This document shows, one piece after another, positions 1 through 64,000 of a DNA stretch of 64,000 nt. Source of the DNA: Paludibacteraceae bacterium (GTDB taxonomy: Bacteria; Bacteroidota; Bacteroidia; Bacteroidales; Paludibacteraceae); NCBI GenBank assembly GCA_017962085.1, contig JAGCWA010000012.1, positions 35,253 to 99,252 of the forward strand. Direction: 5' to 3'. The notes under the pieces are model-generated. The model ran no database searches and was not told where the DNA came from. It worked only from the letters and a program-made list of their open reading frames with translations. The first letter of the stretch is position 1; every line of letters starts with the position of its first letter. Made by a program: the position numbers and the translations under genes.

Positions 1-1866
1 GTTTTCCTTGCATATACATTGAGTGGGTTGCGACCTGCCTCTATTGTTAAATTAACAGCGGATTTTTATTACCTCTTGGACGAGAGGTCTATAAATGAGT
101 ATTACGAACTGAATGAATCAATCAGCAATAAATACACGTTTGGTGGCGGTTTACAAATCGATCCAGTTCAAGGCAAGGTTGCGGGAATGCCGCATGCGGT
201 AATTCGTTGGACTACGAACCTTAATTCTGACGGAAAACCTGATTTTCTTGGTACTAATCACGAGATAAAATTAGCCCAAAAAACAGGAGCACAATCTGAG
301 GCAATGGTAGGTTATGCGGACAGCAACGGAAATATCACGTTTTATTTTGGACGTTACGCCCCTAGCAATACACCTATCGGCATCGATAACATAGAAATCA
401 CAGGTACGGTTCAAGACAATATCGTAGATCCAACCAGCAGTGAATCTGGCGTATGCAATTCCTACGACACCATCATCGTCTATGCTGACGCTGCCCCTGA
501 AACAGGAACCTACTGCTTAGACGAGAATGGCAATCCAATGTCTCAGAAGATAATCTGGCAGGATGACTTCGGCACCTTCACCTCCGAAACAGAGTATTGG
601 ACGTGGGACTATACAGATTTAAGCAATCCTAAGAAGGTGACGCACCAGACCTCCGGAAGCGACAAGTGGATTACCGACTTGCCGTATGAGATACCTGGTG
701 CCGTATATAATGGCATGAAAAAGGGAGAGGCTCCTCGTCCGGAAGGATGGTACCGTGTTGTTTCCTTCTTGTCCGACCAAGGCGGGGCAGATTTGGGTTG
801 GACGGCTGTAGCTTATGATGGAACGTATCCTAATAAATCAAAGTATGCATTAAAAAAGGATGGTGTGTCTTATTTCCCTGACCACACGTATCAGGACACT
901 TCCGCAATGGGTGGTATGCTCCAAATCAATATGGGTTGCTATAAAGGTGAAGTTATTTACAGCCGTGTTATTAGCGGTTTGTGTGAAAAAACAATGGTTT
1001 TCAAATGCTTTATCAACACGTTTTCCGACAGCTATGGAACTCCAGTCTCTATTTATTTGAGGGCAACCGAAATAGATGATTCGGGACAACCAGTGGGCAC
1101 TCCATTCGTTTCAGATCCTGTTGAAAAGCTTGCTATAAATGACCGTGAATCAGCAGGTTGGAAAGAAGTGAGAGTGGCATTCGAGTTGACACGAACCGGG
1201 AATGTGATGCTTGAGATCGTATCCAATAATGGTGATGGACCTGATGGCTATGAGAATAGTCAAGGCAACGATTTGTTGCTGGACGACATCCAACTCTTCA
1301 CTTGCGGAACACCTGACGTGAACATCTATTTCGACAAAAACTTAAGCGAAAAGGAAACAGTTGCCTGTGAGGGTGAGTCTATTGGACTTTATGTCGATGA
1401 ATCAGAAGCAATCAAGTCCTATTGGAATGGCAACCCATATTATGTGTACCAATACTCGACTACACCTGATAACAGCAAGTCTTGGAAGACGATCGTCATC
1501 ACAGAGGACAACCATTGCTTAGTTCAGCACTCTTCGTCCGATTCTTTGGGACAAAACGAGAAAGTTTATTATCGATGTGTCACAGGAACCTTGTCCGTAC
1601 TAGAGAATGAAATCTCACTCTACGGCTATTTCCGTCCGAACGATCCTTGCGGAGCTTTCTCCATCTCAACTCCAATTGAACGCACGGTGTATTGTGTGAC
1701 AAGAGTAGAGACACAACCTGCAGAAAATATAGACGAAATAGTAAACGTCTATACGATCACTGGCGCACTGGTGAAATCCAACGTCAGAAGATCCAAGGCT
1801 TTGAATGGATTGAAGAAGGGTTCCTACTACATCATAGGCCACGAAAAGGTGCTGGTTGATCTATAA
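1..1866 (+). CDS. Secreted protein with T9SS-type C-terminal tail, 5' end outside window
   Basis: The reading frame is open from the first base, so the true start lies upstream; the first in-window start-like codon is a TTG at position 19. The visible part is about 620 residues, rich in Asp, Gly, Thr and aromatic residues as in large extracellular beta-sandwich proteins. The last 50 residues (with VYTITGALVKS and a final lysine/valine-rich strand) resemble a type A sorting domain of the type IX secretion system, which would place the product at the cell surface. No enzymatic motif was recognised. A strong hairpin follows the stop codon. Function is unknown. Confidence 0.7.
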   Translation, partial: VFLAYTLSGLRPASIVKLTADFYYLLDERSINEYYELNESISNKYTFGGGLQIDPVQGKVAGMPHAVIRWTTNLNSDGKPDFLGTNHEIKLAQKTGAQSEAMVGYADSNGNITFYFGRYAPSNTPIGIDNIEITGTVQDNIVDPTSSESGVCNSYDTIIVYADAAPETGTYCLDENGNPMSQKIIWQDDFGTFTSETEYWTWDYTDLSNPKKVTHQTSGSDKWITDLPYEIPGAVYNGMKKGEAPRPEGWYRVVSFLSDQGGADLGWTAVAYDGTYPNKSKYALKKDGVSYFPDHTYQDTSAMGGMLQINMGCYKGEVIYSRVISGLCEKTMVFKCFINTFSDSYGTPVSIYLRATEIDDSGQPVGTPFVSDPVEKLAINDRESAGWKEVRVAFELTRTGNVMLEIVSNNGDGPDGYENSQGNDLLLDDIQLFTCGTPDVNIYFDKNLSEKETVACEGESIGLYVDESEAIKSYWNGNPYYVYQYSTTPDNSKSWKTIVITEDNHCLVQHSSSDSLGQNEKVYYRCVTGTLSVLENEISLYGYFRPNDPCGAFSISTPIERTVYCVTRVETQPAENIDEIVNVYTITGALVKSNVRRSKALNGLKKGSYYIIGHEKVLVDL

Positions 1867-1887
1867 TCCACCTCTCTAACAAAAGTT

Positions 1888-1922
1888 GCGGGCTGTTCCA
1901 TGCTGTGGGACAGCCCGCTTTC
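1888..1922 (+). terminator. Intrinsic terminator after the T9SS protein gene
   Basis: A 12-bp stem (GCGGGCTGTTCC against GGGACAGCCCGC, 1888-1899 and 1907-1918) with a 7-nt loop is followed by TTTCG. It lies 22 bp after the stop codon. Confidence 0.75.
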
Positions 1923-2022
1923 GTATCAGAAGCGCAGGAAGGGCATTCTCGTGCGTTTAAAGGGCGTTACGAGAGGAAGGGTGACTCCTCTACCCCATCC
2001 AATAAGATCTTCCGAAAAAGCA

Positions 2023-2069
2023 AAAAAAGAACCCCGCAGGATAGACCAACGGTCTCGAACCTGCGGGGT
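2023..2069 (-). terminator. Intrinsic terminator of the purF-pyrG-carAB operon
   Basis: Read on the minus strand, ACCCCGCAGG (2060-2069) pairs perfectly with CCTGCGGGGT (2031-2040), followed by a U-rich run (TTCTTTTTTTG). It sits just past the carAB stop codon. Confidence 0.85.
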
Positions 2070-2094
2070 GTAAAACAATCGTCCGAATAGTGGC

Positions 2095-9852
<7,758 letters not shown>

Positions 9853-9992
9853 AAATCCTCCTCTTGTTGACAATTAAACTACAAAACATACGCGAAGTAA
9901 ATCTTTTTGCTACAAACACGCAAGTAAAAACAATAAAAAGTTTTTAAAACAAAAGAATAAGAAACTTTTTGTAAAAAATATTGTATTTTGAC

Positions 9993-10022
9993 TTGCTATT
10001 TGAAAGATAAATAGTATTTTTG
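9993..10022 (+). promoter_or_regulatory. Predicted Bacteroidetes promoter of amtB
   Basis: TTG (9993-9995), a 19-bp spacer and TATTTTTG (10015-10022) fit the TTTG/TAnnTTTG consensus. The rest of the 300-bp purF-amtB gap is AT-rich with no further gene seen; the leader of the amtB transcript would be about 125 nt. Confidence 0.6.
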
Positions 10023-10152
10023 CGTGTCATTATGATTGAAAACACAAAATATTGACTACAATATGCAATGAATATACGATTTTTTAGAGCAATTAGATAC
10101 TAAAAATCGGCAATAAAAGATAATTTATGTACAATATTTAATATCAGTTATT

Positions 10153-11541
10153 ATGAAAACAAAAAAGAGATGGATTATCATGATGTCGTTCATGGCTATC
10201 GTAGCGGCATTGGGCATCTTCATCCCTGAAGAACAGGGTCTATGGGAGTTTGTGGAGACGGAAGAGTGCACGTCGAGCAATGTGGCATGGATGATCACGG
10301 CCACAATTTTCGTGTTGATGATGACTCCGGGTCTCTCCTTTTTCTACGGTGGTATGGTGGGAAAGAAAAACGTCATCAGCACCATCCTGCAATCATTCAT
10401 CGCCATGGGTATCATCAGTGTCCTGTGGGTGATTTTCGGGTTCTCCCTCGCTTTCGGAAACGATTTGGGCGGACTGGGTCTGATCGGTGACCCGACACAA
10501 TACTTCATGTTCCACAATGTGGGCGCCAAACCTGAACCTTACCTGACCGCCACCATACCGTTGGCGCTGTACGCTATCTTCCAGATGAAATTCGCCATCA
10601 TCACTCCTTCCCTTATCACAGGGTCTTTCGCGGAGCGTGTGCGTTTCTCCGCTTACATGGTCTTCATGATGCTCTTCTGCATCTTCATCTACTGTCCGCT
10701 GGCCCACTGGACGTGGCATCCGGATGGTTTGTTGCATAAATGGCTGAACATACACGACTTCGCGGGCGGTATCGTCGTGCACGCCTCCAGCGGTGTGGCG
10801 GCGCTCGTCGGGGCGCTCTTCCTGGGCCGCAGGACGAACGTGCGGTCGGAGAACCACATCCCTGCCAACGTGCCTTTCGTCTTATTGGGTGCGGCCTTGC
10901 TGTGGCTGGGTTGGTTCGGCTTCAACGGTGGTTCGAGCTTGGCGGCGGACGGTATCGCCATCAAGGCGTTCCTCAACACGAACACGGCCGGTGCGACGGC
11001 CATGATGAGCTGGATCTTCATCGATTGCCTGCGTGGCAGGAAGCCTTCCGGCATGGGTGCGGCTGTCGGTGCGGTGGTAGGATTGGTGGCCATCACACCT
11101 TGTGCGGACGTGGTGACGACGAGCCAAAGCTTCATCATCGCATTGCTCACGACGCTCGTCTGCAACACCGCCGTGCATTGGAGGGAGAAATCAAGCATCG
11201 ACGATGCGCTCGACGTGTTCCCGACCCACGGAATGGGAGGTATCTTCGCCACCATCCTCACGGGTGTCTTCTCCTACACGGGTCTGATCCATGGCAACTG
11301 GACGGAGTTCCTCAATAGCGTATTGGGCGTCGTCATTGTCGTCGCCTACACGTTCATCGTCAGCTTCGCGCTCTATTGGATCACGAACAAGATGATCCCG
11401 ATGCGTGTCAGCGTCAAGTCGGAGCGCATGGGTCTGGATGTCAGCCAACATGACGAGTCCTACGCTTTCAGCGACAGTGCGGAAAGGGAAATAGCGGAGT
11501 ACTTCGAGAACTACTCGGAGAAGGACCAGAGGGACATTTAG
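10153..11541 (+). CDS. amtB: Ammonium transporter, Amt/MEP family
   Basis: Inner-membrane channel that imports ammonium. The 462-residue product has an N-terminal hydrophobic segment and the expected series of about 11 membrane helices. Family signatures include TPGLSFFYGGMVGKKN, FAGGIVVHASSGVAAL (first pore histidine region) and DVFPTHGMGGIFATILTGVF (second histidine region). It is divergent from the glutamine-consuming purF-pyrG-carAB operon. No GlnB/GlnK regulator follows it. It lies far from the nitrogenase-like genes and need not be linked to them. Confidence 0.93.
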   Translation: MKTKKRWIIMMSFMAIVAALGIFIPEEQGLWEFVETEECTSSNVAWMITATIFVLMMTPGLSFFYGGMVGKKNVISTILQSFIAMGIISVLWVIFGFSLAFGNDLGGLGLIGDPTQYFMFHNVGAKPEPYLTATIPLALYAIFQMKFAIITPSLITGSFAERVRFSAYMVFMMLFCIFIYCPLAHWTWHPDGLLHKWLNIHDFAGGIVVHASSGVAALVGALFLGRRTNVRSENHIPANVPFVLLGAALLWLGWFGFNGGSSLAADGIAIKAFLNTNTAGATAMMSWIFIDCLRGRKPSGMGAAVGAVVGLVAITPCADVVTTSQSFIIALLTTLVCNTAVHWREKSSIDDALDVFPTHGMGGIFATILTGVFSYTGLIHGNWTEFLNSVLGVVIVVAYTFIVSFALYWITNKMIPMRVSVKSERMGLDVSQHDESYAFSDSAEREIAEYFENYSEKDQRDI

Positions 11542-11545
11542 AGAA

Positions 11546-11566
11546 TTAAGAATTAAGAATTAAGAA
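11546..11566 (+). repeat. Short tandem TTAAGAA repeats after amtB
   Basis: Three tandem copies of a 7-mer (TAAGAAT) follow the amtB stop. Similar short TTAAGAATTAAG strings occur at 24241-24275 after the NifH-like gene and, on the other strand, at 30050-30078 before the CGL-like gene. They look like ordinary AT-rich intergenic repeats. Confidence 0.5.
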
Positions 11567-11604
11567 TTAATAATTCGTTTGTAATTTTTATACTAGTTAA
11601 GGGG

Positions 11605-11642
11605 GCGCCGTAGGGAGGTTTCGTAAGACTTCTCTACGGCGC
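11605..11642 (+). terminator. Hairpin after amtB, likely terminator
   Basis: GCGCCGTAG (11605-11613) pairs perfectly with CTACGGCGC (11634-11642). There is no U-run, so its role as a terminator is uncertain. Confidence 0.45.
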
Positions 11643-11722
11643 AATTGTATAGATGGGTGAATAGTCCCAGACATAATCTCCCAAAAACATCTCCAACAAT
11701 CTCCGTTTGTCAAAAAAAAATC

Positions 11723-11730
11723 TATATTTG
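11723..11730 (+). promoter_or_regulatory. Probable -7 element for the 11808-13638 operon
   Basis: TATATTTG fits TAnnTTTG. A -33 element at the usual 19-20 bp spacing is not clear; the nearest TTTG (11705) is 14 bp away. Confidence 0.4.
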
Positions 11731-11807
11731 CAACCAAATGCAAAACTTGTACGTGTGTTTTTAATGTTTTGCGACACATTAATAGAACAATTTAAACAGA
11801 TAAAAGC

Positions 11808-12254
11808 ATGACCAGAAAACTCATTTCATTAATACTTGCTATAGGATTCTCCACGTTTGTCCATGCGGGGAAAACACTGATGATAAACGGAGAGAAGGCG
11901 GAACGGGACGACGTGTCAACAATAACCTTTGCCGAAGATGAACTTGAACTGAAATATTCCGACGGCAGCACATTCAAACTGGACATCGAAACGGTGGAGA
12001 TCAATTTCTCCGTATCAAGTGGCACAGATGGAGTTCCGACGAACACCTTTTCTGTCAACACGCTCGTCGAAGACCACATTCTCCTGTCCGGACTCGAGAA
12101 AGGTTCCCAAGTACAAATCATACGTACAGACGGCAAAGTGCTTTTCTCGACAGTCGCCGAAGAATCGGAATTGACAATACACACAGACAAAATGTCTCCT
12201 GCGCCTTACCTGATCAAGGTGGGAAACCAATTCGTGAAAATCATTAAAAAATAG
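11808..12254 (+). CDS. Small exported protein with T9SS type A-like tail
   Basis: A 148-residue product with a clear signal peptide (MTRKLISLILAIGFSTFVHA, cleavage after HA). The middle (GEKAERDDVSTITFAEDELELKYSDGS) resembles the N-terminal segment of the next gene's product, and the C-terminal half (strands ending in PYLIKVGNQFVKIIKK) looks like a T9SS sorting domain. It therefore seems to be a short secreted carrier or adaptor of unknown role. It sits 19 bp upstream of the GH5 gene and is probably co-transcribed with it. Confidence 0.65.
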   Translation: MTRKLISLILAIGFSTFVHAGKTLMINGEKAERDDVSTITFAEDELELKYSDGSTFKLDIETVEINFSVSSGTDGVPTNTFSVNTLVEDHILLSGLEKGSQVQIIRTDGKVLFSTVAEESELTIHTDKMSPAPYLIKVGNQFVKIIKK

Positions 12255-12273
12255 CATCCAATACCAGACTCAA

Positions 12274-13638
12274 ATGAAAAGGCTCATTCTTTTAGCATTA
12301 GCTATCTCTTCGATTACGCTTAACGCACAGAACAGGGTTGAGGTCACCATGGAAGATGGTTCGACACAAACCTATCCGACCTCTTCCGTCGAGGCTATCC
12401 GCTTCGAACAAGGGAACAACTTCACCATCACCACCGAAGAGGGCGAGACCATAGCATTCGACGGGAACGCACGCAATATCAGGTTCAAGAAGGACCACGC
12501 CATCGACGGCACATCCGTACAAACCATCACCCAAAGTCTTGGATTAGGGTGGAATCTGGGGAACAACTTGGATGCTCAAAACAACGGATACTCGAGTGAG
12601 ACAGCTTGGGGGAACCACCCCGCGACATTGAAGACATTCCAAGCGGTAAAGGCCGCCGGCTTTTCTTCCGTGCGCATCCCTATCACATGGATGGGCCACA
12701 TCGGCAGCGCACCTGATTATAAGATCGAAGAGAAATACATGAACCGAGTGGCTGAGGTGGTGGGCTACGCAAAGGAGGTAGGGCTCAAAGCCATCATCAA
12801 CATACACCACGACGGAGCCGACAGCAAATACTGGCTGGACATATTGGGCGCCTCAAAAAGCGCGGAACGCAACACACAAGTGAAAAACCAACTCTCCGCA
12901 TTATGGAAACAGATAGCCGAAAGATTCAAATACGAAGGGGACTATCTGATCTTTGAGGCCATGAACGAAATCCACGACGGCAACTGGGGTTGGGGCGAAA
13001 ACAGAACCGATGGTGGCGCACAATACCGCGTATACAACGAGTGGCTGCAACTATTTGTCGACGTAGTACGTTCCACCGGGGGTGAAAACAGATACAGGTA
13101 CTTGGGTTGCCCCGGTTACGTCACCAACATAGACCTCACCATCAGTGAGCTGAAATTGCCCACAGACGTAGTTAAGAACAGATTGCTTGTCGCTGTACAC
13201 TTCTACGACCCCTACACCTACGCGCTCAACAACGAGAAGACCGAATGGGGACACACCGGCAGAGACAAGGAAGAATGGGGAGACGAAGACAATGTGATCG
13301 ACAACTTCAACCGTATGAAGAGAAAATTTGTCGACAACGGTGTTCCCGTTTACCTCGGCGAATTCGGCTGTGTACACCGTAGCACCGACCGTGCCGAAGC
13401 ATTCCGCAAATATTACCTCGAATACGTCTGCAAGGCCGCCAAAGATTATGGATTATCCCTCTTTTTCTGGGATAACGGTTCAGCCGGCACAGGCAAAGAG
13501 CAGTCCGGACTGATCGACCATGCGACAGGAGCCTACCTCAACAACGGCAAAGAGGTGGTCGACATCATGGTGAACGCATACTACAACGAGGATCCGAATT
13601 ACACGCTTCAATCGGTCTACAACAACGCGCCGAGATAA
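12274..13638 (+). CDS. Secreted GH5 endoglucanase (GH5_4-like)
   Basis: Hydrolyses internal beta-1,4 bonds of glucans such as cellulose or xyloglucan. The 454-residue product has a signal peptide (residues 1-19), a short beta-rich N-terminal segment (20-75) and a GH5 barrel from about 80. Seen motifs are GWNLGNNLDA, ETAWGNH, the acid/base Glu232 in FEAMNEIHDG and the nucleophile Glu363 in VYLGEFGCV. GWNLGN plus ETAWGN is typical of subfamily 4. There is no sorting tail on this protein, while the gene before it encodes one. No SusC/SusD genes are nearby. Confidence 0.9.
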   Translation: MKRLILLALAISSITLNAQNRVEVTMEDGSTQTYPTSSVEAIRFEQGNNFTITTEEGETIAFDGNARNIRFKKDHAIDGTSVQTITQSLGLGWNLGNNLDAQNNGYSSETAWGNHPATLKTFQAVKAAGFSSVRIPITWMGHIGSAPDYKIEEKYMNRVAEVVGYAKEVGLKAIINIHHDGADSKYWLDILGASKSAERNTQVKNQLSALWKQIAERFKYEGDYLIFEAMNEIHDGNWGWGENRTDGGAQYRVYNEWLQLFVDVVRSTGGENRYRYLGCPGYVTNIDLTISELKLPTDVVKNRLLVAVHFYDPYTYALNNEKTEWGHTGRDKEEWGDEDNVIDNFNRMKRKFVDNGVPVYLGEFGCVHRSTDRAEAFRKYYLEYVCKAAKDYGLSLFFWDNGSAGTGKEQSGLIDHATGAYLNNGKEVVDIMVNAYYNEDPNYTLQSVYNNAPR

Positions 13639-13689
13639 GCCACATGTTCAACGCTTAACGGCAAAACATAGGCAAGCGGGGAAGAGACC

Positions 13690-15036
13690 TCAATAAATCA
13701 GCTTCGTCATAAACATCGCCACAAGGGTGCTGACGGTCACGCAAATCAAGCCTGGGATCATGAAGCTATGGTTGAGCAGGTACTTGCCGATGACGGTGGT
13801 GCCTGAACGGTCGAAATTCACCGTGGCGATATCGCTTGGATAGTTAGGGATGAAGAAGTAGCCGTAGACGCTTGGCAGAACACCCAACAAGACAGGTCCA
13901 GGAATGCCCAACGAATAGGCCAACGGCAACATGGCGACGACCACCGCCCCCTGCGAATTGATCAACACAGAGACCGCAAAGAACGCGAAAGCGATACTCC
14001 ACGGATATTCACTGACAATACCGGTCAAACCGCTCTTCATCACATCAAGGTAATTGGAGAAATAGGTGTCCGCCAGCCAAGCGATACCATAGATGGCGAC
14101 CACCGCCACCATACCACTCTGCCACACCGGTCCAGCCACCGCCTTCTTCGGCTCAGCCTTGCAGAAGAGGATCATCAAGGCAGCCGCCGCAATCATAACA
14201 ATCTGAATGATGATATTCATACCCAATGGTTTGCCATTGTACTCAGGACGGATATCATGCTCCGCAATCTGCATGACGGAGAACAACACGATGACGGCAA
14301 GCGCACCCAAGAAGATGTATACGGCGGCTTTGGCATGAGAACTGACCTCCTTGTCGAGCACGGAGGCGGTGCTGCCATACATGTACTCCTTCATTTTCGG
14401 ATCCGCCAGGCGAGCCTGGAACTGAGGGTCTTTGTCAAGGTCCAAGCCTCTGTTGTAGGACCATGCGGCAGCAGCCATCAATCCGCAGATGCAGGCCGGG
14501 ATAGTGATGGCGATGACACCAAGATTATTGACGTCGAACCCATTCTCGTTAGAGATGATAACGAACGAGGCCACCGCCGCCGCGATAGGCGAACAAGTGA
14601 TGCCCACCTGCGAAGCGATGCTGGCCACGCCACACGGACGTTCCGGACGGATACCCTTCTTCAACGATATATCACAGATGATAGGCATCAACGTATAGAC
14701 CACGTGGCCCGTACCGACCAATACGGTCAAGAAGAAGGTACAAAGAGGGGCTAAGATGGTGATGTACTTCGGATGTTTCCGCAGCAGCCTCTCCGCGATT
14801 TGAATCAGCCAATCCATTCCTCCGCTCGCCTGCATGATACCCGCACAAGTGACGGCGGCGATGATGATATAAATAACATCCGTAGGCGGATTGCCTGGTT
14901 TTAGTCCAAATCCGAACACCAAAATGGCCAAGCCGATACCACTGATGGCACCCAAAGCCAAACTACCGTAACGTGAACCCACATACAAAGCCATCAGCAC
15001 CACCAACAGCTGTAAAATCATCATCGTTATCTCCAT
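13690..15036 (-). CDS. dcuB: Anaerobic C4-dicarboxylate transporter, DcuA/DcuB family
   Basis: Inner-membrane carrier that exchanges fumarate, malate or aspartate for succinate during fumarate respiration. The 448-residue product has about ten hydrophobic segments and family motifs such as CAGIMQASGGMDWLIQIAE, GTGHVVYTLMPIICDI and SQVGITCSPIAAAVASFV. Length fits DcuA/DcuB (about 440). Its presence fits an anaerobic, succinate-producing organism. It converges on the GH5 gene and has its own promoter. Confidence 0.93.
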   Translation of the reverse strand: MEITMMILQLLVVLMALYVGSRYGSLALGAISGIGLAILVFGFGLKPGNPPTDVIYIIIAAVTCAGIMQASGGMDWLIQIAERLLRKHPKYITILAPLCTFFLTVLVGTGHVVYTLMPIICDISLKKGIRPERPCGVASIASQVGITCSPIAAAVASFVIISNENGFDVNNLGVIAITIPACICGLMAAAAWSYNRGLDLDKDPQFQARLADPKMKEYMYGSTASVLDKEVSSHAKAAVYIFLGALAVIVLFSVMQIAEHDIRPEYNGKPLGMNIIIQIVMIAAAALMILFCKAEPKKAVAGPVWQSGMVAVVAIYGIAWLADTYFSNYLDVMKSGLTGIVSEYPWSIAFAFFAVSVLINSQGAVVVAMLPLAYSLGIPGPVLLGVLPSVYGYFFIPNYPSDIATVNFDRSGTTVIGKYLLNHSFMIPGLICVTVSTLVAMFMTKLIY

Positions 15037-15063
15037 GATATTATCTCTTTAAGGTTTTTCTAA

Positions 15064-15094
15064 CAAAAATAGGTTTTTTCTTGGCAAACACAAA
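15064..15094 (-). promoter_or_regulatory. Predicted promoter of dcuB
   Basis: On the minus strand, TTTG (15091-15094), a 19-bp spacer and TATTTTTG (15064-15071) match the Bacteroidetes consensus closely, 28 bp before the start codon. Confidence 0.65.
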
Positions 15095-15493
15095 CCCTTA
15101 GGGGCACTATCTCACAAACTTTTTCTTAAACGTTTCATGCACACCACCGCAGTTCACACCAGGAATCCCATGATTTCACGTCCTCCACGCCGGAAGCCCC
15201 CGCCACGACAGAAGGCGCTAACACCACTCATTCAAAGGGATTTAGATTCGTCTCCGAGTCTGTGTCAATCGTTTCACCTCGAATTACTTGCATATCCCAA
15301 GCTTTTTTCCAAAATTTGCGCCGATTTTGTACATATCATGGCAATAACACTTAAGTGATTTATAAACGGGATGCAGAGAGTAGGCAACGAATACGTTTTT
15401 AATGTAAATATTCAATAAATTCAGGCAACAGCAATTCCGTCGAATGAACATCAACTACGTGAAAGGCGGATATTTATATAACGGATCATGTGA
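15095..15493 (+). other. Intergenic region without a supported gene
   Basis: About 400 bp between the divergent dcuB and the CrtI-like gene. A 73-codon open frame at 15137-15358 has no family resemblance and a composition unlike the neighbouring genes, so I do not call it. No clear promoter for the gene at 15494 was found. Confidence 0.5.
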
Positions 15494-16987
15494 ATGGAGA
15501 AGAAAAAGATTATCATCATAGGCGGAGGTGTGTCAGGTATGTCTGTGGGCATCTATGCGCAGACAAATGGTTTCGAATCCCAAATTATTGAAAAACATAG
15601 CATTGCAGGAGGTATATGCACAGCATGGTACCGCAAGAATTACAGGTTCGACTACAGCATCCAATGGTTGGTGGGCACGAAGGAAGGCGCCTTCCATAAC
15701 ACAATGCGCGAGACCAACATCATCAACGACCAAGTGCAGATCATCAATGCGGAGATCCACAACCGGAACATCGCCAAAGACGGATCGGACCTGATCATTT
15801 ACACGGACTTAGACCGTTGGAAAGAGTATCTTTTATCGATCTCCCCAGAAGACAAGAAGGCCATCCATAAATTGGCCAGCGACATCCGTTGGGCCTCCCA
15901 TCTCCAACCGTTTGACATCGCGCCCGCGCTTCGTACCGCGTTTAAATATACCAAAGCATTCTTCCACTGCTTTCCCTCCCTGTATATAGCCATTCGGCAC
16001 AGGGGGAAGAACTTCACCCAATATATCGAGTCGCTCAACATCAAAAGCGACGTCTTAAAGAAAAAGCTTCTAAATATCTATGGGGAAGGCAATTACGCCT
16101 GCTACGCATTCCTTTTGATCATGGGTTGGTATTTCCGCAAGAACGCAGGTTACCCAATCGGTGGCTCTTTAGGCGTGGCGGAGCGGATGAAGAGCAAGTA
16201 CGAATCATTAGGGGGAGAATTCCTCTTCAAGAAAGAGGTGGAGGAGATCATCGTGGAGAACGGTTCCGCCAAAGGGGTGAAACTGACCGATGGAACCATT
16301 CTAAGGGCCGACTACGTCGTGAGCGCCGCCGATGGCTACACCACGCTCTTCAATCTGCTGAAAGGTCAATTCAAATCTCCTAAGCTGGACCATGTCTATT
16401 CCAAATGGATATTGTTCACCTCCATGGTGCAAGTCTCTTTCGGCATCAACAAAGAGCTTCACACCGATTACAGCATACAAGTCGTACAAGCGTACGGGGA
16501 AAAGATCGGAAGCACGGAGCTCAAGCACAACTATAGGATCCTGAACTACAACTTTGATCCGACGATGGCGCCGGAAGGCAAATCTTGCATCATCATCCGA
16601 TTCGACAGCCCGTATGATCTTTGGAAAAATTTAGGCAAGGAAGCCTATAACGAGGAGAAAAAGAGGATCGAAGAGGATGCCAAGAAGATATTGGAGAAAC
16701 ATTATCCCGGCAGTTCCCAGCACATCGAGGTGTGTGACATCGCCACCCCACTGACCACCATCCGTTACACCGGGGCATGGAGGGGGTCCTACGAAGGCTT
16801 TATACCGACACCTAAAAATGTGATCGACCAATTGGACCAGCGGATACCGGGTCTGGACCATTTCTACTTAGCCGGACAATGGCTATTCCCTGGTGGAGGC
16901 ATTCCCCCGTCGGTTCAGTCCGGGAAATGGGCGATACAGCTTATTTGCCGAGATGAGAAGAGGAAGTTCGTGTCGAAACCCCAATAA
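15494..16987 (+). CDS. FAD-dependent oxidoreductase, phytoene desaturase (CrtI) / retinol saturase-like
   Basis: A 497-residue product with an N-terminal dinucleotide-binding fold (IIIIGGGVSGMSVGIYA, residues 6-22), the GG motif of the second part (EKHSIAGGICTAWYR) and a C-terminal FAD-contact segment (YLAGQWLFPGGGIPPSVQSG). This layout is typical of CrtI/CrtO-like desaturases and isomerases acting on lipids. No carotenoid genes are nearby and the substrate cannot be told from sequence. It is a single gene, followed by a 180-bp gap. Confidence 0.8.
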   Translation: MEKKKIIIIGGGVSGMSVGIYAQTNGFESQIIEKHSIAGGICTAWYRKNYRFDYSIQWLVGTKEGAFHNTMRETNIINDQVQIINAEIHNRNIAKDGSDLIIYTDLDRWKEYLLSISPEDKKAIHKLASDIRWASHLQPFDIAPALRTAFKYTKAFFHCFPSLYIAIRHRGKNFTQYIESLNIKSDVLKKKLLNIYGEGNYACYAFLLIMGWYFRKNAGYPIGGSLGVAERMKSKYESLGGEFLFKKEVEEIIVENGSAKGVKLTDGTILRADYVVSAADGYTTLFNLLKGQFKSPKLDHVYSKWILFTSMVQVSFGINKELHTDYSIQVVQAYGEKIGSTELKHNYRILNYNFDPTMAPEGKSCIIIRFDSPYDLWKNLGKEAYNEEKKRIEEDAKKILEKHYPGSSQHIEVCDIATPLTTIRYTGAWRGSYEGFIPTPKNVIDQLDQRIPGLDHFYLAGQWLFPGGGIPPSVQSGKWAIQLICRDEKRKFVSKPQ

Positions 16988-17136
16988 GCAAATCAGGCAT
17001 CCACATTGAGGCTATTTATTGTTTAATTGCATGGGGAATGCAAAGTGCTAATCAACTGACGCACAAGCACTCACAAAATGGAAGGATAAATTTACAGTTA
17101 AATTTACAAACAGTTCCCTTTTGCGTTTTTTTTAAT

Positions 17137-17144
17137 AACTTTGC
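17137..17144 (+). promoter_or_regulatory. Probable -7 element of cysE
   Basis: TAACTTTG fits TAnnTTTG, 24 bp before the cysE start. The -33 element is unclear, and the palindrome found before the cysK promoters is absent. Confidence 0.45.
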
Positions 17145-17168
17145 ATTTTCGTAAACAAAAACGTAGAA

Positions 17169-18047
17169 ATGAATAAGAAAGAAATAGTAAAAAACCTCGC
17201 AAAAATCACCGACCAGGAAAAATTCATGAAGACGGAGGGCGGCAAGCAACCGTCTATTCCTGTCATCGAGAAAATCATAGAGACAATCCAACAAATCATC
17301 TTCCCGGGTTATTTCGGTGCGGAGATCCGTAGCACGGAAAGCCGCCACTACCACGTGGGCGTGAGCATAGAGAACTTGGAGAAATACCTGAAGGAACAGA
17401 TAAGCCTCAGTTTCAAGAGTTTCAAAGGGGAGGAAATCCAAGAGGACAAGAGCGACGAAATCGTTTTGCAGTTCATCGACACCATCCCTGAGATAAAAAG
17501 GGTTCTGTACACGGACATCGAAGCGATGGCGAAAGCTGACCCGGCCGTCACCGCCTACGGAGAGATCATCTTCTGCTACCCGATCGTACAGGTGATGCTC
17601 CACTACCGCGTGGCACACGCCCTCCTGAAACTAGGTGTGCCTGTACTGCCCCGCATCATCACGGAGTTGGCGCACTCCAAGACGGGTATCGACATCCACC
17701 CGGGCGCACAGATCGGTGAATACTTCGCCATCGACCACGGCACAGGTGTCGTCATCGGCGAGACCAGCATCATCGGCAACCACGTCACCCTCTACCAAGG
17801 TGTTACGCTCGGCGCCAAGAAATTCGCCAAGAACGAGCAGGGTGTCCTGCTCAACACGCCAAGGCACCCTATCATTGAGGATAATGTCACTATCTACTCC
17901 AACTCCTCTATCCTAGGACGCATCACCATCGGACACGACACCATCGTGGGCGGTAACATCTGGGTCACCCAGAGCGTCAGACCATACTCGAAGATCGTTC
18001 AGCAAAGGGCGGTCGAGGAGATGTTCGCCGACGGTGCAGGAATATAA
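17169..18047 (+). CDS. cysE: Serine O-acetyltransferase
   Basis: Makes O-acetylserine from serine and acetyl-CoA, the carbon acceptor for the cysK products in this window. The 292-residue chain has an alpha-helical N-terminal domain and a left-handed beta-helix of hexapeptide repeats. The active-site region reads GIDIHPGAQIGEYFAIDHG, followed by GVVIGETSIIGNHVTLYQGV. The long N-terminal domain is typical of the form found in Bacteroidetes and plants. It is followed after 24 bp by the ThiD-AraC fusion gene, linking sulfur and vitamin B6 genes. Confidence 0.93.
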   Translation: MNKKEIVKNLAKITDQEKFMKTEGGKQPSIPVIEKIIETIQQIIFPGYFGAEIRSTESRHYHVGVSIENLEKYLKEQISLSFKSFKGEEIQEDKSDEIVLQFIDTIPEIKRVLYTDIEAMAKADPAVTAYGEIIFCYPIVQVMLHYRVAHALLKLGVPVLPRIITELAHSKTGIDIHPGAQIGEYFAIDHGTGVVIGETSIIGNHVTLYQGVTLGAKKFAKNEQGVLLNTPRHPIIEDNVTIYSNSSILGRITIGHDTIVGGNIWVTQSVRPYSKIVQQRAVEEMFADGAGI

Positions 18048-18071
18048 CCCAACGGAGAGTCCCCTCTGCCT

Positions 18072-19163
18072 ATGAAGAGCGACACCCCTATCCTAAGCAT
18101 CACCGGCTCCGACGGTTTTGGCGAGACGGGCATACAGTCCGACATCCAAACCATCTCGGAACTGGGGGGCCACCCGCTCTCCATCATCACCTCCGTATCC
18201 GTAGAAAAGGGCGATGGCTCCAGAAGGATATTCGACCTGCCCGTAGAGATCGTCACGGAACAGGCCCAATCCATCATCGAGAAGGCGAAACCCAAGGCTA
18301 TCAAGATCGGGCTGATACGAGACGATCAGGCCATCCGACGGCTGAGGAATGAAGTCATCGCCTGCAAGACCATCGTCTGCGACCCTGGTATCATCTCCTC
18401 CGACGGCACCCCCCTCGTGCGCAAGGAAACCCTCGAAGCGATAAAAAAACACCTGATACCCATTTCCACCCTGCTCATCATCAAATGCGAGGAGGCCAAG
18501 CTCCTACTAGGCAAGGAGATCTTCACAGACGATGACATGGTGGCGACAGCCGAAGCCTTTTCCGACATGGGGGCGGAGGCCATCATGCTCCGTGGCGGGC
18601 ACCAGACCGAGGGACGCATCACCACCCTGCTCTACCACAAGGGAAGGAAGCGTTTCTTCTCTTCCCACAACATGGACGGCTGGCAGAAGCATGGAGTCAG
18701 CGGGGCGCTCTCCTCCGCCATCGCTGTGAGGCTGGCGTTGGGCGACGATATCCCTACCGCCATCCGCAACGCGCACGACTACATCCACAGCCAAGTGGTC
18801 TACGCCGTGCCCTCCCCCGACAAAGCCTACCGGAACGCGGACCTGTACAACCAACTCATGTCACTCATCTCCGAGCATTACCGTCACGCACACGACGTGG
18901 CCTACTATGCGGACCAGCTATCCATCACCCCAAGGTACCTTTCCCAAGTGACCAATAAGGCAGTGGGCAAAACGCCTAAGCAGGTGATAGACAACTACCT
19001 GATACAAGAATCCATCCAACTATTGGAGACCTCCCGCCTCACCATCCAAGAGGTGGCGGACAAGTTAGGATTCACCTCACAAGCCATGTTCTGCAAATTC
19101 TTCCGCCACTACGAAAAAGTATCCCCTTCCCAGTTCAGGAAATCCTCCTCTTTGTATTTTTAA
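18072..19163 (+). CDS. Degenerate ThiD/PdxK-like kinase domain fused to AraC-type DNA-binding domain
   Basis: Residues 1-247 follow the ThiD (HMP/HMP-P kinase) fold and residues 262-357 form an AraC-type double helix-turn-helix (DVAYYADQLSITPRYLSQV, IQEVADKLGFTSQAMF). The kinase part has lost key residues: the GTGC anion-hole/catalytic motif is GVSG (208-211, Cys replaced by Gly211), the TPN of the conserved TPNxxEA segment is IIK (136-138), and the pyrimidine-binding Gln of ThiD is Glu45. I infer a ligand-sensing regulator, not an enzyme. pdxS-pdxT start 100 bp downstream behind two direct repeats, so vitamin B6 or its precursors are the likely effector. Automatic pipelines would probably call it a kinase. 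Confidence 0.8.
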   Translation: MKSDTPILSITGSDGFGETGIQSDIQTISELGGHPLSIITSVSVEKGDGSRRIFDLPVEIVTEQAQSIIEKAKPKAIKIGLIRDDQAIRRLRNEVIACKTIVCDPGIISSDGTPLVRKETLEAIKKHLIPISTLLIIKCEEAKLLLGKEIFTDDDMVATAEAFSDMGAEAIMLRGGHQTEGRITTLLYHKGRKRFFSSHNMDGWQKHGVSGALSSAIAVRLALGDDIPTAIRNAHDYIHSQVVYAVPSPDKAYRNADLYNQLMSLISEHYRHAHDVAYYADQLSITPRYLSQVTNKAVGKTPKQVIDNYLIQESIQLLETSRLTIQEVADKLGFTSQAMFCKFFRHYEKVSPSQFRKSSSLYF

Positions 19164-19171
19164 GTACAATA

Positions 19172-19205
19172 TTTTACCAAATAGGAATACTTGTTTTTCC
19201 AAATA
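19172..19205 (+). promoter_or_regulatory. Direct-repeat operator in front of pdxS
   Basis: TTTTACCAAATA (19172-19183) and TTTTTCCAAATA (19194-19205) are the same 12-mer with one mismatch, spaced 22 bp, two helical turns on one face of the DNA. The second copy covers the expected -33 position of a promoter whose -7 is CACCTTTG (19218-19225). This is the usual layout of an AraC-family activator site and lies directly after the AraC-fusion gene. Confidence 0.6.
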
Positions 19206-19262
19206 ACACATTCTGTCCACCTTTGCACCCAAAATAAGAAATTCATAAAAAACAAAGGACAG

Positions 19263-20135
19263 ATGGAAGACAGAACTATTCTTAACCGCAACCTCGCGCA
19301 GATGCTGAAGGGCGGTGTAATCATGGACGTGACAACCCCAGAACAGGCTCGTATCGCTGAAGCGGCGGGCGCATGCGCCGTCATGGCGTTGGAAAGGATC
19401 CCGGCTGACATCCGCGCGGCAGGCGGTGTATCCCGCATGAGTGACCCTAAGATGATCAAAGGCATACAAGAGGCCGTATCTATCCCGGTGATGGCTAAGT
19501 GCCGTATCGGACACTTCGCCGAGGCGCAGATCCTGGAGGCGATCGAAATCGACTACATCGACGAGAGCGAGGTGCTCTCACCAGCCGACGACGTATACCA
19601 CATCGACAAACGTAAATTCAAAGTGCCTTTCGTCTGCGGTGCGAAAGACCTTGGCGAGGCATTGCGCCGTATCAACGAGGGCGCGACCATGATCCGTACC
19701 AAGGGTGAACCTGGCACGGGCGATGTGATCCAAGCCGTTAGACACATGCGCATGATGCAGAGCGAGATCAGAAGACTCGGTTCGCTCAACGACGACGAGC
19801 TCTACGAGGCGGCTAAGCAATTGCGTGTGCCTTTCGACCTCGTGAAATTCGTGCACGACAACGGCAAACTCCCAGTCGTGAACTTCGCGGCAGGTGGTGT
19901 GGCTACCCCAGCGGACGCAGCCTTGATGATGCAATTGGGCGCTGAGGGCGTCTTCGTCGGCAGCGGTATCTTCAAGAGCGGTGACCCTGTGAAACGCGCG
20001 CAGGCGATCGTGAAGGCCGTGACCAACTACAACAACCCTAAGATCTTGGCCGAGTTGAGCGAAGACCTTGGCGAGGCCATGGTCGGTATCAACGAGAGCG
20101 AAATCCAACTATTAATGGCTGAAAGAGGAAAATGA
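19263..20135 (+). CDS. pdxS: Pyridoxal 5'-phosphate synthase subunit PdxS
   Basis: Synthase subunit of the ribose-5-phosphate-dependent vitamin B6 pathway; it combines ribose 5-phosphate, glyceraldehyde 3-phosphate and ammonia from PdxT. The 290-residue product carries the hallmark segments [38 protein letters not shown] and [13 protein letters not shown]. The ATG at 19263 matches the family's N-terminus; an upstream in-frame extension to 19191 would overlap the operator and promoter and is rejected. pdxT overlaps by 4 bp. Confidence 0.97.
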
Positions 20136-20698
20136 GAATAGCGATATTAGCATTACAAGGAGCATTCGAGGAACACCAACGAATGCTCCATTCTTTACAT
20201 GTGGAGACATTCCTTGTAAGGAAACTGAGCGACTGGCAACAACCGAAAGACGGCGTGATCCTCCCCGGCGGAGAGAGCACCGCAATGCTCCGGATCATGA
20301 AGGACGAAGAGCTGCTCCTCCCTATCCGTCAGGACATCGCCAACGGTTTGCCCGCCTTCGGCACCTGCGCCGGCATGATCCTCTTAGCGAAGGAGGTGGA
20401 GAACGACACGAGGGAAAGAATCGCCACCATGGACATTTCCGTGTTGCGGAACGCCTACGGCAGACAACTCGGCAGTTTCTTCGTCGACGAAGAGTTCAAA
20501 GGAATAGGCAACGTGCCGATGACCTTCATCCGCGCCCCTTACATCACACAGGTACGCGAGGGCGTCGATGTGCTTTCCAGCCACGACGGGCATATCATCG
20601 CTGCCCGCCAAGGCAAACAACTCGTCACCTCGTTCCACCCTGAACTAAACGAGGACACGAGAATCCATCAGTATTTCCTGAATATGATCCAAGAATAA
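20132..20698 (+). CDS. pdxT: Glutaminase subunit PdxT of PLP synthase
   Basis: Supplies ammonia from glutamine to PdxS. The 188-residue protein is a class I amidotransferase: GGESTAMLR oxyanion segment, nucleophile Cys in [11 protein letters not shown] and His-Glu in SFHPELNED. The start overlaps the pdxS stop as ATGA, indicating translational coupling. PLP made here would serve the many PLP enzymes in the window (four CysK/CBS types, the CGL-like enzyme, PatB). Confidence 0.96.
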
Positions 20699-20799
20699 CA
20701 TTCAAGTAATTATCTTAGATATTAAGAGCCTTAACTATGTCCACCTGTTTCGTTTTTGCATAGAATATCAGTCATAGCATCTACCCTTCCCACCCCTTC

Positions 20800-20816
20800 A
20801 TAGAATAAAAATCTAC
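20800..20816 (+). promoter_or_regulatory. 17-bp palindromic operator, copy 1 (cysK/nitrogenase-like operon 1)
   Basis: ATAGAATAAAAATCTAC has TAGA/TCTA arms. Its last base is 87 bp before the -33 element. It is one of four related sites with nearly identical placement (also 28517, 33937 and 40715). Confidence 0.6.
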
Positions 20817-20902
20817 AAAAACCTATCGGTGGATTCCAATATTAGTATATCATTCCATCGTATATTTATTATACAGATAATTTATCCATAATTTTAAATA
20901 TG

Positions 20903-20934
20903 TTTGGTGAATTAATCTACCTGCAGTAAATTTG
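20903..20934 (+). promoter_or_regulatory. Promoter of cysK/nitrogenase-like operon 1
   Basis: TTTG (20903-20906), a 20-bp spacer and TAAATTTG (20927-20934). The bases after it, CAATGTCAAA, resemble the CAATATCAAA after the promoters at 28651 and 34070. Confidence 0.75.
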
Positions 20935-20997
20935 CAATGTCAAACGATAGCAAAACGATAGCGAATACAATAACATAACGAATAGGAGGATTTGAAA

Positions 20998-21936
20998 ATG
21001 GCAAAGATTATTGAAAGTTCATTGGAGTTGATTGGCAAGACGCCAATTTTGAAACTCAACAATTACGCAAAGAACGCAGGTGTAAAAAACGCAACGCTTT
21101 TGGCGAAGTTGGAGTACCTTAATCCTGCAGGTTCAGTCAAGGACCGTATCGCCCTTGCGATGATCGAGGATGCGGAGAAGAAAGGTGTTCTGAAAGCAGG
21201 CGCCACCATCATCGAGCCAACATCCGGCAACACGGGTATCGGATTGGCCGCAGTAGCCGCAGCTAAGGGTTACAAGGCGATCTTGACCTTGCCTGACACG
21301 ATGAGCGTGGAGCGTAGAAACCTTCTCAAGGCTTACGGTGCGGAGATCGTATTGACCGAAGGCGCAAAGGGAATGAAGGGTGCCATCGCTAAGGCGGAGG
21401 AACTCAACAAGGAGATCAAAGGTTCTGTTATCTTGGGTCAATTCGTGAACCCTGCCAACCCTAAGATTCACCGCGAGACCACAGGTCCTGAGATCTGGGA
21501 CCAGACAGACGGTAAGGTGGACATCTTCGTGGCTGGTGTAGGTACTGGCGGTACATTGTCAGGTGTGGGCGAATTCCTGAAATCCAAGAACCCGAACGTG
21601 AAGGTAGTAGCTGTGGAGCCTGCCACATCACCTGTCTTGTCAAAAGGAACAGCTGGTTCACACAAGATCCAAGGTATCGGTGCGGGCTTCGTTCCAGAGA
21701 CGTTGAACACGAAGATTTATGACGAGGTGATCGCCATAGAGAACGAGGACGCCTTCACCGAGGGAAGGAAATTCGCGGTGAGCGAAGGTATCTTGGTGGG
21801 TATCTCCTCAGGTGCGGCGCTAAAGGCTGCCTCCATCTTGGCGGAACGTCCTGAGAACAAAGGGAAGAACATCGTGGTTCTCCTACCTGACTCTGGCGAC
21901 AGATACTTGTCAACCGCCTTGTTCTCAAACAATTAA
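20998..21936 (+). CDS. cysK: Cysteine synthase (O-acetylserine sulfhydrylase), copy 1
   Basis: Joins sulfide with O-acetylserine to give cysteine, using PLP. The 312-residue product shows the PLP lysine in NPAGSVKDR, the substrate loop [10 protein letters not shown] and the phosphate-binding [14 protein letters not shown]. The ATG at 20998 is preceded by AGGAGGA (20984-20990); a TTG two codons earlier is not needed. It is almost identical over its length to the copy at 58612. It heads the stretch leading into the NifB/NifH-like genes and no U-tailed terminator in the same direction separates them. Confidence 0.95.
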
Positions 21937-21978
21937 TCACTGAATCTCGCATACATTCAGCGTATGCCGATGGCAAAA

Positions 21979-22022
21979 AAGGCCGTCGGGAAGGGGGACT
22001 ACATTCCATGCCCGGCGGCCTT
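21979..22022 (+). terminator. Hairpin between cysK and the NifB-like gene
   Basis: AAGGCCGTCGGG (21979-21990) pairs with CCCGGCGGCCTT (22011-22022) with one G-U pair. On the plus strand it ends in only two T; on the minus strand it is followed by a T6 run. It could attenuate readthrough into the nitrogenase-like genes or protect the cysK mRNA end. Confidence 0.5.
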
Positions 22023-22072
22023 GCCTACAATTAGTTAACACATCGTTTCAAACATATCTTCTACATGCGTCG

Positions 22073-22990
22073 ATGGCTGAAAAGTTGTCGAAGGGGGGAT
22101 TATTATATCTAAAATTTATGACTGAGAACCAAGAGAGATTACGCAATAACCATCCATGTTTTGCCTCTAAACCGGGCAATCTGGGAAGGATTCACTTGCC
22201 TGTCAGTCCGGCATGTAACATCGGTTGCCGTTTTTGCAGCCGCGTGCTGAACGACACGGAGAACCGCCCAGGTGTTACGGCGAAGGTGATCAAACCGGAG
22301 GAGAGCATCGCCATCCTTAGAAAGGCGCTGAAGATATGTCCAGACATCAAAGTGGTAGGCATCGCTGGACCGGGCGACACGCTGGCGACCGACACAGCCT
22401 TGGAGACCTTCCGCCTAGTGGACAAAGAGTTCCCGCACCTGCTCAAGTGTATGAGCACCAACGGATTACTGCTCGACGAGAAGGCGGACCAAGTGATTGA
22501 GTCCAAGATCGATTCGCTGACGGTGACCGTGAATGCGATCGACCCTGAGATCGAGGCGAAGCTGAACAAGTTCGTCCTCTACCATGGGAAGAAATACGAT
22601 GCTTACGAGGGCGCCAAAATATTGATCGAGAACCAGCTGAATGGTATCCGCAAGGTAGCGAAGAGTGGTATCACCGTAAAGGTCAACACCGTACTGGTGC
22701 CACGGATCAACAGGAGCCACATCGAGCAGATCGCCAAGACGGTTTCCTCCTTAGGCGCCTCCATCTACAACATCATCCCGCTGATACCGACCTACGAACT
22801 GAAAGACGAGAAAGCGCCTTTCTGCTTCGAGATCGAGGAGGCGAGGAAAAGCGCAGGGAAGTACATCGACGTCTTCCGCCATTGCAACCGCTGCCGTGCG
22901 GACGCGGTGGGCGTGCCAGGCGTGAGCGAGTTCTCCAAGGAGGTATATTCAGAAGATTTTGTAGTATCAGACACTTTTTCACATGGATGA
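22073..22990 (+). CDS. nifB: NifB-like radical SAM protein (cofactor precursor synthesis)
   Basis: NifB enzymes fuse two [4Fe-4S] clusters with a SAM-derived carbon to form the 8Fe precursor of nitrogenase cofactors. The 305-residue product has HPCF near the N-terminus, the radical SAM motif Cys48-x3-Cys52-x2-Cys55 (PACNIGCRFCSR), a further cysteine at 126 (LLKCMSTNG) and the NifB-specific C-terminal pair Cys271/Cys274 (HCNRCRADAVG). The NifX-like domain often fused to NifB is encoded separately by the next gene, which overlaps by 8 bp. It is the only NifB in the window and probably serves both D/K pairs. Confidence 0.88.
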   Translation: MAEKLSKGGLLYLKFMTENQERLRNNHPCFASKPGNLGRIHLPVSPACNIGCRFCSRVLNDTENRPGVTAKVIKPEESIAILRKALKICPDIKVVGIAGPGDTLATDTALETFRLVDKEFPHLLKCMSTNGLLLDEKADQVIESKIDSLTVTVNAIDPEIEAKLNKFVLYHGKKYDAYEGAKILIENQLNGIRKVAKSGITVKVNTVLVPRINRSHIEQIAKTVSSLGASIYNIIPLIPTYELKDEKAPFCFEIEEARKSAGKYIDVFRHCNRCRADAVGVPGVSEFSKEVYSEDFVVSDTFSHG

Positions 22991-23348
22991 CAAGAAGCAG
23001 TACAACGCATTTCGAGTAGCGGCGGCCTCGACGGACGGATACACGGTCGACACGCACTTTGGCAGAGCCACGGACTTCTACATTTACCAGTTCTTCGAGG
23101 GAGAATGGGTCTACGTGGAGAGACGTACGGCACCCCCGGTTTGTCAGAACGGAGTACACTCCAAGGACGACATGGAGAAGCGGGTGGAACTCTTCTCCGA
23201 CTGCCAATACGTCACCGCGTCACGCATCGGAATAGGAGCCAGCGCCCTGCTGACACAGAAGGGGATCGTGGCGATGGCCTTGCCGGGCGAGCTGACCGAC
23301 GCTTTAGACAAAATTTATTCTTACAACGAAATTCAAAACTTATTTTAA
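22983..23348 (+). CDS. NifX/NafY-like cofactor carrier domain protein
   Basis: A 121-residue protein of the dinitrogenase iron-molybdenum cofactor biosynthesis family. The motif VDTHFGRATDFYIYQF near residue 21-36 is the usual HFG signature, and the rest gives the alpha/beta fold of about 110 residues. Family members bind cofactor precursors and pass them between proteins. Its overlap with the NifB-like gene suggests that a fused NifB (SAM domain plus NifX domain) has been split or never fused here. Confidence 0.82.
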   Translation: MDDKKQYNAFRVAAASTDGYTVDTHFGRATDFYIYQFFEGEWVYVERRTAPPVCQNGVHSKDDMEKRVELFSDCQYVTASRIGIGASALLTQKGIVAMALPGELTDALDKIYSYNEIQNLF

Positions 23349-23377
23349 TTATTCACCCGCCACATTTCGTGGCATAA

Positions 23378-24241
<864 letters not shown>

Positions 24242-24293
24242 TTAAGAGTTAAGAGTTAAGAATTAAGAGTTTAAAGGTAAAAGTTGATAGTTT

Positions 24294-24764
24294 ATGAGGT
24301 ACAAAATTGCGGTTGCCACATCTGACGGAGTGAATGTAGACCTGCATTTTGGGTCGGCTCGGAGCTTCGACATCTACACGGTCGACGATACGGACTTCCT
24401 GAAAATAGAGACCAGGGATGTCCCAACCTCAGACGATCAGGTTCTCCCGAGCACCAACAATGTCGGTGGCGAGACTGGTTGTGGCACAAATAATGGCGAC
24501 GGCTGTAACTCCGGTTGTGGCACCGGCTGCGGAAGCAAGAACGGTTGCGACAACGGAGGAAAGTCGGAAGCCGTGGAGTCGCTTTCCGATTGCCGATGTG
24601 TGATCTGCAAAAAGATCGGGCGCAACATCCTGAAACAGTTCGAGCGCAAGGCGATATCGGTTTTCGACATCGAAATGCCTATCAAAGAGGCCTTGGAGAA
24701 GATCGTCGCCTACTACTACAAAATCGACGAGAGGAAGCTGAAGTTTAAAAATCAAGAAGAATAA
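24294..24764 (+). CDS. NifX-like protein with Gly/Cys-rich insertion
   Basis: A 156-residue protein with the NifX-like N-terminal motif VDLHFGSARSFDIY (15-28) and a C-terminal segment of the same fold (106-140). Between them is an insertion of Gly, Asn and Cys with cysteines at 63, 71, 75, 79 and 85, followed by Cys100, Cys102 and Cys105 (DCRCVICKK). The closely spaced cysteines suggest metal or Fe-S cluster binding. It sits between the H and D genes, 9 bp before D, so a role in delivering or inserting a cofactor into the D/K protein is likely. The insertion is absent from the first NifX-like protein in this operon. Confidence 0.75.
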   Translation: MRYKIAVATSDGVNVDLHFGSARSFDIYTVDDTDFLKIETRDVPTSDDQVLPSTNNVGGETGCGTNNGDGCNSGCGTGCGSKNGCDNGGKSEAVESLSDCRCVICKKIGRNILKQFERKAISVFDIEMPIKEALEKIVAYYYKIDERKLKFKNQEE

Positions 24765-24772
24765 AATTCATT

Positions 24773-26335
24773 ATGGCGAATAGAATCAATTTAAATATGA
24801 CCACCGTCGAGAACCGCGAGTTGCGGCTCGGCACGATCATCGGGTGGGACGGCTCGGCCAAGCAGCTGATCGAACAGTCTGCCTACGACGAGCGAAGCGT
24901 AAAGAAGCACGGAGGCTGCAAGGGCGCCGGACAAGGCTGTAGGCTTTGCGAGTTGCAGAGCCCGCTGAACCAAGAGACGATGTGTTCCAATGCCATCGTA
25001 CAGTGTCAGATCGGTAACCTTACCGATTGTGTCTTGATTGACCATGCGCCTATCGGATGTAGTAGTGAATGTGCGAAGTTCAACCTCTCCATGCACAAGG
25101 GATTGGAACGTCGTGGCAAGCCTCAGCAGAACACACTTAACATGAGTACCAACCTCCAAGAGAAAGACATGGTGTTCGGTGGTAGCGCCAAACTTCGTCA
25201 GGCTATTCGTATCGCCAAAGAGCGTTACAATCCGAAGGCTATCTTCATCGCCATGGCCTGCGCGACGGCCATCACGGGCGAGGATATCGACAGCGTGGCG
25301 GAGGAGTTGGAGCCAGAGGTGGGTGTGCCTATCATCCCACTGCACTGCGAGGGCTTCCGAAGCAAACACTGGAGTACCGGTTTCGACGTGGCTTTCCATG
25401 GTGTTTTGAGACAGATTGTTGAAAGACATCCGAAAAAGAAACAGAAAGATTTAATCAATATCATCGCCTTGTGGGGTACGGACTGGTTCACCGACTTGTT
25501 GAAACCGCTTGGCTTGCGGGTGAACTACCTTTTGGACTGTGCTTCGTTCGAGGAGATCCGTCAGGCTTCGGAGGCCGTGGCGACAACAACTTTCTGTGAA
25601 ACCCTTGGTGGTTACATGGGAGCTGCGTTGGAAGACCAATTTGGAGTCCCTCAAATCGACGCCCCACAACCTTACGGAATCAAAGGAACGGACGCTTGGT
25701 TGCGTGCTATCGCGAAAGTGGTAGGCAAAGAGAAAGAGGCAGAAGCGTTCATTGAAAGCGAACATAAGCGTATCGCTCCTAAGTTGGAGGAGTACCGCGA
25801 ATACTTCAAAGGCAAGTACGGAATGGTGCTCACCGGTTCCGCCTACGCCCACGGCTTGATCAGCGTGTTGGCTGAGTTGGGCATCAAGAACGAGGCCGCC
25901 CTAGTATTCCACCACGACCCAGTCTACGACGGTGCGGGTAAGAACCAAGACACCTTGAAGGAGTTGGTCGAGACCTACGGTGATATTCCTCACTACACGG
26001 TCAGCAAGACACGTGCCTTCCAGTTGCCTCAACTCTTGAAACGTGTGAAGACGGACTTCCTGATCATCCGTCACCCAGGTCTCGCCTCAGTGGCCGGACA
26101 CCTTGGTGTGCCAACCTTCGCCTTAGGCGACGAGCACATCCCTGTGGGTTACGACGGAATCCTGCGTGTGGGTGAGATCCTGAAGGGTGTGTTGGCCCGC
26201 ACGAAGTTCAACAAGACACTGCAGCGCCACGTACGCTTGCCTTACAACGATTGGTGGTTCAGCCAGACCGATCCGTTCAAGCTCACCAACGACAAGGAGG
26301 TCTTCAAGGAGATCGAAGAGCGATTGGGCGAATAA
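24773..26335 (+). CDS. Nitrogenase-like component 1 alpha (D) subunit, pair 1
   Basis: A 520-residue NifD homologue. Candidate P-cluster ligands are Cys71, Cys96 (HAPIGC) and Cys163 (ACATAITGED), matching NifD Cys62, Cys88 and Cys154. Cys275 (TFCETLGGYMG) matches the cofactor ligand Cys275, and His455 (GDEHIPVGYDG) is placed like cofactor ligand His442. NifD Gln191 and His195 are replaced by Trp200 and Phe204 in CEGFRSKHWSTGFD, so N2 reduction is unlikely. Sulfur genes all around favour a C-S bond reductase such as methylthio-alkane reductase (MarD-like). Extra N-terminal cysteines (49, 56, 59) are notable. The precise substrate is not visible from sequence. Confidence 0.85.
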   Translation: MANRINLNMTTVENRELRLGTIIGWDGSAKQLIEQSAYDERSVKKHGGCKGAGQGCRLCELQSPLNQETMCSNAIVQCQIGNLTDCVLIDHAPIGCSSECAKFNLSMHKGLERRGKPQQNTLNMSTNLQEKDMVFGGSAKLRQAIRIAKERYNPKAIFIAMACATAITGEDIDSVAEELEPEVGVPIIPLHCEGFRSKHWSTGFDVAFHGVLRQIVERHPKKKQKDLINIIALWGTDWFTDLLKPLGLRVNYLLDCASFEEIRQASEAVATTTFCETLGGYMGAALEDQFGVPQIDAPQPYGIKGTDAWLRAIAKVVGKEKEAEAFIESEHKRIAPKLEEYREYFKGKYGMVLTGSAYAHGLISVLAELGIKNEAALVFHHDPVYDGAGKNQDTLKELVETYGDIPHYTVSKTRAFQLPQLLKRVKTDFLIIRHPGLASVAGHLGVPTFALGDEHIPVGYDGILRVGEILKGVLARTKFNKTLQRHVRLPYNDWWFSQTDPFKLTNDKEVFKEIEERLGE

Positions 26336-26371
26336 TTCCTCTAAGTTTTTAACATCAAAAGAATCAATCAA

Positions 26372-27721
26372 ATGAGCGAAATACAAAAGAAGAAACCTTC
26401 GGTAATATCCGATGTCCGATATGCTTGCGCGGTGGGTGCGACCAACACCGTAGTGGCCATCAAAGGTGCAGTGCCAATCGCCAATTGTAGCCCTGGCTGT
26501 CAGCTGAAGACTACCGCCATGTTGACCTTCGAGAACGGTTTTCAAGGTAGTATCGCGGCTGGAGGCGGAAACATGCCAAGCTCCAACGCTACAGAGAATG
26601 ATGTGGTCTTCGGTGGTATAAAGACCCTCGACAATCTTATCAAATCAACGCTGAAGATCTACGACGGAGACCTCTTCGTGGTCCTGACGGGTTGTACGGG
26701 TGAGCTGATCGGCGACAACGTGCCTGACCTCGTGGGCAAGTACCAGAAGGCGGGCTACCCTATCGTCTACGCCAACACGGCCGGTTTCAAGGGCAATAAT
26801 ATCTTCGGTCACGAAACGGTGGTGGATGCCATCATCGACCAATACGTAGGGAACTACGAAGGAGAGAAGAAGAAAGGACTCGTCAACCTCTGGTTTGAAG
26901 TGCCATACTACAACCAGAACTGGCGAGGAGACTACCAGGAGCTCGCACGTATCTTGCGTGGCGCAGGCTTGGAAGTGAACGTGTTGTTCGGTCCTGAGAA
27001 CCCAGGCGTGGAGGCTTGGAAACGCATTCCTCAGGCGCAATTCAACCTGGTGGTTTCACCATGGGTGGGCGTCAAGAACGCGGAGCATCTCCAGAAGAAG
27101 TACAACCAACCCTACCTGCACATCCCTGAGATCCCTGTCGGCGAGGAGGCTACGGCTAAGTTCATCCGTCAGGTGGTGGAGTTCGCAGGCATCGACAAGA
27201 AGCAGTCCGAGGAGTTCATCAAGCAAGAGGCGGATATCTATTACTACTACCTCGAACACTTCTCCGAGTTCTTCGCGGAATATTGGTACGGTATGCCAAG
27301 CGAGTTTGTCGTGACGGCGGACGCATCCTACGCATTGGCCTACTCGAAGTTCCTGGCGGACCAGATCGGCCTGATCCCGAAACAGGTGATCATCACCGAC
27401 AAGACACCAGAGAAGTTCCGCCCCGCCATTTCGGAGTACTTCAAGAACAATATCTCCGAGGGAGTGAGCATCGATGTCGTCTTCGAAGAGGATGGCTATG
27501 AGGTGGAGAAACTGATCGAGAGCGTCGAGTTCACGTCAGGCAAGCCATTGATTCTCGGCACCTCTTGGGAACTCACCCTCGCCAACAAGAAGAACGCCTT
27601 GTTCTTTGAGATCTCGACGCCTTCGTCCGAGACGCTCATCGTCAACCGTTCCCACATCGGCTATAAGGGTGCGCTGCAATTCCTCGAAAGGATCTATAGC
27701 GCATCTGTTGGAGGAAAATAA
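26372..27721 (+). CDS. Nitrogenase-like component 1 beta (K) subunit, pair 1
   Basis: A 449-residue NifK homologue and partner of the D subunit 36 bp upstream. Cys19 (RYACAVGAT), Cys43 (CSPGC) and Cys108 (LTGCTGELIGDN) correspond to NifK Cys70, Cys95 and Cys153, so a P-cluster-type [Fe-S] cluster can be bridged between D and K. Like other nitrogenase-like K proteins it lacks the long N-terminal extension of NifK. A U-tailed terminator follows, ending this operon. Confidence 0.85.
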   Translation: MSEIQKKKPSVISDVRYACAVGATNTVVAIKGAVPIANCSPGCQLKTTAMLTFENGFQGSIAAGGGNMPSSNATENDVVFGGIKTLDNLIKSTLKIYDGDLFVVLTGCTGELIGDNVPDLVGKYQKAGYPIVYANTAGFKGNNIFGHETVVDAIIDQYVGNYEGEKKKGLVNLWFEVPYYNQNWRGDYQELARILRGAGLEVNVLFGPENPGVEAWKRIPQAQFNLVVSPWVGVKNAEHLQKKYNQPYLHIPEIPVGEEATAKFIRQVVEFAGIDKKQSEEFIKQEADIYYYYLEHFSEFFAEYWYGMPSEFVVTADASYALAYSKFLADQIGLIPKQVIITDKTPEKFRPAISEYFKNNISEGVSIDVVFEEDGYEVEKLIESVEFTSGKPLILGTSWELTLANKKNALFFEISTPSSETLIVNRSHIGYKGALQFLERIYSASVGGK

Positions 27722-27743
27722 TCAAACCCTCATATTCGGAAAG

Positions 27744-27775
27744 TGTCGTCTGGACTTTGTTCAGGCGGCATTTTT
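27744..27775 (+). terminator. Terminator of nitrogenase-like operon 1
   Basis: TGTCGTCTG (27744-27752) pairs with CAGGCGGCA (27762-27770), with G-U pairs, and is followed by T5. Confidence 0.7.
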
Positions 27776-27817
27776 GTTATGGATAAATGATATTTGAATG
27801 GGTTCATGTTTAGAGAA

Positions 27818-28282
27818 TTAATGCGACAGATTTACATTTTTCATGATGAGTTCGAAAAATTTATCCTTTGATGGTGTAATGTCAAACAATCCTATTAAAC
27901 CTCTCTTATCAAGGGAATGACGACCTAAAGCCCAACGCCCTTCAGTACGTCCTTTTTCCAAGGTGAAATAGGAAACCTCACTTTTCTCATGGTCTATCAC
28001 AATCGCTCCATATAAGGCTTCTGGCTGATTCTGTGGTTCAGGGAATTTATAGACGATGGCAAGGTGTTTTTCATCAAGGTGCTCTACAGTAATATCGAAT
28101 TCATTCCACGAAAATCCTTCGATGGACATATTCATCTTATCTGCCACCTTCATAAAGAACTCCTTGTCTGCCATAGGTGCAATACCGATGTTTTCATTGT
28201 TCAATATGGATACCATCAACTGTGGTACGAAGTCGTACGCTAACGTATACCTCGTTAATTTATTTTCTGCACTCTGTTCCAT
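27818..28282 (-). CDS. Hypothetical protein, 154 residues
   Basis: Start taken at the ATG at 28282; a TTG two codons earlier is less likely. The product is a soluble alpha/beta protein without signal peptide, membrane segment or catalytic motif (for example EALYGAIVIDHEKSEVSYFT). I do not recognise the family. It points towards the end of the nitrogenase-like operon and is transcribed away from the transsulfuration operon; no functional link is evident. Confidence 0.6.
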   Translation of the reverse strand: MEQSAENKLTRYTLAYDFVPQLMVSILNNENIGIAPMADKEFFMKVADKMNMSIEGFSWNEFDITVEHLDEKHLAIVYKFPEPQNQPEALYGAIVIDHEKSEVSYFTLEKGRTEGRWALGRHSLDKRGLIGLFDITPSKDKFFELIMKNVNLSH

Positions 28283-28516
28283 AACCAAAATTATTAAAAA
28301 TCACATCATTAACCAATATTCTTCCATTTCAGTTTGGCTGTCATTCTGACAAATATACAACACGTCAAACAAATCTTCCGCAACTAGCGGAACAATTTGC
28401 AGTTTGAAACTATCCACAGGTTGCAGACAATTCTCAAAATCCATGAAGCAAATATATGTTTTTTTTTATTTTATGAACTCCCTCATAGACAATTTTCTCG
28501 ACACAAACTTCCTTCT

Positions 28517-28533
28517 GTAGAAAAATATTCTAC
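28517..28533 (+). promoter_or_regulatory. 17-bp palindromic operator, copy 2 (transsulfuration operon)
   Basis: GTAGAAAAATATTCTAC is a perfect inverted repeat (GTAGAA-N5-TTCTAC) and the best copy of the four. Its last base is 87 bp before the -33 element. Confidence 0.7.
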
Positions 28534-28620
28534 CACGTAGCTTACGCCTATCATCTTATCGGAAAACCACACTAAAAACAAATACCATTATGGATAAGTA
28601 TTCCAATTTTTCTCTATTTC

Positions 28621-28651
28621 TTGCAACAAACATTCCACTATACTACATTTG
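28621..28651 (+). promoter_or_regulatory. Promoter of the leader peptide/CBS/CGL operon
   Basis: TTG (28621-28623), a 20-bp spacer and TACATTTG (28644-28651). The spacer start and the sequence after -7 (AACAAACAT, CAATATCAAAA) are shared with the promoter at 34040. Confidence 0.8.
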
Positions 28652-28676
28652 CAATATCAAAACGAAAGGCAAAGAA

Positions 28677-28871
28677 ATGGACAAGAGAATAAACATAGAT
28701 ATTACCGCAGCCCAAATGCCAGGGATGAATCTTCCCGAGGTTGCCGGAGGTCTATTCCTTTCCGAATCACATTCTATCTATTTATCAGTATCTACAAGAA
28801 TTTCTTGTCAGGCACAACTGCGATGTTCCATATGCGAGTGTTGTTGCCGATGTTGCATGCCGATGTGCTAA
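28677..28871 (+). CDS. Cysteine-rich leader peptide 1
   Basis: A 64-codon frame starting with MDKRINIDITA, 25 bp after the -7 box, and ending CSICECCCRCCMPMC: nine cysteine codons in the last 15 residues. A paralogue at 34095 has the same start, length class and end (CCCCRCCMPIC), so it is a genuine translated family. Its place at the very 5' end of a cysteine-synthesis transcript, with a conserved RNA element straight after its stop codon, suggests that ribosomes stall on the Cys codons when Cys-tRNA is scarce and so control the genes downstream. A stand-alone metal-binding peptide is the alternative. Confidence 0.75.
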   Translation: MDKRINIDITAAQMPGMNLPEVAGGLFLSESHSIYLSVSTRISCQAQLRCSICECCCRCCMPMC

Positions 28872-28879
28872 ATTCCTAC

Positions 28880-28971
28880 AATCGGACAATCACAGATCTT
28901 TAAGGTTATCCCTTTAGGGGGCAATCCACCATCATTATTTTTTCAAGTCTCGGATTCCTTTTTGTCCGATT
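28880..28971 (+). ncRNA. Conserved attenuator-like RNA element after leader 1
   Basis: A 44-nt block (28883-28926) matches the block at 34289-34332: CGGACAATCACA, 5 nt, TTAAGGTTA, n, CCC, n, TTAGGG, n, GC, n, ATC. It is bracketed by a perfect 10-bp long-range stem, AATCGGACAA (28880-28889) with TTGTCCGATT (28962-28971). The element begins 8 nt after the leader stop codon, so a stalled ribosome would mask the left arm. No U-tailed terminator is obvious, so control could act through initiation of translation or mRNA stability. Confidence 0.6.
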
Positions 28972-29044
28972 CGACAAGTTACAATTAAATAACTTATTGT
29001 ATACCATATAATTATAAAAATAATCAAACATAAATAATACCAAA

Positions 29045-30022
29045 ATGGCAGTTTATAGTAACATATTGGAAACGATTGGCAACACACCGATTGTCCAACT
29101 CTCAAGATTGAACACAGGTAAGAGTTCCCTATTCTTAAAATTGGAGAATCAGAACCCTGGGGGTAGCATCAAGGACCGCACCGGACTGAACATGATCGTC
29201 CAGGCGGAGAAGCGCGGAACGATCCGTCCGGGGCAACTCATCGTGGAGGCGACAGCAGGCAACACTGGGTTAGGCCTTGCGTTGGCCAGCCGATTGAAAG
29301 GTTACAAGCTATTGCTGGTGATCCCTGACAAGATGAGCACCGAGAAGATCAACCACCTCCGCGCACTGGGTGTGGAGACCGTCATCACCCGAAGCGATGT
29401 GGGCAAGGGCCACCCAGAGTATTACCAAGACTTGGCCGCACGGATCGCGCAGGAGCGGGGCGGTTATTACATCAACCAATTCGAGAACCAAGACAACCCC
29501 GACACGCACTTCCTAACCACAGGCCCTGAAATCTGGGAGCAGTTGGAGCACAAGGTGGACGCTGTCGTCGTGGGCGTCGGCTCAGCGGGTACATTAACCG
29601 GCTTGACAAAATTCTTCAAGACCGTCAGTCCTCAGACTGAGTTCATCCTCGCCGACCCGAAAGGCTCCGTCCTTGCGGACTACATCAACCTGAAGAAACT
29701 GCGCAACGATGCGGGTTCATGGTTCGTCGAGGGCATCGGAGAGGATTACATCCCTAAGCTGGCGGACTTCGATTTGGTGACGAAGGCCTATGAAGTGACC
29801 GACGAGGAGAGCTTCACCGCCGCCCGTCTTTTGCTGAGGGAAGAAGGCATCCTGGCAGGATCCTCCACCGGCACGCTCCTAAGCGCCGCCCTACGTTACG
29901 CACAGGAACAGACCACCCCGAAACGGATCGTCACCCTAGCTTGCGACAGCGGTAACAAATACCTCTCCAAGATGTTCAACGACGAATGGTTGAAGGAGAA
30001 AAACCTAAACGTCAAACTATAA
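29045..30022 (+). CDS. PLP-dependent cystathionine beta-synthase-like enzyme
   Basis: A 325-residue fold type II enzyme with PLP lysine in NPGGSIKDR, substrate loop EATAGNTGLG and phosphate loop GVGSAGTLTG. The C-terminal KYLSKMFNDEWL segment is typical of cystathionine beta-synthases and MccA-like enzymes, not CysK. It probably joins homocysteine with serine or O-acetylserine to give cystathionine. No regulatory CBS domain pair is present. The next gene encodes the matching gamma-lyase, so the two would convert homocysteine to cysteine. A plain cysteine synthase role is possible. Confidence 0.8.
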   Translation: MAVYSNILETIGNTPIVQLSRLNTGKSSLFLKLENQNPGGSIKDRTGLNMIVQAEKRGTIRPGQLIVEATAGNTGLGLALASRLKGYKLLLVIPDKMSTEKINHLRALGVETVITRSDVGKGHPEYYQDLAARIAQERGGYYINQFENQDNPDTHFLTTGPEIWEQLEHKVDAVVVGVGSAGTLTGLTKFFKTVSPQTEFILADPKGSVLADYINLKKLRNDAGSWFVEGIGEDYIPKLADFDLVTKAYEVTDEESFTAARLLLREEGILAGSSTGTLLSAALRYAQEQTTPKRIVTLACDSGNKYLSKMFNDEWLKEKNLNVKL

Positions 30023-30080
30023 TAAATTGACTACGTCGAACTAACGTTTCACAATTCACAATTCTTAATTCTTAATTATC

Positions 30081-31238
30081 ATGGCATACGGATTTTCAAC
30101 AAGGGCGATCCACAACGGAGAAGAGCCCGATTTCAGAGAAGGAGCAAGCGGCGACGTCGCAGTTCCTATACATTTGGCCACCACCTTCGCAAGAGAGAAA
30201 GCCAGTCATCCAACAGCAGGCTACGAATACACCCGCAGCCTCAACCCAACACGCAAAGCGTTGGAGGAGAAGTTAGCCGCATTGGACGGCGCGAAACACG
30301 GTCTCGCCTTTTCGTCAGGCTTAGCCGCCGCCTCGACACTGATCATATCACTGCTGAAGACCGGCGACAACGTGATCGGTTTCGACGACCTCTACGGTGG
30401 CACCAGACGACTGCTCAGCAACGTGTTCGTGAACTTCGGCATCACAACCACTTACGTCGACGCGACCGTTCCCGAGAACATCGAGCAGGCAATCAAGCCT
30501 GAGACGAGACTGATCTGGATAGAATCACCCACCAACCCATTGCTAAAAATCGCCGACATAAAAGCTATCGCACAAATAGCCAAGAAACACGGGCTCATCC
30601 TTGTGGTGGACAACACCTTCCTATCACCCTACTTCCAAAAACCACTTGAGTTAGGGGCGGACGTGGTGGTCTACAGCACAACCAAATACATCGGAGGCCA
30701 CAGCGACGCGTTAGGCGGATCCATCGTCCTGAACAACGATGAATTCTACCAGAAGATCGCCTACAACCAGAACGCTGTCGGTGCGGTGCTCTCACCATTC
30801 GACAGTTACCTGACCCTGCGCGGGGCCAAGACGCTCGCCGTGCGCATGGAGCAACACCAGAGGAACGCACAGGCGTTGGCCGAGTTCCTGCAACAATCGC
30901 CGAAAGTCAAGCGCGTACTCTATCCCGGTCTGAAAGATCACCCGCACCACGACATCGCGGCGGCGCAGACCACAGGCTTCGGTGGCGTCCTCTCGTTCGA
31001 ACTGGAGGGAACACTCACGGACGCCGAAAACTTCCTGTCGAAGCTGAAACTCTTCTCGACCGCAGAGAGTTTGGGTGGCGTGGAAAGCTTGGCGGAGATA
31101 CCAGCCATCATGACACACGCCTCCGTGCCGAAGGAGGTGCGCGAGAAGAACGGAATCTCCGACACGCTGATCCGCATCTCGGCAGGCATAGAAAACACGG
31201 AAGATCTAATCAACGATTTCCGCCAAGCATTGAAATGA
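30081..31238 (+). CDS. Cystathionine gamma-lyase/synthase family enzyme
   Basis: A 385-residue Cys/Met metabolism PLP enzyme. The cofactor lysine lies in VYSTTKYIGGHSDALGG, and YEYTRSLNPTR and SSGLAAAS are conserved family segments. Placed 58 bp after a CBS-like gene, it most likely cleaves cystathionine to cysteine (MccB/CGL). The family also includes cystathionine gamma-synthase and O-acetylhomoserine sulfhydrylase. The last would be needed to reuse methanethiol from a methylthio-alkane reductase, so this is the one place in the window where that role could sit. Confidence 0.85.
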   Translation: MAYGFSTRAIHNGEEPDFREGASGDVAVPIHLATTFAREKASHPTAGYEYTRSLNPTRKALEEKLAALDGAKHGLAFSSGLAAASTLIISLLKTGDNVIGFDDLYGGTRRLLSNVFVNFGITTTYVDATVPENIEQAIKPETRLIWIESPTNPLLKIADIKAIAQIAKKHGLILVVDNTFLSPYFQKPLELGADVVVYSTTKYIGGHSDALGGSIVLNNDEFYQKIAYNQNAVGAVLSPFDSYLTLRGAKTLAVRMEQHQRNAQALAEFLQQSPKVKRVLYPGLKDHPHHDIAAAQTTGFGGVLSFELEGTLTDAENFLSKLKLFSTAESLGGVESLAEIPAIMTHASVPKEVREKNGISDTLIRISAGIENTEDLINDFRQALK

Positions 31239-31280
31239 TACACTAAATAATTATTTATTAATCTGCAAAAAAGAAAAATT

Positions 31281-32108
31281 ATGGGCAAGATCAGACCCGA
31301 ATTTCAGGAGAACGTTTCAGAAACGCTCTTGATTCCTCTCTTCATGAGGGCTAAAGAATCCAAGGAAAAAGATCCTATCATCACGGACAAGACGTCGGAA
31401 GATATCCTTTCGATGGTAGATTATGACTTTAGCAAATTTTCTGCAGATGAACGATGTCAACTATGTGTGTCATTTAGAACTAAATATTTCGATAACGTAT
31501 TGAAGAACTTTGTGAACAAATACGACGATGCGGTGGTGGTGCTCGTCGCATGCGGACTGGACCCGCGCATTGAGCGTGTCGCCATCAGCAAGAAGTACCA
31601 AGCCTACGAGTTGGACTTCCTGGACGTGATCAATCTGAGGCGGCAGTTCCTGCCAGAATCGTCCGACAACAAATATCTCACAGGCAATATCACAACCGAC
31701 GGGTGGATCAAATCCATCAAGGAGGAGCACCCCAACGGGCACTTCCTGTTCATCCTAGAGGGGGTGGCGATGTACCTGACAGAGGAAGAGGTGAAGCGGG
31801 TTTTCCACAACATCGACGCGAACTTCGAAAACGCGGAAGTGTACATGGAGCGCATGAACAAGTACTTGAGCGAGCGTACCAACCTCCACGAATCCGTCAA
31901 GAACACCAAAGCCTCTTTCCGCTGGGGGTGCGACAATCCGAGGCAAATCGAGCAATGGGTCAAATCCTTTAAGCTGACGGACGAGTATTACTACTACTCG
32001 GACGAGTTCAAGAAAATACGGAAGCGTATAGGCTTAAAGGCTCTACCGCTCAAATTCCTTCCCAAGCAAAGCCGTTCACTCGGCATCTGGGGATATGTGA
32101 AAAGTTGA
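31281..32108 (+). CDS. SAM-dependent methyltransferase, leucine carboxyl methyltransferase (LCM/Tcmp) family
   Basis: A 275-residue class I methyltransferase of the LCM superfamily: N-terminal SETLLIPLFMRAKES, the SAM site VVVLVACGLDPRIER, and the acidic ELDFLDVINLRR plus LEGVAMYLTEEEV segments. Its substrate is unknown. It lies 42 bp after the CGL-like gene and before the ThiF-like gene in a sulfur operon, so O- or S-methylation of a small sulfur metabolite is a reasonable guess only. S-adenosylhomocysteine produced by it could feed homocysteine to the two preceding enzymes. Confidence 0.75.
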   Translation: MGKIRPEFQENVSETLLIPLFMRAKESKEKDPIITDKTSEDILSMVDYDFSKFSADERCQLCVSFRTKYFDNVLKNFVNKYDDAVVVLVACGLDPRIERVAISKKYQAYELDFLDVINLRRQFLPESSDNKYLTGNITTDGWIKSIKEEHPNGHFLFILEGVAMYLTEEEVKRVFHNIDANFENAEVYMERMNKYLSERTNLHESVKNTKASFRWGCDNPRQIEQWVKSFKLTDEYYYYSDEFKKIRKRIGLKALPLKFLPKQSRSLGIWGYVKS

Positions 32109-32207
32109 AACATCAGCTAAAATTAGAGAGAATTGTTTAATAACTGGACTAAATTTGTGTTCGCAATGGATTAAGAAAAATTCTTTATAACTAACTAAGA
32201 GTGAACT

Positions 32208-33011
32208 ATGTTTGATTTTAGCGAAGAGGAAATCAATCGATACTCCCGCCACATTCTCTTGAAGGAGGTGGGTGTGGAAGGTCAGGAAAAGATCCGGAAC
32301 GCCAAGGTTCTGGTTGTCGGGGCGGGAGGACTCGGTTCGCCAGTCATCCTATACCTGGCGGCCGCCGGCGTCGGAACAATAGGCATCATCGACGGTGATG
32401 CGGTAGACCTAAGCAACCTGCAGCGTCAGATCATCCACACAACCCCCGACGTGGGCTACTCGAAGGCCCTATCCGCCAAGGAGAAGGTCAATGCGCTCAA
32501 CCCGCACGTCAATGCGATCGCCTACCAAGAGTTTCTAAAGGCGGACAATGCGCTGGATCTGTTCAAGGGGTATGATTTCATCGTGGACGCGACGGATAAC
32601 TTCCCCGTAAAATACCTAATCAACGACGCTTGCGTCCTGACGGGCAAACCATTCAGCCACGGGGGTATCTTCCAGTTCGAGGGACAGACGTTCACCCATG
32701 TCCCGGGCAGCAACTGCTACCGATGCCTCTTCGACGCGCCACCAGAATCCGCACCCTCCTGTGCACAAGCGGGAGTACTCGGAGCCATCGCTGGAATGCT
32801 GGGAACGATACAGTCCGCCGAGGTGCTCAAATACATCACGGGCGTGGGGGAACTGCTGACGGACCAACTCCTCACCTTCGACGCGAGAAACATGGATTTC
32901 AGGAAGATGTCCATCCCCAAACGAGACGACTGTCCCGTGTGCGGCAAGCAACCCACCATCAAGCAACTCATTGAATACAAGCAGGTAAGCTGCGAACTAA
33001 AACAACACTAG
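32208..33011 (+). CDS. ThiF/MoeB family E1-like adenylyltransferase
   Basis: A 267-residue protein that activates the C-terminus of a small sulfur carrier by adenylation. Nucleotide site VVGAGGLGSPVILYLAAAG (near 37-55), catalytic Cys region PSCAQAGVLGAIAGMLG, and zinc ligands from CYRC and CPVC. No rhodanese domain is attached. No ThiS/MoaD-like carrier gene with a GG end was found nearby. It is followed after 4 bp by a DsrE-like gene and then a TusA-like gene, together a sulfur-relay module. Confidence 0.85.
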   Translation: MFDFSEEEINRYSRHILLKEVGVEGQEKIRNAKVLVVGAGGLGSPVILYLAAAGVGTIGIIDGDAVDLSNLQRQIIHTTPDVGYSKALSAKEKVNALNPHVNAIAYQEFLKADNALDLFKGYDFIVDATDNFPVKYLINDACVLTGKPFSHGGIFQFEGQTFTHVPGSNCYRCLFDAPPESAPSCAQAGVLGAIAGMLGTIQSAEVLKYITGVGELLTDQLLTFDARNMDFRKMSIPKRDDCPVCGKQPTIKQLIEYKQVSCELKQH

Positions 33012-33015
33012 AATC

Positions 33016-33501
33016 ATGGCGGACAATCAACAAAAAAAACTCTCAATCATCGCCTTTTCGGGCGAATTCGACAGACTCACCGCCGCCTTCACCCTCGCGA
33101 CAGGGGCTGCGGCGGTAGGATATGAGGTGAACATATTCTTTACATTCTGGGGCCTTGACGCCATCAAGCGGAAGACCGGCAGAAGCCTCGTGGGTGGTAC
33201 GTTTCTAACTAAGATCTTCGGTTTTTTGATGGGCGGACTGAAGAGCACACCCACCAGCCGATTCAACTTTTTCGGCGCAGGTCCCCGAATTTTTAGATTC
33301 CTGATGAGAAAGAACAACGTCGCGACACTGGAGGAACTGGTGGAAGCCGCCATCGCCCTCGGCATCAACCTCTACGCCTGCGAAATGGCGATGCACGTTC
33401 TCGGTCTCAAGCAATCGGACTTCATCCACGAAGTGAAGGACACGCTCGGAGTCGCATCCTTCCTGGAAATCTCTGAAGGTGGACGGACCCTATTCATCTA
33501 A
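33016..33501 (+). CDS. DsrE/DsrF-like (DrsE_2) family protein
   Basis: A 161-residue protein of the DsrE-like peroxiredoxin group. Features seen are FSGEFDRLTAAFTLATGAAAVGY-like N-terminal fold segments, a hydrophobic lid region with FGFLMGGL, and a conserved cysteine in NLYACEMAMHVLG that can carry a persulfide. Relatives are often encoded beside TusA and rhodaneses and move sulfane sulfur. It starts 4 bp after the ThiF-like gene. Confidence 0.82.
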   Translation: MADNQQKKLSIIAFSGEFDRLTAAFTLATGAAAVGYEVNIFFTFWGLDAIKRKTGRSLVGGTFLTKIFGFLMGGLKSTPTSRFNFFGAGPRIFRFLMRKNNVATLEELVEAAIALGINLYACEMAMHVLGLKQSDFIHEVKDTLGVASFLEISEGGRTLFI

Positions 33502-33562
33502 CCTTTAGATTTTCACGTACAGCTATTCTTTCTTAACACTCAACTCTTAATCATAAACTCAA

Positions 33563-33787
33563 ATGGCAACTCATACATTAGACATAACGAAGGAGCATTG
33601 CCCGATGACCTTCGTCAAGACGAAACTCAAATTAGCTCAAATCGCCCAAGGAGACATACTCGAAGTGCTTCTGCTTGAGGGTGAGCCCCTTAATAACGTG
33701 CCCAAATCCGCAGCCGAACAAGGCTATCACGTGATAGGGATCTCCCACGTGGAAGGCAATGTGCATAAAGTAATCATCAAGAAATAA
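33563..33787 (+). CDS. TusA/SirA-like sulfur carrier protein
   Basis: A 74-residue protein with the TusA-type motif EHCPMTFVKTKLKL (Cys13 is the persulfide carrier; the Pro of the usual CPxP is replaced at the fourth position) and the typical two-layer beta-alpha fold. It would accept sulfur from, or give it to, the DsrE-like partner 61 bp upstream. It is the last gene before the porin/MetNIQ promoter region. Confidence 0.85.
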   Translation: MATHTLDITKEHCPMTFVKTKLKLAQIAQGDILEVLLLEGEPLNNVPKSAAEQGYHVIGISHVEGNVHKVIIKK

Positions 33788-33936
33788 TATTTACGTTCAC
33801 GCTTCCCAGAAGGAAATCTCACATAAACATCGTCCGGCGCAACCGTTTTTTCCCCGATTTTCATACTTATTAATCCGTATGTGGGAAGGAATCAGCCAAG
33901 ATTTCAAGCGACACTTTTTCACCACGAGTTCCCTTC

Positions 33937-33953
33937 ACAGACAATTATTTTAC
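33937..33953 (+). promoter_or_regulatory. 17-bp palindrome-related operator, copy 3 (porin/MetNIQ operon)
   Basis: ACAGACAATTATTTTAC aligns with the other three copies (AGA near the left end, TTTTAC right arm). Its last base is 86 bp before the -33 region. A second partial copy ends at 33991. The remaining TusA-to-leader gap (33788-34094) is AT-rich with no gene. Confidence 0.55.
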
Positions 33954-34039
33954 TACATTATACGAAATATTATTTTATTGGAATATTTTACTACAATAAC
34001 ATATACATATAGGTAAATACTCTAAAATTTTCATTTTTC

Positions 34040-34070
34040 TTGTAACAAACATACATTTGCACTATCTTTG
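34040..34070 (+). promoter_or_regulatory. Promoter of the leader 2/porin/MetNIQ operon
   Basis: TTG (34040-34042), a 20-bp spacer and TATCTTTG (34063-34070), very like the promoter at 28621. Confidence 0.8.
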
Positions 34071-34094
34071 CAATATCAAAAATGAGAGGTAAAA

Positions 34095-34277
34095 ATGAAT
34101 AGGACAATTAACATACATACTACTTCGAACTCAATGCTTGGGAAGAACCTTCCCAAGATTGACGAGCGCCTATTCCATGCCTCAAACTATTCAGAATCTA
34201 TAAAAATTTCTCGGCGGACACAGATGCGATGTTCCATGCACTGTTGTTGTTGCCGATGTTGTATGCCGATCTGCTAA
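34095..34277 (+). CDS. Cysteine-rich leader peptide 2
   Basis: A 60-codon frame beginning MNRTINIHTTS and ending CSMHCCCCRCCMPIC, with eight cysteine codons among the last 15 residues. It shares start, spacing from the promoter, C-terminal pattern and downstream RNA element with the leader at 28677. Its transcript leads to a porin and a methionine-type ABC importer, so cysteine shortage sensed as slow decoding could raise uptake of sulfur compounds. The middle of the peptide differs between the two copies while the ends are kept. Confidence 0.75.
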   Translation: MNRTINIHTTSNSMLGKNLPKIDERLFHASNYSESIKISRRTQMRCSMHCCCCRCCMPIC

Positions 34278-34288
34278 CATTCCACATT

Positions 34289-34373
34289 CGGACAATCACA
34301 AAACGTTAAGGTTAACCCATTAGGGTGCGATCTTCAAGCTCTATTTTTCCAAAAATACGGGTTTATCTTGTCC
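34289..34373 (+). ncRNA. Conserved attenuator-like RNA element after leader 2
   Basis: The block 34289-34332 matches 28883-28926 in length and sequence at most positions (CGGACAATCACA, TTAAGGTTA, TTAGGG). GGACAA (34290-34295) can pair with TTGTCC (34368-34373), the same closing stem position as in copy 1. Confidence 0.55.
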
Positions 34374-34527
34374 ATATTTTAATCAAAAGCGAAATAATAC
34401 ATTGTATATAAAGTAATTGCAATTACATAGCCCATAAAAAAACTTAGGTTGAACAGAAAAAAACGATATCGATTATGGAAATATGTTGTAACAATAAGAA
34501 AGGGTAAGCAAGAGGAAATCATGCGAC

Positions 34528-34605
34528 GGGTTCGGAGGAGGGACCTCCCATAAGCTTCGGGGATTTAACCCACATTTCATGAGAGTCTCCCCAAAACTTC
34601 TCTCA
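34528..34605 (+). promoter_or_regulatory. Structured 5' leader before the porin gene, possible switch
   Basis: Two alternative foldings are visible. One pairs GGGTT (34528-34532) with AACCC (34567-34571) around a GGAGG/CCTCC hairpin, plus TGAGAG (34580-34585) with CTCTCA (34600-34605). The other pairs GGGGA (34559-34563) with TCCCC (34588-34592) and excludes both. It lies 50 bp before the porin start. I could not assign it to a known riboswitch class. Confidence 0.4.
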
Positions 34606-34655
34606 CAGAAAGTTAAGAAGAAATAAAAGTCAAAAACGATTAAAGACAGAACACA

Positions 34656-36050
34656 ATGAAAAGAAATATATTTTACAAGGCATTAACATTATTCTTACTG
34701 TACACGGCTACAGTGAATGCGCAAGAGGTCCAATCGGAAGCCATCAAGAACCAAGAAGCGACGGAGGCAGTCGTAAGTGCGGAAAGCGCCTCCTCGAAGG
34801 ATACCAAGAGGCAAGAACCCATTGAGACGATCAACAAAGATATCACTTCAGAGACCGCCAAGGATCTGATACCAACAGTAAGGTTCGGGGACGAAATAAA
34901 AGTAAAATTCGGAGGTTTCCTTAGAGCCGAATATTACGTGGACAGTCGCGAAATCGTAGGAGGCGGAGACGACCTCTTCGGATTCTTCCCTGAGGACAAA
35001 GTCTATGACAAAAACGGTGAAGACCTAAACGCAGTGGTAAGACAGAACTTCACCACAGAGGCCACACGATTCACAGCAACCGTAGATGGACCAAAACTAG
35101 GCAGGGCAAGTTCCAAAGCCTACGTCGAATTTGACTTTTCAGGTGGCAACACCGTGAATCTCAGGTTACGACAGGCGTGGGCGAAATTCGTCTGGCAGAA
35201 GGGCGAACTGCTTTTCGGAAAGGCATGGAGTCCATTCTCCGACATTCCATTCCCTTACGTAGCCGCATTGCACATTGGAGTGCCCTACCGTCCATTCAAC
35301 AGAGGCGAGCAGTTGCGATATACATTTAAACCGACGGAACGACACAGCTTCGTAGTGGCAGGTGTCTACCAAACCGAACACAAATCGGTGTTGGAGGAAT
35401 CATCCAATAGTGACATCCGTCAGAATCCTACGCCAGAGTTCCACTTGCAATGGCGTTATACCTCACCTTCGTTCAGTACAGGACTGCTCAGTGAATTTAA
35501 GAGCGTGCGTCCTGCCACGAAGGTCACCAACGATGCCGGCGACATATTCAAAACAGACGAAAAGGTGAATTCCTTCGGTTTAGGCTATTACATTCAGGTT
35601 ATATCAGGACGTTTTGGCCTCAAGACAGGTGGTGTATACGGACAGAATCTAAGCGAATACTTCCAACAAGGCGGATACGCCGTGAAATCAATCGACGAAC
35701 GCACAGGCAAACGCACATACTCCACGTCGAAGGTCACCTCCTACTGGATCAATCTTTCGTACGGGAAGACTTGGGCGCCGAGTGTGTTCGTGGGTTACTC
35801 GAAGAATCTGGGATTCGACGACGACATTTTAGAAGGAGGCAGATTCTTCGGAAGATGGCAGAACGTGGACCATCTTGTCAGAGTTGCCCCATCAATAAAG
35901 TTCTCGCATAAACAATGGTTGTTACAAGCCGAACTAGACTACAACATAGCCGCTTACGGAACTGTGGACTATGCGGATCGCGGGAAGGTGAAGGACACCC
36001 ATAACATATCAGGAGTCAGAGGTCTGTTAGCTGCCACATTCTTCTTCTAA
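34656..36050 (+). CDS. Outer-membrane porin
   Basis: A 464-residue exported protein with a signal peptide ending TATVNAQ, a Glu/Ala/Ser-rich linker to about residue 70, then alternating beta strands (FGGFLRAEYYVDSRE, LRLRQAWAKFVWQKGELLFGKAWSPF) and a C-terminal LLAATFFF with terminal Phe, as expected for a 16-strand-type barrel. The family is found in Bacteroidales beside transport genes. Being first in the operon with MetQ-MetN-MetI, it probably lets small sulfur compounds across the outer membrane. Confidence 0.8.
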   Translation: MKRNIFYKALTLFLLYTATVNAQEVQSEAIKNQEATEAVVSAESASSKDTKRQEPIETINKDITSETAKDLIPTVRFGDEIKVKFGGFLRAEYYVDSREIVGGGDDLFGFFPEDKVYDKNGEDLNAVVRQNFTTEATRFTATVDGPKLGRASSKAYVEFDFSGGNTVNLRLRQAWAKFVWQKGELLFGKAWSPFSDIPFPYVAALHIGVPYRPFNRGEQLRYTFKPTERHSFVVAGVYQTEHKSVLEESSNSDIRQNPTPEFHLQWRYTSPSFSTGLLSEFKSVRPATKVTNDAGDIFKTDEKVNSFGLGYYIQVISGRFGLKTGGVYGQNLSEYFQQGGYAVKSIDERTGKRTYSTSKVTSYWINLSYGKTWAPSVFVGYSKNLGFDDDILEGGRFFGRWQNVDHLVRVAPSIKFSHKQWLLQAELDYNIAAYGTVDYADRGKVKDTHNISGVRGLLAATFFF

Positions 36051-36101
36051 ATCCAATCATCATAAAAACTCATTGTCTAACATTTAAAAAATTTGAATCG
36101 T

Positions 36102-36977
36102 ATGAAAAAGACTAAATTGATCACAATCGCATTGCTTATAGTATACTCATTCATCTCTTCATCATGCGGCAATGCATCCAAGGAATCCAGTGCAGACAGA
36201 AAAGATATCTCCGTAGGCTTCTCGCCTGGTCCTTATTCAGACCTCTTCAAAGCGGCCATCCAACCTGCCCTTGAGAAGAAAGGCTACAACGTGAAGGTGG
36301 TGGAATTCACAGACTGGGTGACTCCGAACCTCGCTTTGGCGAACAATGAAATAGACGCCAACATTTACCAGAACACCCTGTACAGGCAGAATTTCTGCGA
36401 CACGAAGGGCGTTGACCTGACGGCCACCTTCTCCGTGCCTACAGCGGCTCTCGGATTATATTCCGACAAGTACAAGGCGCAGAATGTTGACGAACTGAAG
36501 GCGCAACTGCAGCCGGGCGGAATCGTCTCCGTGCCTAATGATGCGGTCAACCTGGCCCGCGCGTTACGCTTCCTCCGCTCGATCGGCTTGCTCACGATAA
36601 AATCCACGGTCGACGACAAAACGGCGACGGAGAACGACATCGACGAGAACCCGTTCGAACTCAAGATCGTTCCATTGGAAGCCGCCCAGTTGCCTCGTTC
36701 CCTGGATGGTAGCACGCTCGCGGTGATCCCAGGCAACTACGCCATCTCTTCCGGGCTGAAGCTCTCCTCCTCCATTGTCGGCGAGGCTTTGCCTTCAGAA
36801 CTACTCATCTGGTTTGTCGTCAACACGAAAGATGCAAATGCCCAATTCGTGAAGGATGTGCAGGAGGCTTACGAATCCGAGGATTTCAAGAACTATTTCG
36901 AGGATCCAGCACATGAATATGACAGATTCCAGCGCCCGCAGTGGTATGTGGATAAGTGGAATATACAAAACAGATAA
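36102..36977 (+). CDS. metQ: MetQ-type substrate-binding lipoprotein
   Basis: Binds methionine (or a related compound) in the periplasm for the MetNI importer. Start taken at the ATG at 36102. It has a lipoprotein signal with lipobox SSSC followed by Gly, then the NlpA/MetQ fold: VGFSPGPYSDLFKAAI, DWVTPNLALANNEIDANIYQ, VSVPNDAVNLARALRFL, LAVIPGNYAISSGL. Length (291) is normal. A hairpin separates it from metN. Confidence 0.92.
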   Translation: MKKTKLITIALLIVYSFISSSCGNASKESSADRKDISVGFSPGPYSDLFKAAIQPALEKKGYNVKVVEFTDWVTPNLALANNEIDANIYQNTLYRQNFCDTKGVDLTATFSVPTAALGLYSDKYKAQNVDELKAQLQPGGIVSVPNDAVNLARALRFLRSIGLLTIKSTVDDKTATENDIDENPFELKIVPLEAAQLPRSLDGSTLAVIPGNYAISSGLKLSSSIVGEALPSELLIWFVVNTKDANAQFVKDVQEAYESEDFKNYFEDPAHEYDRFQRPQWYVDKWNIQNR

Positions 36978-36994
36978 AACACAATTGTTTTTCA

Positions 36995-37026
36995 TAGATG
37001 CTTGATCGATACGGGTCAAGCATCTA
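36995..37026 (+). promoter_or_regulatory. Intercistronic hairpin between metQ and metN
   Basis: TAGATGCTTGA (36995-37005) pairs perfectly with TCAAGCATCTA (37016-37026), loop 10 nt, no U-run. This is a usual way to stabilise the mRNA of a binding protein that is needed in excess over its ATPase. Confidence 0.65.
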
Positions 37027-37051
37027 TTCACCCATCAAAAAGAGTTTAGAG

Positions 37052-38068
37052 ATGATAAAATTCGACAAAGTAAGTGTATCATTTTCAGACAAGAAGGACC
37101 ATACGGTGAATGCGGTCAGGAACGTCTCCTTCGAGATAGGAAAGGGAGAGATATGGGGAATCGTAGGCACGAGTGGCGCAGGCAAGAGCACGCTTCTCCG
37201 CACGGTCAACCAGCTGCAACTCCCCACTGGAGGTCGAACGATAGTGGATGGTGTGGACATAAGTAGCCTATCTGGGAAAGAATTGGCGAAGTTCCGCCAC
37301 TCCATCGGTATGATTTTCCAGCAGTTCAACCTTGTCAGCACCAAGACAGTGGCACAGAACGTGGCTTTCGCCATGGAGATAGCGGGGCGAAGCCAAGAGG
37401 AAATTAAACAACGAGTGCCCGAACTGTTGGAGCTTGTCGGCTTGGCTGATCGCGCGGATGTATATCCGAACACTTTAAGTGGCGGACAGAAACAGCGCGT
37501 GGGAATCGCCCGCGCCGTGGCCAACAACCCCAAGATTCTGCTCTGCGACGAGGCCACTTCGGCATTGGACCCGGAAACCACCAACGACGTGTTGGAACTC
37601 CTAAAAAAGATCAACGTCAAGTTCGGCATCACGATAGTGCTTATCACCCACGAACTGGATGTGGTCAAGAAGATTTGCCAACGAGTGGCTGTGATGAACA
37701 AAGGCGAGGTGGTGGAGTTAGGCGAAGTGTTTGATGTCTTCACGAAACCACAGCACGAATTCACGAAGACGCTCCTGTCGCACACCTTCGACCTCGATCT
37801 CCCTGAGCGCCTGACGCAAGACCACACGAAGCCTTTGGTGAGGATCGTATACAATGGCGAAAAGGCGGAGGATTCAATCGTTTCCAACGTGGTGAAGCAT
37901 TACGCGATAGACGTGAATATCCTGCACGGCAAGATTGAATATATCAACGACAAACCTTTCGGCATACTGATTGTCCAATTGATCGGTGCGCAAGACGAGT
38001 TGGCCCAAGGATTAGATTATTTGAGTAAGAACACTTATAGAACGGAGGTGATAAATGAACGAAACTAA
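37052..38068 (+). CDS. metN: Methionine ABC transporter ATP-binding protein
   Basis: ATPase of the methionine importer. From the ATG at 37052 the product has 338 residues: Walker A GTSGAGKST, signature LSGGQKQRVGIARA, Walker B ILLCDEATSALDP, H-loop THELDVV and a C-terminal NIL-type regulatory domain (about 265-338) that binds methionine in homologues. An upstream in-frame extension to 36998 would lie in the hairpin and is rejected. It overlaps metI by 14 bp. Confidence 0.94.
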   Translation: MIKFDKVSVSFSDKKDHTVNAVRNVSFEIGKGEIWGIVGTSGAGKSTLLRTVNQLQLPTGGRTIVDGVDISSLSGKELAKFRHSIGMIFQQFNLVSTKTVAQNVAFAMEIAGRSQEEIKQRVPELLELVGLADRADVYPNTLSGGQKQRVGIARAVANNPKILLCDEATSALDPETTNDVLELLKKINVKFGITIVLITHELDVVKKICQRVAVMNKGEVVELGEVFDVFTKPQHEFTKTLLSHTFDLDLPERLTQDHTKPLVRIVYNGEKAEDSIVSNVVKHYAIDVNILHGKIEYINDKPFGILIVQLIGAQDELAQGLDYLSKNTYRTEVINERN

Positions 38069-38717
38069 CTATTCCGAACTGGCAAGCAACTTGTTGCCAG
38101 CGTTCGGGGAAACATTGGAAATGTGCGGAATAGCACTATTATTGGCAATCATATTGGGCATTCCATTAGGCGTGTTGTCTTACATCACGAGCAAGTGCAG
38201 CATCTGTCAAAACAGGTTCGTCAACTTATTGGTCAGCTTCATCCTGAACGTCATCATGTCCACTCCGTTCGTCATCCTGCTCGTGCTGCTGTTGCCATTC
38301 ACGAAGTTTGTGGTCGGCACCTCCATAGGACCCGAGGCCGCATCGGTACCGTTGGGTATCGTAGCCATCGCCTTCTACGCACGTTTGGTGGAGGGCAATC
38401 TGCATGGCGTGGACAAAGGCGTGATAGAGGCTTCTGTGGCCATGGGAGCCACATGGTTCAAGATCGTCACCAACGTCTTGTTGCCAGGCGCTTTCAGTGG
38501 CATGATCCGTGGACTAACCGTCTTGGCCGTCACGCTGGTGGGCTATTCGGCCATGGCCGGCATAGTGGGCGGCGGTGGCGTCGGCGACCTTGCCATACGG
38601 TTCGGCTACTATCGCTACCAAACAGATGTCATGATCATTACGGTGCTCTTACTGATCGGGTTGGTACAAATCATCCAGACAATCGGGGAAAAGGCTTCCC
38701 AAAAAGCACAAAAATAG
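38055..38717 (+). CDS. metI: Methionine ABC transporter permease
   Basis: Inner-membrane permease (220 residues, five hydrophobic segments) of the MetNI complex. The EAA-like loop is seen as GVIEASVAMGATWFKIVTNVLLP, and STPFVILLVLLLPFTK and AGIVGGGGVGDLAIRFGY are typical of MetI. It is the last gene of the operon; the 46-bp terminator hairpin at 38757 follows. Confidence 0.93.
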   Translation: MNETNYSELASNLLPAFGETLEMCGIALLLAIILGIPLGVLSYITSKCSICQNRFVNLLVSFILNVIMSTPFVILLVLLLPFTKFVVGTSIGPEAASVPLGIVAIAFYARLVEGNLHGVDKGVIEASVAMGATWFKIVTNVLLPGAFSGMIRGLTVLAVTLVGYSAMAGIVGGGGVGDLAIRFGYYRYQTDVMIITVLLLIGLVQIIQTIGEKASQKAQK

Positions 38718-38756
38718 GGCGACTATAAACACACATAAGAAACCATAGTATTTTGT

Positions 38757-38802
38757 AACGAAAGACATTGCTCCGCGACGGATGTTCGGGCAATGTCTTT
38801 TT
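38757..38802 (+). repeat. 46-bp direct repeat, copy A (also terminator of the MetNIQ operon)
   Basis: It contains AAAGACATTGC paired with GCAATGTCTTT and T5. The same 46 bp recurs without a mismatch at 40512-40557, on the far side of the ATPase/nuclease gene. Confidence 0.9.
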
Positions 38803-38852
38803 GTGCCTTACTCATTCCCCGCATAAACCATCCTCTATATCCAAATAATCGT

Positions 38853-38860
38853 TATATTTG
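38853..38860 (+). promoter_or_regulatory. -7 element of the cassette 1 gene
   Basis: TATATTTG fits TAnnTTTG; AAAAGGAGG follows 2-10 bp later as a possible early ribosome site, 19 bp before the ATG. Confidence 0.5.
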
Positions 38861-38888
38861 CAAAAGGAGGAACAATATAAAGCAAACG

Positions 38889-40436
38889 ATGAAATACCCG
38901 ATCGGCATACAGACATTTGAGAAAATCATAGCGGGTGGTTACACCTATGTGGACAAGACGGAGTTGGTTTATAAACTGGTTTCGTCAGGCGAGTACTATT
39001 TCCTTAGTCGCCCGCGTCGTTTCGGCAAGAGTTTGCTCACCACCACATTAGAGGCCTATTTCCAAGGCAAGAAAGAGCTTTTCAAAAGTCTTGCCATGGA
39101 ACGGTTGGAACAAAATTGGGTGAAATACCCAGTATTCCATCTGGATTTTTCCGGAGAAGTCTATGATTCTACACAATCGGTTAAAGAACAGATAGTTACC
39201 CATTTCGAAAAGTGGGAGGTGCTGTATGGCAAGGACGAAACTGGGAAAAGAATAGGTACTCGTTTTGCTAATTTGCTGCAACGTGCCTACGAACGGACAG
39301 GACAAAAAGCCGTCATCTTGATAGACGAGTACGACAAGCCTTTGACAGACACCATCGGACAGCAGAAAATACAAGACAAAAACAGGGAAATACTGCAAAG
39401 CCTCTATGGCGTTTTGAAAAAAGCAGACAAGTACATTCAATTCGCCTTCCTGACAGGTGTGACTCGCTACGGCAAGTTGGGGATCTTCAGTGCGGCAAAC
39501 AACCCCAAAGACCTTTCCATGAGCGATGAATATGCGACCATCTGCGGCATCACGGAGAGTGAACTGCACACCTATTTCGATGACGAGGTGCAGTTGTTTG
39601 CTGATAAGCTTTCTGTCAGCAAATCGGACATGTATGCTATGTTGAAACGAAAGTTTGACGGCTACCATTTCAGTGAACGGTCGGAGGATGTCTATAATCC
39701 GTTCAGTTTGCTTAATGCATTGTCTGACAAAAAAATATTGAATTATTGGTATGCCACGGGCACGCCTACTTATTTGGTTAAGATTCTTGGGAAAAACGAC
39801 ATCGATATTCCTTCTTTTGATGACAAATTATTGACCACGGGCGAAATGCTCGCCACTTTCGGTAATGGGGAGAACAATGTTATAGCGGCGCTCTACCAAA
39901 GTGGCTATCTTACCATAAAGGGCTATCAAGACGAATGTTATTTGTTAGGATTCCCCAATGAAGAGGTCTCAGAAGGTTTCACACGTGTTTTAATACCCAA
40001 TTACACAAAATCCGACACCAGTGACAGGAAAGACCTTGACCTTGTCAAACTACGTCAATTTGTTAATGCTGACGATGTGGATGCCTTCATGACCCAAATT
40101 CAGCTCATCATGAGCCAAGTGCCTTTTGAGAGCACCGAACCGAAATTGATAGAGGCGAACTTCCGCAATATGCTCTACCTGATGATCCGCTCCACAGGGC
40201 ATAAAGTGAGTGTGGAACACCCTGTGTTGGGTGGCAGGATCGATGTGTTCTTCGAGACGGAGAAATACGTCTACATCATTGAGTGCAAGCGTGATCAGTC
40301 CGCTAAAGAAGCCTTGTCACAGATTGATGAGAAGAAATATGCGAAGAAAATCTCCTCCGCCGACAAACACATTGTGAAGGTTGGTGTTAACTTCAGCACG
40401 GAGGAGCGGAATATGACGGAGTGGGTAGTGGAATGA
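38889..40436 (+). CDS. AAA-ATPase-like / PD-(D/E)XK nuclease-domain protein (DUF1703 type)
   Basis: Start taken at the ATG at 38889 (515 residues); the longer frame begins inside the terminator repeat. The N-terminal MKYPIGIQTFEKII and YVDKTELVYKL, the atypical Walker A RPRRFGKSLL (41-50) and Walker B ILIDEYDKP define the AAA-ATPase_like family; the C-terminus has the nuclease core GGRIDVFF and YIIECKRDQ (Asp and Glu-x-Lys). Such genes are multicopy in Bacteroidales and their role is unknown; defence or selfish behaviour has been suggested from domain content. It is enclosed by direct repeats. Confidence 0.88.
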   Translation: MKYPIGIQTFEKIIAGGYTYVDKTELVYKLVSSGEYYFLSRPRRFGKSLLTTTLEAYFQGKKELFKSLAMERLEQNWVKYPVFHLDFSGEVYDSTQSVKEQIVTHFEKWEVLYGKDETGKRIGTRFANLLQRAYERTGQKAVILIDEYDKPLTDTIGQQKIQDKNREILQSLYGVLKKADKYIQFAFLTGVTRYGKLGIFSAANNPKDLSMSDEYATICGITESELHTYFDDEVQLFADKLSVSKSDMYAMLKRKFDGYHFSERSEDVYNPFSLLNALSDKKILNYWYATGTPTYLVKILGKNDIDIPSFDDKLLTTGEMLATFGNGENNVIAALYQSGYLTIKGYQDECYLLGFPNEEVSEGFTRVLIPNYTKSDTSDRKDLDLVKLRQFVNADDVDAFMTQIQLIMSQVPFESTEPKLIEANFRNMLYLMIRSTGHKVSVEHPVLGGRIDVFFETEKYVYIIECKRDQSAKEALSQIDEKKYAKKISSADKHIVKVGVNFSTEERNMTEWVVE

Positions 40437-40511
40437 GTATATCGTTTAAGACATTTCCCGCAGTAGTTCCACACCTTGCCCACAACTATAAGAACACATA
40501 GCGTTAATCGC

Positions 40512-40557
40512 AACGAAAGACATTGCTCCGCGACGGATGTTCGGGCAATGTCTTTTT
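40512..40557 (+). repeat. 46-bp direct repeat, copy B
   Basis: Identical to 38757-38802, with a longer T-run (T7) after the stem. It acts as terminator of the cassette gene. Confidence 0.9.
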
Positions 40558-40714
40558 TTACAAGATATGATTCTCAGACACTTACCAATCATCCATTGAC
40601 GGTGAACAATTAGGAATCACCCAATCCAAAACAATCCACCCGTTAGACTAAAAGAATCGTCCATCTATAAATCCTAAACCAGAAAGGAGGAATCCATTTG
40701 GAACATATTTCCCC

Positions 40715-40731
40715 AAAGTGATTTATTCTAC
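40715..40731 (+). promoter_or_regulatory. 17-bp palindrome-related operator, copy 4 (cysK/nitrogenase-like operon 2)
   Basis: AAAGTGATTTATTCTAC keeps the right arm TTCTAC and the AG of the left arm. Its last base is 89 bp before the -33 element. Confidence 0.55.
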
Positions 40732-40819
40732 CAAACAGGTTTCACCAACATAATAAACAATACAAACATTCCACAAAAACACAAAACATTAGAATTGTTA
40801 TCCATACTTTATGCCAATA

Positions 40820-40851
40820 TTTGGACAAAATACACCACCAATATACCTTTG
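40820..40851 (+). promoter_or_regulatory. Promoter of cysK/nitrogenase-like operon 2
   Basis: TTTG (40820-40823), a 20-bp spacer and TACCTTTG (40844-40851). The untranslated leader is short and has no Cys-rich peptide. Confidence 0.75.
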
Positions 40852-40893
40852 TAGAGTAAAAAGAATAAATCAACTAAAAAAAACAGAAAAGAC

Positions 40894-41880
40894 ATGGCAA
40901 ACATTCATCAATCAATAGCGGAGTTAGTGGGTAAGACCCCTCTTCTCCAACTTAATGGGTATAACAAAGCAAAAAACCTCAAGGCTAACATTATCGCTAA
41001 ATTAGAGTACTTCAACCCGAACCAGTCCGTCAAGGACCGCATCGCCCTCGCCATGGTGGAGACGGCCGAGCGGGAAGGAAAGCTCAAGAAGGGTGACACC
41101 ATCATCGAGCTCACCAGCGGCAACACGGGTGTGGGTTTGGCTGCCATCGCGGCCGCTAAGGGTTACCCTTTCCGTGTTTATATCCAAGACCAAGTGTCGA
41201 AAGAGCGTTTCCAAGTGATCCACGCCTTGGGTGGAAAGACGGTGAAACTGTCGGAAGTGCCTGAGATCGTTGAGTCCTTAGAGAAAAACGGTCCCGACTT
41301 CATCGAGTGCGTAAAAGCGTTGGAGCGTCACGTCGCAGGCGAGAAGAACCTATGGTTCGCCGACCAGACCCGCAACCCTGCCAACCCGAACATCCACTTC
41401 CAGACCACCGGTCCTGAGATCTGGAACGACACCGACGGAAAGGTGGATGTCTTCGTCGCCTGCGTGGGTACGGGCGGAACCCTTTCGGGTGTGGGCAACT
41501 TCCTGAAATCGAAGAATCCGAACGTGAAGATTTTCGGCGTGCAGCCAACAGAGGATTCCTTCCAGTCACCGGAGCGTCCAGACCAAGAGGAGATCACGGG
41601 TGTCCATCCGTTCGAGAACACCAAGGAGGAGTATATCCCTGCCAACTTGGACCGCAAAGTATACGATGGCTATTTCGAGATCCACACCAACCAAGCCTAC
41701 GAAGCCGCGCGCCTCTTGGCGAAGAGTGATGGTGTATTAGTGGGTGCATCATCTGGAGCAGCCCTCTACGCCGCCACCCAATTGGCCCAGCGGGAAGAGT
41801 TCAAGGGCAAAAACATAGTTGCTCTTCTGCCTGACACGGGGTTGAGATATTTGACAACCCACCTGTTTCAAGCAGAATAA
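40894..41880 (+). CDS. Cysteine synthase family protein, divergent copy
   Basis: A 328-residue CysK-family PLP enzyme with PLP lysine in [14 protein letters not shown], substrate loop ELTSGNTGVG and [15 protein letters not shown]. It differs from the copies at 20998 and 58612 in the active-site entrance (YIQDQVSKERFQVIHALGG in place of the usual LPDTMSxERR segment) and has an insertion near 230-250 (PERPDQEEITGVHPF). The acceptor or sulfur donor may therefore not be O-acetylserine and sulfide. It heads the operon with ATP-grasp, esterase and the second D/K pair. Confidence 0.85.
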   Translation: MANIHQSIAELVGKTPLLQLNGYNKAKNLKANIIAKLEYFNPNQSVKDRIALAMVETAEREGKLKKGDTIIELTSGNTGVGLAAIAAAKGYPFRVYIQDQVSKERFQVIHALGGKTVKLSEVPEIVESLEKNGPDFIECVKALERHVAGEKNLWFADQTRNPANPNIHFQTTGPEIWNDTDGKVDVFVACVGTGGTLSGVGNFLKSKNPNVKIFGVQPTEDSFQSPERPDQEEITGVHPFENTKEEYIPANLDRKVYDGYFEIHTNQAYEAARLLAKSDGVLVGASSGAALYAATQLAQREEFKGKNIVALLPDTGLRYLTTHLFQAE

Positions 41881-41890
41881 AATATATTTT

Positions 41891-41921
41891 ACTACCTAAA
41901 GGCTCTCAGTCTTTAGGTAGT
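41891..41921 (+). terminator. Perfect hairpin after the divergent cysK
   Basis: ACTACCTAAAG (41891-41901) pairs with CTTTAGGTAGT (41911-41921), loop 9 nt, no strong U-run. It is a possible partial terminator or mRNA stabiliser before the ATP-grasp gene. Confidence 0.5.
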
Positions 41922-41949
41922 TGTAATTATTATATAATTGAAGAGAAAA

Positions 41950-43143
41950 ATGAACTTTGTTTTTATCTCACCAAATTTTCCATATACCTATTGGAACTTT
42001 TGCGACAGACTTAAAAGAAATGGAGCTAATGTATTAGGCATTGGCGACGCTCCTTATGATACCCTGAACATAAATCTGAAGAATTCACTGACCGAATACT
42101 ACAAAGTGGATTCCTTGCAGGACTATGACCAGGTGTTTAAGGCCGTGGCGTTTTTCTCGTTCAAATATGGCAAGATTGATTGGGTAGAATCCAACAACGA
42201 GTTTTGGTTAGAGCAAGACGCTCGCCTTCGCACTGATTTTAACATAAACACAGGCATTAAATCAGATAAGATATCCAACTACAAGAGCAAATATCTGATG
42301 AAGGAATTCTTCCGGAAAGCGAAAGTTCCCGTAGCACGTATCCAACAAGCTACTACGATAGAAAAAGCTTTGGAGTTTGCCGAACTAACAGATTATCCAC
42401 TTTTTGCGAAGCCTGAAGTAGGGGTCGGCGCCACGGACACTTTTAAAATTACGGATGAGGAAGAGTTGAGAGATTTCTTTTCAAACAAACCACCATTCCC
42501 GTATGTATTGGAGGAATTTGTAACAGGGGATATTTGCTCGTACGATGCTATCATAAATGCGGAGGGAGAGCCTCTCTTCGAAAGCATGACGGTCTGGCCT
42601 CCTTCTGTAGCGGACATTGTCAAGTATCAATTGGATCTGATGTACTATACAGTTGCGGAGATGCCTGATGAGCTTAGAAAACTGGGTAGGGCTGCAGTGA
42701 AAGCATTTGAAGTGCAAAGCAGATTTGTCCATTTGGAATTTTTCCGCCTTTCAGCGGCGAAAAAGGGATTGGGTAAAAAGGGCAGTTTCGTCGGATTGGA
42801 AGTAAACATGCGACCTGCCGGAGGTTACACTCCGGACATGATGAATTGGGCTCATAGCACAGATGTTTATCAAATATGGGCGGACATGGTAACTTACAAC
42901 AGGCTGCTTCAACCCAATAGCGACAAGCACCAATATTGTGTCTTCGCTTCCAGACGGGACATTCATAGCTACGTCCACTCCCACGAGGAGATATTGGAGA
43001 AGTATGGAGACCGAATGCTAATGTGCGAGCGAATGCCTGATATGATGGTGCCTCAAATGGGGAACCAAATGTACACGGTCTTCGTGGAAGATTTGGAGAG
43101 TACTATGGATTATATTAATTTTGTTCAGAAACAGCAAGGATAG
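41950..43143 (+). CDS. ATP-grasp family carboxylate-amine ligase
   Basis: A 397-residue protein (start at the ATG at 41950) with an N-terminal pre-ATP-grasp domain (FVFISPNFPYTYWNF) and a carbamoyl-phosphate-synthase-like ATP-grasp fold: KSKYLMKEFFRKAKVP, FAKPEVGVGATDTFKI, VLEEFVTGDICSYD and the metal site GLEVNMRPAGG. It would join an acid to an amine or thiol with ATP. The substrate is unknown. It sits between a cysK and an esterase in a nitrogenase-like operon, so a small sulfur-containing conjugate is a possible product. Confidence 0.82.
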   Translation: MNFVFISPNFPYTYWNFCDRLKRNGANVLGIGDAPYDTLNINLKNSLTEYYKVDSLQDYDQVFKAVAFFSFKYGKIDWVESNNEFWLEQDARLRTDFNINTGIKSDKISNYKSKYLMKEFFRKAKVPVARIQQATTIEKALEFAELTDYPLFAKPEVGVGATDTFKITDEEELRDFFSNKPPFPYVLEEFVTGDICSYDAIINAEGEPLFESMTVWPPSVADIVKYQLDLMYYTVAEMPDELRKLGRAAVKAFEVQSRFVHLEFFRLSAAKKGLGKKGSFVGLEVNMRPAGGYTPDMMNWAHSTDVYQIWADMVTYNRLLQPNSDKHQYCVFASRRDIHSYVHSHEEILEKYGDRMLMCERMPDMMVPQMGNQMYTVFVEDLESTMDYINFVQKQQG

Positions 43144-43144
43144 A

Positions 43145-43894
43145 ATGGAGATTAACTATCACAAGGAATATAGCAACTATCTCGGTAGAGATATGGAATT
43201 TAAAACATACGGAAGACCGGGAGGTAAGTTGGCCTTTGCTTTTGCTCCGCAAAACGGTAGGTTTTTTGATTTTGAGAACTTCGGTATGGTGAATGAATTG
43301 GAGGCATGGATTAATTCAGGGAAAATTATGCTTGTGACTCCAGATAGCATTGACACAGAGACGTGGAGCGACGAAGGAGGAAATCCTCGATATAGAATAG
43401 AGCTACAAGAACGTTGGTTCAAATACATCACAGAAGAGCTTTTCGCTCGTGCCGTTCAGCTAAACAACTCATTTGGATACAAAGCTCTGATAACAGGTTG
43501 TAGCATGGGTGGCGTGCATAGCGGTAATTTTTTCTTCCGTCGCCCCGACTTGTTCGACGTGATGATCTCGCTTAGCGGACTCTTCAATGCGCAATATTTC
43601 TTCCATGACTATTTCGATGAACTTGTTTACAATAATTCACCAGTGCATTTTTTGAGGAATCTTCCACCTGACCATTTTTACAACCAACTTTATCGCGACA
43701 GTCGTATCATATGTTGCGTTGGCCAAGGTGCTTGGGAAGAGGATTTGCTGGCAGGCACGCGTGAACTTGACACGGTCTTAGCGGAGAAGGGGATTCCGGC
43801 ATGGTTTGACTATTGGGGAACTGATGTTAGCCATGATTGGGAATGGTGGAAAAAGCAAATCGTATATTATTTTAATAATGTTTTGCCCCTGTAA
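43145..43894 (+). CDS. Esterase of the alpha/beta hydrolase fold
   Basis: A 249-residue putative esterase (esterase D/enterochelin esterase-like family). The nucleophile elbow is TGCSMGGVHSG and the catalytic histidine lies in DVSHDWEWWKKQ, with an acid in between. The ATG is 2 bp after the ATP-grasp stop, so the two are translationally linked and probably act on the same compound, one making and the other cleaving or transferring it. No signal peptide. Confidence 0.8.
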   Translation: MEINYHKEYSNYLGRDMEFKTYGRPGGKLAFAFAPQNGRFFDFENFGMVNELEAWINSGKIMLVTPDSIDTETWSDEGGNPRYRIELQERWFKYITEELFARAVQLNNSFGYKALITGCSMGGVHSGNFFFRRPDLFDVMISLSGLFNAQYFFHDYFDELVYNNSPVHFLRNLPPDHFYNQLYRDSRIICCVGQGAWEEDLLAGTRELDTVLAEKGIPAWFDYWGTDVSHDWEWWKKQIVYYFNNVLPL

Positions 43895-43936
43895 ATAAGG
43901 TTTAAACTTTACACAACAAGTATAATATTTAATAAA

Positions 43937-45403
43937 ATGTCCATCAACTTAAACAACTCCAATGTGGCGGTCCGAGAGAACCGTATCGGTTCCATCACCG
44001 GCTACATCGGATCATTAAAAGACTTAGCGGAGAAGTCGGAATGCGGCACGCTGAAAGGGTGCGCACGATGTTTCTCCCAATCCAGCACCTGCCTTTCGCT
44101 CTGTGGCTTGAGCCAATTGGCGGGTATCCGTGACGTGGCGATCATCCACCACGGGCCTTCGGGCTGTTCGGTCACCAGTTCCATCAGTTATTACATGTCC
44201 AAGGTGATGGCCAAGAAACGTGGCGTCACCTCCGACACGGTCTATGTCGGCACAGATATGAACGAGAAGGATACGATCTTCGGATCCACCGAAAGCCTTC
44301 GGAAGATTATTCTGGAGACCAACCGTCGCTACCATCCGAAAGCGATCTTCGTCTCCAGCTCTTGCGCCACCGGTATCATCGGTGAGGACATCGACAGCAT
44401 CGTGGACGATGTGAAGGGTGAGATCGAGGTGCCTGTCGTGGCGGTTCACTGCGAGGGCTTCAAGTCAAAGATCTGGGCGACGGGCTTTGACATCTCCGAC
44501 CACGCCGTCCTGCAATCCATCGTGCAGAAGCCTCGTCCAGGGGTGAAGACGAACAAAATCAACTTCAAGAACTTCTTCGAGTCGGCTCGTCCTGAGATCA
44601 TCGAGATGTTCAAGCAGTTCGACCTCGACCCGGTCTTCCTATACTGCAACTCAACGGTAGAGGAGCTTTCGCACCTGTCGGAGAGCCTGGCCACCACCTG
44701 TATCTGCGGAACGTTGGGCAACTACCTTGGCAACGCCTTGGAAGAGAAGTACGGCGTGCCTTACGTGCGCAGCATCAACCAGTGCGGCATCACGGGCTTC
44801 GAGACGTGGCTGCGTGAGATCGGGAAGGTGACCCACCGGGAGGATAAGATAGAGAAGTATATCCAGGGGCAACGCGCCATCTACCTCCCTAAGATCGAGG
44901 AGGTGAAGAAGGAACTGAACGGACTGACTGCCGTGCTGGGCATGGGTCCGGGCTACACCTTCGAGGTCTCCAGAGTGCTGAACGAGCTGGGCATCAAGGT
45001 GGTTTGGGCATTGGCTTGGCACTACGACAAGAAGTACGAGAACGGAGACGTTCCACCGTCTATGAAGTATCTGTTAGACAACAACATAGACTTCGAGACA
45101 TCGGTGGCCGACCAACAGAACTACGAGGTGATGAACATCCTCAACAAGTACAAGCCAGACATGTACCTTTCCCGCCACCCGGGTTCCACCGTTTGGGCGA
45201 TAAAGAACGGAACGCCAGCCATTTACGTGGCGGACGAGTACATGATCTTCGGTTATAAGCACACGTTGGAGTTCGCGAACACGGTGCTCGACACGGTGCG
45301 GAACCGTAGCTTCGAGGCCAATTTGGCGAAGCGTTCCAAACTGCCTTACACGCAATGGTGGTACGAACAAAAGGTTGATAAATTTTTCGAGGAGGCAAAA
45401 TAA
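43937..45403 (+). CDS. Nitrogenase-like component 1 alpha (D) subunit, pair 2
   Basis: A 488-residue NifD homologue. Cys52 or Cys56, Cys77 (HGPSGC) and Cys143 (SSSCATGIIGED) match the P-cluster ligands, and Cys257 (CICGTLGNYLG) matches cofactor ligand Cys275. The position of the His ligand is Tyr435 (ADEYMIFGY), where pair 1 has His455. Gln191 and His195 equivalents are Trp180 and Phe184 in CEGFKSKIWATGFD, the same pattern as pair 1, so the two D proteins belong to one non-N2-fixing clade. Loss of the His recalls NifE, which keeps the Cys but not the His. It could thus be a cofactor scaffold or a second reductase. Confidence 0.85.
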   Translation: MSINLNNSNVAVRENRIGSITGYIGSLKDLAEKSECGTLKGCARCFSQSSTCLSLCGLSQLAGIRDVAIIHHGPSGCSVTSSISYYMSKVMAKKRGVTSDTVYVGTDMNEKDTIFGSTESLRKIILETNRRYHPKAIFVSSSCATGIIGEDIDSIVDDVKGEIEVPVVAVHCEGFKSKIWATGFDISDHAVLQSIVQKPRPGVKTNKINFKNFFESARPEIIEMFKQFDLDPVFLYCNSTVEELSHLSESLATTCICGTLGNYLGNALEEKYGVPYVRSINQCGITGFETWLREIGKVTHREDKIEKYIQGQRAIYLPKIEEVKKELNGLTAVLGMGPGYTFEVSRVLNELGIKVVWALAWHYDKKYENGDVPPSMKYLLDNNIDFETSVADQQNYEVMNILNKYKPDMYLSRHPGSTVWAIKNGTPAIYVADEYMIFGYKHTLEFANTVLDTVRNRSFEANLAKRSKLPYTQWWYEQKVDKFFEEAK

Positions 45404-46701
45404 TGGCAAAGATACTAGACAAACAACGATATAAATGCGCTTTGGCGGCGATGCAGACCGTCCAAGCAATAGACCGCGCTTGCCCCGTGCTCCATTCGGG
45501 TCCGGGCTGTGCGCAGAAGCTTTCCGACACAACGGGTAGTTCGGGTTATCTCTCCCCGCAGATCTTCCCATGTACGTCCATCAACGAGAAGGACGTGGTC
45601 TTCGGTGGTGTGAAGAAACTGGAGACCACCATCGCCAATGCGTTGAAGGTGATCGATGCGGACCTCTATGTGGTCTTGACAGGCTGTATCCCAGAGATCG
45701 TAGGTGACGATGCCGCCGAGGTGGTGTCTAAATTTTCAGACGCTGACAAACCAGTGGTTTTCGCTCCTACGGCAGGTTTCAAGGGCAACAACTACAAGGG
45801 ACACGAGCAGGTGGTGGAGGCGATTGTGACGCAATACCTCAAGAAGTCCGACAAGAAGCAGAAGGGGCTGGTGAACCTCTGGGCGGACGTGCCCTACCAA
45901 GACCTCTTCTGGCTCGGCAACATACGTGAGTTGGAGAACCTCTTGAGGGAGATCGGCTTGACCCCCAACACTATCTTCGGCTACCAGCGAGGCATCGAGA
46001 ACATCAACAAGATACCTGAGGCGGAGTTCAACCTGCTGGTTTCCCCATGGGTGGGTCTGAAGAACATGAAGACCATGGAGAAGCGGTTGGGCATTCCATA
46101 CCTGCACTACCCCGTCCTACCGATCGGCGCCACCGAGACAGGCAAGTTCCTGCGTGAGGTGGGGAAATTCGCCCATGTCGACGAAGCGAAGGTGGAGGAG
46201 GTCATCAAGAAGCACGAGGATTACTTCTACTATCTGATTTCCCGCTACGCCGACCTCTTCTTGGAGAACCGTGTGATCAACAAGCAGTTCACGGTGGTGG
46301 CGGACGCCCAATACGCATTAGGCATCACAAAGTTCCTGGTGAACGATTTGGGACTGGTCCCAGCCAAGCAATTCATCACCGACGACACGCCCAAGGAGCA
46401 TCAGGAGTTGATCGCGGCGGAGTTCCAGAACCTCAACTACGGCATAAAGGCCGATGTCGCCTTCGAGACCGATGGATTCAAGATCCACGAGGAAATCAAG
46501 AGCCACGACTACCACGGCTATCCGTTGGTCTTGGGAGGTTACTACGAGAAGGAGGTGACGGAGAAGCTCAAGGGCAACTTCCTGAACATCTCATGGCCCG
46601 TGATGGACAAGGTGGTCTTCGACGATTTCTACGTAGGCTACACGGGAGGCATCCGTCTGATCGAGGACATCTACACCGTAGCGGTGCAGCGTTTCAACTA
46701 G
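45403..46701 (+). CDS. Nitrogenase-like component 1 beta (K) subunit, pair 2
   Basis: A 432-residue NifK/NifN homologue whose start overlaps the D stop by one base (TAATG). Cys12 (RYKCALAAMQ), Cys36 (HSGPGC) and Cys95 (LTGCIPEIVGDD) are all kept, so a bridging Fe-S cluster can be bound; extra cysteines at 27 and 57 are present. NifN proteins of classical scaffolds often lose some of these cysteines, which argues for an active reductase. A perfect terminator follows. Confidence 0.85.
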   Translation: MAKILDKQRYKCALAAMQTVQAIDRACPVLHSGPGCAQKLSDTTGSSGYLSPQIFPCTSINEKDVVFGGVKKLETTIANALKVIDADLYVVLTGCIPEIVGDDAAEVVSKFSDADKPVVFAPTAGFKGNNYKGHEQVVEAIVTQYLKKSDKKQKGLVNLWADVPYQDLFWLGNIRELENLLREIGLTPNTIFGYQRGIENINKIPEAEFNLLVSPWVGLKNMKTMEKRLGIPYLHYPVLPIGATETGKFLREVGKFAHVDEAKVEEVIKKHEDYFYYLISRYADLFLENRVINKQFTVVADAQYALGITKFLVNDLGLVPAKQFITDDTPKEHQELIAAEFQNLNYGIKADVAFETDGFKIHEEIKSHDYHGYPLVLGGYYEKEVTEKLKGNFLNISWPVMDKVVFDDFYVGYTGGIRLIEDIYTVAVQRFN

Positions 46702-46740
46702 GATTCATTTATTCCACATATAATCTTCGGTTTGCAGGAA

Positions 46741-46767
46741 ACGACGCGGATTTCGCGTCGTTTTTTT
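46741..46767 (+). terminator. Terminator of nitrogenase-like operon 2
   Basis: ACGACGCG (46741-46748) pairs with CGCGTCGT (46754-46761), followed by a run of T. Its 3' arm and T-run form the start of the repeat at 46755. Confidence 0.85.
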
Positions 46768-46854
46768 GTGCATATTTGTCGCGAAATTTGCGACGTTATA
46801 TCACGGGGCACGTGTAGAGACGCACGGCCGTGCGTCTCTACATGGCCGTACGTC
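46755..46854 (+). repeat. Structured direct repeat, left copy (DUF1016 cassette)
   Basis: It contains GCGTCGTTTTT, then TTTGTCGC-RAAATK-TGCGACGTTATATC (46775-46802), then a 28-bp perfect palindrome starting GTAGAGACGCACGG (46814-46841) and ATGGCCGTACGTC. The same parts in the same order recur at 48080-48167; the left copy has 11 extra bases before the palindrome. Confidence 0.85.
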
Positions 46855-47031
46855 ACACCACCCACAATTTCAACACAACAAAAAATCAACATTCGTGAAA
46901 TCAAAATATTATTTGTAATTTTACATTCGATAAACGTCTATCTTTTTTTTTGCGGCATCATTATGTCCAATAAGGTGGTCAATGAGAGAAATAATCAATA
47001 TTTTAATTTGCATCCCTAAAAATAAGTACAT

Positions 47032-48066
47032 ATGAAAAAAGAAAATCCGTCTTTGCAAATGCAGCAACTGGATACACTATATAGTGATATCCGCCAGATC
47101 ATAGAGTCATCACGCAATAATGCGGTGCGTAGTGTTGATTTCTGTCGTGTACAGATGTATTGGCACCTAGGACAACGAATATTCGAGGAAGAGCAGCAGG
47201 GGAAGGAACGCGCTGACTATGGAGCATACCTTATCAAGACTCTTGCCAATCGACTTGAACCTGAGTTCGGAAGCGGATTTGGGGTGAGACAATTGGAGCG
47301 TGCAAGACAATTCTATAGGATATATCCAATTGCGACCACACTGCGGTCGCAATTGAACTGGAGCCAGTATCGTATGTTAATTCAGATTCCTGACCCCGAC
47401 AAAAGAGAGTACTACGAATTGGAATCTGTCAACAATGCATGGACTGCTCGCGAAACCGAGCGACAAATCAATTCAATGCTCTATGAGCGCCTGTTGATGA
47501 GCAACGACAAAGAGAGTGTACTTGCTGTGGCTCGTAAGGAACGCATTCCCGAAAGCCCCGCGGAAATCATTAAAGATCCAATGGTGCTTGAATTCCTTGG
47601 GCTTCATAGGGAGAGCTGCTATTACGAGAAAGATTTGGAGTCCACAATCATTACTCACCTGACAGAATTTCTACTTGAAATGGGTAAAGGTTTCTCTTTC
47701 GTAGCACGTCAGAAGCGTATTCTGATCGAGGACGATGAGTTTTTTGCAGATTTAGTTTTCTTTAACCGCTTGTTGCGTTGTCATGTTGTCATTGAGATTA
47801 AAGCGGGTAAACTGACACATCAAGACTTAGGACAACTTCAGATGTACGTTAACTATTATGACCGCAACGTAAAGCTGCCCGATGAAAACCGAACCATCGG
47901 AATACTTCTTTGTACTGAGAAAAACGACACGGTTGTTCAGATGACCTTACCAGAAGACAGTCAAAACATTTTAGCCAGCGAGTATAAATTGTATCTTCCA
48001 TCGTCTGAGCAACTTATTGAAGAAATTAACGAGGTGAAGAAGATGGCGCAAAAGATAACAAAATAG
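47032..48066 (+). CDS. DUF1016/YhcG family PD-(D/E)XK nuclease-domain protein
   Basis: A 344-residue protein with the DUF1016 N-terminal domain (YWHLGQRIFEEEQQGKERADYG, FSRRQLxR-like FGVRQLERARQFY, SQYRMLIQI) and a C-terminal nuclease fold with FADLVFFN and VVIEIKAGKLTHQDLGQLQMY (Asp and Glu-x-Lys). Relatives are often found beside restriction-modification and other defence genes, but no such partner is next to it here. It is bounded by palindromic direct repeats. Function is unproven. Confidence 0.9.
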   Translation: MKKENPSLQMQQLDTLYSDIRQIIESSRNNAVRSVDFCRVQMYWHLGQRIFEEEQQGKERADYGAYLIKTLANRLEPEFGSGFGVRQLERARQFYRIYPIATTLRSQLNWSQYRMLIQIPDPDKREYYELESVNNAWTARETERQINSMLYERLLMSNDKESVLAVARKERIPESPAEIIKDPMVLEFLGLHRESCYYEKDLESTIITHLTEFLLEMGKGFSFVARQKRILIEDDEFFADLVFFNRLLRCHVVIEIKAGKLTHQDLGQLQMYVNYYDRNVKLPDENRTIGILLCTEKNDTVVQMTLPEDSQNILASEYKLYLPSSEQLIEEINEVKKMAQKITK

Positions 48067-48079
48067 AAATGAATATTTT

Positions 48080-48167
48080 GCGTCGTTTTTAATGTTCATT
48101 TGTCGCAAAATGTGCGACGTTATATCGTAGAGACGCACGGCCGTGCGTCTCTACATGGCCGTGCGTC
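48080..48167 (+). repeat. Structured direct repeat, right copy (DUF1016 cassette)
   Basis: Copy of 46755-46854: TTTGTCGC...TTATATC at 48099-48126 with two differences, the identical 28-bp palindrome at 48127-48154, then ATGGCCGTGCGTC. Confidence 0.85.
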
Positions 48168-48508
48168 TCCACAGCGGCACAGCCCCCCCCTTCAAAAAAT
48201 GCACAAACAGATTTTTTCTAAACAGGCACGAAAAATTTAGAAGAAAAATAAATACTTTTGTAAATGCATCAGTCCATGAGGCTACGATGTCGTCTGAGGA
48301 TGACGGAGCTGAGGGGACGGGGCACTACATTGCGGAATAAGCGACACTGTACGCTTTGTTTTTGGTGACTTGAACTACCACAATCAATGACCTATCAAAG
48401 ACATTAGCAGAGGTGACGCCTACGGATGTGTATGTCATGCGCAGCCGGGGTGTGCCGGGGGCTAATAAGCCCTCACGCACACTTTGGGGGTGTATTGTAT
48501 ATACTTCT
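48168..48508 (+). other. Long untranslated region before the TPR/MazG/helicase operon
   Basis: No supported gene. TACTTTTG at 48253-48260 fits the -7 consensus but lacks a -33 at the right distance. A short frame here (48143-48340) starts inside the repeat and has no family features. From about 48380 to 48540 the plus strand reads almost like coding sequence with interrupting stops, so a decayed gene is possible. Confidence 0.4.
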
Positions 48509-48587
48509 GAGGGTATCAAATCTGTTCGTTCTATAGGTTAGGCTGTGGTAGGCCGAAGTCACGGGACGAACAGCAGGAGATACCCTC
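48509..48587 (+). ncRNA. 79-nt structured RNA or attenuator
   Basis: GAGGGTATC (48509-48517) pairs with GATACCCTC (48579-48587), and inside it CTGTTCGT (48522-48529) pairs with ACGAACAG (48566-48573): 17 perfect base pairs in two helices, with an apical region holding a further GGCT/AGGCC-type hairpin. A pyrimidine-rich run follows (GTTCTTTTCTGT). It lies 80 bp before the TPR-zincin gene. Confidence 0.55.
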
Positions 48588-48669
48588 GTTCTTTTCTGTA
48601 TTGTGGTCGAAGCATGCGATTACTAACATTCTGGCATCGGGTATCAGTCAGAGCATTTGCTGCAGATTG

Positions 48670-50484
48670 ATGGCAAACAAACTGCAACAGGCTTTAGACC
48701 TGTGTAACAAGAATGAATTCGACAAGGCACTTCCTTTATTGGAAGAGACTATCAAAGAAAATCCCCAGAATTCTGAGGCATGGCGTGTGTTGGCGCAAGT
48801 ACACTGGTACCATCAGGGACAACCAGACAAGGCATATGACGAGTTGATAGAAGCCCTGCGTTGTGAGCCTAAAAACATATGGGCACTCGTGTTGATGGGC
48901 AATCTCCTGACGAAGGAGAAAAATGACGTGGAACATGCTAAGCAATATTATGACAAAGTCTTGGAATACCACCCTGACAACGCTATCGCATTGAATAATA
49001 TTGGCGCAACTTACATGGAACGCCAGGACTTTGAAGGTGCTTTGCCCTTTATGGAGAAAGCGATGTCCATCGATGAAACATATGCCAATTCCTACTATGG
49101 ATTAGGTCTTTGCTATTACAAACTCGGCAGAACAGAAGAGGCGTTTGAAACATGCCACAAAGGTGCGCTGAAATCGTCAGACCGCCCTGAGAATCCTGCA
49201 GTTCGTGAGGAATTGGTTAAGTTGTACGTCACAGTCGCCAAGGATTATATAGACAAGACAAACTACATCAATGTATGGAAAGGAATCAAGGATGAACTGG
49301 AGTCTGTAGACCATGTTGACATCCGTATCGTAGAGGATAAAAACCTGAATGTTCATGCCAAGTTGGAGTATGCGCCTCTGCATGCGGCAAAGGAACATGT
49401 GATTAGATATAATCCTGAAAAAGATTTTGTAGAGCATCTTTTCATTCACGAGATGATGCACCTGAAGATGGGTCAACAGGCAACAAAAACCAATAGAGCG
49501 AAAGCCATCGTCAGCTCCGAGTCTACAAGAGCCACATTCAAGAAGCGCTATCTTAGCTTCATGCAGAAGAAACATAGCCATATTCCACCCCAAGAATTGG
49601 ACAAAGTGATGGATGGTCTTGCGGATGGCTTGGGACTGCAACTCATGAACTGTCCGCTTGACCTATTTGTGGAGCATAAAATATTTACGGACTATCCTGT
49701 TGCACGTCCCATCCAATTGTTGTCGCTCTTCCATATGGAACAGGACAACATCAATGCTGTCAAACAGGCTGCATCCAACGGATTCTTCCCCAAAGAGATT
49801 GTCTATGCCAACAAGGTCATGAATATAGTCACCAGCATGCACTTCAAGGACATGTACGGCATCAACTTGATAGGGCAATACCTTCCCACCAAGCAGGAAT
49901 TAGAGCATGCGAAAGACCTCTATGAAGAGTTCAAGGCTTATATGGACAGCTACAAAGCTGGCGATGAATATGAAATGCTGGAATACTTCGTCCAGTCCTT
50001 TAACATGGAAAATCTCGTGGAAATCATCGATGAAAGGCAGGTGACCGCTGGCATGAAAGCAGACCTCTCGATGAAAGGTGACCTGAAAGATTTGTCAGAA
50101 GATGCTTTACCAAAGGACGAAGCGGACGCTGCCAATGCACAATTCGCAAAGAATCACCAAGACGGGGCAGACCCGGCAGAAACAATGATGATGTCGATGT
50201 ATATGCTAGGGGCAATGGAATACTTCGACACGCTCGAACCACAAGATGTTCATCGCATAGCTATTGAAATCGCAATGGTGGGTGTAACAGGCATTAACCC
50301 CAAGAAGGAATACACCATCAAATCAATTCCTGACAAGGTGTTCGGTGGTTATCAACTCTTGGCATACTACTATGTGAGTTGGGCAAGGGCTATTCCCGAA
50401 AAGCTTGAGCACTTAGGCCTACCCTTCTCGAAAGCATATGAATCCGCAATGAAAATGTATAACGAAAAACATGATAGGCAATGA
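48670..50484 (+). CDS. TPR protein with zincin-like HEMMH metalloprotease motif
   Basis: Start taken at the ATG at 48670 (604 residues). Residues 1-170 form about four tetratricopeptide repeats (NSEAWRVLAQVHWY, NIWALVLMGNLL, NAIALNNIGATYMERQ, ANSYYGLGLCYYKLG). After a linker comes HLFIHEMMHLKMG with His260-Glu261-x2-His264, the zinc protease signature, then a long helical part of unknown fold. No signal peptide, so it acts in the cytoplasm. Its stop overlaps the MazG-like start by 4 bp. Together with the next two genes it may form a defence or stress-response system with proteolytic signalling. Confidence 0.75.
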   Translation: MANKLQQALDLCNKNEFDKALPLLEETIKENPQNSEAWRVLAQVHWYHQGQPDKAYDELIEALRCEPKNIWALVLMGNLLTKEKNDVEHAKQYYDKVLEYHPDNAIALNNIGATYMERQDFEGALPFMEKAMSIDETYANSYYGLGLCYYKLGRTEEAFETCHKGALKSSDRPENPAVREELVKLYVTVAKDYIDKTNYINVWKGIKDELESVDHVDIRIVEDKNLNVHAKLEYAPLHAAKEHVIRYNPEKDFVEHLFIHEMMHLKMGQQATKTNRAKAIVSSESTRATFKKRYLSFMQKKHSHIPPQELDKVMDGLADGLGLQLMNCPLDLFVEHKIFTDYPVARPIQLLSLFHMEQDNINAVKQAASNGFFPKEIVYANKVMNIVTSMHFKDMYGINLIGQYLPTKQELEHAKDLYEEFKAYMDSYKAGDEYEMLEYFVQSFNMENLVEIIDERQVTAGMKADLSMKGDLKDLSEDALPKDEADAANAQFAKNHQDGADPAETMMMSMYMLGAMEYFDTLEPQDVHRIAIEIAMVGVTGINPKKEYTIKSIPDKVFGGYQLLAYYYVSWARAIPEKLEHLGLPFSKAYESAMKMYNEKHDRQ

Positions 50485-50810
50485 ATGATTTGGAAGAACT
50501 CAGGCAAGCAATAGTTAAGTTCACGCAAGAACGTGATTGGGACCAATTCCACAACGGGAAGGATCTGGCTCTGGCATTGTCCATAGAAGCCGCAGAACTC
50601 AATGAGACATTTCTTTGGAAAGATGCTTCCAAAGTGAATGTGGACAAAGTGAAAGAGGAACTGGCTGACGTTTTTAATTATGCCATACTAATAGCAGACA
50701 AATACGGTCTTGACATCAAGCAGATTGTATTGGATAAGATTAGGCGGAATGCGGAAAAATATCCTGTAGAGAAAGCCTACGGAAGCGCAAAAAAATATAA
50801 CGAGCTATGA
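50481..50810 (+). CDS. MazG-like nucleotide pyrophosphohydrolase
   Basis: A 109-residue all-alpha NTP pyrophosphatase of the MazG/dUTPase-like family. The metal-binding pattern is present as SIEAAELNETFLW (ExxE) and KEELADVFNYAILIAD (ExxD). It would hydrolyse nucleoside triphosphates to monophosphates and pyrophosphate. It overlaps both neighbours by 4 bp (ATGA type), so it is made in fixed ratio with them. Confidence 0.88.
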   Translation: MNDLEELRQAIVKFTQERDWDQFHNGKDLALALSIEAAELNETFLWKDASKVNVDKVKEELADVFNYAILIADKYGLDIKQIVLDKIRRNAEKYPVEKAYGSAKKYNEL

Positions 50811-53170
50811 TTATCTATAGAGCCTCCAAGAAACAATTTGTTGATGATGTGTTCAACAACACGATAGCTGACAATATCGACAACGCTTTTGTGGAGCACT
50901 TGGGACGTCACACATCGCCTAACGAAGTACGTTCCTGGGAAAATTCCATGCAGTTTATGTACAAAGTGGTCAACACCCCTGAATTGTCTGATGAGGCCGG
51001 TGTCGCAATAGAATACCAGATTCCATTGACTGCCAAACGTATCGATTTTATCATTTCCGGCCTGAACGCCCAAAAGAAGGAGCAGATGGTCATCGTTGAA
51101 CTTAAGCAATGGGAGGTGGCAGAGCCCACACAGAAACCTGGCATTGTGGCGACACGCTTCCAACACGGAATGGCAGAAGTGGCCCACCCTTCTTATCAGG
51201 CTTGGTCGTACGCATACATGCTCTCGAATTACAATCTCACCATTCAGGAAGAAGGAATAAAGATTTGGCCATGCGCTTATCTACACAATTACGCACCTGA
51301 TGGAATGATTGATGGTCAACTATATCAGGACGATGTGGCAAAGGCGCCTGTGTTCCTGAAGAACGATGCTGCCCGCTTACGAGAATATATTTTGAAGCAT
51401 GTCAAATATTGCTCACACGAGGACATCATTTGGAAGATTGACAAAGGCAAGTTGCGACCTTCCAAACAGTTGGCCGATTCACTGACCTCCATGCTGAAAG
51501 GCAACAGTGAGTTCGTGATGATTGACGACCAAAAGGTGGTATATGAGACCGCTGTACATCTGGCTAATAAAGCACAACACGGCAAGAAACAAGTGCTAAT
51601 AGTGGAGGGCGGACCAGGCACAGGTAAAAGTGTGTTGGCGGTGAATCTGCTAGTTAACCTGACATCAGAGGGTATAGCCTCACAATATGTAACAAAGAAC
51701 AGCGCACCGCGAGACGTTTACAGTGTAAAGCTATCGGGCAGCTATAAAAAAACATACATCAACAACCTGTTTGTAGGTAGCGGAAGCTTTATCGACACAA
51801 CACCTGACACATTAGGAGCCCTAATAGTGGATGAGGCCCATCGCCTAAACATGAAAAGTGGAATGTTCTCCAATTTAGGAGAGAACCAAATCAAAGAAAT
51901 CATTAAGACAGCCCGTTTCTCAGTATTCTTCGTTGACGACAACCAGCGCATCCACATGAGGGATGTTGGCAGTGTGCAATATATTAAGCAATGCGCGGAA
52001 GAGATGGGAGCAGATGTTCACCTAGAGCACCTCAGTTCTCAATTCAGATGCAATGGCTCTGACGGTTATCTGAGTTGGCTCGACAATGCTCTTCAAATAC
52101 GTGAAACAGCTAATATCCGTCTGACGGAGGAGGATTATGACTTCCGTGTTTTTGATTCTCCCACAGAGATGTTCGAAGCGATAAAGCACAAGAATGAGGT
52201 GAACAACAAGAGCCGAGTGGTGGCAGGTTACTGTTGGGATTGGAAGAGCAAGACAGACAAAAATGCTTATGATATAGAGATTCCACAATTCTTTTTCCGT
52301 AAGCAATGGAATTTCAACGGCAAAGAGCCTTGGTTGATAGGGGAAAACACTATCGATCAAATCGGATGTATCCACACATGCCAAGGTCTGGAACTCGATT
52401 ATGTGGGCGTAATCATTGGCCCTGACATGGTTTACAAAGACAATCGTGTGGTGACAGACGGGTTCAAACGTTCCTCCAACGACCAATCACTGAAAGGATT
52501 CAAGTCTATGATGAAGCAAACACCCAAAGAAGCCAAACAAGAAGCAGACTCTATCATCAAGAACACCTATCGCACACTGATGACTCGTGGCATGAAAGGG
52601 TGTTATGTCTATTGTTGCGACCCCGCTTTATCAGAATATTTTCGAGGGCTGATGGCAGAGAAACCTGCTGAGGCTGAAATCATCAGAATAGAGCCAATAG
52701 TAAATGACGACGTGAAGTACATTGATTTCCTTCCTGTCTATTCCATCAAGGCCGCTTGTGGTTACTTTGGCGAAGGTGACATTGTAAGCGAATTAGGCTG
52801 GATACAAGTGGAGGGAATAGGCAAATTGAACAGGAACATGTTCGTCGTTCAGGCATCTGGTCACTCCATGGAACCTAGGATAAAGGATGGCGATTTCTGT
52901 GTTTTCCGCGCCAATCCAGCAGGCAGTCGACAAGGAAAAATTGTTTTGGTACAACATCGTAACTATTATGATTCGGACTATACAGGTGCATATTCCATTA
53001 AAGAATATAGCAGTGTCAAAAACTATGATGAGTTCGGTAATTGGCAACATGAGAAGATTGAATTGTTACCTTTAAACAAAGATTATAATCCAATTGTAAT
53101 CAATGCGGGAGAAGCAGAGGATTTCAGGATAATAGGTGAATTTGTCGGCATTGTACAAAACCAAATGTAA
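50807..53170 (+). CDS. Nuclease-helicase-S24 peptidase fusion (DUF2075 type)
   Basis: A 787-residue three-part protein. The N-terminal PD-(D/E)XK-like core has Asp80 (RIDFIISG) and Glu98-x-Lys100 (VIVELKQW). The DUF2075 helicase/ATPase has Walker A GGPGTGKS (268-275), Walker B ALIVDEAHRL and a late TCQGLELDYVGVI motif. The C-terminal S24/LexA-like peptidase has Ser687 (SGHSMEPRIKDGD) and candidate Lys732 (YSIKEYSSV). Ser-Lys S24 domains usually cleave themselves or a partner when activated, for example by RecA on DNA damage, which could switch the nuclease-helicase on or off. It is the last gene of the three-gene operon. Confidence 0.85.
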   Translation: MIIYRASKKQFVDDVFNNTIADNIDNAFVEHLGRHTSPNEVRSWENSMQFMYKVVNTPELSDEAGVAIEYQIPLTAKRIDFIISGLNAQKKEQMVIVELKQWEVAEPTQKPGIVATRFQHGMAEVAHPSYQAWSYAYMLSNYNLTIQEEGIKIWPCAYLHNYAPDGMIDGQLYQDDVAKAPVFLKNDAARLREYILKHVKYCSHEDIIWKIDKGKLRPSKQLADSLTSMLKGNSEFVMIDDQKVVYETAVHLANKAQHGKKQVLIVEGGPGTGKSVLAVNLLVNLTSEGIASQYVTKNSAPRDVYSVKLSGSYKKTYINNLFVGSGSFIDTTPDTLGALIVDEAHRLNMKSGMFSNLGENQIKEIIKTARFSVFFVDDNQRIHMRDVGSVQYIKQCAEEMGADVHLEHLSSQFRCNGSDGYLSWLDNALQIRETANIRLTEEDYDFRVFDSPTEMFEAIKHKNEVNNKSRVVAGYCWDWKSKTDKNAYDIEIPQFFFRKQWNFNGKEPWLIGENTIDQIGCIHTCQGLELDYVGVIIGPDMVYKDNRVVTDGFKRSSNDQSLKGFKSMMKQTPKEAKQEADSIIKNTYRTLMTRGMKGCYVYCCDPALSEYFRGLMAEKPAEAEIIRIEPIVNDDVKYIDFLPVYSIKAACGYFGEGDIVSELGWIQVEGIGKLNRNMFVVQASGHSMEPRIKDGDFCVFRANPAGSRQGKIVLVQHRNYYDSDYTGAYSIKEYSSVKNYDEFGNWQHEKIELLPLNKDYNPIVINAGEAEDFRIIGEFVGIVQNQM

Positions 53171-53188
53171 AACCTATTCTAACGGAAT

Positions 53189-53342
53189 GCGTAAATACGC
53201 GTTTCGTTAGAATAAACTCCTCTCTAGTCACTACAATTTGAGGATGGAGGAAACAAAAGTCACCCGAAAAAGTGTGCACTAATTGATAAAAGTCGCCCGA
53301 AAAAGTGTGAAGACATGATGAAAAGTCACCCGAAAAAGTGTA
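53189..53342 (+). repeat. Direct repeat of cassette 3, left copy
   Basis: It begins GCGTAAATACGC within a hairpin whose arms ATTCTAACG (53176-53184) and CGTTAGAAT (53205-53213) pair perfectly, then CAATTTGAGGATGGAGGAAA, then three units of GTCRCCCGAAAAAGTGT at 53259, 53292 and 53325 (period 33 bp). The final TAAATTTG (53341-53348) can act as -7 element of the gene that follows. Confidence 0.85.
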
Positions 53343-53371
53343 AATTTGCATCGTAACAAATTTGCATATAC

Positions 53372-54694
53372 ATGTATAACAGAAAGATAGACAGTTTTTT
53401 TGCACAATGGAAAAATTCATCAGAAAGGAATCCATTGGTTATCAAAGGGTGTCGTCAATGTGGGAAGACGAGCTCGGTACTGTCGTTTGCTCGTAAAAAT
53501 TATAAGAATGTAGTCTATATTGATTTCCATGAGCAGAAGGATTTGTGTGAGTTGTTCAAGGGGTCTTTACAGGTTGATTATTTGACCGTTGCGATTTCAG
53601 CCGCTGTTCCGACTGCTCGTTTTGAAGCGAAAAAGACATGTCTGGTGTTGGACGAGATACAAGACTGTCCGCAAGCTCGAGCTGCACTGAAATTTTTCAA
53701 GTTGGATGGCAGATACGATGTTATATGTACCGGCTCATTGCTTGGTGTGAGCGGCTATCGGTCATCCGATTCGGAAACGTCAATCCCGGTCGGGTTTGAG
53801 ACGATTGTGGATATGTATCCGATGGATTTTGAGGAGTGGCTTTGGGCAAATGGTTTGCAGGAATCCGTTTTCGACTTGTTGAAAAAGTTGCTGGCAGAGG
53901 AGACACCTGTACCGCAGGCGATCCACAATCGAATGAGGCAGTTGCTGTTGGAGTATATTGTGGTCGGAGGAATGCCGGCGGCTGTTCATGCTTTCCTAAA
54001 CACACGGGACATCAATCAAGTCATAGCAGTTCAGCGGAGTATTGTGGATGAGTACAAGTCCGACATGGTGAAGTATGCCAACCCTGCGGATAAAAACAGA
54101 ATTCGTGAATGTTTCGAATCGATACCTCGTCAGTTGAGCAAGGATAACAAAAAGTTCTCGTTCTCCACGGTTCGGAAGGGAGGACGAAGCAAAGAATATA
54201 TTGGTTGTCTGCAATGGATTGAGGATGCAGGAATCATTCAGCGTTGCTATAATTTGACGACAACAGAGTTGCCGTTGAGTGGCAATGCGATACATGACTC
54301 GTTCAAGGTGTATATGACCGACACAGGCTTGTTTGTCAGCATGTTAGATACGGGGACACAATCAGACATTTTACAGGGGAATCTGCTCAGTTACAAGGGA
54401 GCCATCTACGAGAATATAATGGCTGACTTTCTTTGCAAAATGGGACGCAAATTATATTATTACCAAAAAACCGATGGAATAGAAATCGATTTTGTGATTC
54501 GGTACAAAGGAAAGTGTGTGCCTGTGGAGTGCAAGGCTCGGACAGGCAATGCAAAGTCCATGTCCACGCTACTGAAACACCCCGAGAAGTATCATGTGTA
54601 TGATGCCCTAAAATTAGGTGATTACAATATCGGAAGGGATGGCGCATTGTTGACCTTGCCGTTCTATATGGGATTCCTTTTGACGGAGTTGTAG
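53372..54694 (+). CDS. ATPase with DUF4143 and nuclease-like C-terminus
   Basis: A 440-residue protein of the AAA/DUF4143 family. Walker A NPLVIKGCRQCGKTSS (22-37), Walker B CLVLDEIQDC, sensor region YDVICTGSLLG, a helical middle with MPAAVHAF, and a C-terminal PD-(D/E)XK-like core DFVIRYKGKCVPVECKART. Such genes occur in many copies in Bacteroidales, archaea and other anaerobes; their role is not established. The promoter -7 (TAAATTTG) is supplied by the end of the left repeat, so the repeat also drives the gene. Confidence 0.88.
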   Translation: MYNRKIDSFFAQWKNSSERNPLVIKGCRQCGKTSSVLSFARKNYKNVVYIDFHEQKDLCELFKGSLQVDYLTVAISAAVPTARFEAKKTCLVLDEIQDCPQARAALKFFKLDGRYDVICTGSLLGVSGYRSSDSETSIPVGFETIVDMYPMDFEEWLWANGLQESVFDLLKKLLAEETPVPQAIHNRMRQLLLEYIVVGGMPAAVHAFLNTRDINQVIAVQRSIVDEYKSDMVKYANPADKNRIRECFESIPRQLSKDNKKFSFSTVRKGGRSKEYIGCLQWIEDAGIIQRCYNLTTTELPLSGNAIHDSFKVYMTDTGLFVSMLDTGTQSDILQGNLLSYKGAIYENIMADFLCKMGRKLYYYQKTDGIEIDFVIRYKGKCVPVECKARTGNAKSMSTLLKHPEKYHVYDALKLGDYNIGRDGALLTLPFYMGFLLTEL

Positions 54695-54740
54695 CTGTTT
54701 ATTGTGTAGATTCCGCCATTTCCAAACTTTCGAATATTTT

Positions 54741-54893
54741 GCGTAAATACGTGTTCCGTTCGAATGTTCCTCTCTTTGCCACAACAATTTGAGGATGGAG
54801 GAAACAAAAGTCGCCCGAAAAAGTGTGCACTAATTGATAAAAGTCGACCGAAAAAGTGTGAAGACATGACAAAAAGTCGCCCGAAAAAGTGTA
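54741..54893 (+). repeat. Direct repeat of cassette 3, right copy
   Basis: Same order as 53189-53342: hairpin with loop GCGTAAATACG and arms TTCGAA (54729-54734 and 54759-54764), CAATTTGAGGATGGAGGAAA, and three GTCGMCCGAAAAAGTGT units. The arms of the hairpin differ from the left copy but stay complementary. Confidence 0.85.
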
Positions 54894-55010
54894 TAAAATT
54901 TATTTAATAGACTAAAAATCAGTATATTTAAAACAACGGAACACTATGACTCTTAGAGGAGAGGATCACATGTCTACCAAAAGCAAAGGAAAAACCACAT
55001 CTAAATAATT

Positions 55011-55147
55011 AATTGCCTAACTACTTTCGAATATTTTGCGTAAATACGCGTTTCGTTCGAAAGTGGATTTGGTAGGGTAGAAATTACATTGCCTGAGTAC
55101 TCGATGATATCCATCAACCGTCCCTTATCCCTAGCTTTTTCTCTCAT
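55011..55147 (-). pseudogene. Truncated HEPN (DUF86) toxin gene
   Basis: On the minus strand an ATG at 55147, overlapping the end of the MNT gene by 17 bp, starts MREKARDKGRLMDIIEY, the typical N-terminus of DUF86 HEPN ribonucleases. After about 25 residues the frame runs into the hairpin repeat (55023-55064) and stops at 55011, giving 45 codons where the family has about 115. The catalytic RxxxxH part is absent. The toxin is broken. Confidence 0.7.
55023..55064 (+). repeat. Third copy of the GCGTAAATACGC hairpin
   Basis: ACTTTCGAA (55023-55031) and TTCGAAAGT (55056-55064) pair perfectly around a loop with GCGTAAATACGC. It equals the hairpin heads of the cassette 3 repeats but lacks the 33-bp units. 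Confidence 0.8.
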
Positions 55148-55433
55148 AAATCAGTATCTTATCACGATTAGCTATTTCCGCGGCATATGGACGTAGTGAG
55201 CCTTCCTCCACCAAATCGACATCACGTCCTAATAATTCCCGCAAGTCCATCAACATGCCTCCATGAGTGAAGAGCGTGAAAGGCTTGCCCGAACGGTCAG
55301 GGACAAAAAGAATATCCACATCACTCTTCGGCGTCTCCTCTCCTCGGGCGAAAGAGCCGAAAAGCCATGCCTTCAAAACGGGCTGCGTCTTGAAATAATC
55401 GGCTATCACCTGTTGCATCACTTGGGTATTCAT
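55131..55433 (-). CDS. MNT-type minimal nucleotidyltransferase (antitoxin of HEPN/MNT pair)
   Basis: A 100-residue protein with the nucleotidyltransferase motif GSFARGEETPKSDVDILF and a later Asp in DVDLVEEGS. MNT antitoxins adenylylate their HEPN partner and block its RNase activity. The partner gene overlapping its 3' end is truncated, so this antitoxin is an orphan. The ATG at 55433 is shared by no longer frame. Confidence 0.85.
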   Translation of the reverse strand: MNTQVMQQVIADYFKTQPVLKAWLFGSFARGEETPKSDVDILFVPDRSGKPFTLFTHGGMLMDLRELLGRDVDLVEEGSLRPYAAEIANRDKILIYERKS

Positions 55434-55465
55434 AATCGCATAGCTTTAAATCTACTACAATAATA

Positions 55466-55520
55466 CAAAATTACAAAATTTTGGGGAATTTGATGGTGCC
55501 GCATCATTTTTGTAATTTTG
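55466..55520. promoter_or_regulatory. Divergent promoters between the MNT gene and the LRR gene
   Basis: On the minus strand TAATTTTG (55466-55473) and on the plus strand TAATTTTG (55513-55520) both fit TAnnTTTG, each 33 bp from its start codon. Confidence 0.45.
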
Positions 55521-55552
55521 TGCCAAATCAATCCTCCCATTAGGGCTTGCTT

Positions 55553-57247
55553 ATGAATGAAGAAATCATCACCATAAATGAAACCTACGAGAGCAAATAT
55601 TATGGCTCTATTTTTGAGTATTTCAACTATGGTCACGTCAAATACAGAATCACCCAAGAGTGCATTTATGCGGAAGGCCCCGAAAACAAGAAGGGCAGGA
55701 CCTCTTCCTACACGATTCCTCTCGCTTTCCGCGTGAACGACAGGATATTAATGGTGAAAGAAGTGATGGGTTTCAAAAATTGCGTAAACATCCAGGAAAT
55801 AACCATCAGCGAGGGAATAGAGGAAATCGGCTGGAATTGCTTCGAGAATTGCACCAAGCTACGGAATGTCACATTACACAAGGGATTAAAGAAGATTGAC
55901 ATCCACGCATTCGCTGGATGCATAAGATTGAAGGAGATAACCATCCCGGACGGTATTCAAACGTTGACGACCTCTCTTTTTGAAGATTGCAAGAGCTTGA
56001 GCACAGTGATTCTACCCAACTCCATCAGAAAAGTGTACAGGATGGCTTTCAAGGGATGCACCTCTCTTCGCAAGATCAGTTTCAACGAGCCACTGCTATT
56101 ATTGGGCGACAATGCGTTCACTGATTGCCATAACCTTATGGAGATTAACATTCCACACATCGACAAAATAGAGGGCAATCCATTCCGAAACTGCGACATG
56201 TTGCAGATAATCAACGGACAGATAACGATTGTCAACCGCCTAGTAATTCACCAAAACACCCTCATCGCCGCATTAGACACCTCCCGAGAACTAACCATTC
56301 CTTACGGAGTTACGGCCATTGGTGAATGTGCCTTCCTATCCAATAAATGCACAGAAGTGGTAACCTGTCCATCCACACTCAAGCAGATTAAAAGGAAAGC
56401 GTTTTGGGAAAGCAATCTGCAAAGAATCCATTTCACCGGCACCCTCGAAGGAATCGAGCCCTACGCCTTCGACTGGTCCCAGTTGACCGAAATCACACTT
56501 CCCGACGGACTGACGACCATAGAGGAGGGAACGTTCGAAAGTTGCAAGAACTTAGAGTCGGTGACTTTCTCCTCCAGCATTAAGTGGATTGACAAGTATG
56601 CTTTCCTTAACTGCGAATCCATCAAGTCCATCAAACTGCCGGATTCTGTGGAACAGATTAGAGAAAGCGTATTCAAGAACTGCTTCTCACTTTCGAAAGT
56701 AAAATTAGGGAAAGGAATGACGCATATCGGGGATTTTTGCTTTCAAAATTGCACATCACTTTCTCACATTAATTTGTCCGCACTTGTGGAGATCGGGTTC
56801 GGCGTTTTCTTCAGAACGCCACTGGAAGACAAATACAGCAAGAACGATTTCCGCATGTACCGCAGCGAAAATTGTGTCCCCTACGACATATATATGGGTA
56901 CCCCCGTCGACGTGCGCTTTAATGCGTATGGACCAGGACAACTCCTTTTCGAGAACTGCCAGACCATTTTATCAGCTTGCGGCAACAACCCACGGATCAA
57001 AACCATTTACGAGGCTGCATTCCTCAACTGCATCAACCTCCACACCGCCAATTTTCCCTCAGTGGAGATAGTAAAAGAAGACGCCTTCAGAGGTTGTACG
57101 TCTCTCACAAAGGTCGTATTGTCCGACCATCTGAAGGAGATAGGTCCACGCGCCTTTGCGGGATGCTCTTCTCTCAGCCGCAGTTCCATCACCATTCCTG
57201 AGGGAGCGAAGGTCGACCTTACCGCTTTCGAGGGCTGCAAGGATTAG
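55553..57247 (+). CDS. BspA-type leucine-rich repeat protein
   Basis: A 564-residue protein (ATG at 55553) made mostly of LRR_5 repeats of about 23 residues with the pattern FxxCxxLxxIxLPxxI, for example FENCTKLRNVTLHKGLKKI and FAGCIRLKEITIPDGIQTL, about 17 repeats. No signal peptide, sorting tail or membrane anchor is visible, which is unusual since most BspA-like proteins are secreted. It may bind a protein partner; its role is unknown. Confidence 0.8.
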   Translation: MNEEIITINETYESKYYGSIFEYFNYGHVKYRITQECIYAEGPENKKGRTSSYTIPLAFRVNDRILMVKEVMGFKNCVNIQEITISEGIEEIGWNCFENCTKLRNVTLHKGLKKIDIHAFAGCIRLKEITIPDGIQTLTTSLFEDCKSLSTVILPNSIRKVYRMAFKGCTSLRKISFNEPLLLLGDNAFTDCHNLMEINIPHIDKIEGNPFRNCDMLQIINGQITIVNRLVIHQNTLIAALDTSRELTIPYGVTAIGECAFLSNKCTEVVTCPSTLKQIKRKAFWESNLQRIHFTGTLEGIEPYAFDWSQLTEITLPDGLTTIEEGTFESCKNLESVTFSSSIKWIDKYAFLNCESIKSIKLPDSVEQIRESVFKNCFSLSKVKLGKGMTHIGDFCFQNCTSLSHINLSALVEIGFGVFFRTPLEDKYSKNDFRMYRSENCVPYDIYMGTPVDVRFNAYGPGQLLFENCQTILSACGNNPRIKTIYEAAFLNCINLHTANFPSVEIVKEDAFRGCTSLTKVVLSDHLKEIGPRAFAGCSSLSRSSITIPEGAKVDLTAFEGCKD

Positions 57248-57336
57248 TTTCCTTCGCACTAAAAAAGCCACTCACCCACACCTCATTCGAAAAATTAAAT
57301 GTAACTTCGAAGAAGAATTAATTCGCTAACAAACTT

Positions 57337-58524
57337 ATGGAATACGATTTCGACACAATAATCGACCGAACGGGCTCCCACGACGTGAAGCATGAACTTC
57401 TGGGAAGACGTTTCGGACGGGAGGACCTGCTACCTCTCTGGGTGGCCGACATGGATTTCGCCACACCTCCCTTCATCATCGACGCGATAAGGAAACGGCT
57501 GGAACACCCTATCCTTGGCTATACCCTCCCACCCGACCAATGGGAGACATCGATCCGGAAATGGATCGCGGACCATCATCAATGGACCGTCAAAAGCCAT
57601 TGGCTCACCTACGTGCCTGGCGTCGTGAAAGGCATCGGAATCGTCGTCAACGCAATGCTCAAGCCGGAGGAGCGCGTCATCATCCAACCGCCCGTGTACC
57701 ACCCGTTCCGCATCACACCGGAGGGGAACCGGCACGAGGTCGTCAACAACCCGCTCAAGGAGGTCCGAGGAAATGACGGTCTCCTAAAGGGGTACGAGAT
57801 GGACTTCGAAGGATTGGAGCGTCTGGCAGCGGACCCCCTGAACCGCCTGCTGATACTGTGTAACCCGCACAACCCCGGCGGCATCGTCTGGAGCAGGGAG
57901 ACGCTCGAACGGGTCGCTAAGATCTGCGCCACCAACAACGTCCTCGTCCTCAGCGACGAGATCCACTGCGACCTGGCGCTGTTCGGCCACAAACACATCC
58001 CTTTCGCCTCGGTATCGACGGAGGCGGAGAGGTGCAGCATCACCTTGGGCGCACCCTCCAAGACATTCAACATGGCAGGTGTCGTCAGCTCATACGTCAT
58101 CGTGCCCAACGAGGAGATCCGCCGCCCGCTGTTCAGGTGGATGGCCTCCAACGAGTTCAACGAGGCGCACATCTTCGCCCCGATAGCCACCATAGCCGCC
58201 TTCGAGGAGGGTGAGGAGTGGAGACAGCAGATGCTCGCCTACATCGAGAAGAACATCACCTTCGTGGAGGATTTCCTTTCGGACAATATCCCAGCCATCA
58301 AGCCCCTACGTCCGCAAGCCTCCTTCTTGGTGTGGCTCGACTGCCGAGGGTTGGGACTCACACACGCCGGTCTGATAGACCTGTTCGTCAACCAGGCACA
58401 CCTGGCGCTCAACGACGGCGCCATGTTCGGTCCGGGCGGGGAGGGCTTCATGCGCCTTAACGTGGCCTCCCCTAAAAGCGTGTTGGAGAAGGCTTTACAG
58501 GAACTTAAAAAGGCAATAAAATAA
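57337..58524 (+). CDS. PatB/MalY family C-S lyase (cystathionine beta-lyase type)
   Basis: A 395-residue fold type I PLP enzyme with NPHNPGGIVWS, SDEIHCDLALFGHKH and the PLP lysine in GAPSKTFNMAGV. N-terminal DRTGSHDVKHE and LPLWVADMDFATPP are PatB/MalY signatures. It likely cleaves cystathionine, cysteine or related thioethers to thiols, pyruvate and ammonia. It lies 87 bp before a cysK, which could use the sulfide or thiol set free. No plus-strand terminator separates them, but cysK also has its own promoter. Confidence 0.9.
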   Translation: MEYDFDTIIDRTGSHDVKHELLGRRFGREDLLPLWVADMDFATPPFIIDAIRKRLEHPILGYTLPPDQWETSIRKWIADHHQWTVKSHWLTYVPGVVKGIGIVVNAMLKPEERVIIQPPVYHPFRITPEGNRHEVVNNPLKEVRGNDGLLKGYEMDFEGLERLAADPLNRLLILCNPHNPGGIVWSRETLERVAKICATNNVLVLSDEIHCDLALFGHKHIPFASVSTEAERCSITLGAPSKTFNMAGVVSSYVIVPNEEIRRPLFRWMASNEFNEAHIFAPIATIAAFEEGEEWRQQMLAYIEKNITFVEDFLSDNIPAIKPLRPQASFLVWLDCRGLGLTHAGLIDLFVNQAHLALNDGAMFGPGGEGFMRLNVASPKSVLEKALQELKKAIK

Positions 58525-58536
58525 GGGGCAACAAGA

Positions 58537-58567
58537 TTGGATGATCCGTCAAATATCCCTACATTTG
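58537..58567 (+). promoter_or_regulatory. Promoter of the second cysK copy
   Basis: TTG (58537-58539), a 20-bp spacer and TACATTTG (58560-58567). The 17-bp operator seen in the sulfur island is missing; that position lies inside the PatB gene. Confidence 0.65.
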
Positions 58568-58611
58568 TAAGAAAAGAAGAGCTTAAAAAAGAAACATAAA
58601 TCACAAAACAT

Positions 58612-59550
58612 ATGGCTAAGATTATCGAAAGCGCATTGGAGTTGATTGGCAAGACGCCACTGATGAGACTCAACAATTATGCGAAGAAAACAGGCGTGAC
58701 AAACGCGACGCTTTTAGCGAAGTTGGAATACCTCAACCCTGCAGGTTCCGTGAAGGACCGTGTAGCCCTCGCCATGATCGAGGATGCGGAGAAGAAGGGG
58801 CTCCTGAAACCAGGCGCCACCATCATCGAGCCAACCTCCGGCAACACGGGCATCGGTCTCGCCGCCGTAGCTGCCGCTAAGGGTTACAAGGCGATCTTGA
58901 CCTTGCCGGACACCATGAGCATGGAGCGCCGCAACCTACTGAAGGCCTACGGTGCGGAGATCGTACTGACCGAAGGTGCGAAGGGTATGAAGGGCGCCAT
59001 CGCCAAGGCGGAGGAGCTCAACAAGGAGATCCAAGGCTCCATCATCCTTGGACAGTTCGTCAACCCAGCCAACCCGAAGGCGCACAAGGAGACCACCGGT
59101 CCTGAGATCTGGGACCAGACAGACGGCAAGGTGGACATCTTCGTGGCGGGTGTGGGAACAGGCGGTACCTTATCCGGCGTAGGAGAATTCCTGAAGTCCA
59201 AGAACCCGAACGTGAAGATAGTAGCGGTGGAGCCCGCCACTTCGCCTGTCCTGTCGAAAGGCACGGCGGGAGCGCACAAGATCCAAGGCATCGGCGCGGG
59301 TTTCGTCCCTGACACGTTGAACACGAAGATCTACGACGAGGTGATCGCCATCGAGAACGAGGACGCATTCACGGAAGGCAAGAACTTCGCGGTCAGCGAG
59401 GGCATCCTGGTGGGCATCTCCTCCGGCGCAGCCCTGAAGGCGGCCTCGATATTGGCGGCCCGCCCCGAGAACAAAGGGAAGAACATCGTGGTCTTGCTTC
59501 CTGACTCAGGAGACAGATACCTATCAACACCTTTGTTCTCAAATAATTAG
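58612..59550 (+). CDS. cysK: Cysteine synthase (O-acetylserine sulfhydrylase), copy 2
   Basis: A 312-residue protein almost identical to the product of 20998: [14 protein letters not shown] (PLP lysine), [27 protein letters not shown]. The two genes differ mainly at third codon positions, so they are an old duplication kept under protein-level selection, or one was converted by the other. This copy lacks the sulfur-island operator and could be the housekeeping enzyme, while the other is induced. Confidence 0.95.
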
Positions 59551-59574
59551 AAACAAAATCATCCATTCAAAAAG

Positions 59575-59607
59575 AAACCGGCAAGGAAAAAACTTGTCGG
59601 TTTTTTT
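59575..59607 (+). terminator. Terminator of cysK copy 2
   Basis: AAACCGGCAAG (59575-59585) pairs with CTTGTCGGTTT (59593-59603) with one G-U pair and runs into T7. Confidence 0.85.
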
Positions 59608-59689
59608 ATGTTAAGCGGAGAATAGATTCGCCAAATTTTGCTAATTTCGCGCATCAAGAATAGAGTTTCCGAACATATTTTTACGTCAT

Positions 59690-60487
59690 ATGATAATAGA
59701 TTTCCACGCGCACATATATCCCGCCAAGATAGCGGACAAAGCAAGTAACACGATAGGCGAGTTCTACCACATCCAGATGAAATACAACGGTAGCCCGGAG
59801 AATTTATTGGCGAGCGGGCGACGCATCGGCGTCAACTACTACATCGTGCACTCCACGGCAACAGCGCCCCACCAAGTGGAATCTATCAACAACTATATCA
59901 TCGGAGAGGTATCCGAACACCCTGAGTTCATCGGCTTCGGCACCATCCACCCAGAGTACGAGAACTACGAGAACGAGCTCATCCGCATCTACTCCGCAGG
60001 ACTGAAGGGCATCAAGCTACACCCGGACTTCCAGAAGTTCCCGATCGACGAGCGTGAGATGGACGACATCTATGAAGTCATCGCCGGACTGGGCATGCCG
60101 GTACTTGTGCATGCGGGCGACTTCAGATATGACTACTCAGGACCGAAGCGCATCGCCCACGTGCTGGAGAAGCACCCTACCCTAAAGGTGGTGGCGGCCC
60201 ACTTCGGAGGATACACCCAATGGGACGAGTCTGAGAAGTATCTCGTAGGGAAAAACGTATGGTTCGACACCTCCAGCTCACTGTGGAAATTAGAGCCTGC
60301 CTATGCGGAGAAACTCATCCACGACCACGGCGTCGAGAAGATGTTGTTCGGTGTGGATTACCCGATGTGGGACCATCAAGAGGAGCTGGAACGCTTCAAC
60401 AAGCTCAATCTGACCCAAGAGGAAAGGGACGCGATCTTGTACAAGAACGCATTGAAGCTTCTGGGTATGGAAAATACTGAGAAGTAA
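59690..60487 (+). CDS. Amidohydrolase_2 family metal-dependent hydrolase
   Basis: A 265-residue TIM-barrel hydrolase. The metal ligands appear in order: IIDFHAHIYP, IKLHPDFQ, VLVHAGD, VVAAHFGG and FGVDYP. The family includes decarboxylases and lactonases of small aromatic or sugar acids. Neighbours give no clue to the substrate. Length is normal and no signal peptide is present. Confidence 0.85.
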   Translation: MIIDFHAHIYPAKIADKASNTIGEFYHIQMKYNGSPENLLASGRRIGVNYYIVHSTATAPHQVESINNYIIGEVSEHPEFIGFGTIHPEYENYENELIRIYSAGLKGIKLHPDFQKFPIDEREMDDIYEVIAGLGMPVLVHAGDFRYDYSGPKRIAHVLEKHPTLKVVAAHFGGYTQWDESEKYLVGKNVWFDTSSSLWKLEPAYAEKLIHDHGVEKMLFGVDYPMWDHQEELERFNKLNLTQEERDAILYKNALKLLGMENTEK

Positions 60488-60601
60488 AACATTCCTTGCA
60501 TACGCATAGAGTGCTCACGAAGGCACGGAGTATCATTGTGTTTTCCATGCTTTAAAAGGGGCATACTTATGTTTATACTATTGCGAACAAAAGGGGAAGA
60601 A

Positions 60602-60937
60602 CTACATTGCACTTTTTATTACCTCAATAATTTCTTTATCCGTCATAGTTGATCTTTCGCTTTTGTCATATATGGCAATAAGAACCAATTCATCATTCAA
60701 TACTCTCTCAAAAAGGTTTACGTATATAACTCTTGCGCCTCCACTCTTTCCTCTTTTCTTGCAGGTAATATTCATCCTAATCTTATATACGTTTTCAAAC
60801 AATAAAACACCCGCATGAGGATTTTCAGACAATACATCAACCAATTCAGAAAGATCTTTTTTGAAAGACGGATATTTCTTCGCAAGAGCCTTCGCCTGCT
60901 TATCGAATTTTGGTATCGTTTTTATATTGTACTTCAT
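60602..60937 (-). CDS. RelE/ParE superfamily toxin
   Basis: A 111-residue protein with the RelE-type fold: KTIPKFDKQAKALAKKYPSF, a central YKIRMNITCKKRGKSGGARVIY strand pair and IAIYDKSERSTM at the end. It probably cleaves mRNA or blocks gyrase. Its start overlaps the antitoxin stop by 4 bp, the usual antitoxin-first order. Confidence 0.82.
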   Translation of the reverse strand: MKYNIKTIPKFDKQAKALAKKYPSFKKDLSELVDVLSENPHAGVLLFENVYKIRMNITCKKRGKSGGARVIYVNLFERVLNDELVLIAIYDKSERSTMTDKEIIEVIKSAM

Positions 60938-61224
60938 AATTCACCAAGTAGTTGGTCTACTGAACGAGTCTCTATCGTCCCTTTTTTTATTGAAGAAAAA
61001 ATTTCGGACAACTCTTCCTTCTCTTTATCCTTTTCGTTCTCTATATTCTCCAAAATTCCCAACTCGTATAGTACTTTCTTTATTTTCCTTCCATCACTTG
61101 TTCTTTCGTCTATATCAGCCACATTAGGCACCTCCTTGTTTACATAGTTCATGCCGACAAGGAAGTTAAACATGTTTTTACCAAACAATGTTCTTTTATC
61201 CAATGATATTGAGTATGTTGCCAT
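60934..61224 (-). CDS. Antitoxin partner of the RelE-like toxin
   Basis: From the ATG at 61224 the product has 96 residues and begins MATYSISLDKRTLFGKNMFN, as in Bacteroidales antitoxins paired with RelE-like toxins. The C-terminal half is Glu/Lys-rich and likely disordered until it wraps the toxin. An upstream in-frame ATG at 61251 would add nine residues without family support. Confidence 0.75.
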   Translation of the reverse strand: MATYSISLDKRTLFGKNMFNFLVGMNYVNKEVPNVADIDERTSDGRKIKKVLYELGILENIENEKDKEKEELSEIFSSIKKGTIETRSVDQLLGEL

Positions 61225-61343
61225 ATACTTGTTATTTTTATTGTCAAACATTCACACTCCACAAATATATAAATTCACACACAAATAACCAAAACAGCAA
61301 CAAGGCACATGTCACAGATATTTGATCCTGTAATTCTTCATCA

Positions 61344-62006
61344 TCACCACTGTATAGGCGTCAATCCCTTCGACGCCAAGTATTGGTTCGCCTGACTGAA
61401 ATGGCCGCAACCGATGAATCCGCGATAGGCGGAGAGCGGTGACGGATGGACCGCCTTGAGCACGAGGTGCCTTTTCGTGTCGATGACCGCCCCCTTGCGT
61501 TGCGCATAGGAGCCCCAAAGCATAAAGACCACGTTGTTCTTCTTGTCGGAGATCTCCTTGATCACACGATCGGTGAACTCCTCCCACCCTTTGTTCTGGT
61601 GCGAACCCGCCTGCCCTTCCCGCACGCTCAGCGTGGCATTGAGCAAGAAGACGCCTTGGTTGGCCCATCGGGTAAGGTTGCCGGACTGCGGGAAAGGGAT
61701 ATGAAGGTCCCGCTCAATCTCCTTGAAGATATTGACGAGCGAAGGAGGAAACTGCACCCCGTCATTCACGGAGAAACAGAGCCCGTGCGCCTGTCCGTAC
61801 CCATGGTAAGGGTCCTGACCGATGATGACCACCTTCACCTTGTCGAAAGGGCATTGGTTGAAAGCGTTGAAAATCAGCGGAGCAGGAGGATAACACGTCG
61901 TGCTCTGGTACTCCTTCCGCACGAAACTCGTCAGTAGCGAGAAATAAGGCTTCTCGAACTCATCCGCCAACACCGCCTTCCAAGAGGGTTCTATCTTAAC
62001 GTCCAT
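61344..62006 (-). CDS. ung: Uracil-DNA glycosylase, family 1
   Basis: Removes uracil from DNA in base excision repair. The 220-residue product has the catalytic water-activating loop [18 protein letters not shown], the [16 protein letters not shown] loop and the leucine/histidine loop [17 protein letters not shown]. Length matches the family. It is encoded as a single gene. Confidence 0.96.
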
Positions 62007-62097
62007 ACGAATCTAAATATAATATTCTCAACTAATATCAAATCACATATTCCAACCATCAAACATACGTGGGCACAAGACCTTCCGCAAGCCTCCA

Positions 62098-63885
62098 TCA
62101 CTTTCTGAGCAACGTGAAATGACCAACATATACTCGGTCAATCTCGTGGACATCAATCAGATACCAATAGTCAGTCGAAGGCATATCATACCCCAGGTAC
62201 GTGCCATCCCACCCTGTCGCATCATTGTAATCATTGATTTCAAATAATTTTTTGCCCCAACGATCATAGATGGACACCACAGCCTGAGGGTATAGTTCGA
62301 TGTTCTCCACATGCCAACGATTATCGGAACCATCACCACGGACAAGAAGTTCCGATGGTATCACCTCCACGAAATGGAAGGTGTCAGGATCAACATCCTC
62401 CAGTTTGACTACAACGGATATATCTTCACAATATTCACTCGTTCGACTAAACTGGTGATATTCACCCGCTTCCGTATACCTCTTTCCCCTATAGGAGACT
62501 GACTCTCCTTGCTTCACGACAAACTCCTCGACAGATTGCCGCAAAGGAAGCGTATTCAGGAGAAGCGTGACCACACTATCACAACCATAAGCCGGCAGGA
62601 AAGAGATGGAATGGGACGATTCACCCGTCTCCTGCCCGAGGAGAGAGAACCCATTCTCCTCATAAGTTTCATTCTCGCAGACCGTATCACGAATTGTCTT
62701 ATTATAGATAGGCAATTCTTTCAAAATCAGAACAATAACACTATCGCATCCCTGCACACTCTTCATTTCATTAAGGTAAGTTCCTCCCCCACTCACATCG
62801 AAACCGTACTGAGTGTACGAATCGCCCGCACATATCTCCGCAACAATCGTGTCACGATAGATAGGGAGCATCTCCAGCACGAGCGTCACAAGGCTATCCG
62901 CACCCGAAGCATTCTTCAGCCGTTGCGTGTAGGTGCCCGCAGCGCTTTCGTCAAAACCATTCTCCTGGTAGAAGGCGCCAAAGCAGATGGAGGCGCGGAT
63001 GGTATCGGATGAACCATTCAGCACGGTAAGGTTCAGCGTGACGATACTATCGCAACCCGAAACCGTCTGCAGGCGGGTGGTATAGAGTCCCTCCGTGTCA
63101 TACGTGTTGCCCACGAAGGTGTAGGTGTCTCCTTGGATGATGGTCTGCGAAACTGTGTCGTTGTAGGTCGGAAGCACTACCAACACGAGCGTCACAAGGC
63201 TATCCGCACCCGAAGCACTCTTCAGCTGTTGCGTGTAGGTGCCCGCGACGCTTTCGTCAAAACCATTCTCCTGATAAGAAGCGCCTGAACAGATGGAAGC
63301 ACGGATGGTATCGGACGAACCGCTGAGCACAGTAAGGTCCAGCGTGACGATACTATCGCAACCCGAAACCGTCTGCAAGTGGGTTGTATAGAGACCTTCC
63401 GTATCATACGTGTTGCCCGCGAAGGTGTAAGATTCTCCTTGGACAATGGTCTGCGAAACTGTGTCGTTGTAGGTCGGAAGCACAGCTAATACAAGCGTCA
63501 CAAGGCTATCCGCACCCGAAGCACTCTTCAGCCGTTGCGTGTAGGTGCCCGCGGCGCTTTCGTCAAAACCATTCTCCTGGTAGGAGGCGCCTGAACAGAT
63601 GGAGGCGCGGATGGTGTCGGACGAACCGCTCAAAACGGTAAGGTCCAGCGTGACGATACTATCACAGCCCGAAACCGTCTGCAGATGGATGGTATAGAGA
63701 CCTTCCGTATCATACGTGTTGCCTGCGAAGGTGTAGGAATCTCCTTGGATGATGGTTTGCGAAACAGTGTCGTTGTAGATTGGAAGCACCTCCAGCACAA
63801 GCGTCACAAGGCTATCCGCACCCAAAGCATTTTTCAGCTGTTGCGTGTAAGTGCCCGCGGCGCTTTCGTCAAAACCATTCTCCTG
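62098..63885 (-). CDS. Repeat-rich surface protein, C-terminal part with T9SS type B (gliding-motility) tail
   Basis: The frame runs from an in-frame TAA at 63886-63888 to the stop at 62098. It consists of repeats (SGSSDTIRASICSGASYQEN, GADSLVTLVL, SGCDSIVTLDLTVL) and ends in a CHU_C-type sorting domain: VVSIYDRWGKKLFEIND, GWDGTYLGYDMPSTDYWY, FTLLRK. Such proteins are exported by the type IX system and often act as adhesins. There is no signal peptide because the real N-terminus lies beyond the window, across the stop. As read, the sorting tail is separated from its export signal. Confidence 0.8.
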   Translation of the reverse strand, partial: QENGFDESAAGTYTQQLKNALGADSLVTLVLEVLPIYNDTVSQTIIQGDSYTFAGNTYDTEGLYTIHLQTVSGCDSIVTLDLTVLSGSSDTIRASICSGASYQENGFDESAAGTYTQRLKSASGADSLVTLVLAVLPTYNDTVSQTIVQGESYTFAGNTYDTEGLYTTHLQTVSGCDSIVTLDLTVLSGSSDTIRASICSGASYQENGFDESVAGTYTQQLKSASGADSLVTLVLVVLPTYNDTVSQTIIQGDTYTFVGNTYDTEGLYTTRLQTVSGCDSIVTLNLTVLNGSSDTIRASICFGAFYQENGFDESAAGTYTQRLKNASGADSLVTLVLEMLPIYRDTIVAEICAGDSYTQYGFDVSGGGTYLNEMKSVQGCDSVIVLILKELPIYNKTIRDTVCENETYEENGFSLLGQETGESSHSISFLPAYGCDSVVTLLLNTLPLRQSVEEFVVKQGESVSYRGKRYTEAGEYHQFSRTSEYCEDISVVVKLEDVDPDTFHFVEVIPSELLVRGDGSDNRWHVENIELYPQAVVSIYDRWGKKLFEINDYNDATGWDGTYLGYDMPSTDYWYLIDVHEIDRVYVGHFTLLRK

Positions 63886-64000
63886 TTAGGAGGCGCGTGA
63901 ACAGTTGGAGGCGCGGATGGTGTCGGACGAACCGCTCAAAACGGTAAGGTCCAGCGTGACGATACTATCACAGCCCGACACCGTCTGCAGATGGATGGTA
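62880..64000 (-). repeat. 306-bp tandem coding repeats
   Basis: The units recur at exactly 306 bp, as shown by GGATGG landmarks at 62997, 63303, 63609 and 63915. Each unit codes for 102 residues. Copies are nearly identical towards the window end and more divergent near the C-terminus, consistent with recent unit duplication. Confidence 0.9.
63886..64000 (-). pseudogene. Upstream part of the repeat protein, cut by TAA
   Basis: The reading frame of the repeat protein continues past the window end, but a Tyr codon (TAC in the other units) is TAA here, within CSRAS-stop-QENGF. Two nearby changes (Ile to Asn, Gly to Arg) also occur in this unit alone. Either the gene is broken or the assembly has errors in the tandem repeat. 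Confidence 0.6.

Follow-up and report, generated by a model that had tools for sequence, protein, structure and literature searches.

Attenuators of the trp/his type carry, between promoter and operon, a leader frame in which codons for the regulating amino acid are abundant. For cysteine, the closest described systems are the leaderless poly-cysteine short ORFs of mycobacteria, for which cysteine-responsive attenuation has been shown (Canestrari et al. 2020, Mol Microbiol 114:93; PMC9094748, PMC4633059). Cysteine leader peptides have also been predicted for cys operons of Mycobacterium and P. acnes and for cbs of Bifidobacterium longum (PMC1262725), and the uORFC-8-2 motif upstream of cysS in Rhodobacterales has been read as ribosome-mediated attenuation (PMC8632094). 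A literature search found no cysteine leader for Bacteroidota, in agreement with an earlier note to which a Bacteroidales version with long leaders seemed undescribed; it returned only general leader-peptide attenuation, upstream of amino-acid operons, as reported for a flavobacterium (PMC9723704).

The window analysed here is a whole stretch of 64,000 nucleotides from a rumen-type Bacteroidales bacterium of the Paludibacteraceae. It contains two short frames on the + strand: leader 1 (28677..28871; 64 codons plus TAA; full translation MDKRINIDITAAQMPGMNLPEVAGGLFLSESHSIYLSVSTRISCQAQLRCSICECCCRCCMPMC) ends in CSICECCCRCCMPMC, and leader 2 (34095..34277; 60 codons plus TAA; full translation MNRTINIHTTSNSMLGKNLPKIDERLFHASNYSESIKISRRTQMRCSMHCCCCRCCMPIC) ends in CSMHCCCCRCCMPIC. 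Both frames, and the C-terminal end CCCRCCMPxC common to them, are as the earlier note described. The Cys-dense end was also borne out, at 8 Cys codons among the last 15 of each leader (28824..28868, + strand, for leader 1) rather than 8–9, while the start motif M-x-R-x-INI is present in leader 2 (MNRTINI) but not in leader 1 (MDKRINI). When all six frames of the window were scanned, three stops were preceded by at least 5 Cys in 15 codons (8, 8 and 5). In 60 random windows generated with a first-order Markov model, 16 stops had 5 Cys over the same span and 4 had 6, the maximum. Short frames are common and translation of the leaders is predicted; nevertheless, with controls never above 6 Cys and the frames kept across three genera despite changed N-termini, the notion that they are functionless chance frames has negligible probability.

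Bacteroidota promoters follow the consensus TTG / TAnnTTTG. Pattern matching placed a promoter of this type ahead of leader 1 (28621..28651, + strand; TTG at 28621-28623, TACATTTG at 28644-28651) and another ahead of leader 2 (34040..34070, + strand; TTG at 34040-34042, TATCTTTG at 34063-34070). The spacing of 25 bp claimed previously is exact for leader 1, measured from the end of the TAnnTTTG box to the ATG, and is 24 nt for leader 2; a short 5' UTR is thus expected. Of 15 leaders checked, 8, from several lineages, have the box 22–28 nt upstream of their ATG.

Both leaders stand ahead of sulfur genes, as had been proposed, with transsulfuration after leader 1 and MetQNI-type, methionine-type uptake after leader 2; the genes, which would make or import the regulating amino acid, are named from best NCBIfam matches below cut-offs. 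The gene nearest 3' of leader 1, starting 173 nt past its stop, encodes a cystathionine beta-synthase-like PLP enzyme (CBS; 29045..30022, + strand), whose top NCBIfam match is TIGR01137, under cut-off, and whose top PDB matches are CBS. It is followed by a cystathionine gamma-synthase/lyase family enzyme (30081..31238, + strand; top matches under curated cut-offs). Leader 2 is separated from the next gene by 378 nt, a gap that holds a further conserved stretch. The first large gene 3' of leader 2 encodes a putative outer-membrane porin-like protein (34656..36050, + strand), a name assigned by inference, as no sequence match was found in Pfam, NCBIfam or PDB. MetQ-, MetN- and MetI-like transporter genes come next (36093..38717, + strand; 36093-36977, 36998-38068 and 38055-38717), with NCBIfam scores under curated cut-offs.

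Like the mycobacterial ORFs, the window leaders are short frames with a C-terminal Cys cluster ahead of cysteine-metabolism genes; however, the mycobacterial mRNAs are leaderless, whereas the promoter boxes here end 24–25 nt before the ATG and predict a short 5' UTR, and the frames here are 60–67 aa long and belong to the phylum Bacteroidota. The leaders of PMC1262725 likewise have Cys runs near the stop and no conserved terminator hairpin, and the B. longum target is also cbs; they belong to another phylum and are described with no conserved hairpin, whereas here candidate hairpins lie near the stop and a transport operon has acquired a copy of one leader. The uORFC-8-2 motif shares Cys codons within a short upstream frame but differs in having a tandem pair of Cys codons around position 14-15, a clear intrinsic terminator and a cysteinyl-tRNA synthetase target. 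With trp/his-type attenuators, the window leaders have in common the codon-rich frame between promoter and operon; they depart from them in the absence of a canonical terminator, in a Cys run that extends to the stop, and in a frame several times longer than trpL.

Among 200 family genomes, matches to the leader profile (E<=1.5e-17) fell in 19, spanning three genera, and exactly these 19 encode CBS at 91% identity or higher; the next best profile match had an E-value of 0.0026. In these genomes the leaders are invariably upstream of CBS or of the leader-2 operon. Within the genus of the source bacterium, all 11 CBS loci carry a leader; leader 2 precedes 7 of 11 copies of its operon, and the other four have a different upstream RNA. 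Alignment of 8 leaders from the three genera gave seven invariant columns (six Cys and one Arg), all within the last 15 positions, and zero invariant residues in the N-terminal part. This pattern bears on whether the frames encode small Cys-rich proteins acting in trans, for example in metal binding. Their length of 60–67 aa is long for a leader and the C-terminus resembles a metal-binding cluster, but the variable N-terminal part, the lack of any match to the peptides in Pfam or NCBIfam, the fixed genomic position, the conserved RNA around and past the stop, and the recurrence of nothing but the Cys run beyond near relatives together make such a role very improbable.

A second peptide-based explanation has the ribosome halted by CCCRCC inside the exit tunnel, with a metal, sulfide or the redox state as the signal instead of Cys-tRNA supply. 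CCCRC and the last Cys are unvarying in the 8 aligned leaders, and the Arg codon is kept too. The 'MP' of CCCRCCMPxC, in keeping with Cys-codon control, is replaced by KS or AS in other leaders and, where kept, falls inside a candidate RNA hairpin spanning the stop codon. CCGAU at the Arg codon pairs in an in-frame RNA hairpin in leaders L183 and L192, so RNA may account for part of the CCCRC conservation, and CCCRCC is absent from more distant leaders. At two CBS loci farther removed (G199/L035 and G189), the leaders are unrelated in sequence, end in CCCTVNCRL and CCCCQCSM, respectively, and come with a matching hairpin beginning at the stop. We therefore regard a nascent-peptide sensor as unlikely, if somewhat less so than a protein acting in trans.

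Several Bacteroidales have CBS with no such leader upstream, and none of 8 further order-level CBS loci has a frame with at least 5 Cys. In contrast to the two unrelated Cys-ended leaders, none of 67 CBS loci outside Bacteroidales has a frame with at least 5 Cys in its last 20 codons (frames within 400 nt). L032/L033 (4 Cys in the last 20) and L036 (3) are weak candidates whose counts are not above background, 4 of the 67 outside loci reaching 4; their candidacy rests on promoter spacing and hairpins. A convincing leader was not found at L034, L037, L038 or L039. Order-wide searches were also made. CCCRCCMP with one mismatch occurred in 7 of 295 genomes, the other six, apart from the present one, each having one mismatched site; these were taken as chance because reversed-pattern controls match 2 genomes. 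A profile search returned the genome itself and two further matches (E 0.001 and 0.004), both interrupted by stops and likewise taken as chance.

The two leaders, called paralogous in the earlier note, are so at the DNA level, and their likeness includes about 45 nt past the stop codon. In leader 1, candidate hairpin A1 (28860..28885, + strand) pairs CCGAU at 28860-28864 with AUCGG at 28881-28885, and structure B1 (28880..28971, + strand) pairs AAUCGGACAA at 28880-28889 with UUGUCCGAUU at 28962-28971, its 5' arm being common to A1. In leader 2, candidate hairpin A2 (34266..34291, + strand) has 4 pairs, CCGA at 34266-34269 with UCGG at 34288-34291, and structure B2 (34290..34373, + strand) pairs GGACAA at 34290-34295 with UUGUCC at 34368-34373, followed by AUAUUUUAA. 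Post-stop RNA in the window gave folding z-scores of -2.17 and -3.45; with ends at -9 to +95, leader 1 folds no better than shuffles (z +0.80), and z is above -1.3 in 9 of 14 leaders. In the window, hairpin A scores weakly (p 0.024 for leader 1 and 0.23 for leader 2), and other 6-mers of the Cys run score equally well in both copies; a Fisher combination draws on related sequences and is not counted as support. In masked folding, leader 1 switches only partly, and its near-identical relative L109 and leader 2 hardly at all, so that no uniform switch is predicted; in L036, stalling at the first Cys codon would tip folding towards the terminator. The duplex-energy test of the Cys run against post-stop RNA was dropped as support because it was significant (0.05) in just two of 15 leaders (L009 and L036). 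Rfam models gave no match to the window at gathering score and none relevant at E<=5. Two candidate arrangements were rejected: translational masking by Cys-run pairing with the CBS start, seen in folds of L114, L115 and L117, is absent from the window copies and L009, and a 3:4 terminator farther 3' in leader 1, with GACAA after B1, is not retained by L109.

Between 28550 and 34700 on the + strand, with loops of 3–8, no canonical intrinsic terminator was found before the first gene of either operon or elsewhere (shuffles, mean 7.1); the single canonical match in this interval is on the - strand. The word 'classic', previously applied to this layout, is overstated because such a terminator is absent after both leaders and alternative structures are not uniformly predicted. 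Cysteine-codon control is nonetheless the best reading, since the Cys codons are conserved and the N-terminal peptide is not, the leader travels with CBS in 19 of 19 genomes, and unrelated Cys-ended leaders precede the two more distant CBS genes. On these grounds, both frames are very probably regulatory leaders in which stalling at the Cys run on low Cys-tRNA would let polymerase continue into the sulfur genes. The leader would be translated from the 5' end of the operon transcript; scarce Cys-tRNA would stall the ribosome in the terminal Cys run, whereas with ample cysteine it would reach the stop codon and depart. We infer that the position of the ribosome would govern folding or shielding of the RNA around or just past the stop, and with it termination or entry of polymerase into the sulfur genes, so that low cysteine would lead to expression.

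How stalling would be read out may vary. Where a hairpin starts at the stop, the most economical account would have a ribosome halted at the final Cys codons cover the 5' arm of that hairpin. Such a hairpin is common to L035 (z -3.85) and L214 (z -1.17). Because the post-stop structure in the window begins 8–12 nt past the stop, we propose for these copies that hairpin A and structure B compete, or else that transcription is stopped in a Rho-dependent manner. In the latter sub-model of cysteine-codon control, which we rate as quite possible though short of an even chance, the stalled ribosome would shield or expose a Rho loading site past the stop, and no separate hairpin switch would be involved. 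The missing canonical terminator in the window fits this, as does an excess of C over G in the 100 nt after the stop in all 19 leaders (15 tabulated), although the excess is mild (C 0.15–0.30 vs G 0.11–0.17), and terminator-like hairpins lie 3' of the stop in L035, L214 and L036; these, like B2 in the window, have longer loops than those covered by the terminator search. For the poly-Cys leaders of Actinobacteria, likewise described as having no terminators, Rho has also been proposed (PMC1262725).

More tentatively, and rather doubtfully, Bacteroidales may share a recurrent layout in which the Cys run lies within 0–2 codons of the stop, a hairpin begins at or next to the stop, and a paused ribosome covers its 5' arm; unrelated leaders and hairpins would have reached it, and in one genus a cassette of promoter, leader and post-stop RNA was copied to a second operon. 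The spacing fits this in L113, L115/L117/L187, L183, L192, L036, L035 and L214, but neither window copy fits, nor do L009 and L032/L033.

The leaders would extend cysteine-codon control of sulfur genes from Actinobacteria and Rhodobacterales to Bacteroidota. The natural variants, with three RNA types and several leader sequences, make the mechanism testable, and the contrast within one genus between the seven genomes that have leader 2 and the four in which another RNA lies upstream of the same operon offers a natural experiment in control-element swapping.

The two short frames ending in a Cys run (leader 1, 28677-28871, and leader 2, 34095-34277, both + strand) are real and far from chance. 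As the earlier note had it, each closes on such a run; the count is eight Cys in the last 15 codons of each. Only one other stop in the six frames of the window is preceded by at least five, and the maximum was six in 60 random windows matched to it in first-order composition. The promoter claimed for both is borne out by a TAnnTTTG box 24-25 nt before each start and a TTG box further upstream, and their paralogy holds at the DNA level, from a 5′ limit before the promoter to a 3′ limit ~45 nt past the stop codon.

The cystathionine beta-synthase-like gene after leader 1 (CBS; 29045-30022, + strand) occurs at ≥92% identity in 11 of 16 own-genus genomes, all 11 with a leader upstream, while the first gene of the leader-2 operon (≥75% identity) is present in 11/16 and leader 2 in seven of these. 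Among 200 family genomes, a profile of eight leaders (A5) matched in 67 at E ≤ 1, with a gap between 26 places in 19 genomes (E ≤ 1.5e-17) and the next match (E 0.0026); the same 19 carry CBS at ≥91% identity. CBS at 67-76% identity was found in five additional family genomes, preceded by unrelated Cys-ended leaders in two (G199, G189) and by no leader detected by the scan in three. The profile gave no convincing additional match in an order sample containing few Paludibacteraceae. Bacteroidales account for 13 of the best 80 loci listed in a scan of named genomes: seven have the family leader or, in L032 and L033, a weaker Cys-containing one, L035 and L036 have other leaders, and four have none. 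At four relatives' loci (L114, L115, L117, L187), a nitrogenase-like gene lies closely 5′ of the leader and no TAnnTTTG box was found 10-60 nt before its start, so transcription may come from upstream. Because leader 1 accompanies CBS in three genera and leader 2 is confined to one, the latter is best explained as a copied cassette.

Named by best matches scoring under NCBIfam curated cut-offs for the CBS, cystathionine and Met genes, the genes following leader 1 encode CBS, a cystathionine gamma-synthase/lyase family enzyme, and methyltransferase-like, ThiF/MoeB-type and DsrE-like proteins, and leader 2 precedes a putative porin, for which neither a family nor a PDB match was found, and MetQ-, MetN- and MetI-like genes. 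Ruminant-associated Bacteroidales, some labelled Paludibacteraceae, carry a CBS with 100% identity to that of the window. The sulfur genes lie between two sets of nitrogenase-like genes (NifH-, NifDK/EN-like; 22073-27721 and 43937-46701), an arrangement resembling the methylthio-alkane reductase clusters that serve in sulfur salvage.

Four same-genus genomes without leader 2 have a different, structured-looking 5′ region ahead of the same operon (L144:1238-1487, L146:1238-1487 and, on the minus strand, L145:2852-3101 and L147:2852-3101). Its consensus fold (-33.7 kcal/mol) has both-sided changes in 3/56 pairs, Rfam gave no match in L144, L145 or L147, and it may be a new riboswitch-like element. 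Between the leader 2 RNA and the putative porin, window 34440-34655 is near-identical in L139, although the porin-like protein is only 83% identical there. The stretch includes the very short frame MEICCNNKKG* (34475-34507) together with an inverted segment rich in G, and has no Rfam match.

Mycobacterial poly-Cys leaders are reportedly cysteine-responsive attenuators (work attributed to Canestrari, 2020). Poly-Cys leaders are also noted in mycobacteria (PMC4633059) and predicted in Actinobacteria, one ahead of a cbs gene, as leader 1 is here (PMC1262725); a Rhodobacterales leader upstream of cysS has two Cys (PMC8632094), whereas the window leaders have eight in their last 15 codons; and two further papers refer, in a general way, to short frames resembling leaders in Bacteroides and to attenuation by leader peptides in a flavobacterium (PMC7366714, PMC9723704). 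The suggestion that a Bacteroidales version is undescribed stands insofar as no cysteine leader in Bacteroidota was found in the literature searched, which was mainly open access.

Across eight aligned leaders, the sole invariant columns are C50, C55, C56, C57, R58, C59 and C64; one Cys becomes Ser or Ile, MP becomes KS or AS, and beyond near relatives the Cys-rich end is the only recurring feature. This pattern favours conservation of Cys codons over that of a protein.

At the RNA level, GCCGAU (window) or GCCAGU (L113, L114, L115, L187, L009) occupies the same site, 13 nt before the stop codon's end, with a potential pairing partner 7-9 nt past the stop, and the types differ by two adjacent pairs altered on both sides. 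Shuffle p values, which come from related sequences, were 0.024 (leader 1), 0.23 (leader 2), 0.0007 (L113), 0.016 (L114), 0.017 (L115) and 0.0027 (L009). The pairing is suggestive only, because the sequences are related, one replacement of the post-stop segment may account for the difference between the types, and other 6-mers score equally well in both window copies. In L113 a peptide of the leader-1 kind is followed by the other post-stop type, a combination suggestive of recombination. Of 15 leaders, 13 gave no significant result in a duplex-energy test. Stretches chosen to end after the post-stop fold (structure B) folded better than shuffles, with z -2.17 (4/200 shuffles) for leader 1 and z -3.45 (0/200) for leader 2; over a fixed -9 to +95 stretch, leader 1 was not better than shuffles (z +0.80) and leader 2 hardly so (z -1.39). 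Elsewhere, the equivalent hairpin falls within the Cys run and a second adjoins the stop (L183, L192), a common two-step hairpin with differing inner stems starts at the stop codon (L035, L214), or a terminator-like helix and U run immediately follow it (L036).

For 13 leaders, a ribosome was also placed in turn on each of the final 15 codons and the RNA 3′ of it was folded. In L113, L115 and L117, early stalling in the Cys run is predicted to favour the hairpin around the stop codon (hairpin A), and a ribosome that has reached the final Cys codon or the stop to block the post-stop hairpin. For leader 1 with the A site on the ECCC Cys codons, hairpin A reached 0.19-0.78 and structure B 0.12-0.80, structure B being near 1 once the ribosome had passed the Arg codon; structure B was favoured almost throughout in L109 and leader 2, and L036 was partly contrary to the simple model. 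Overall, a cysteine-sensing element ahead of the sulfur genes is well supported, and the RNA switch is a candidate.
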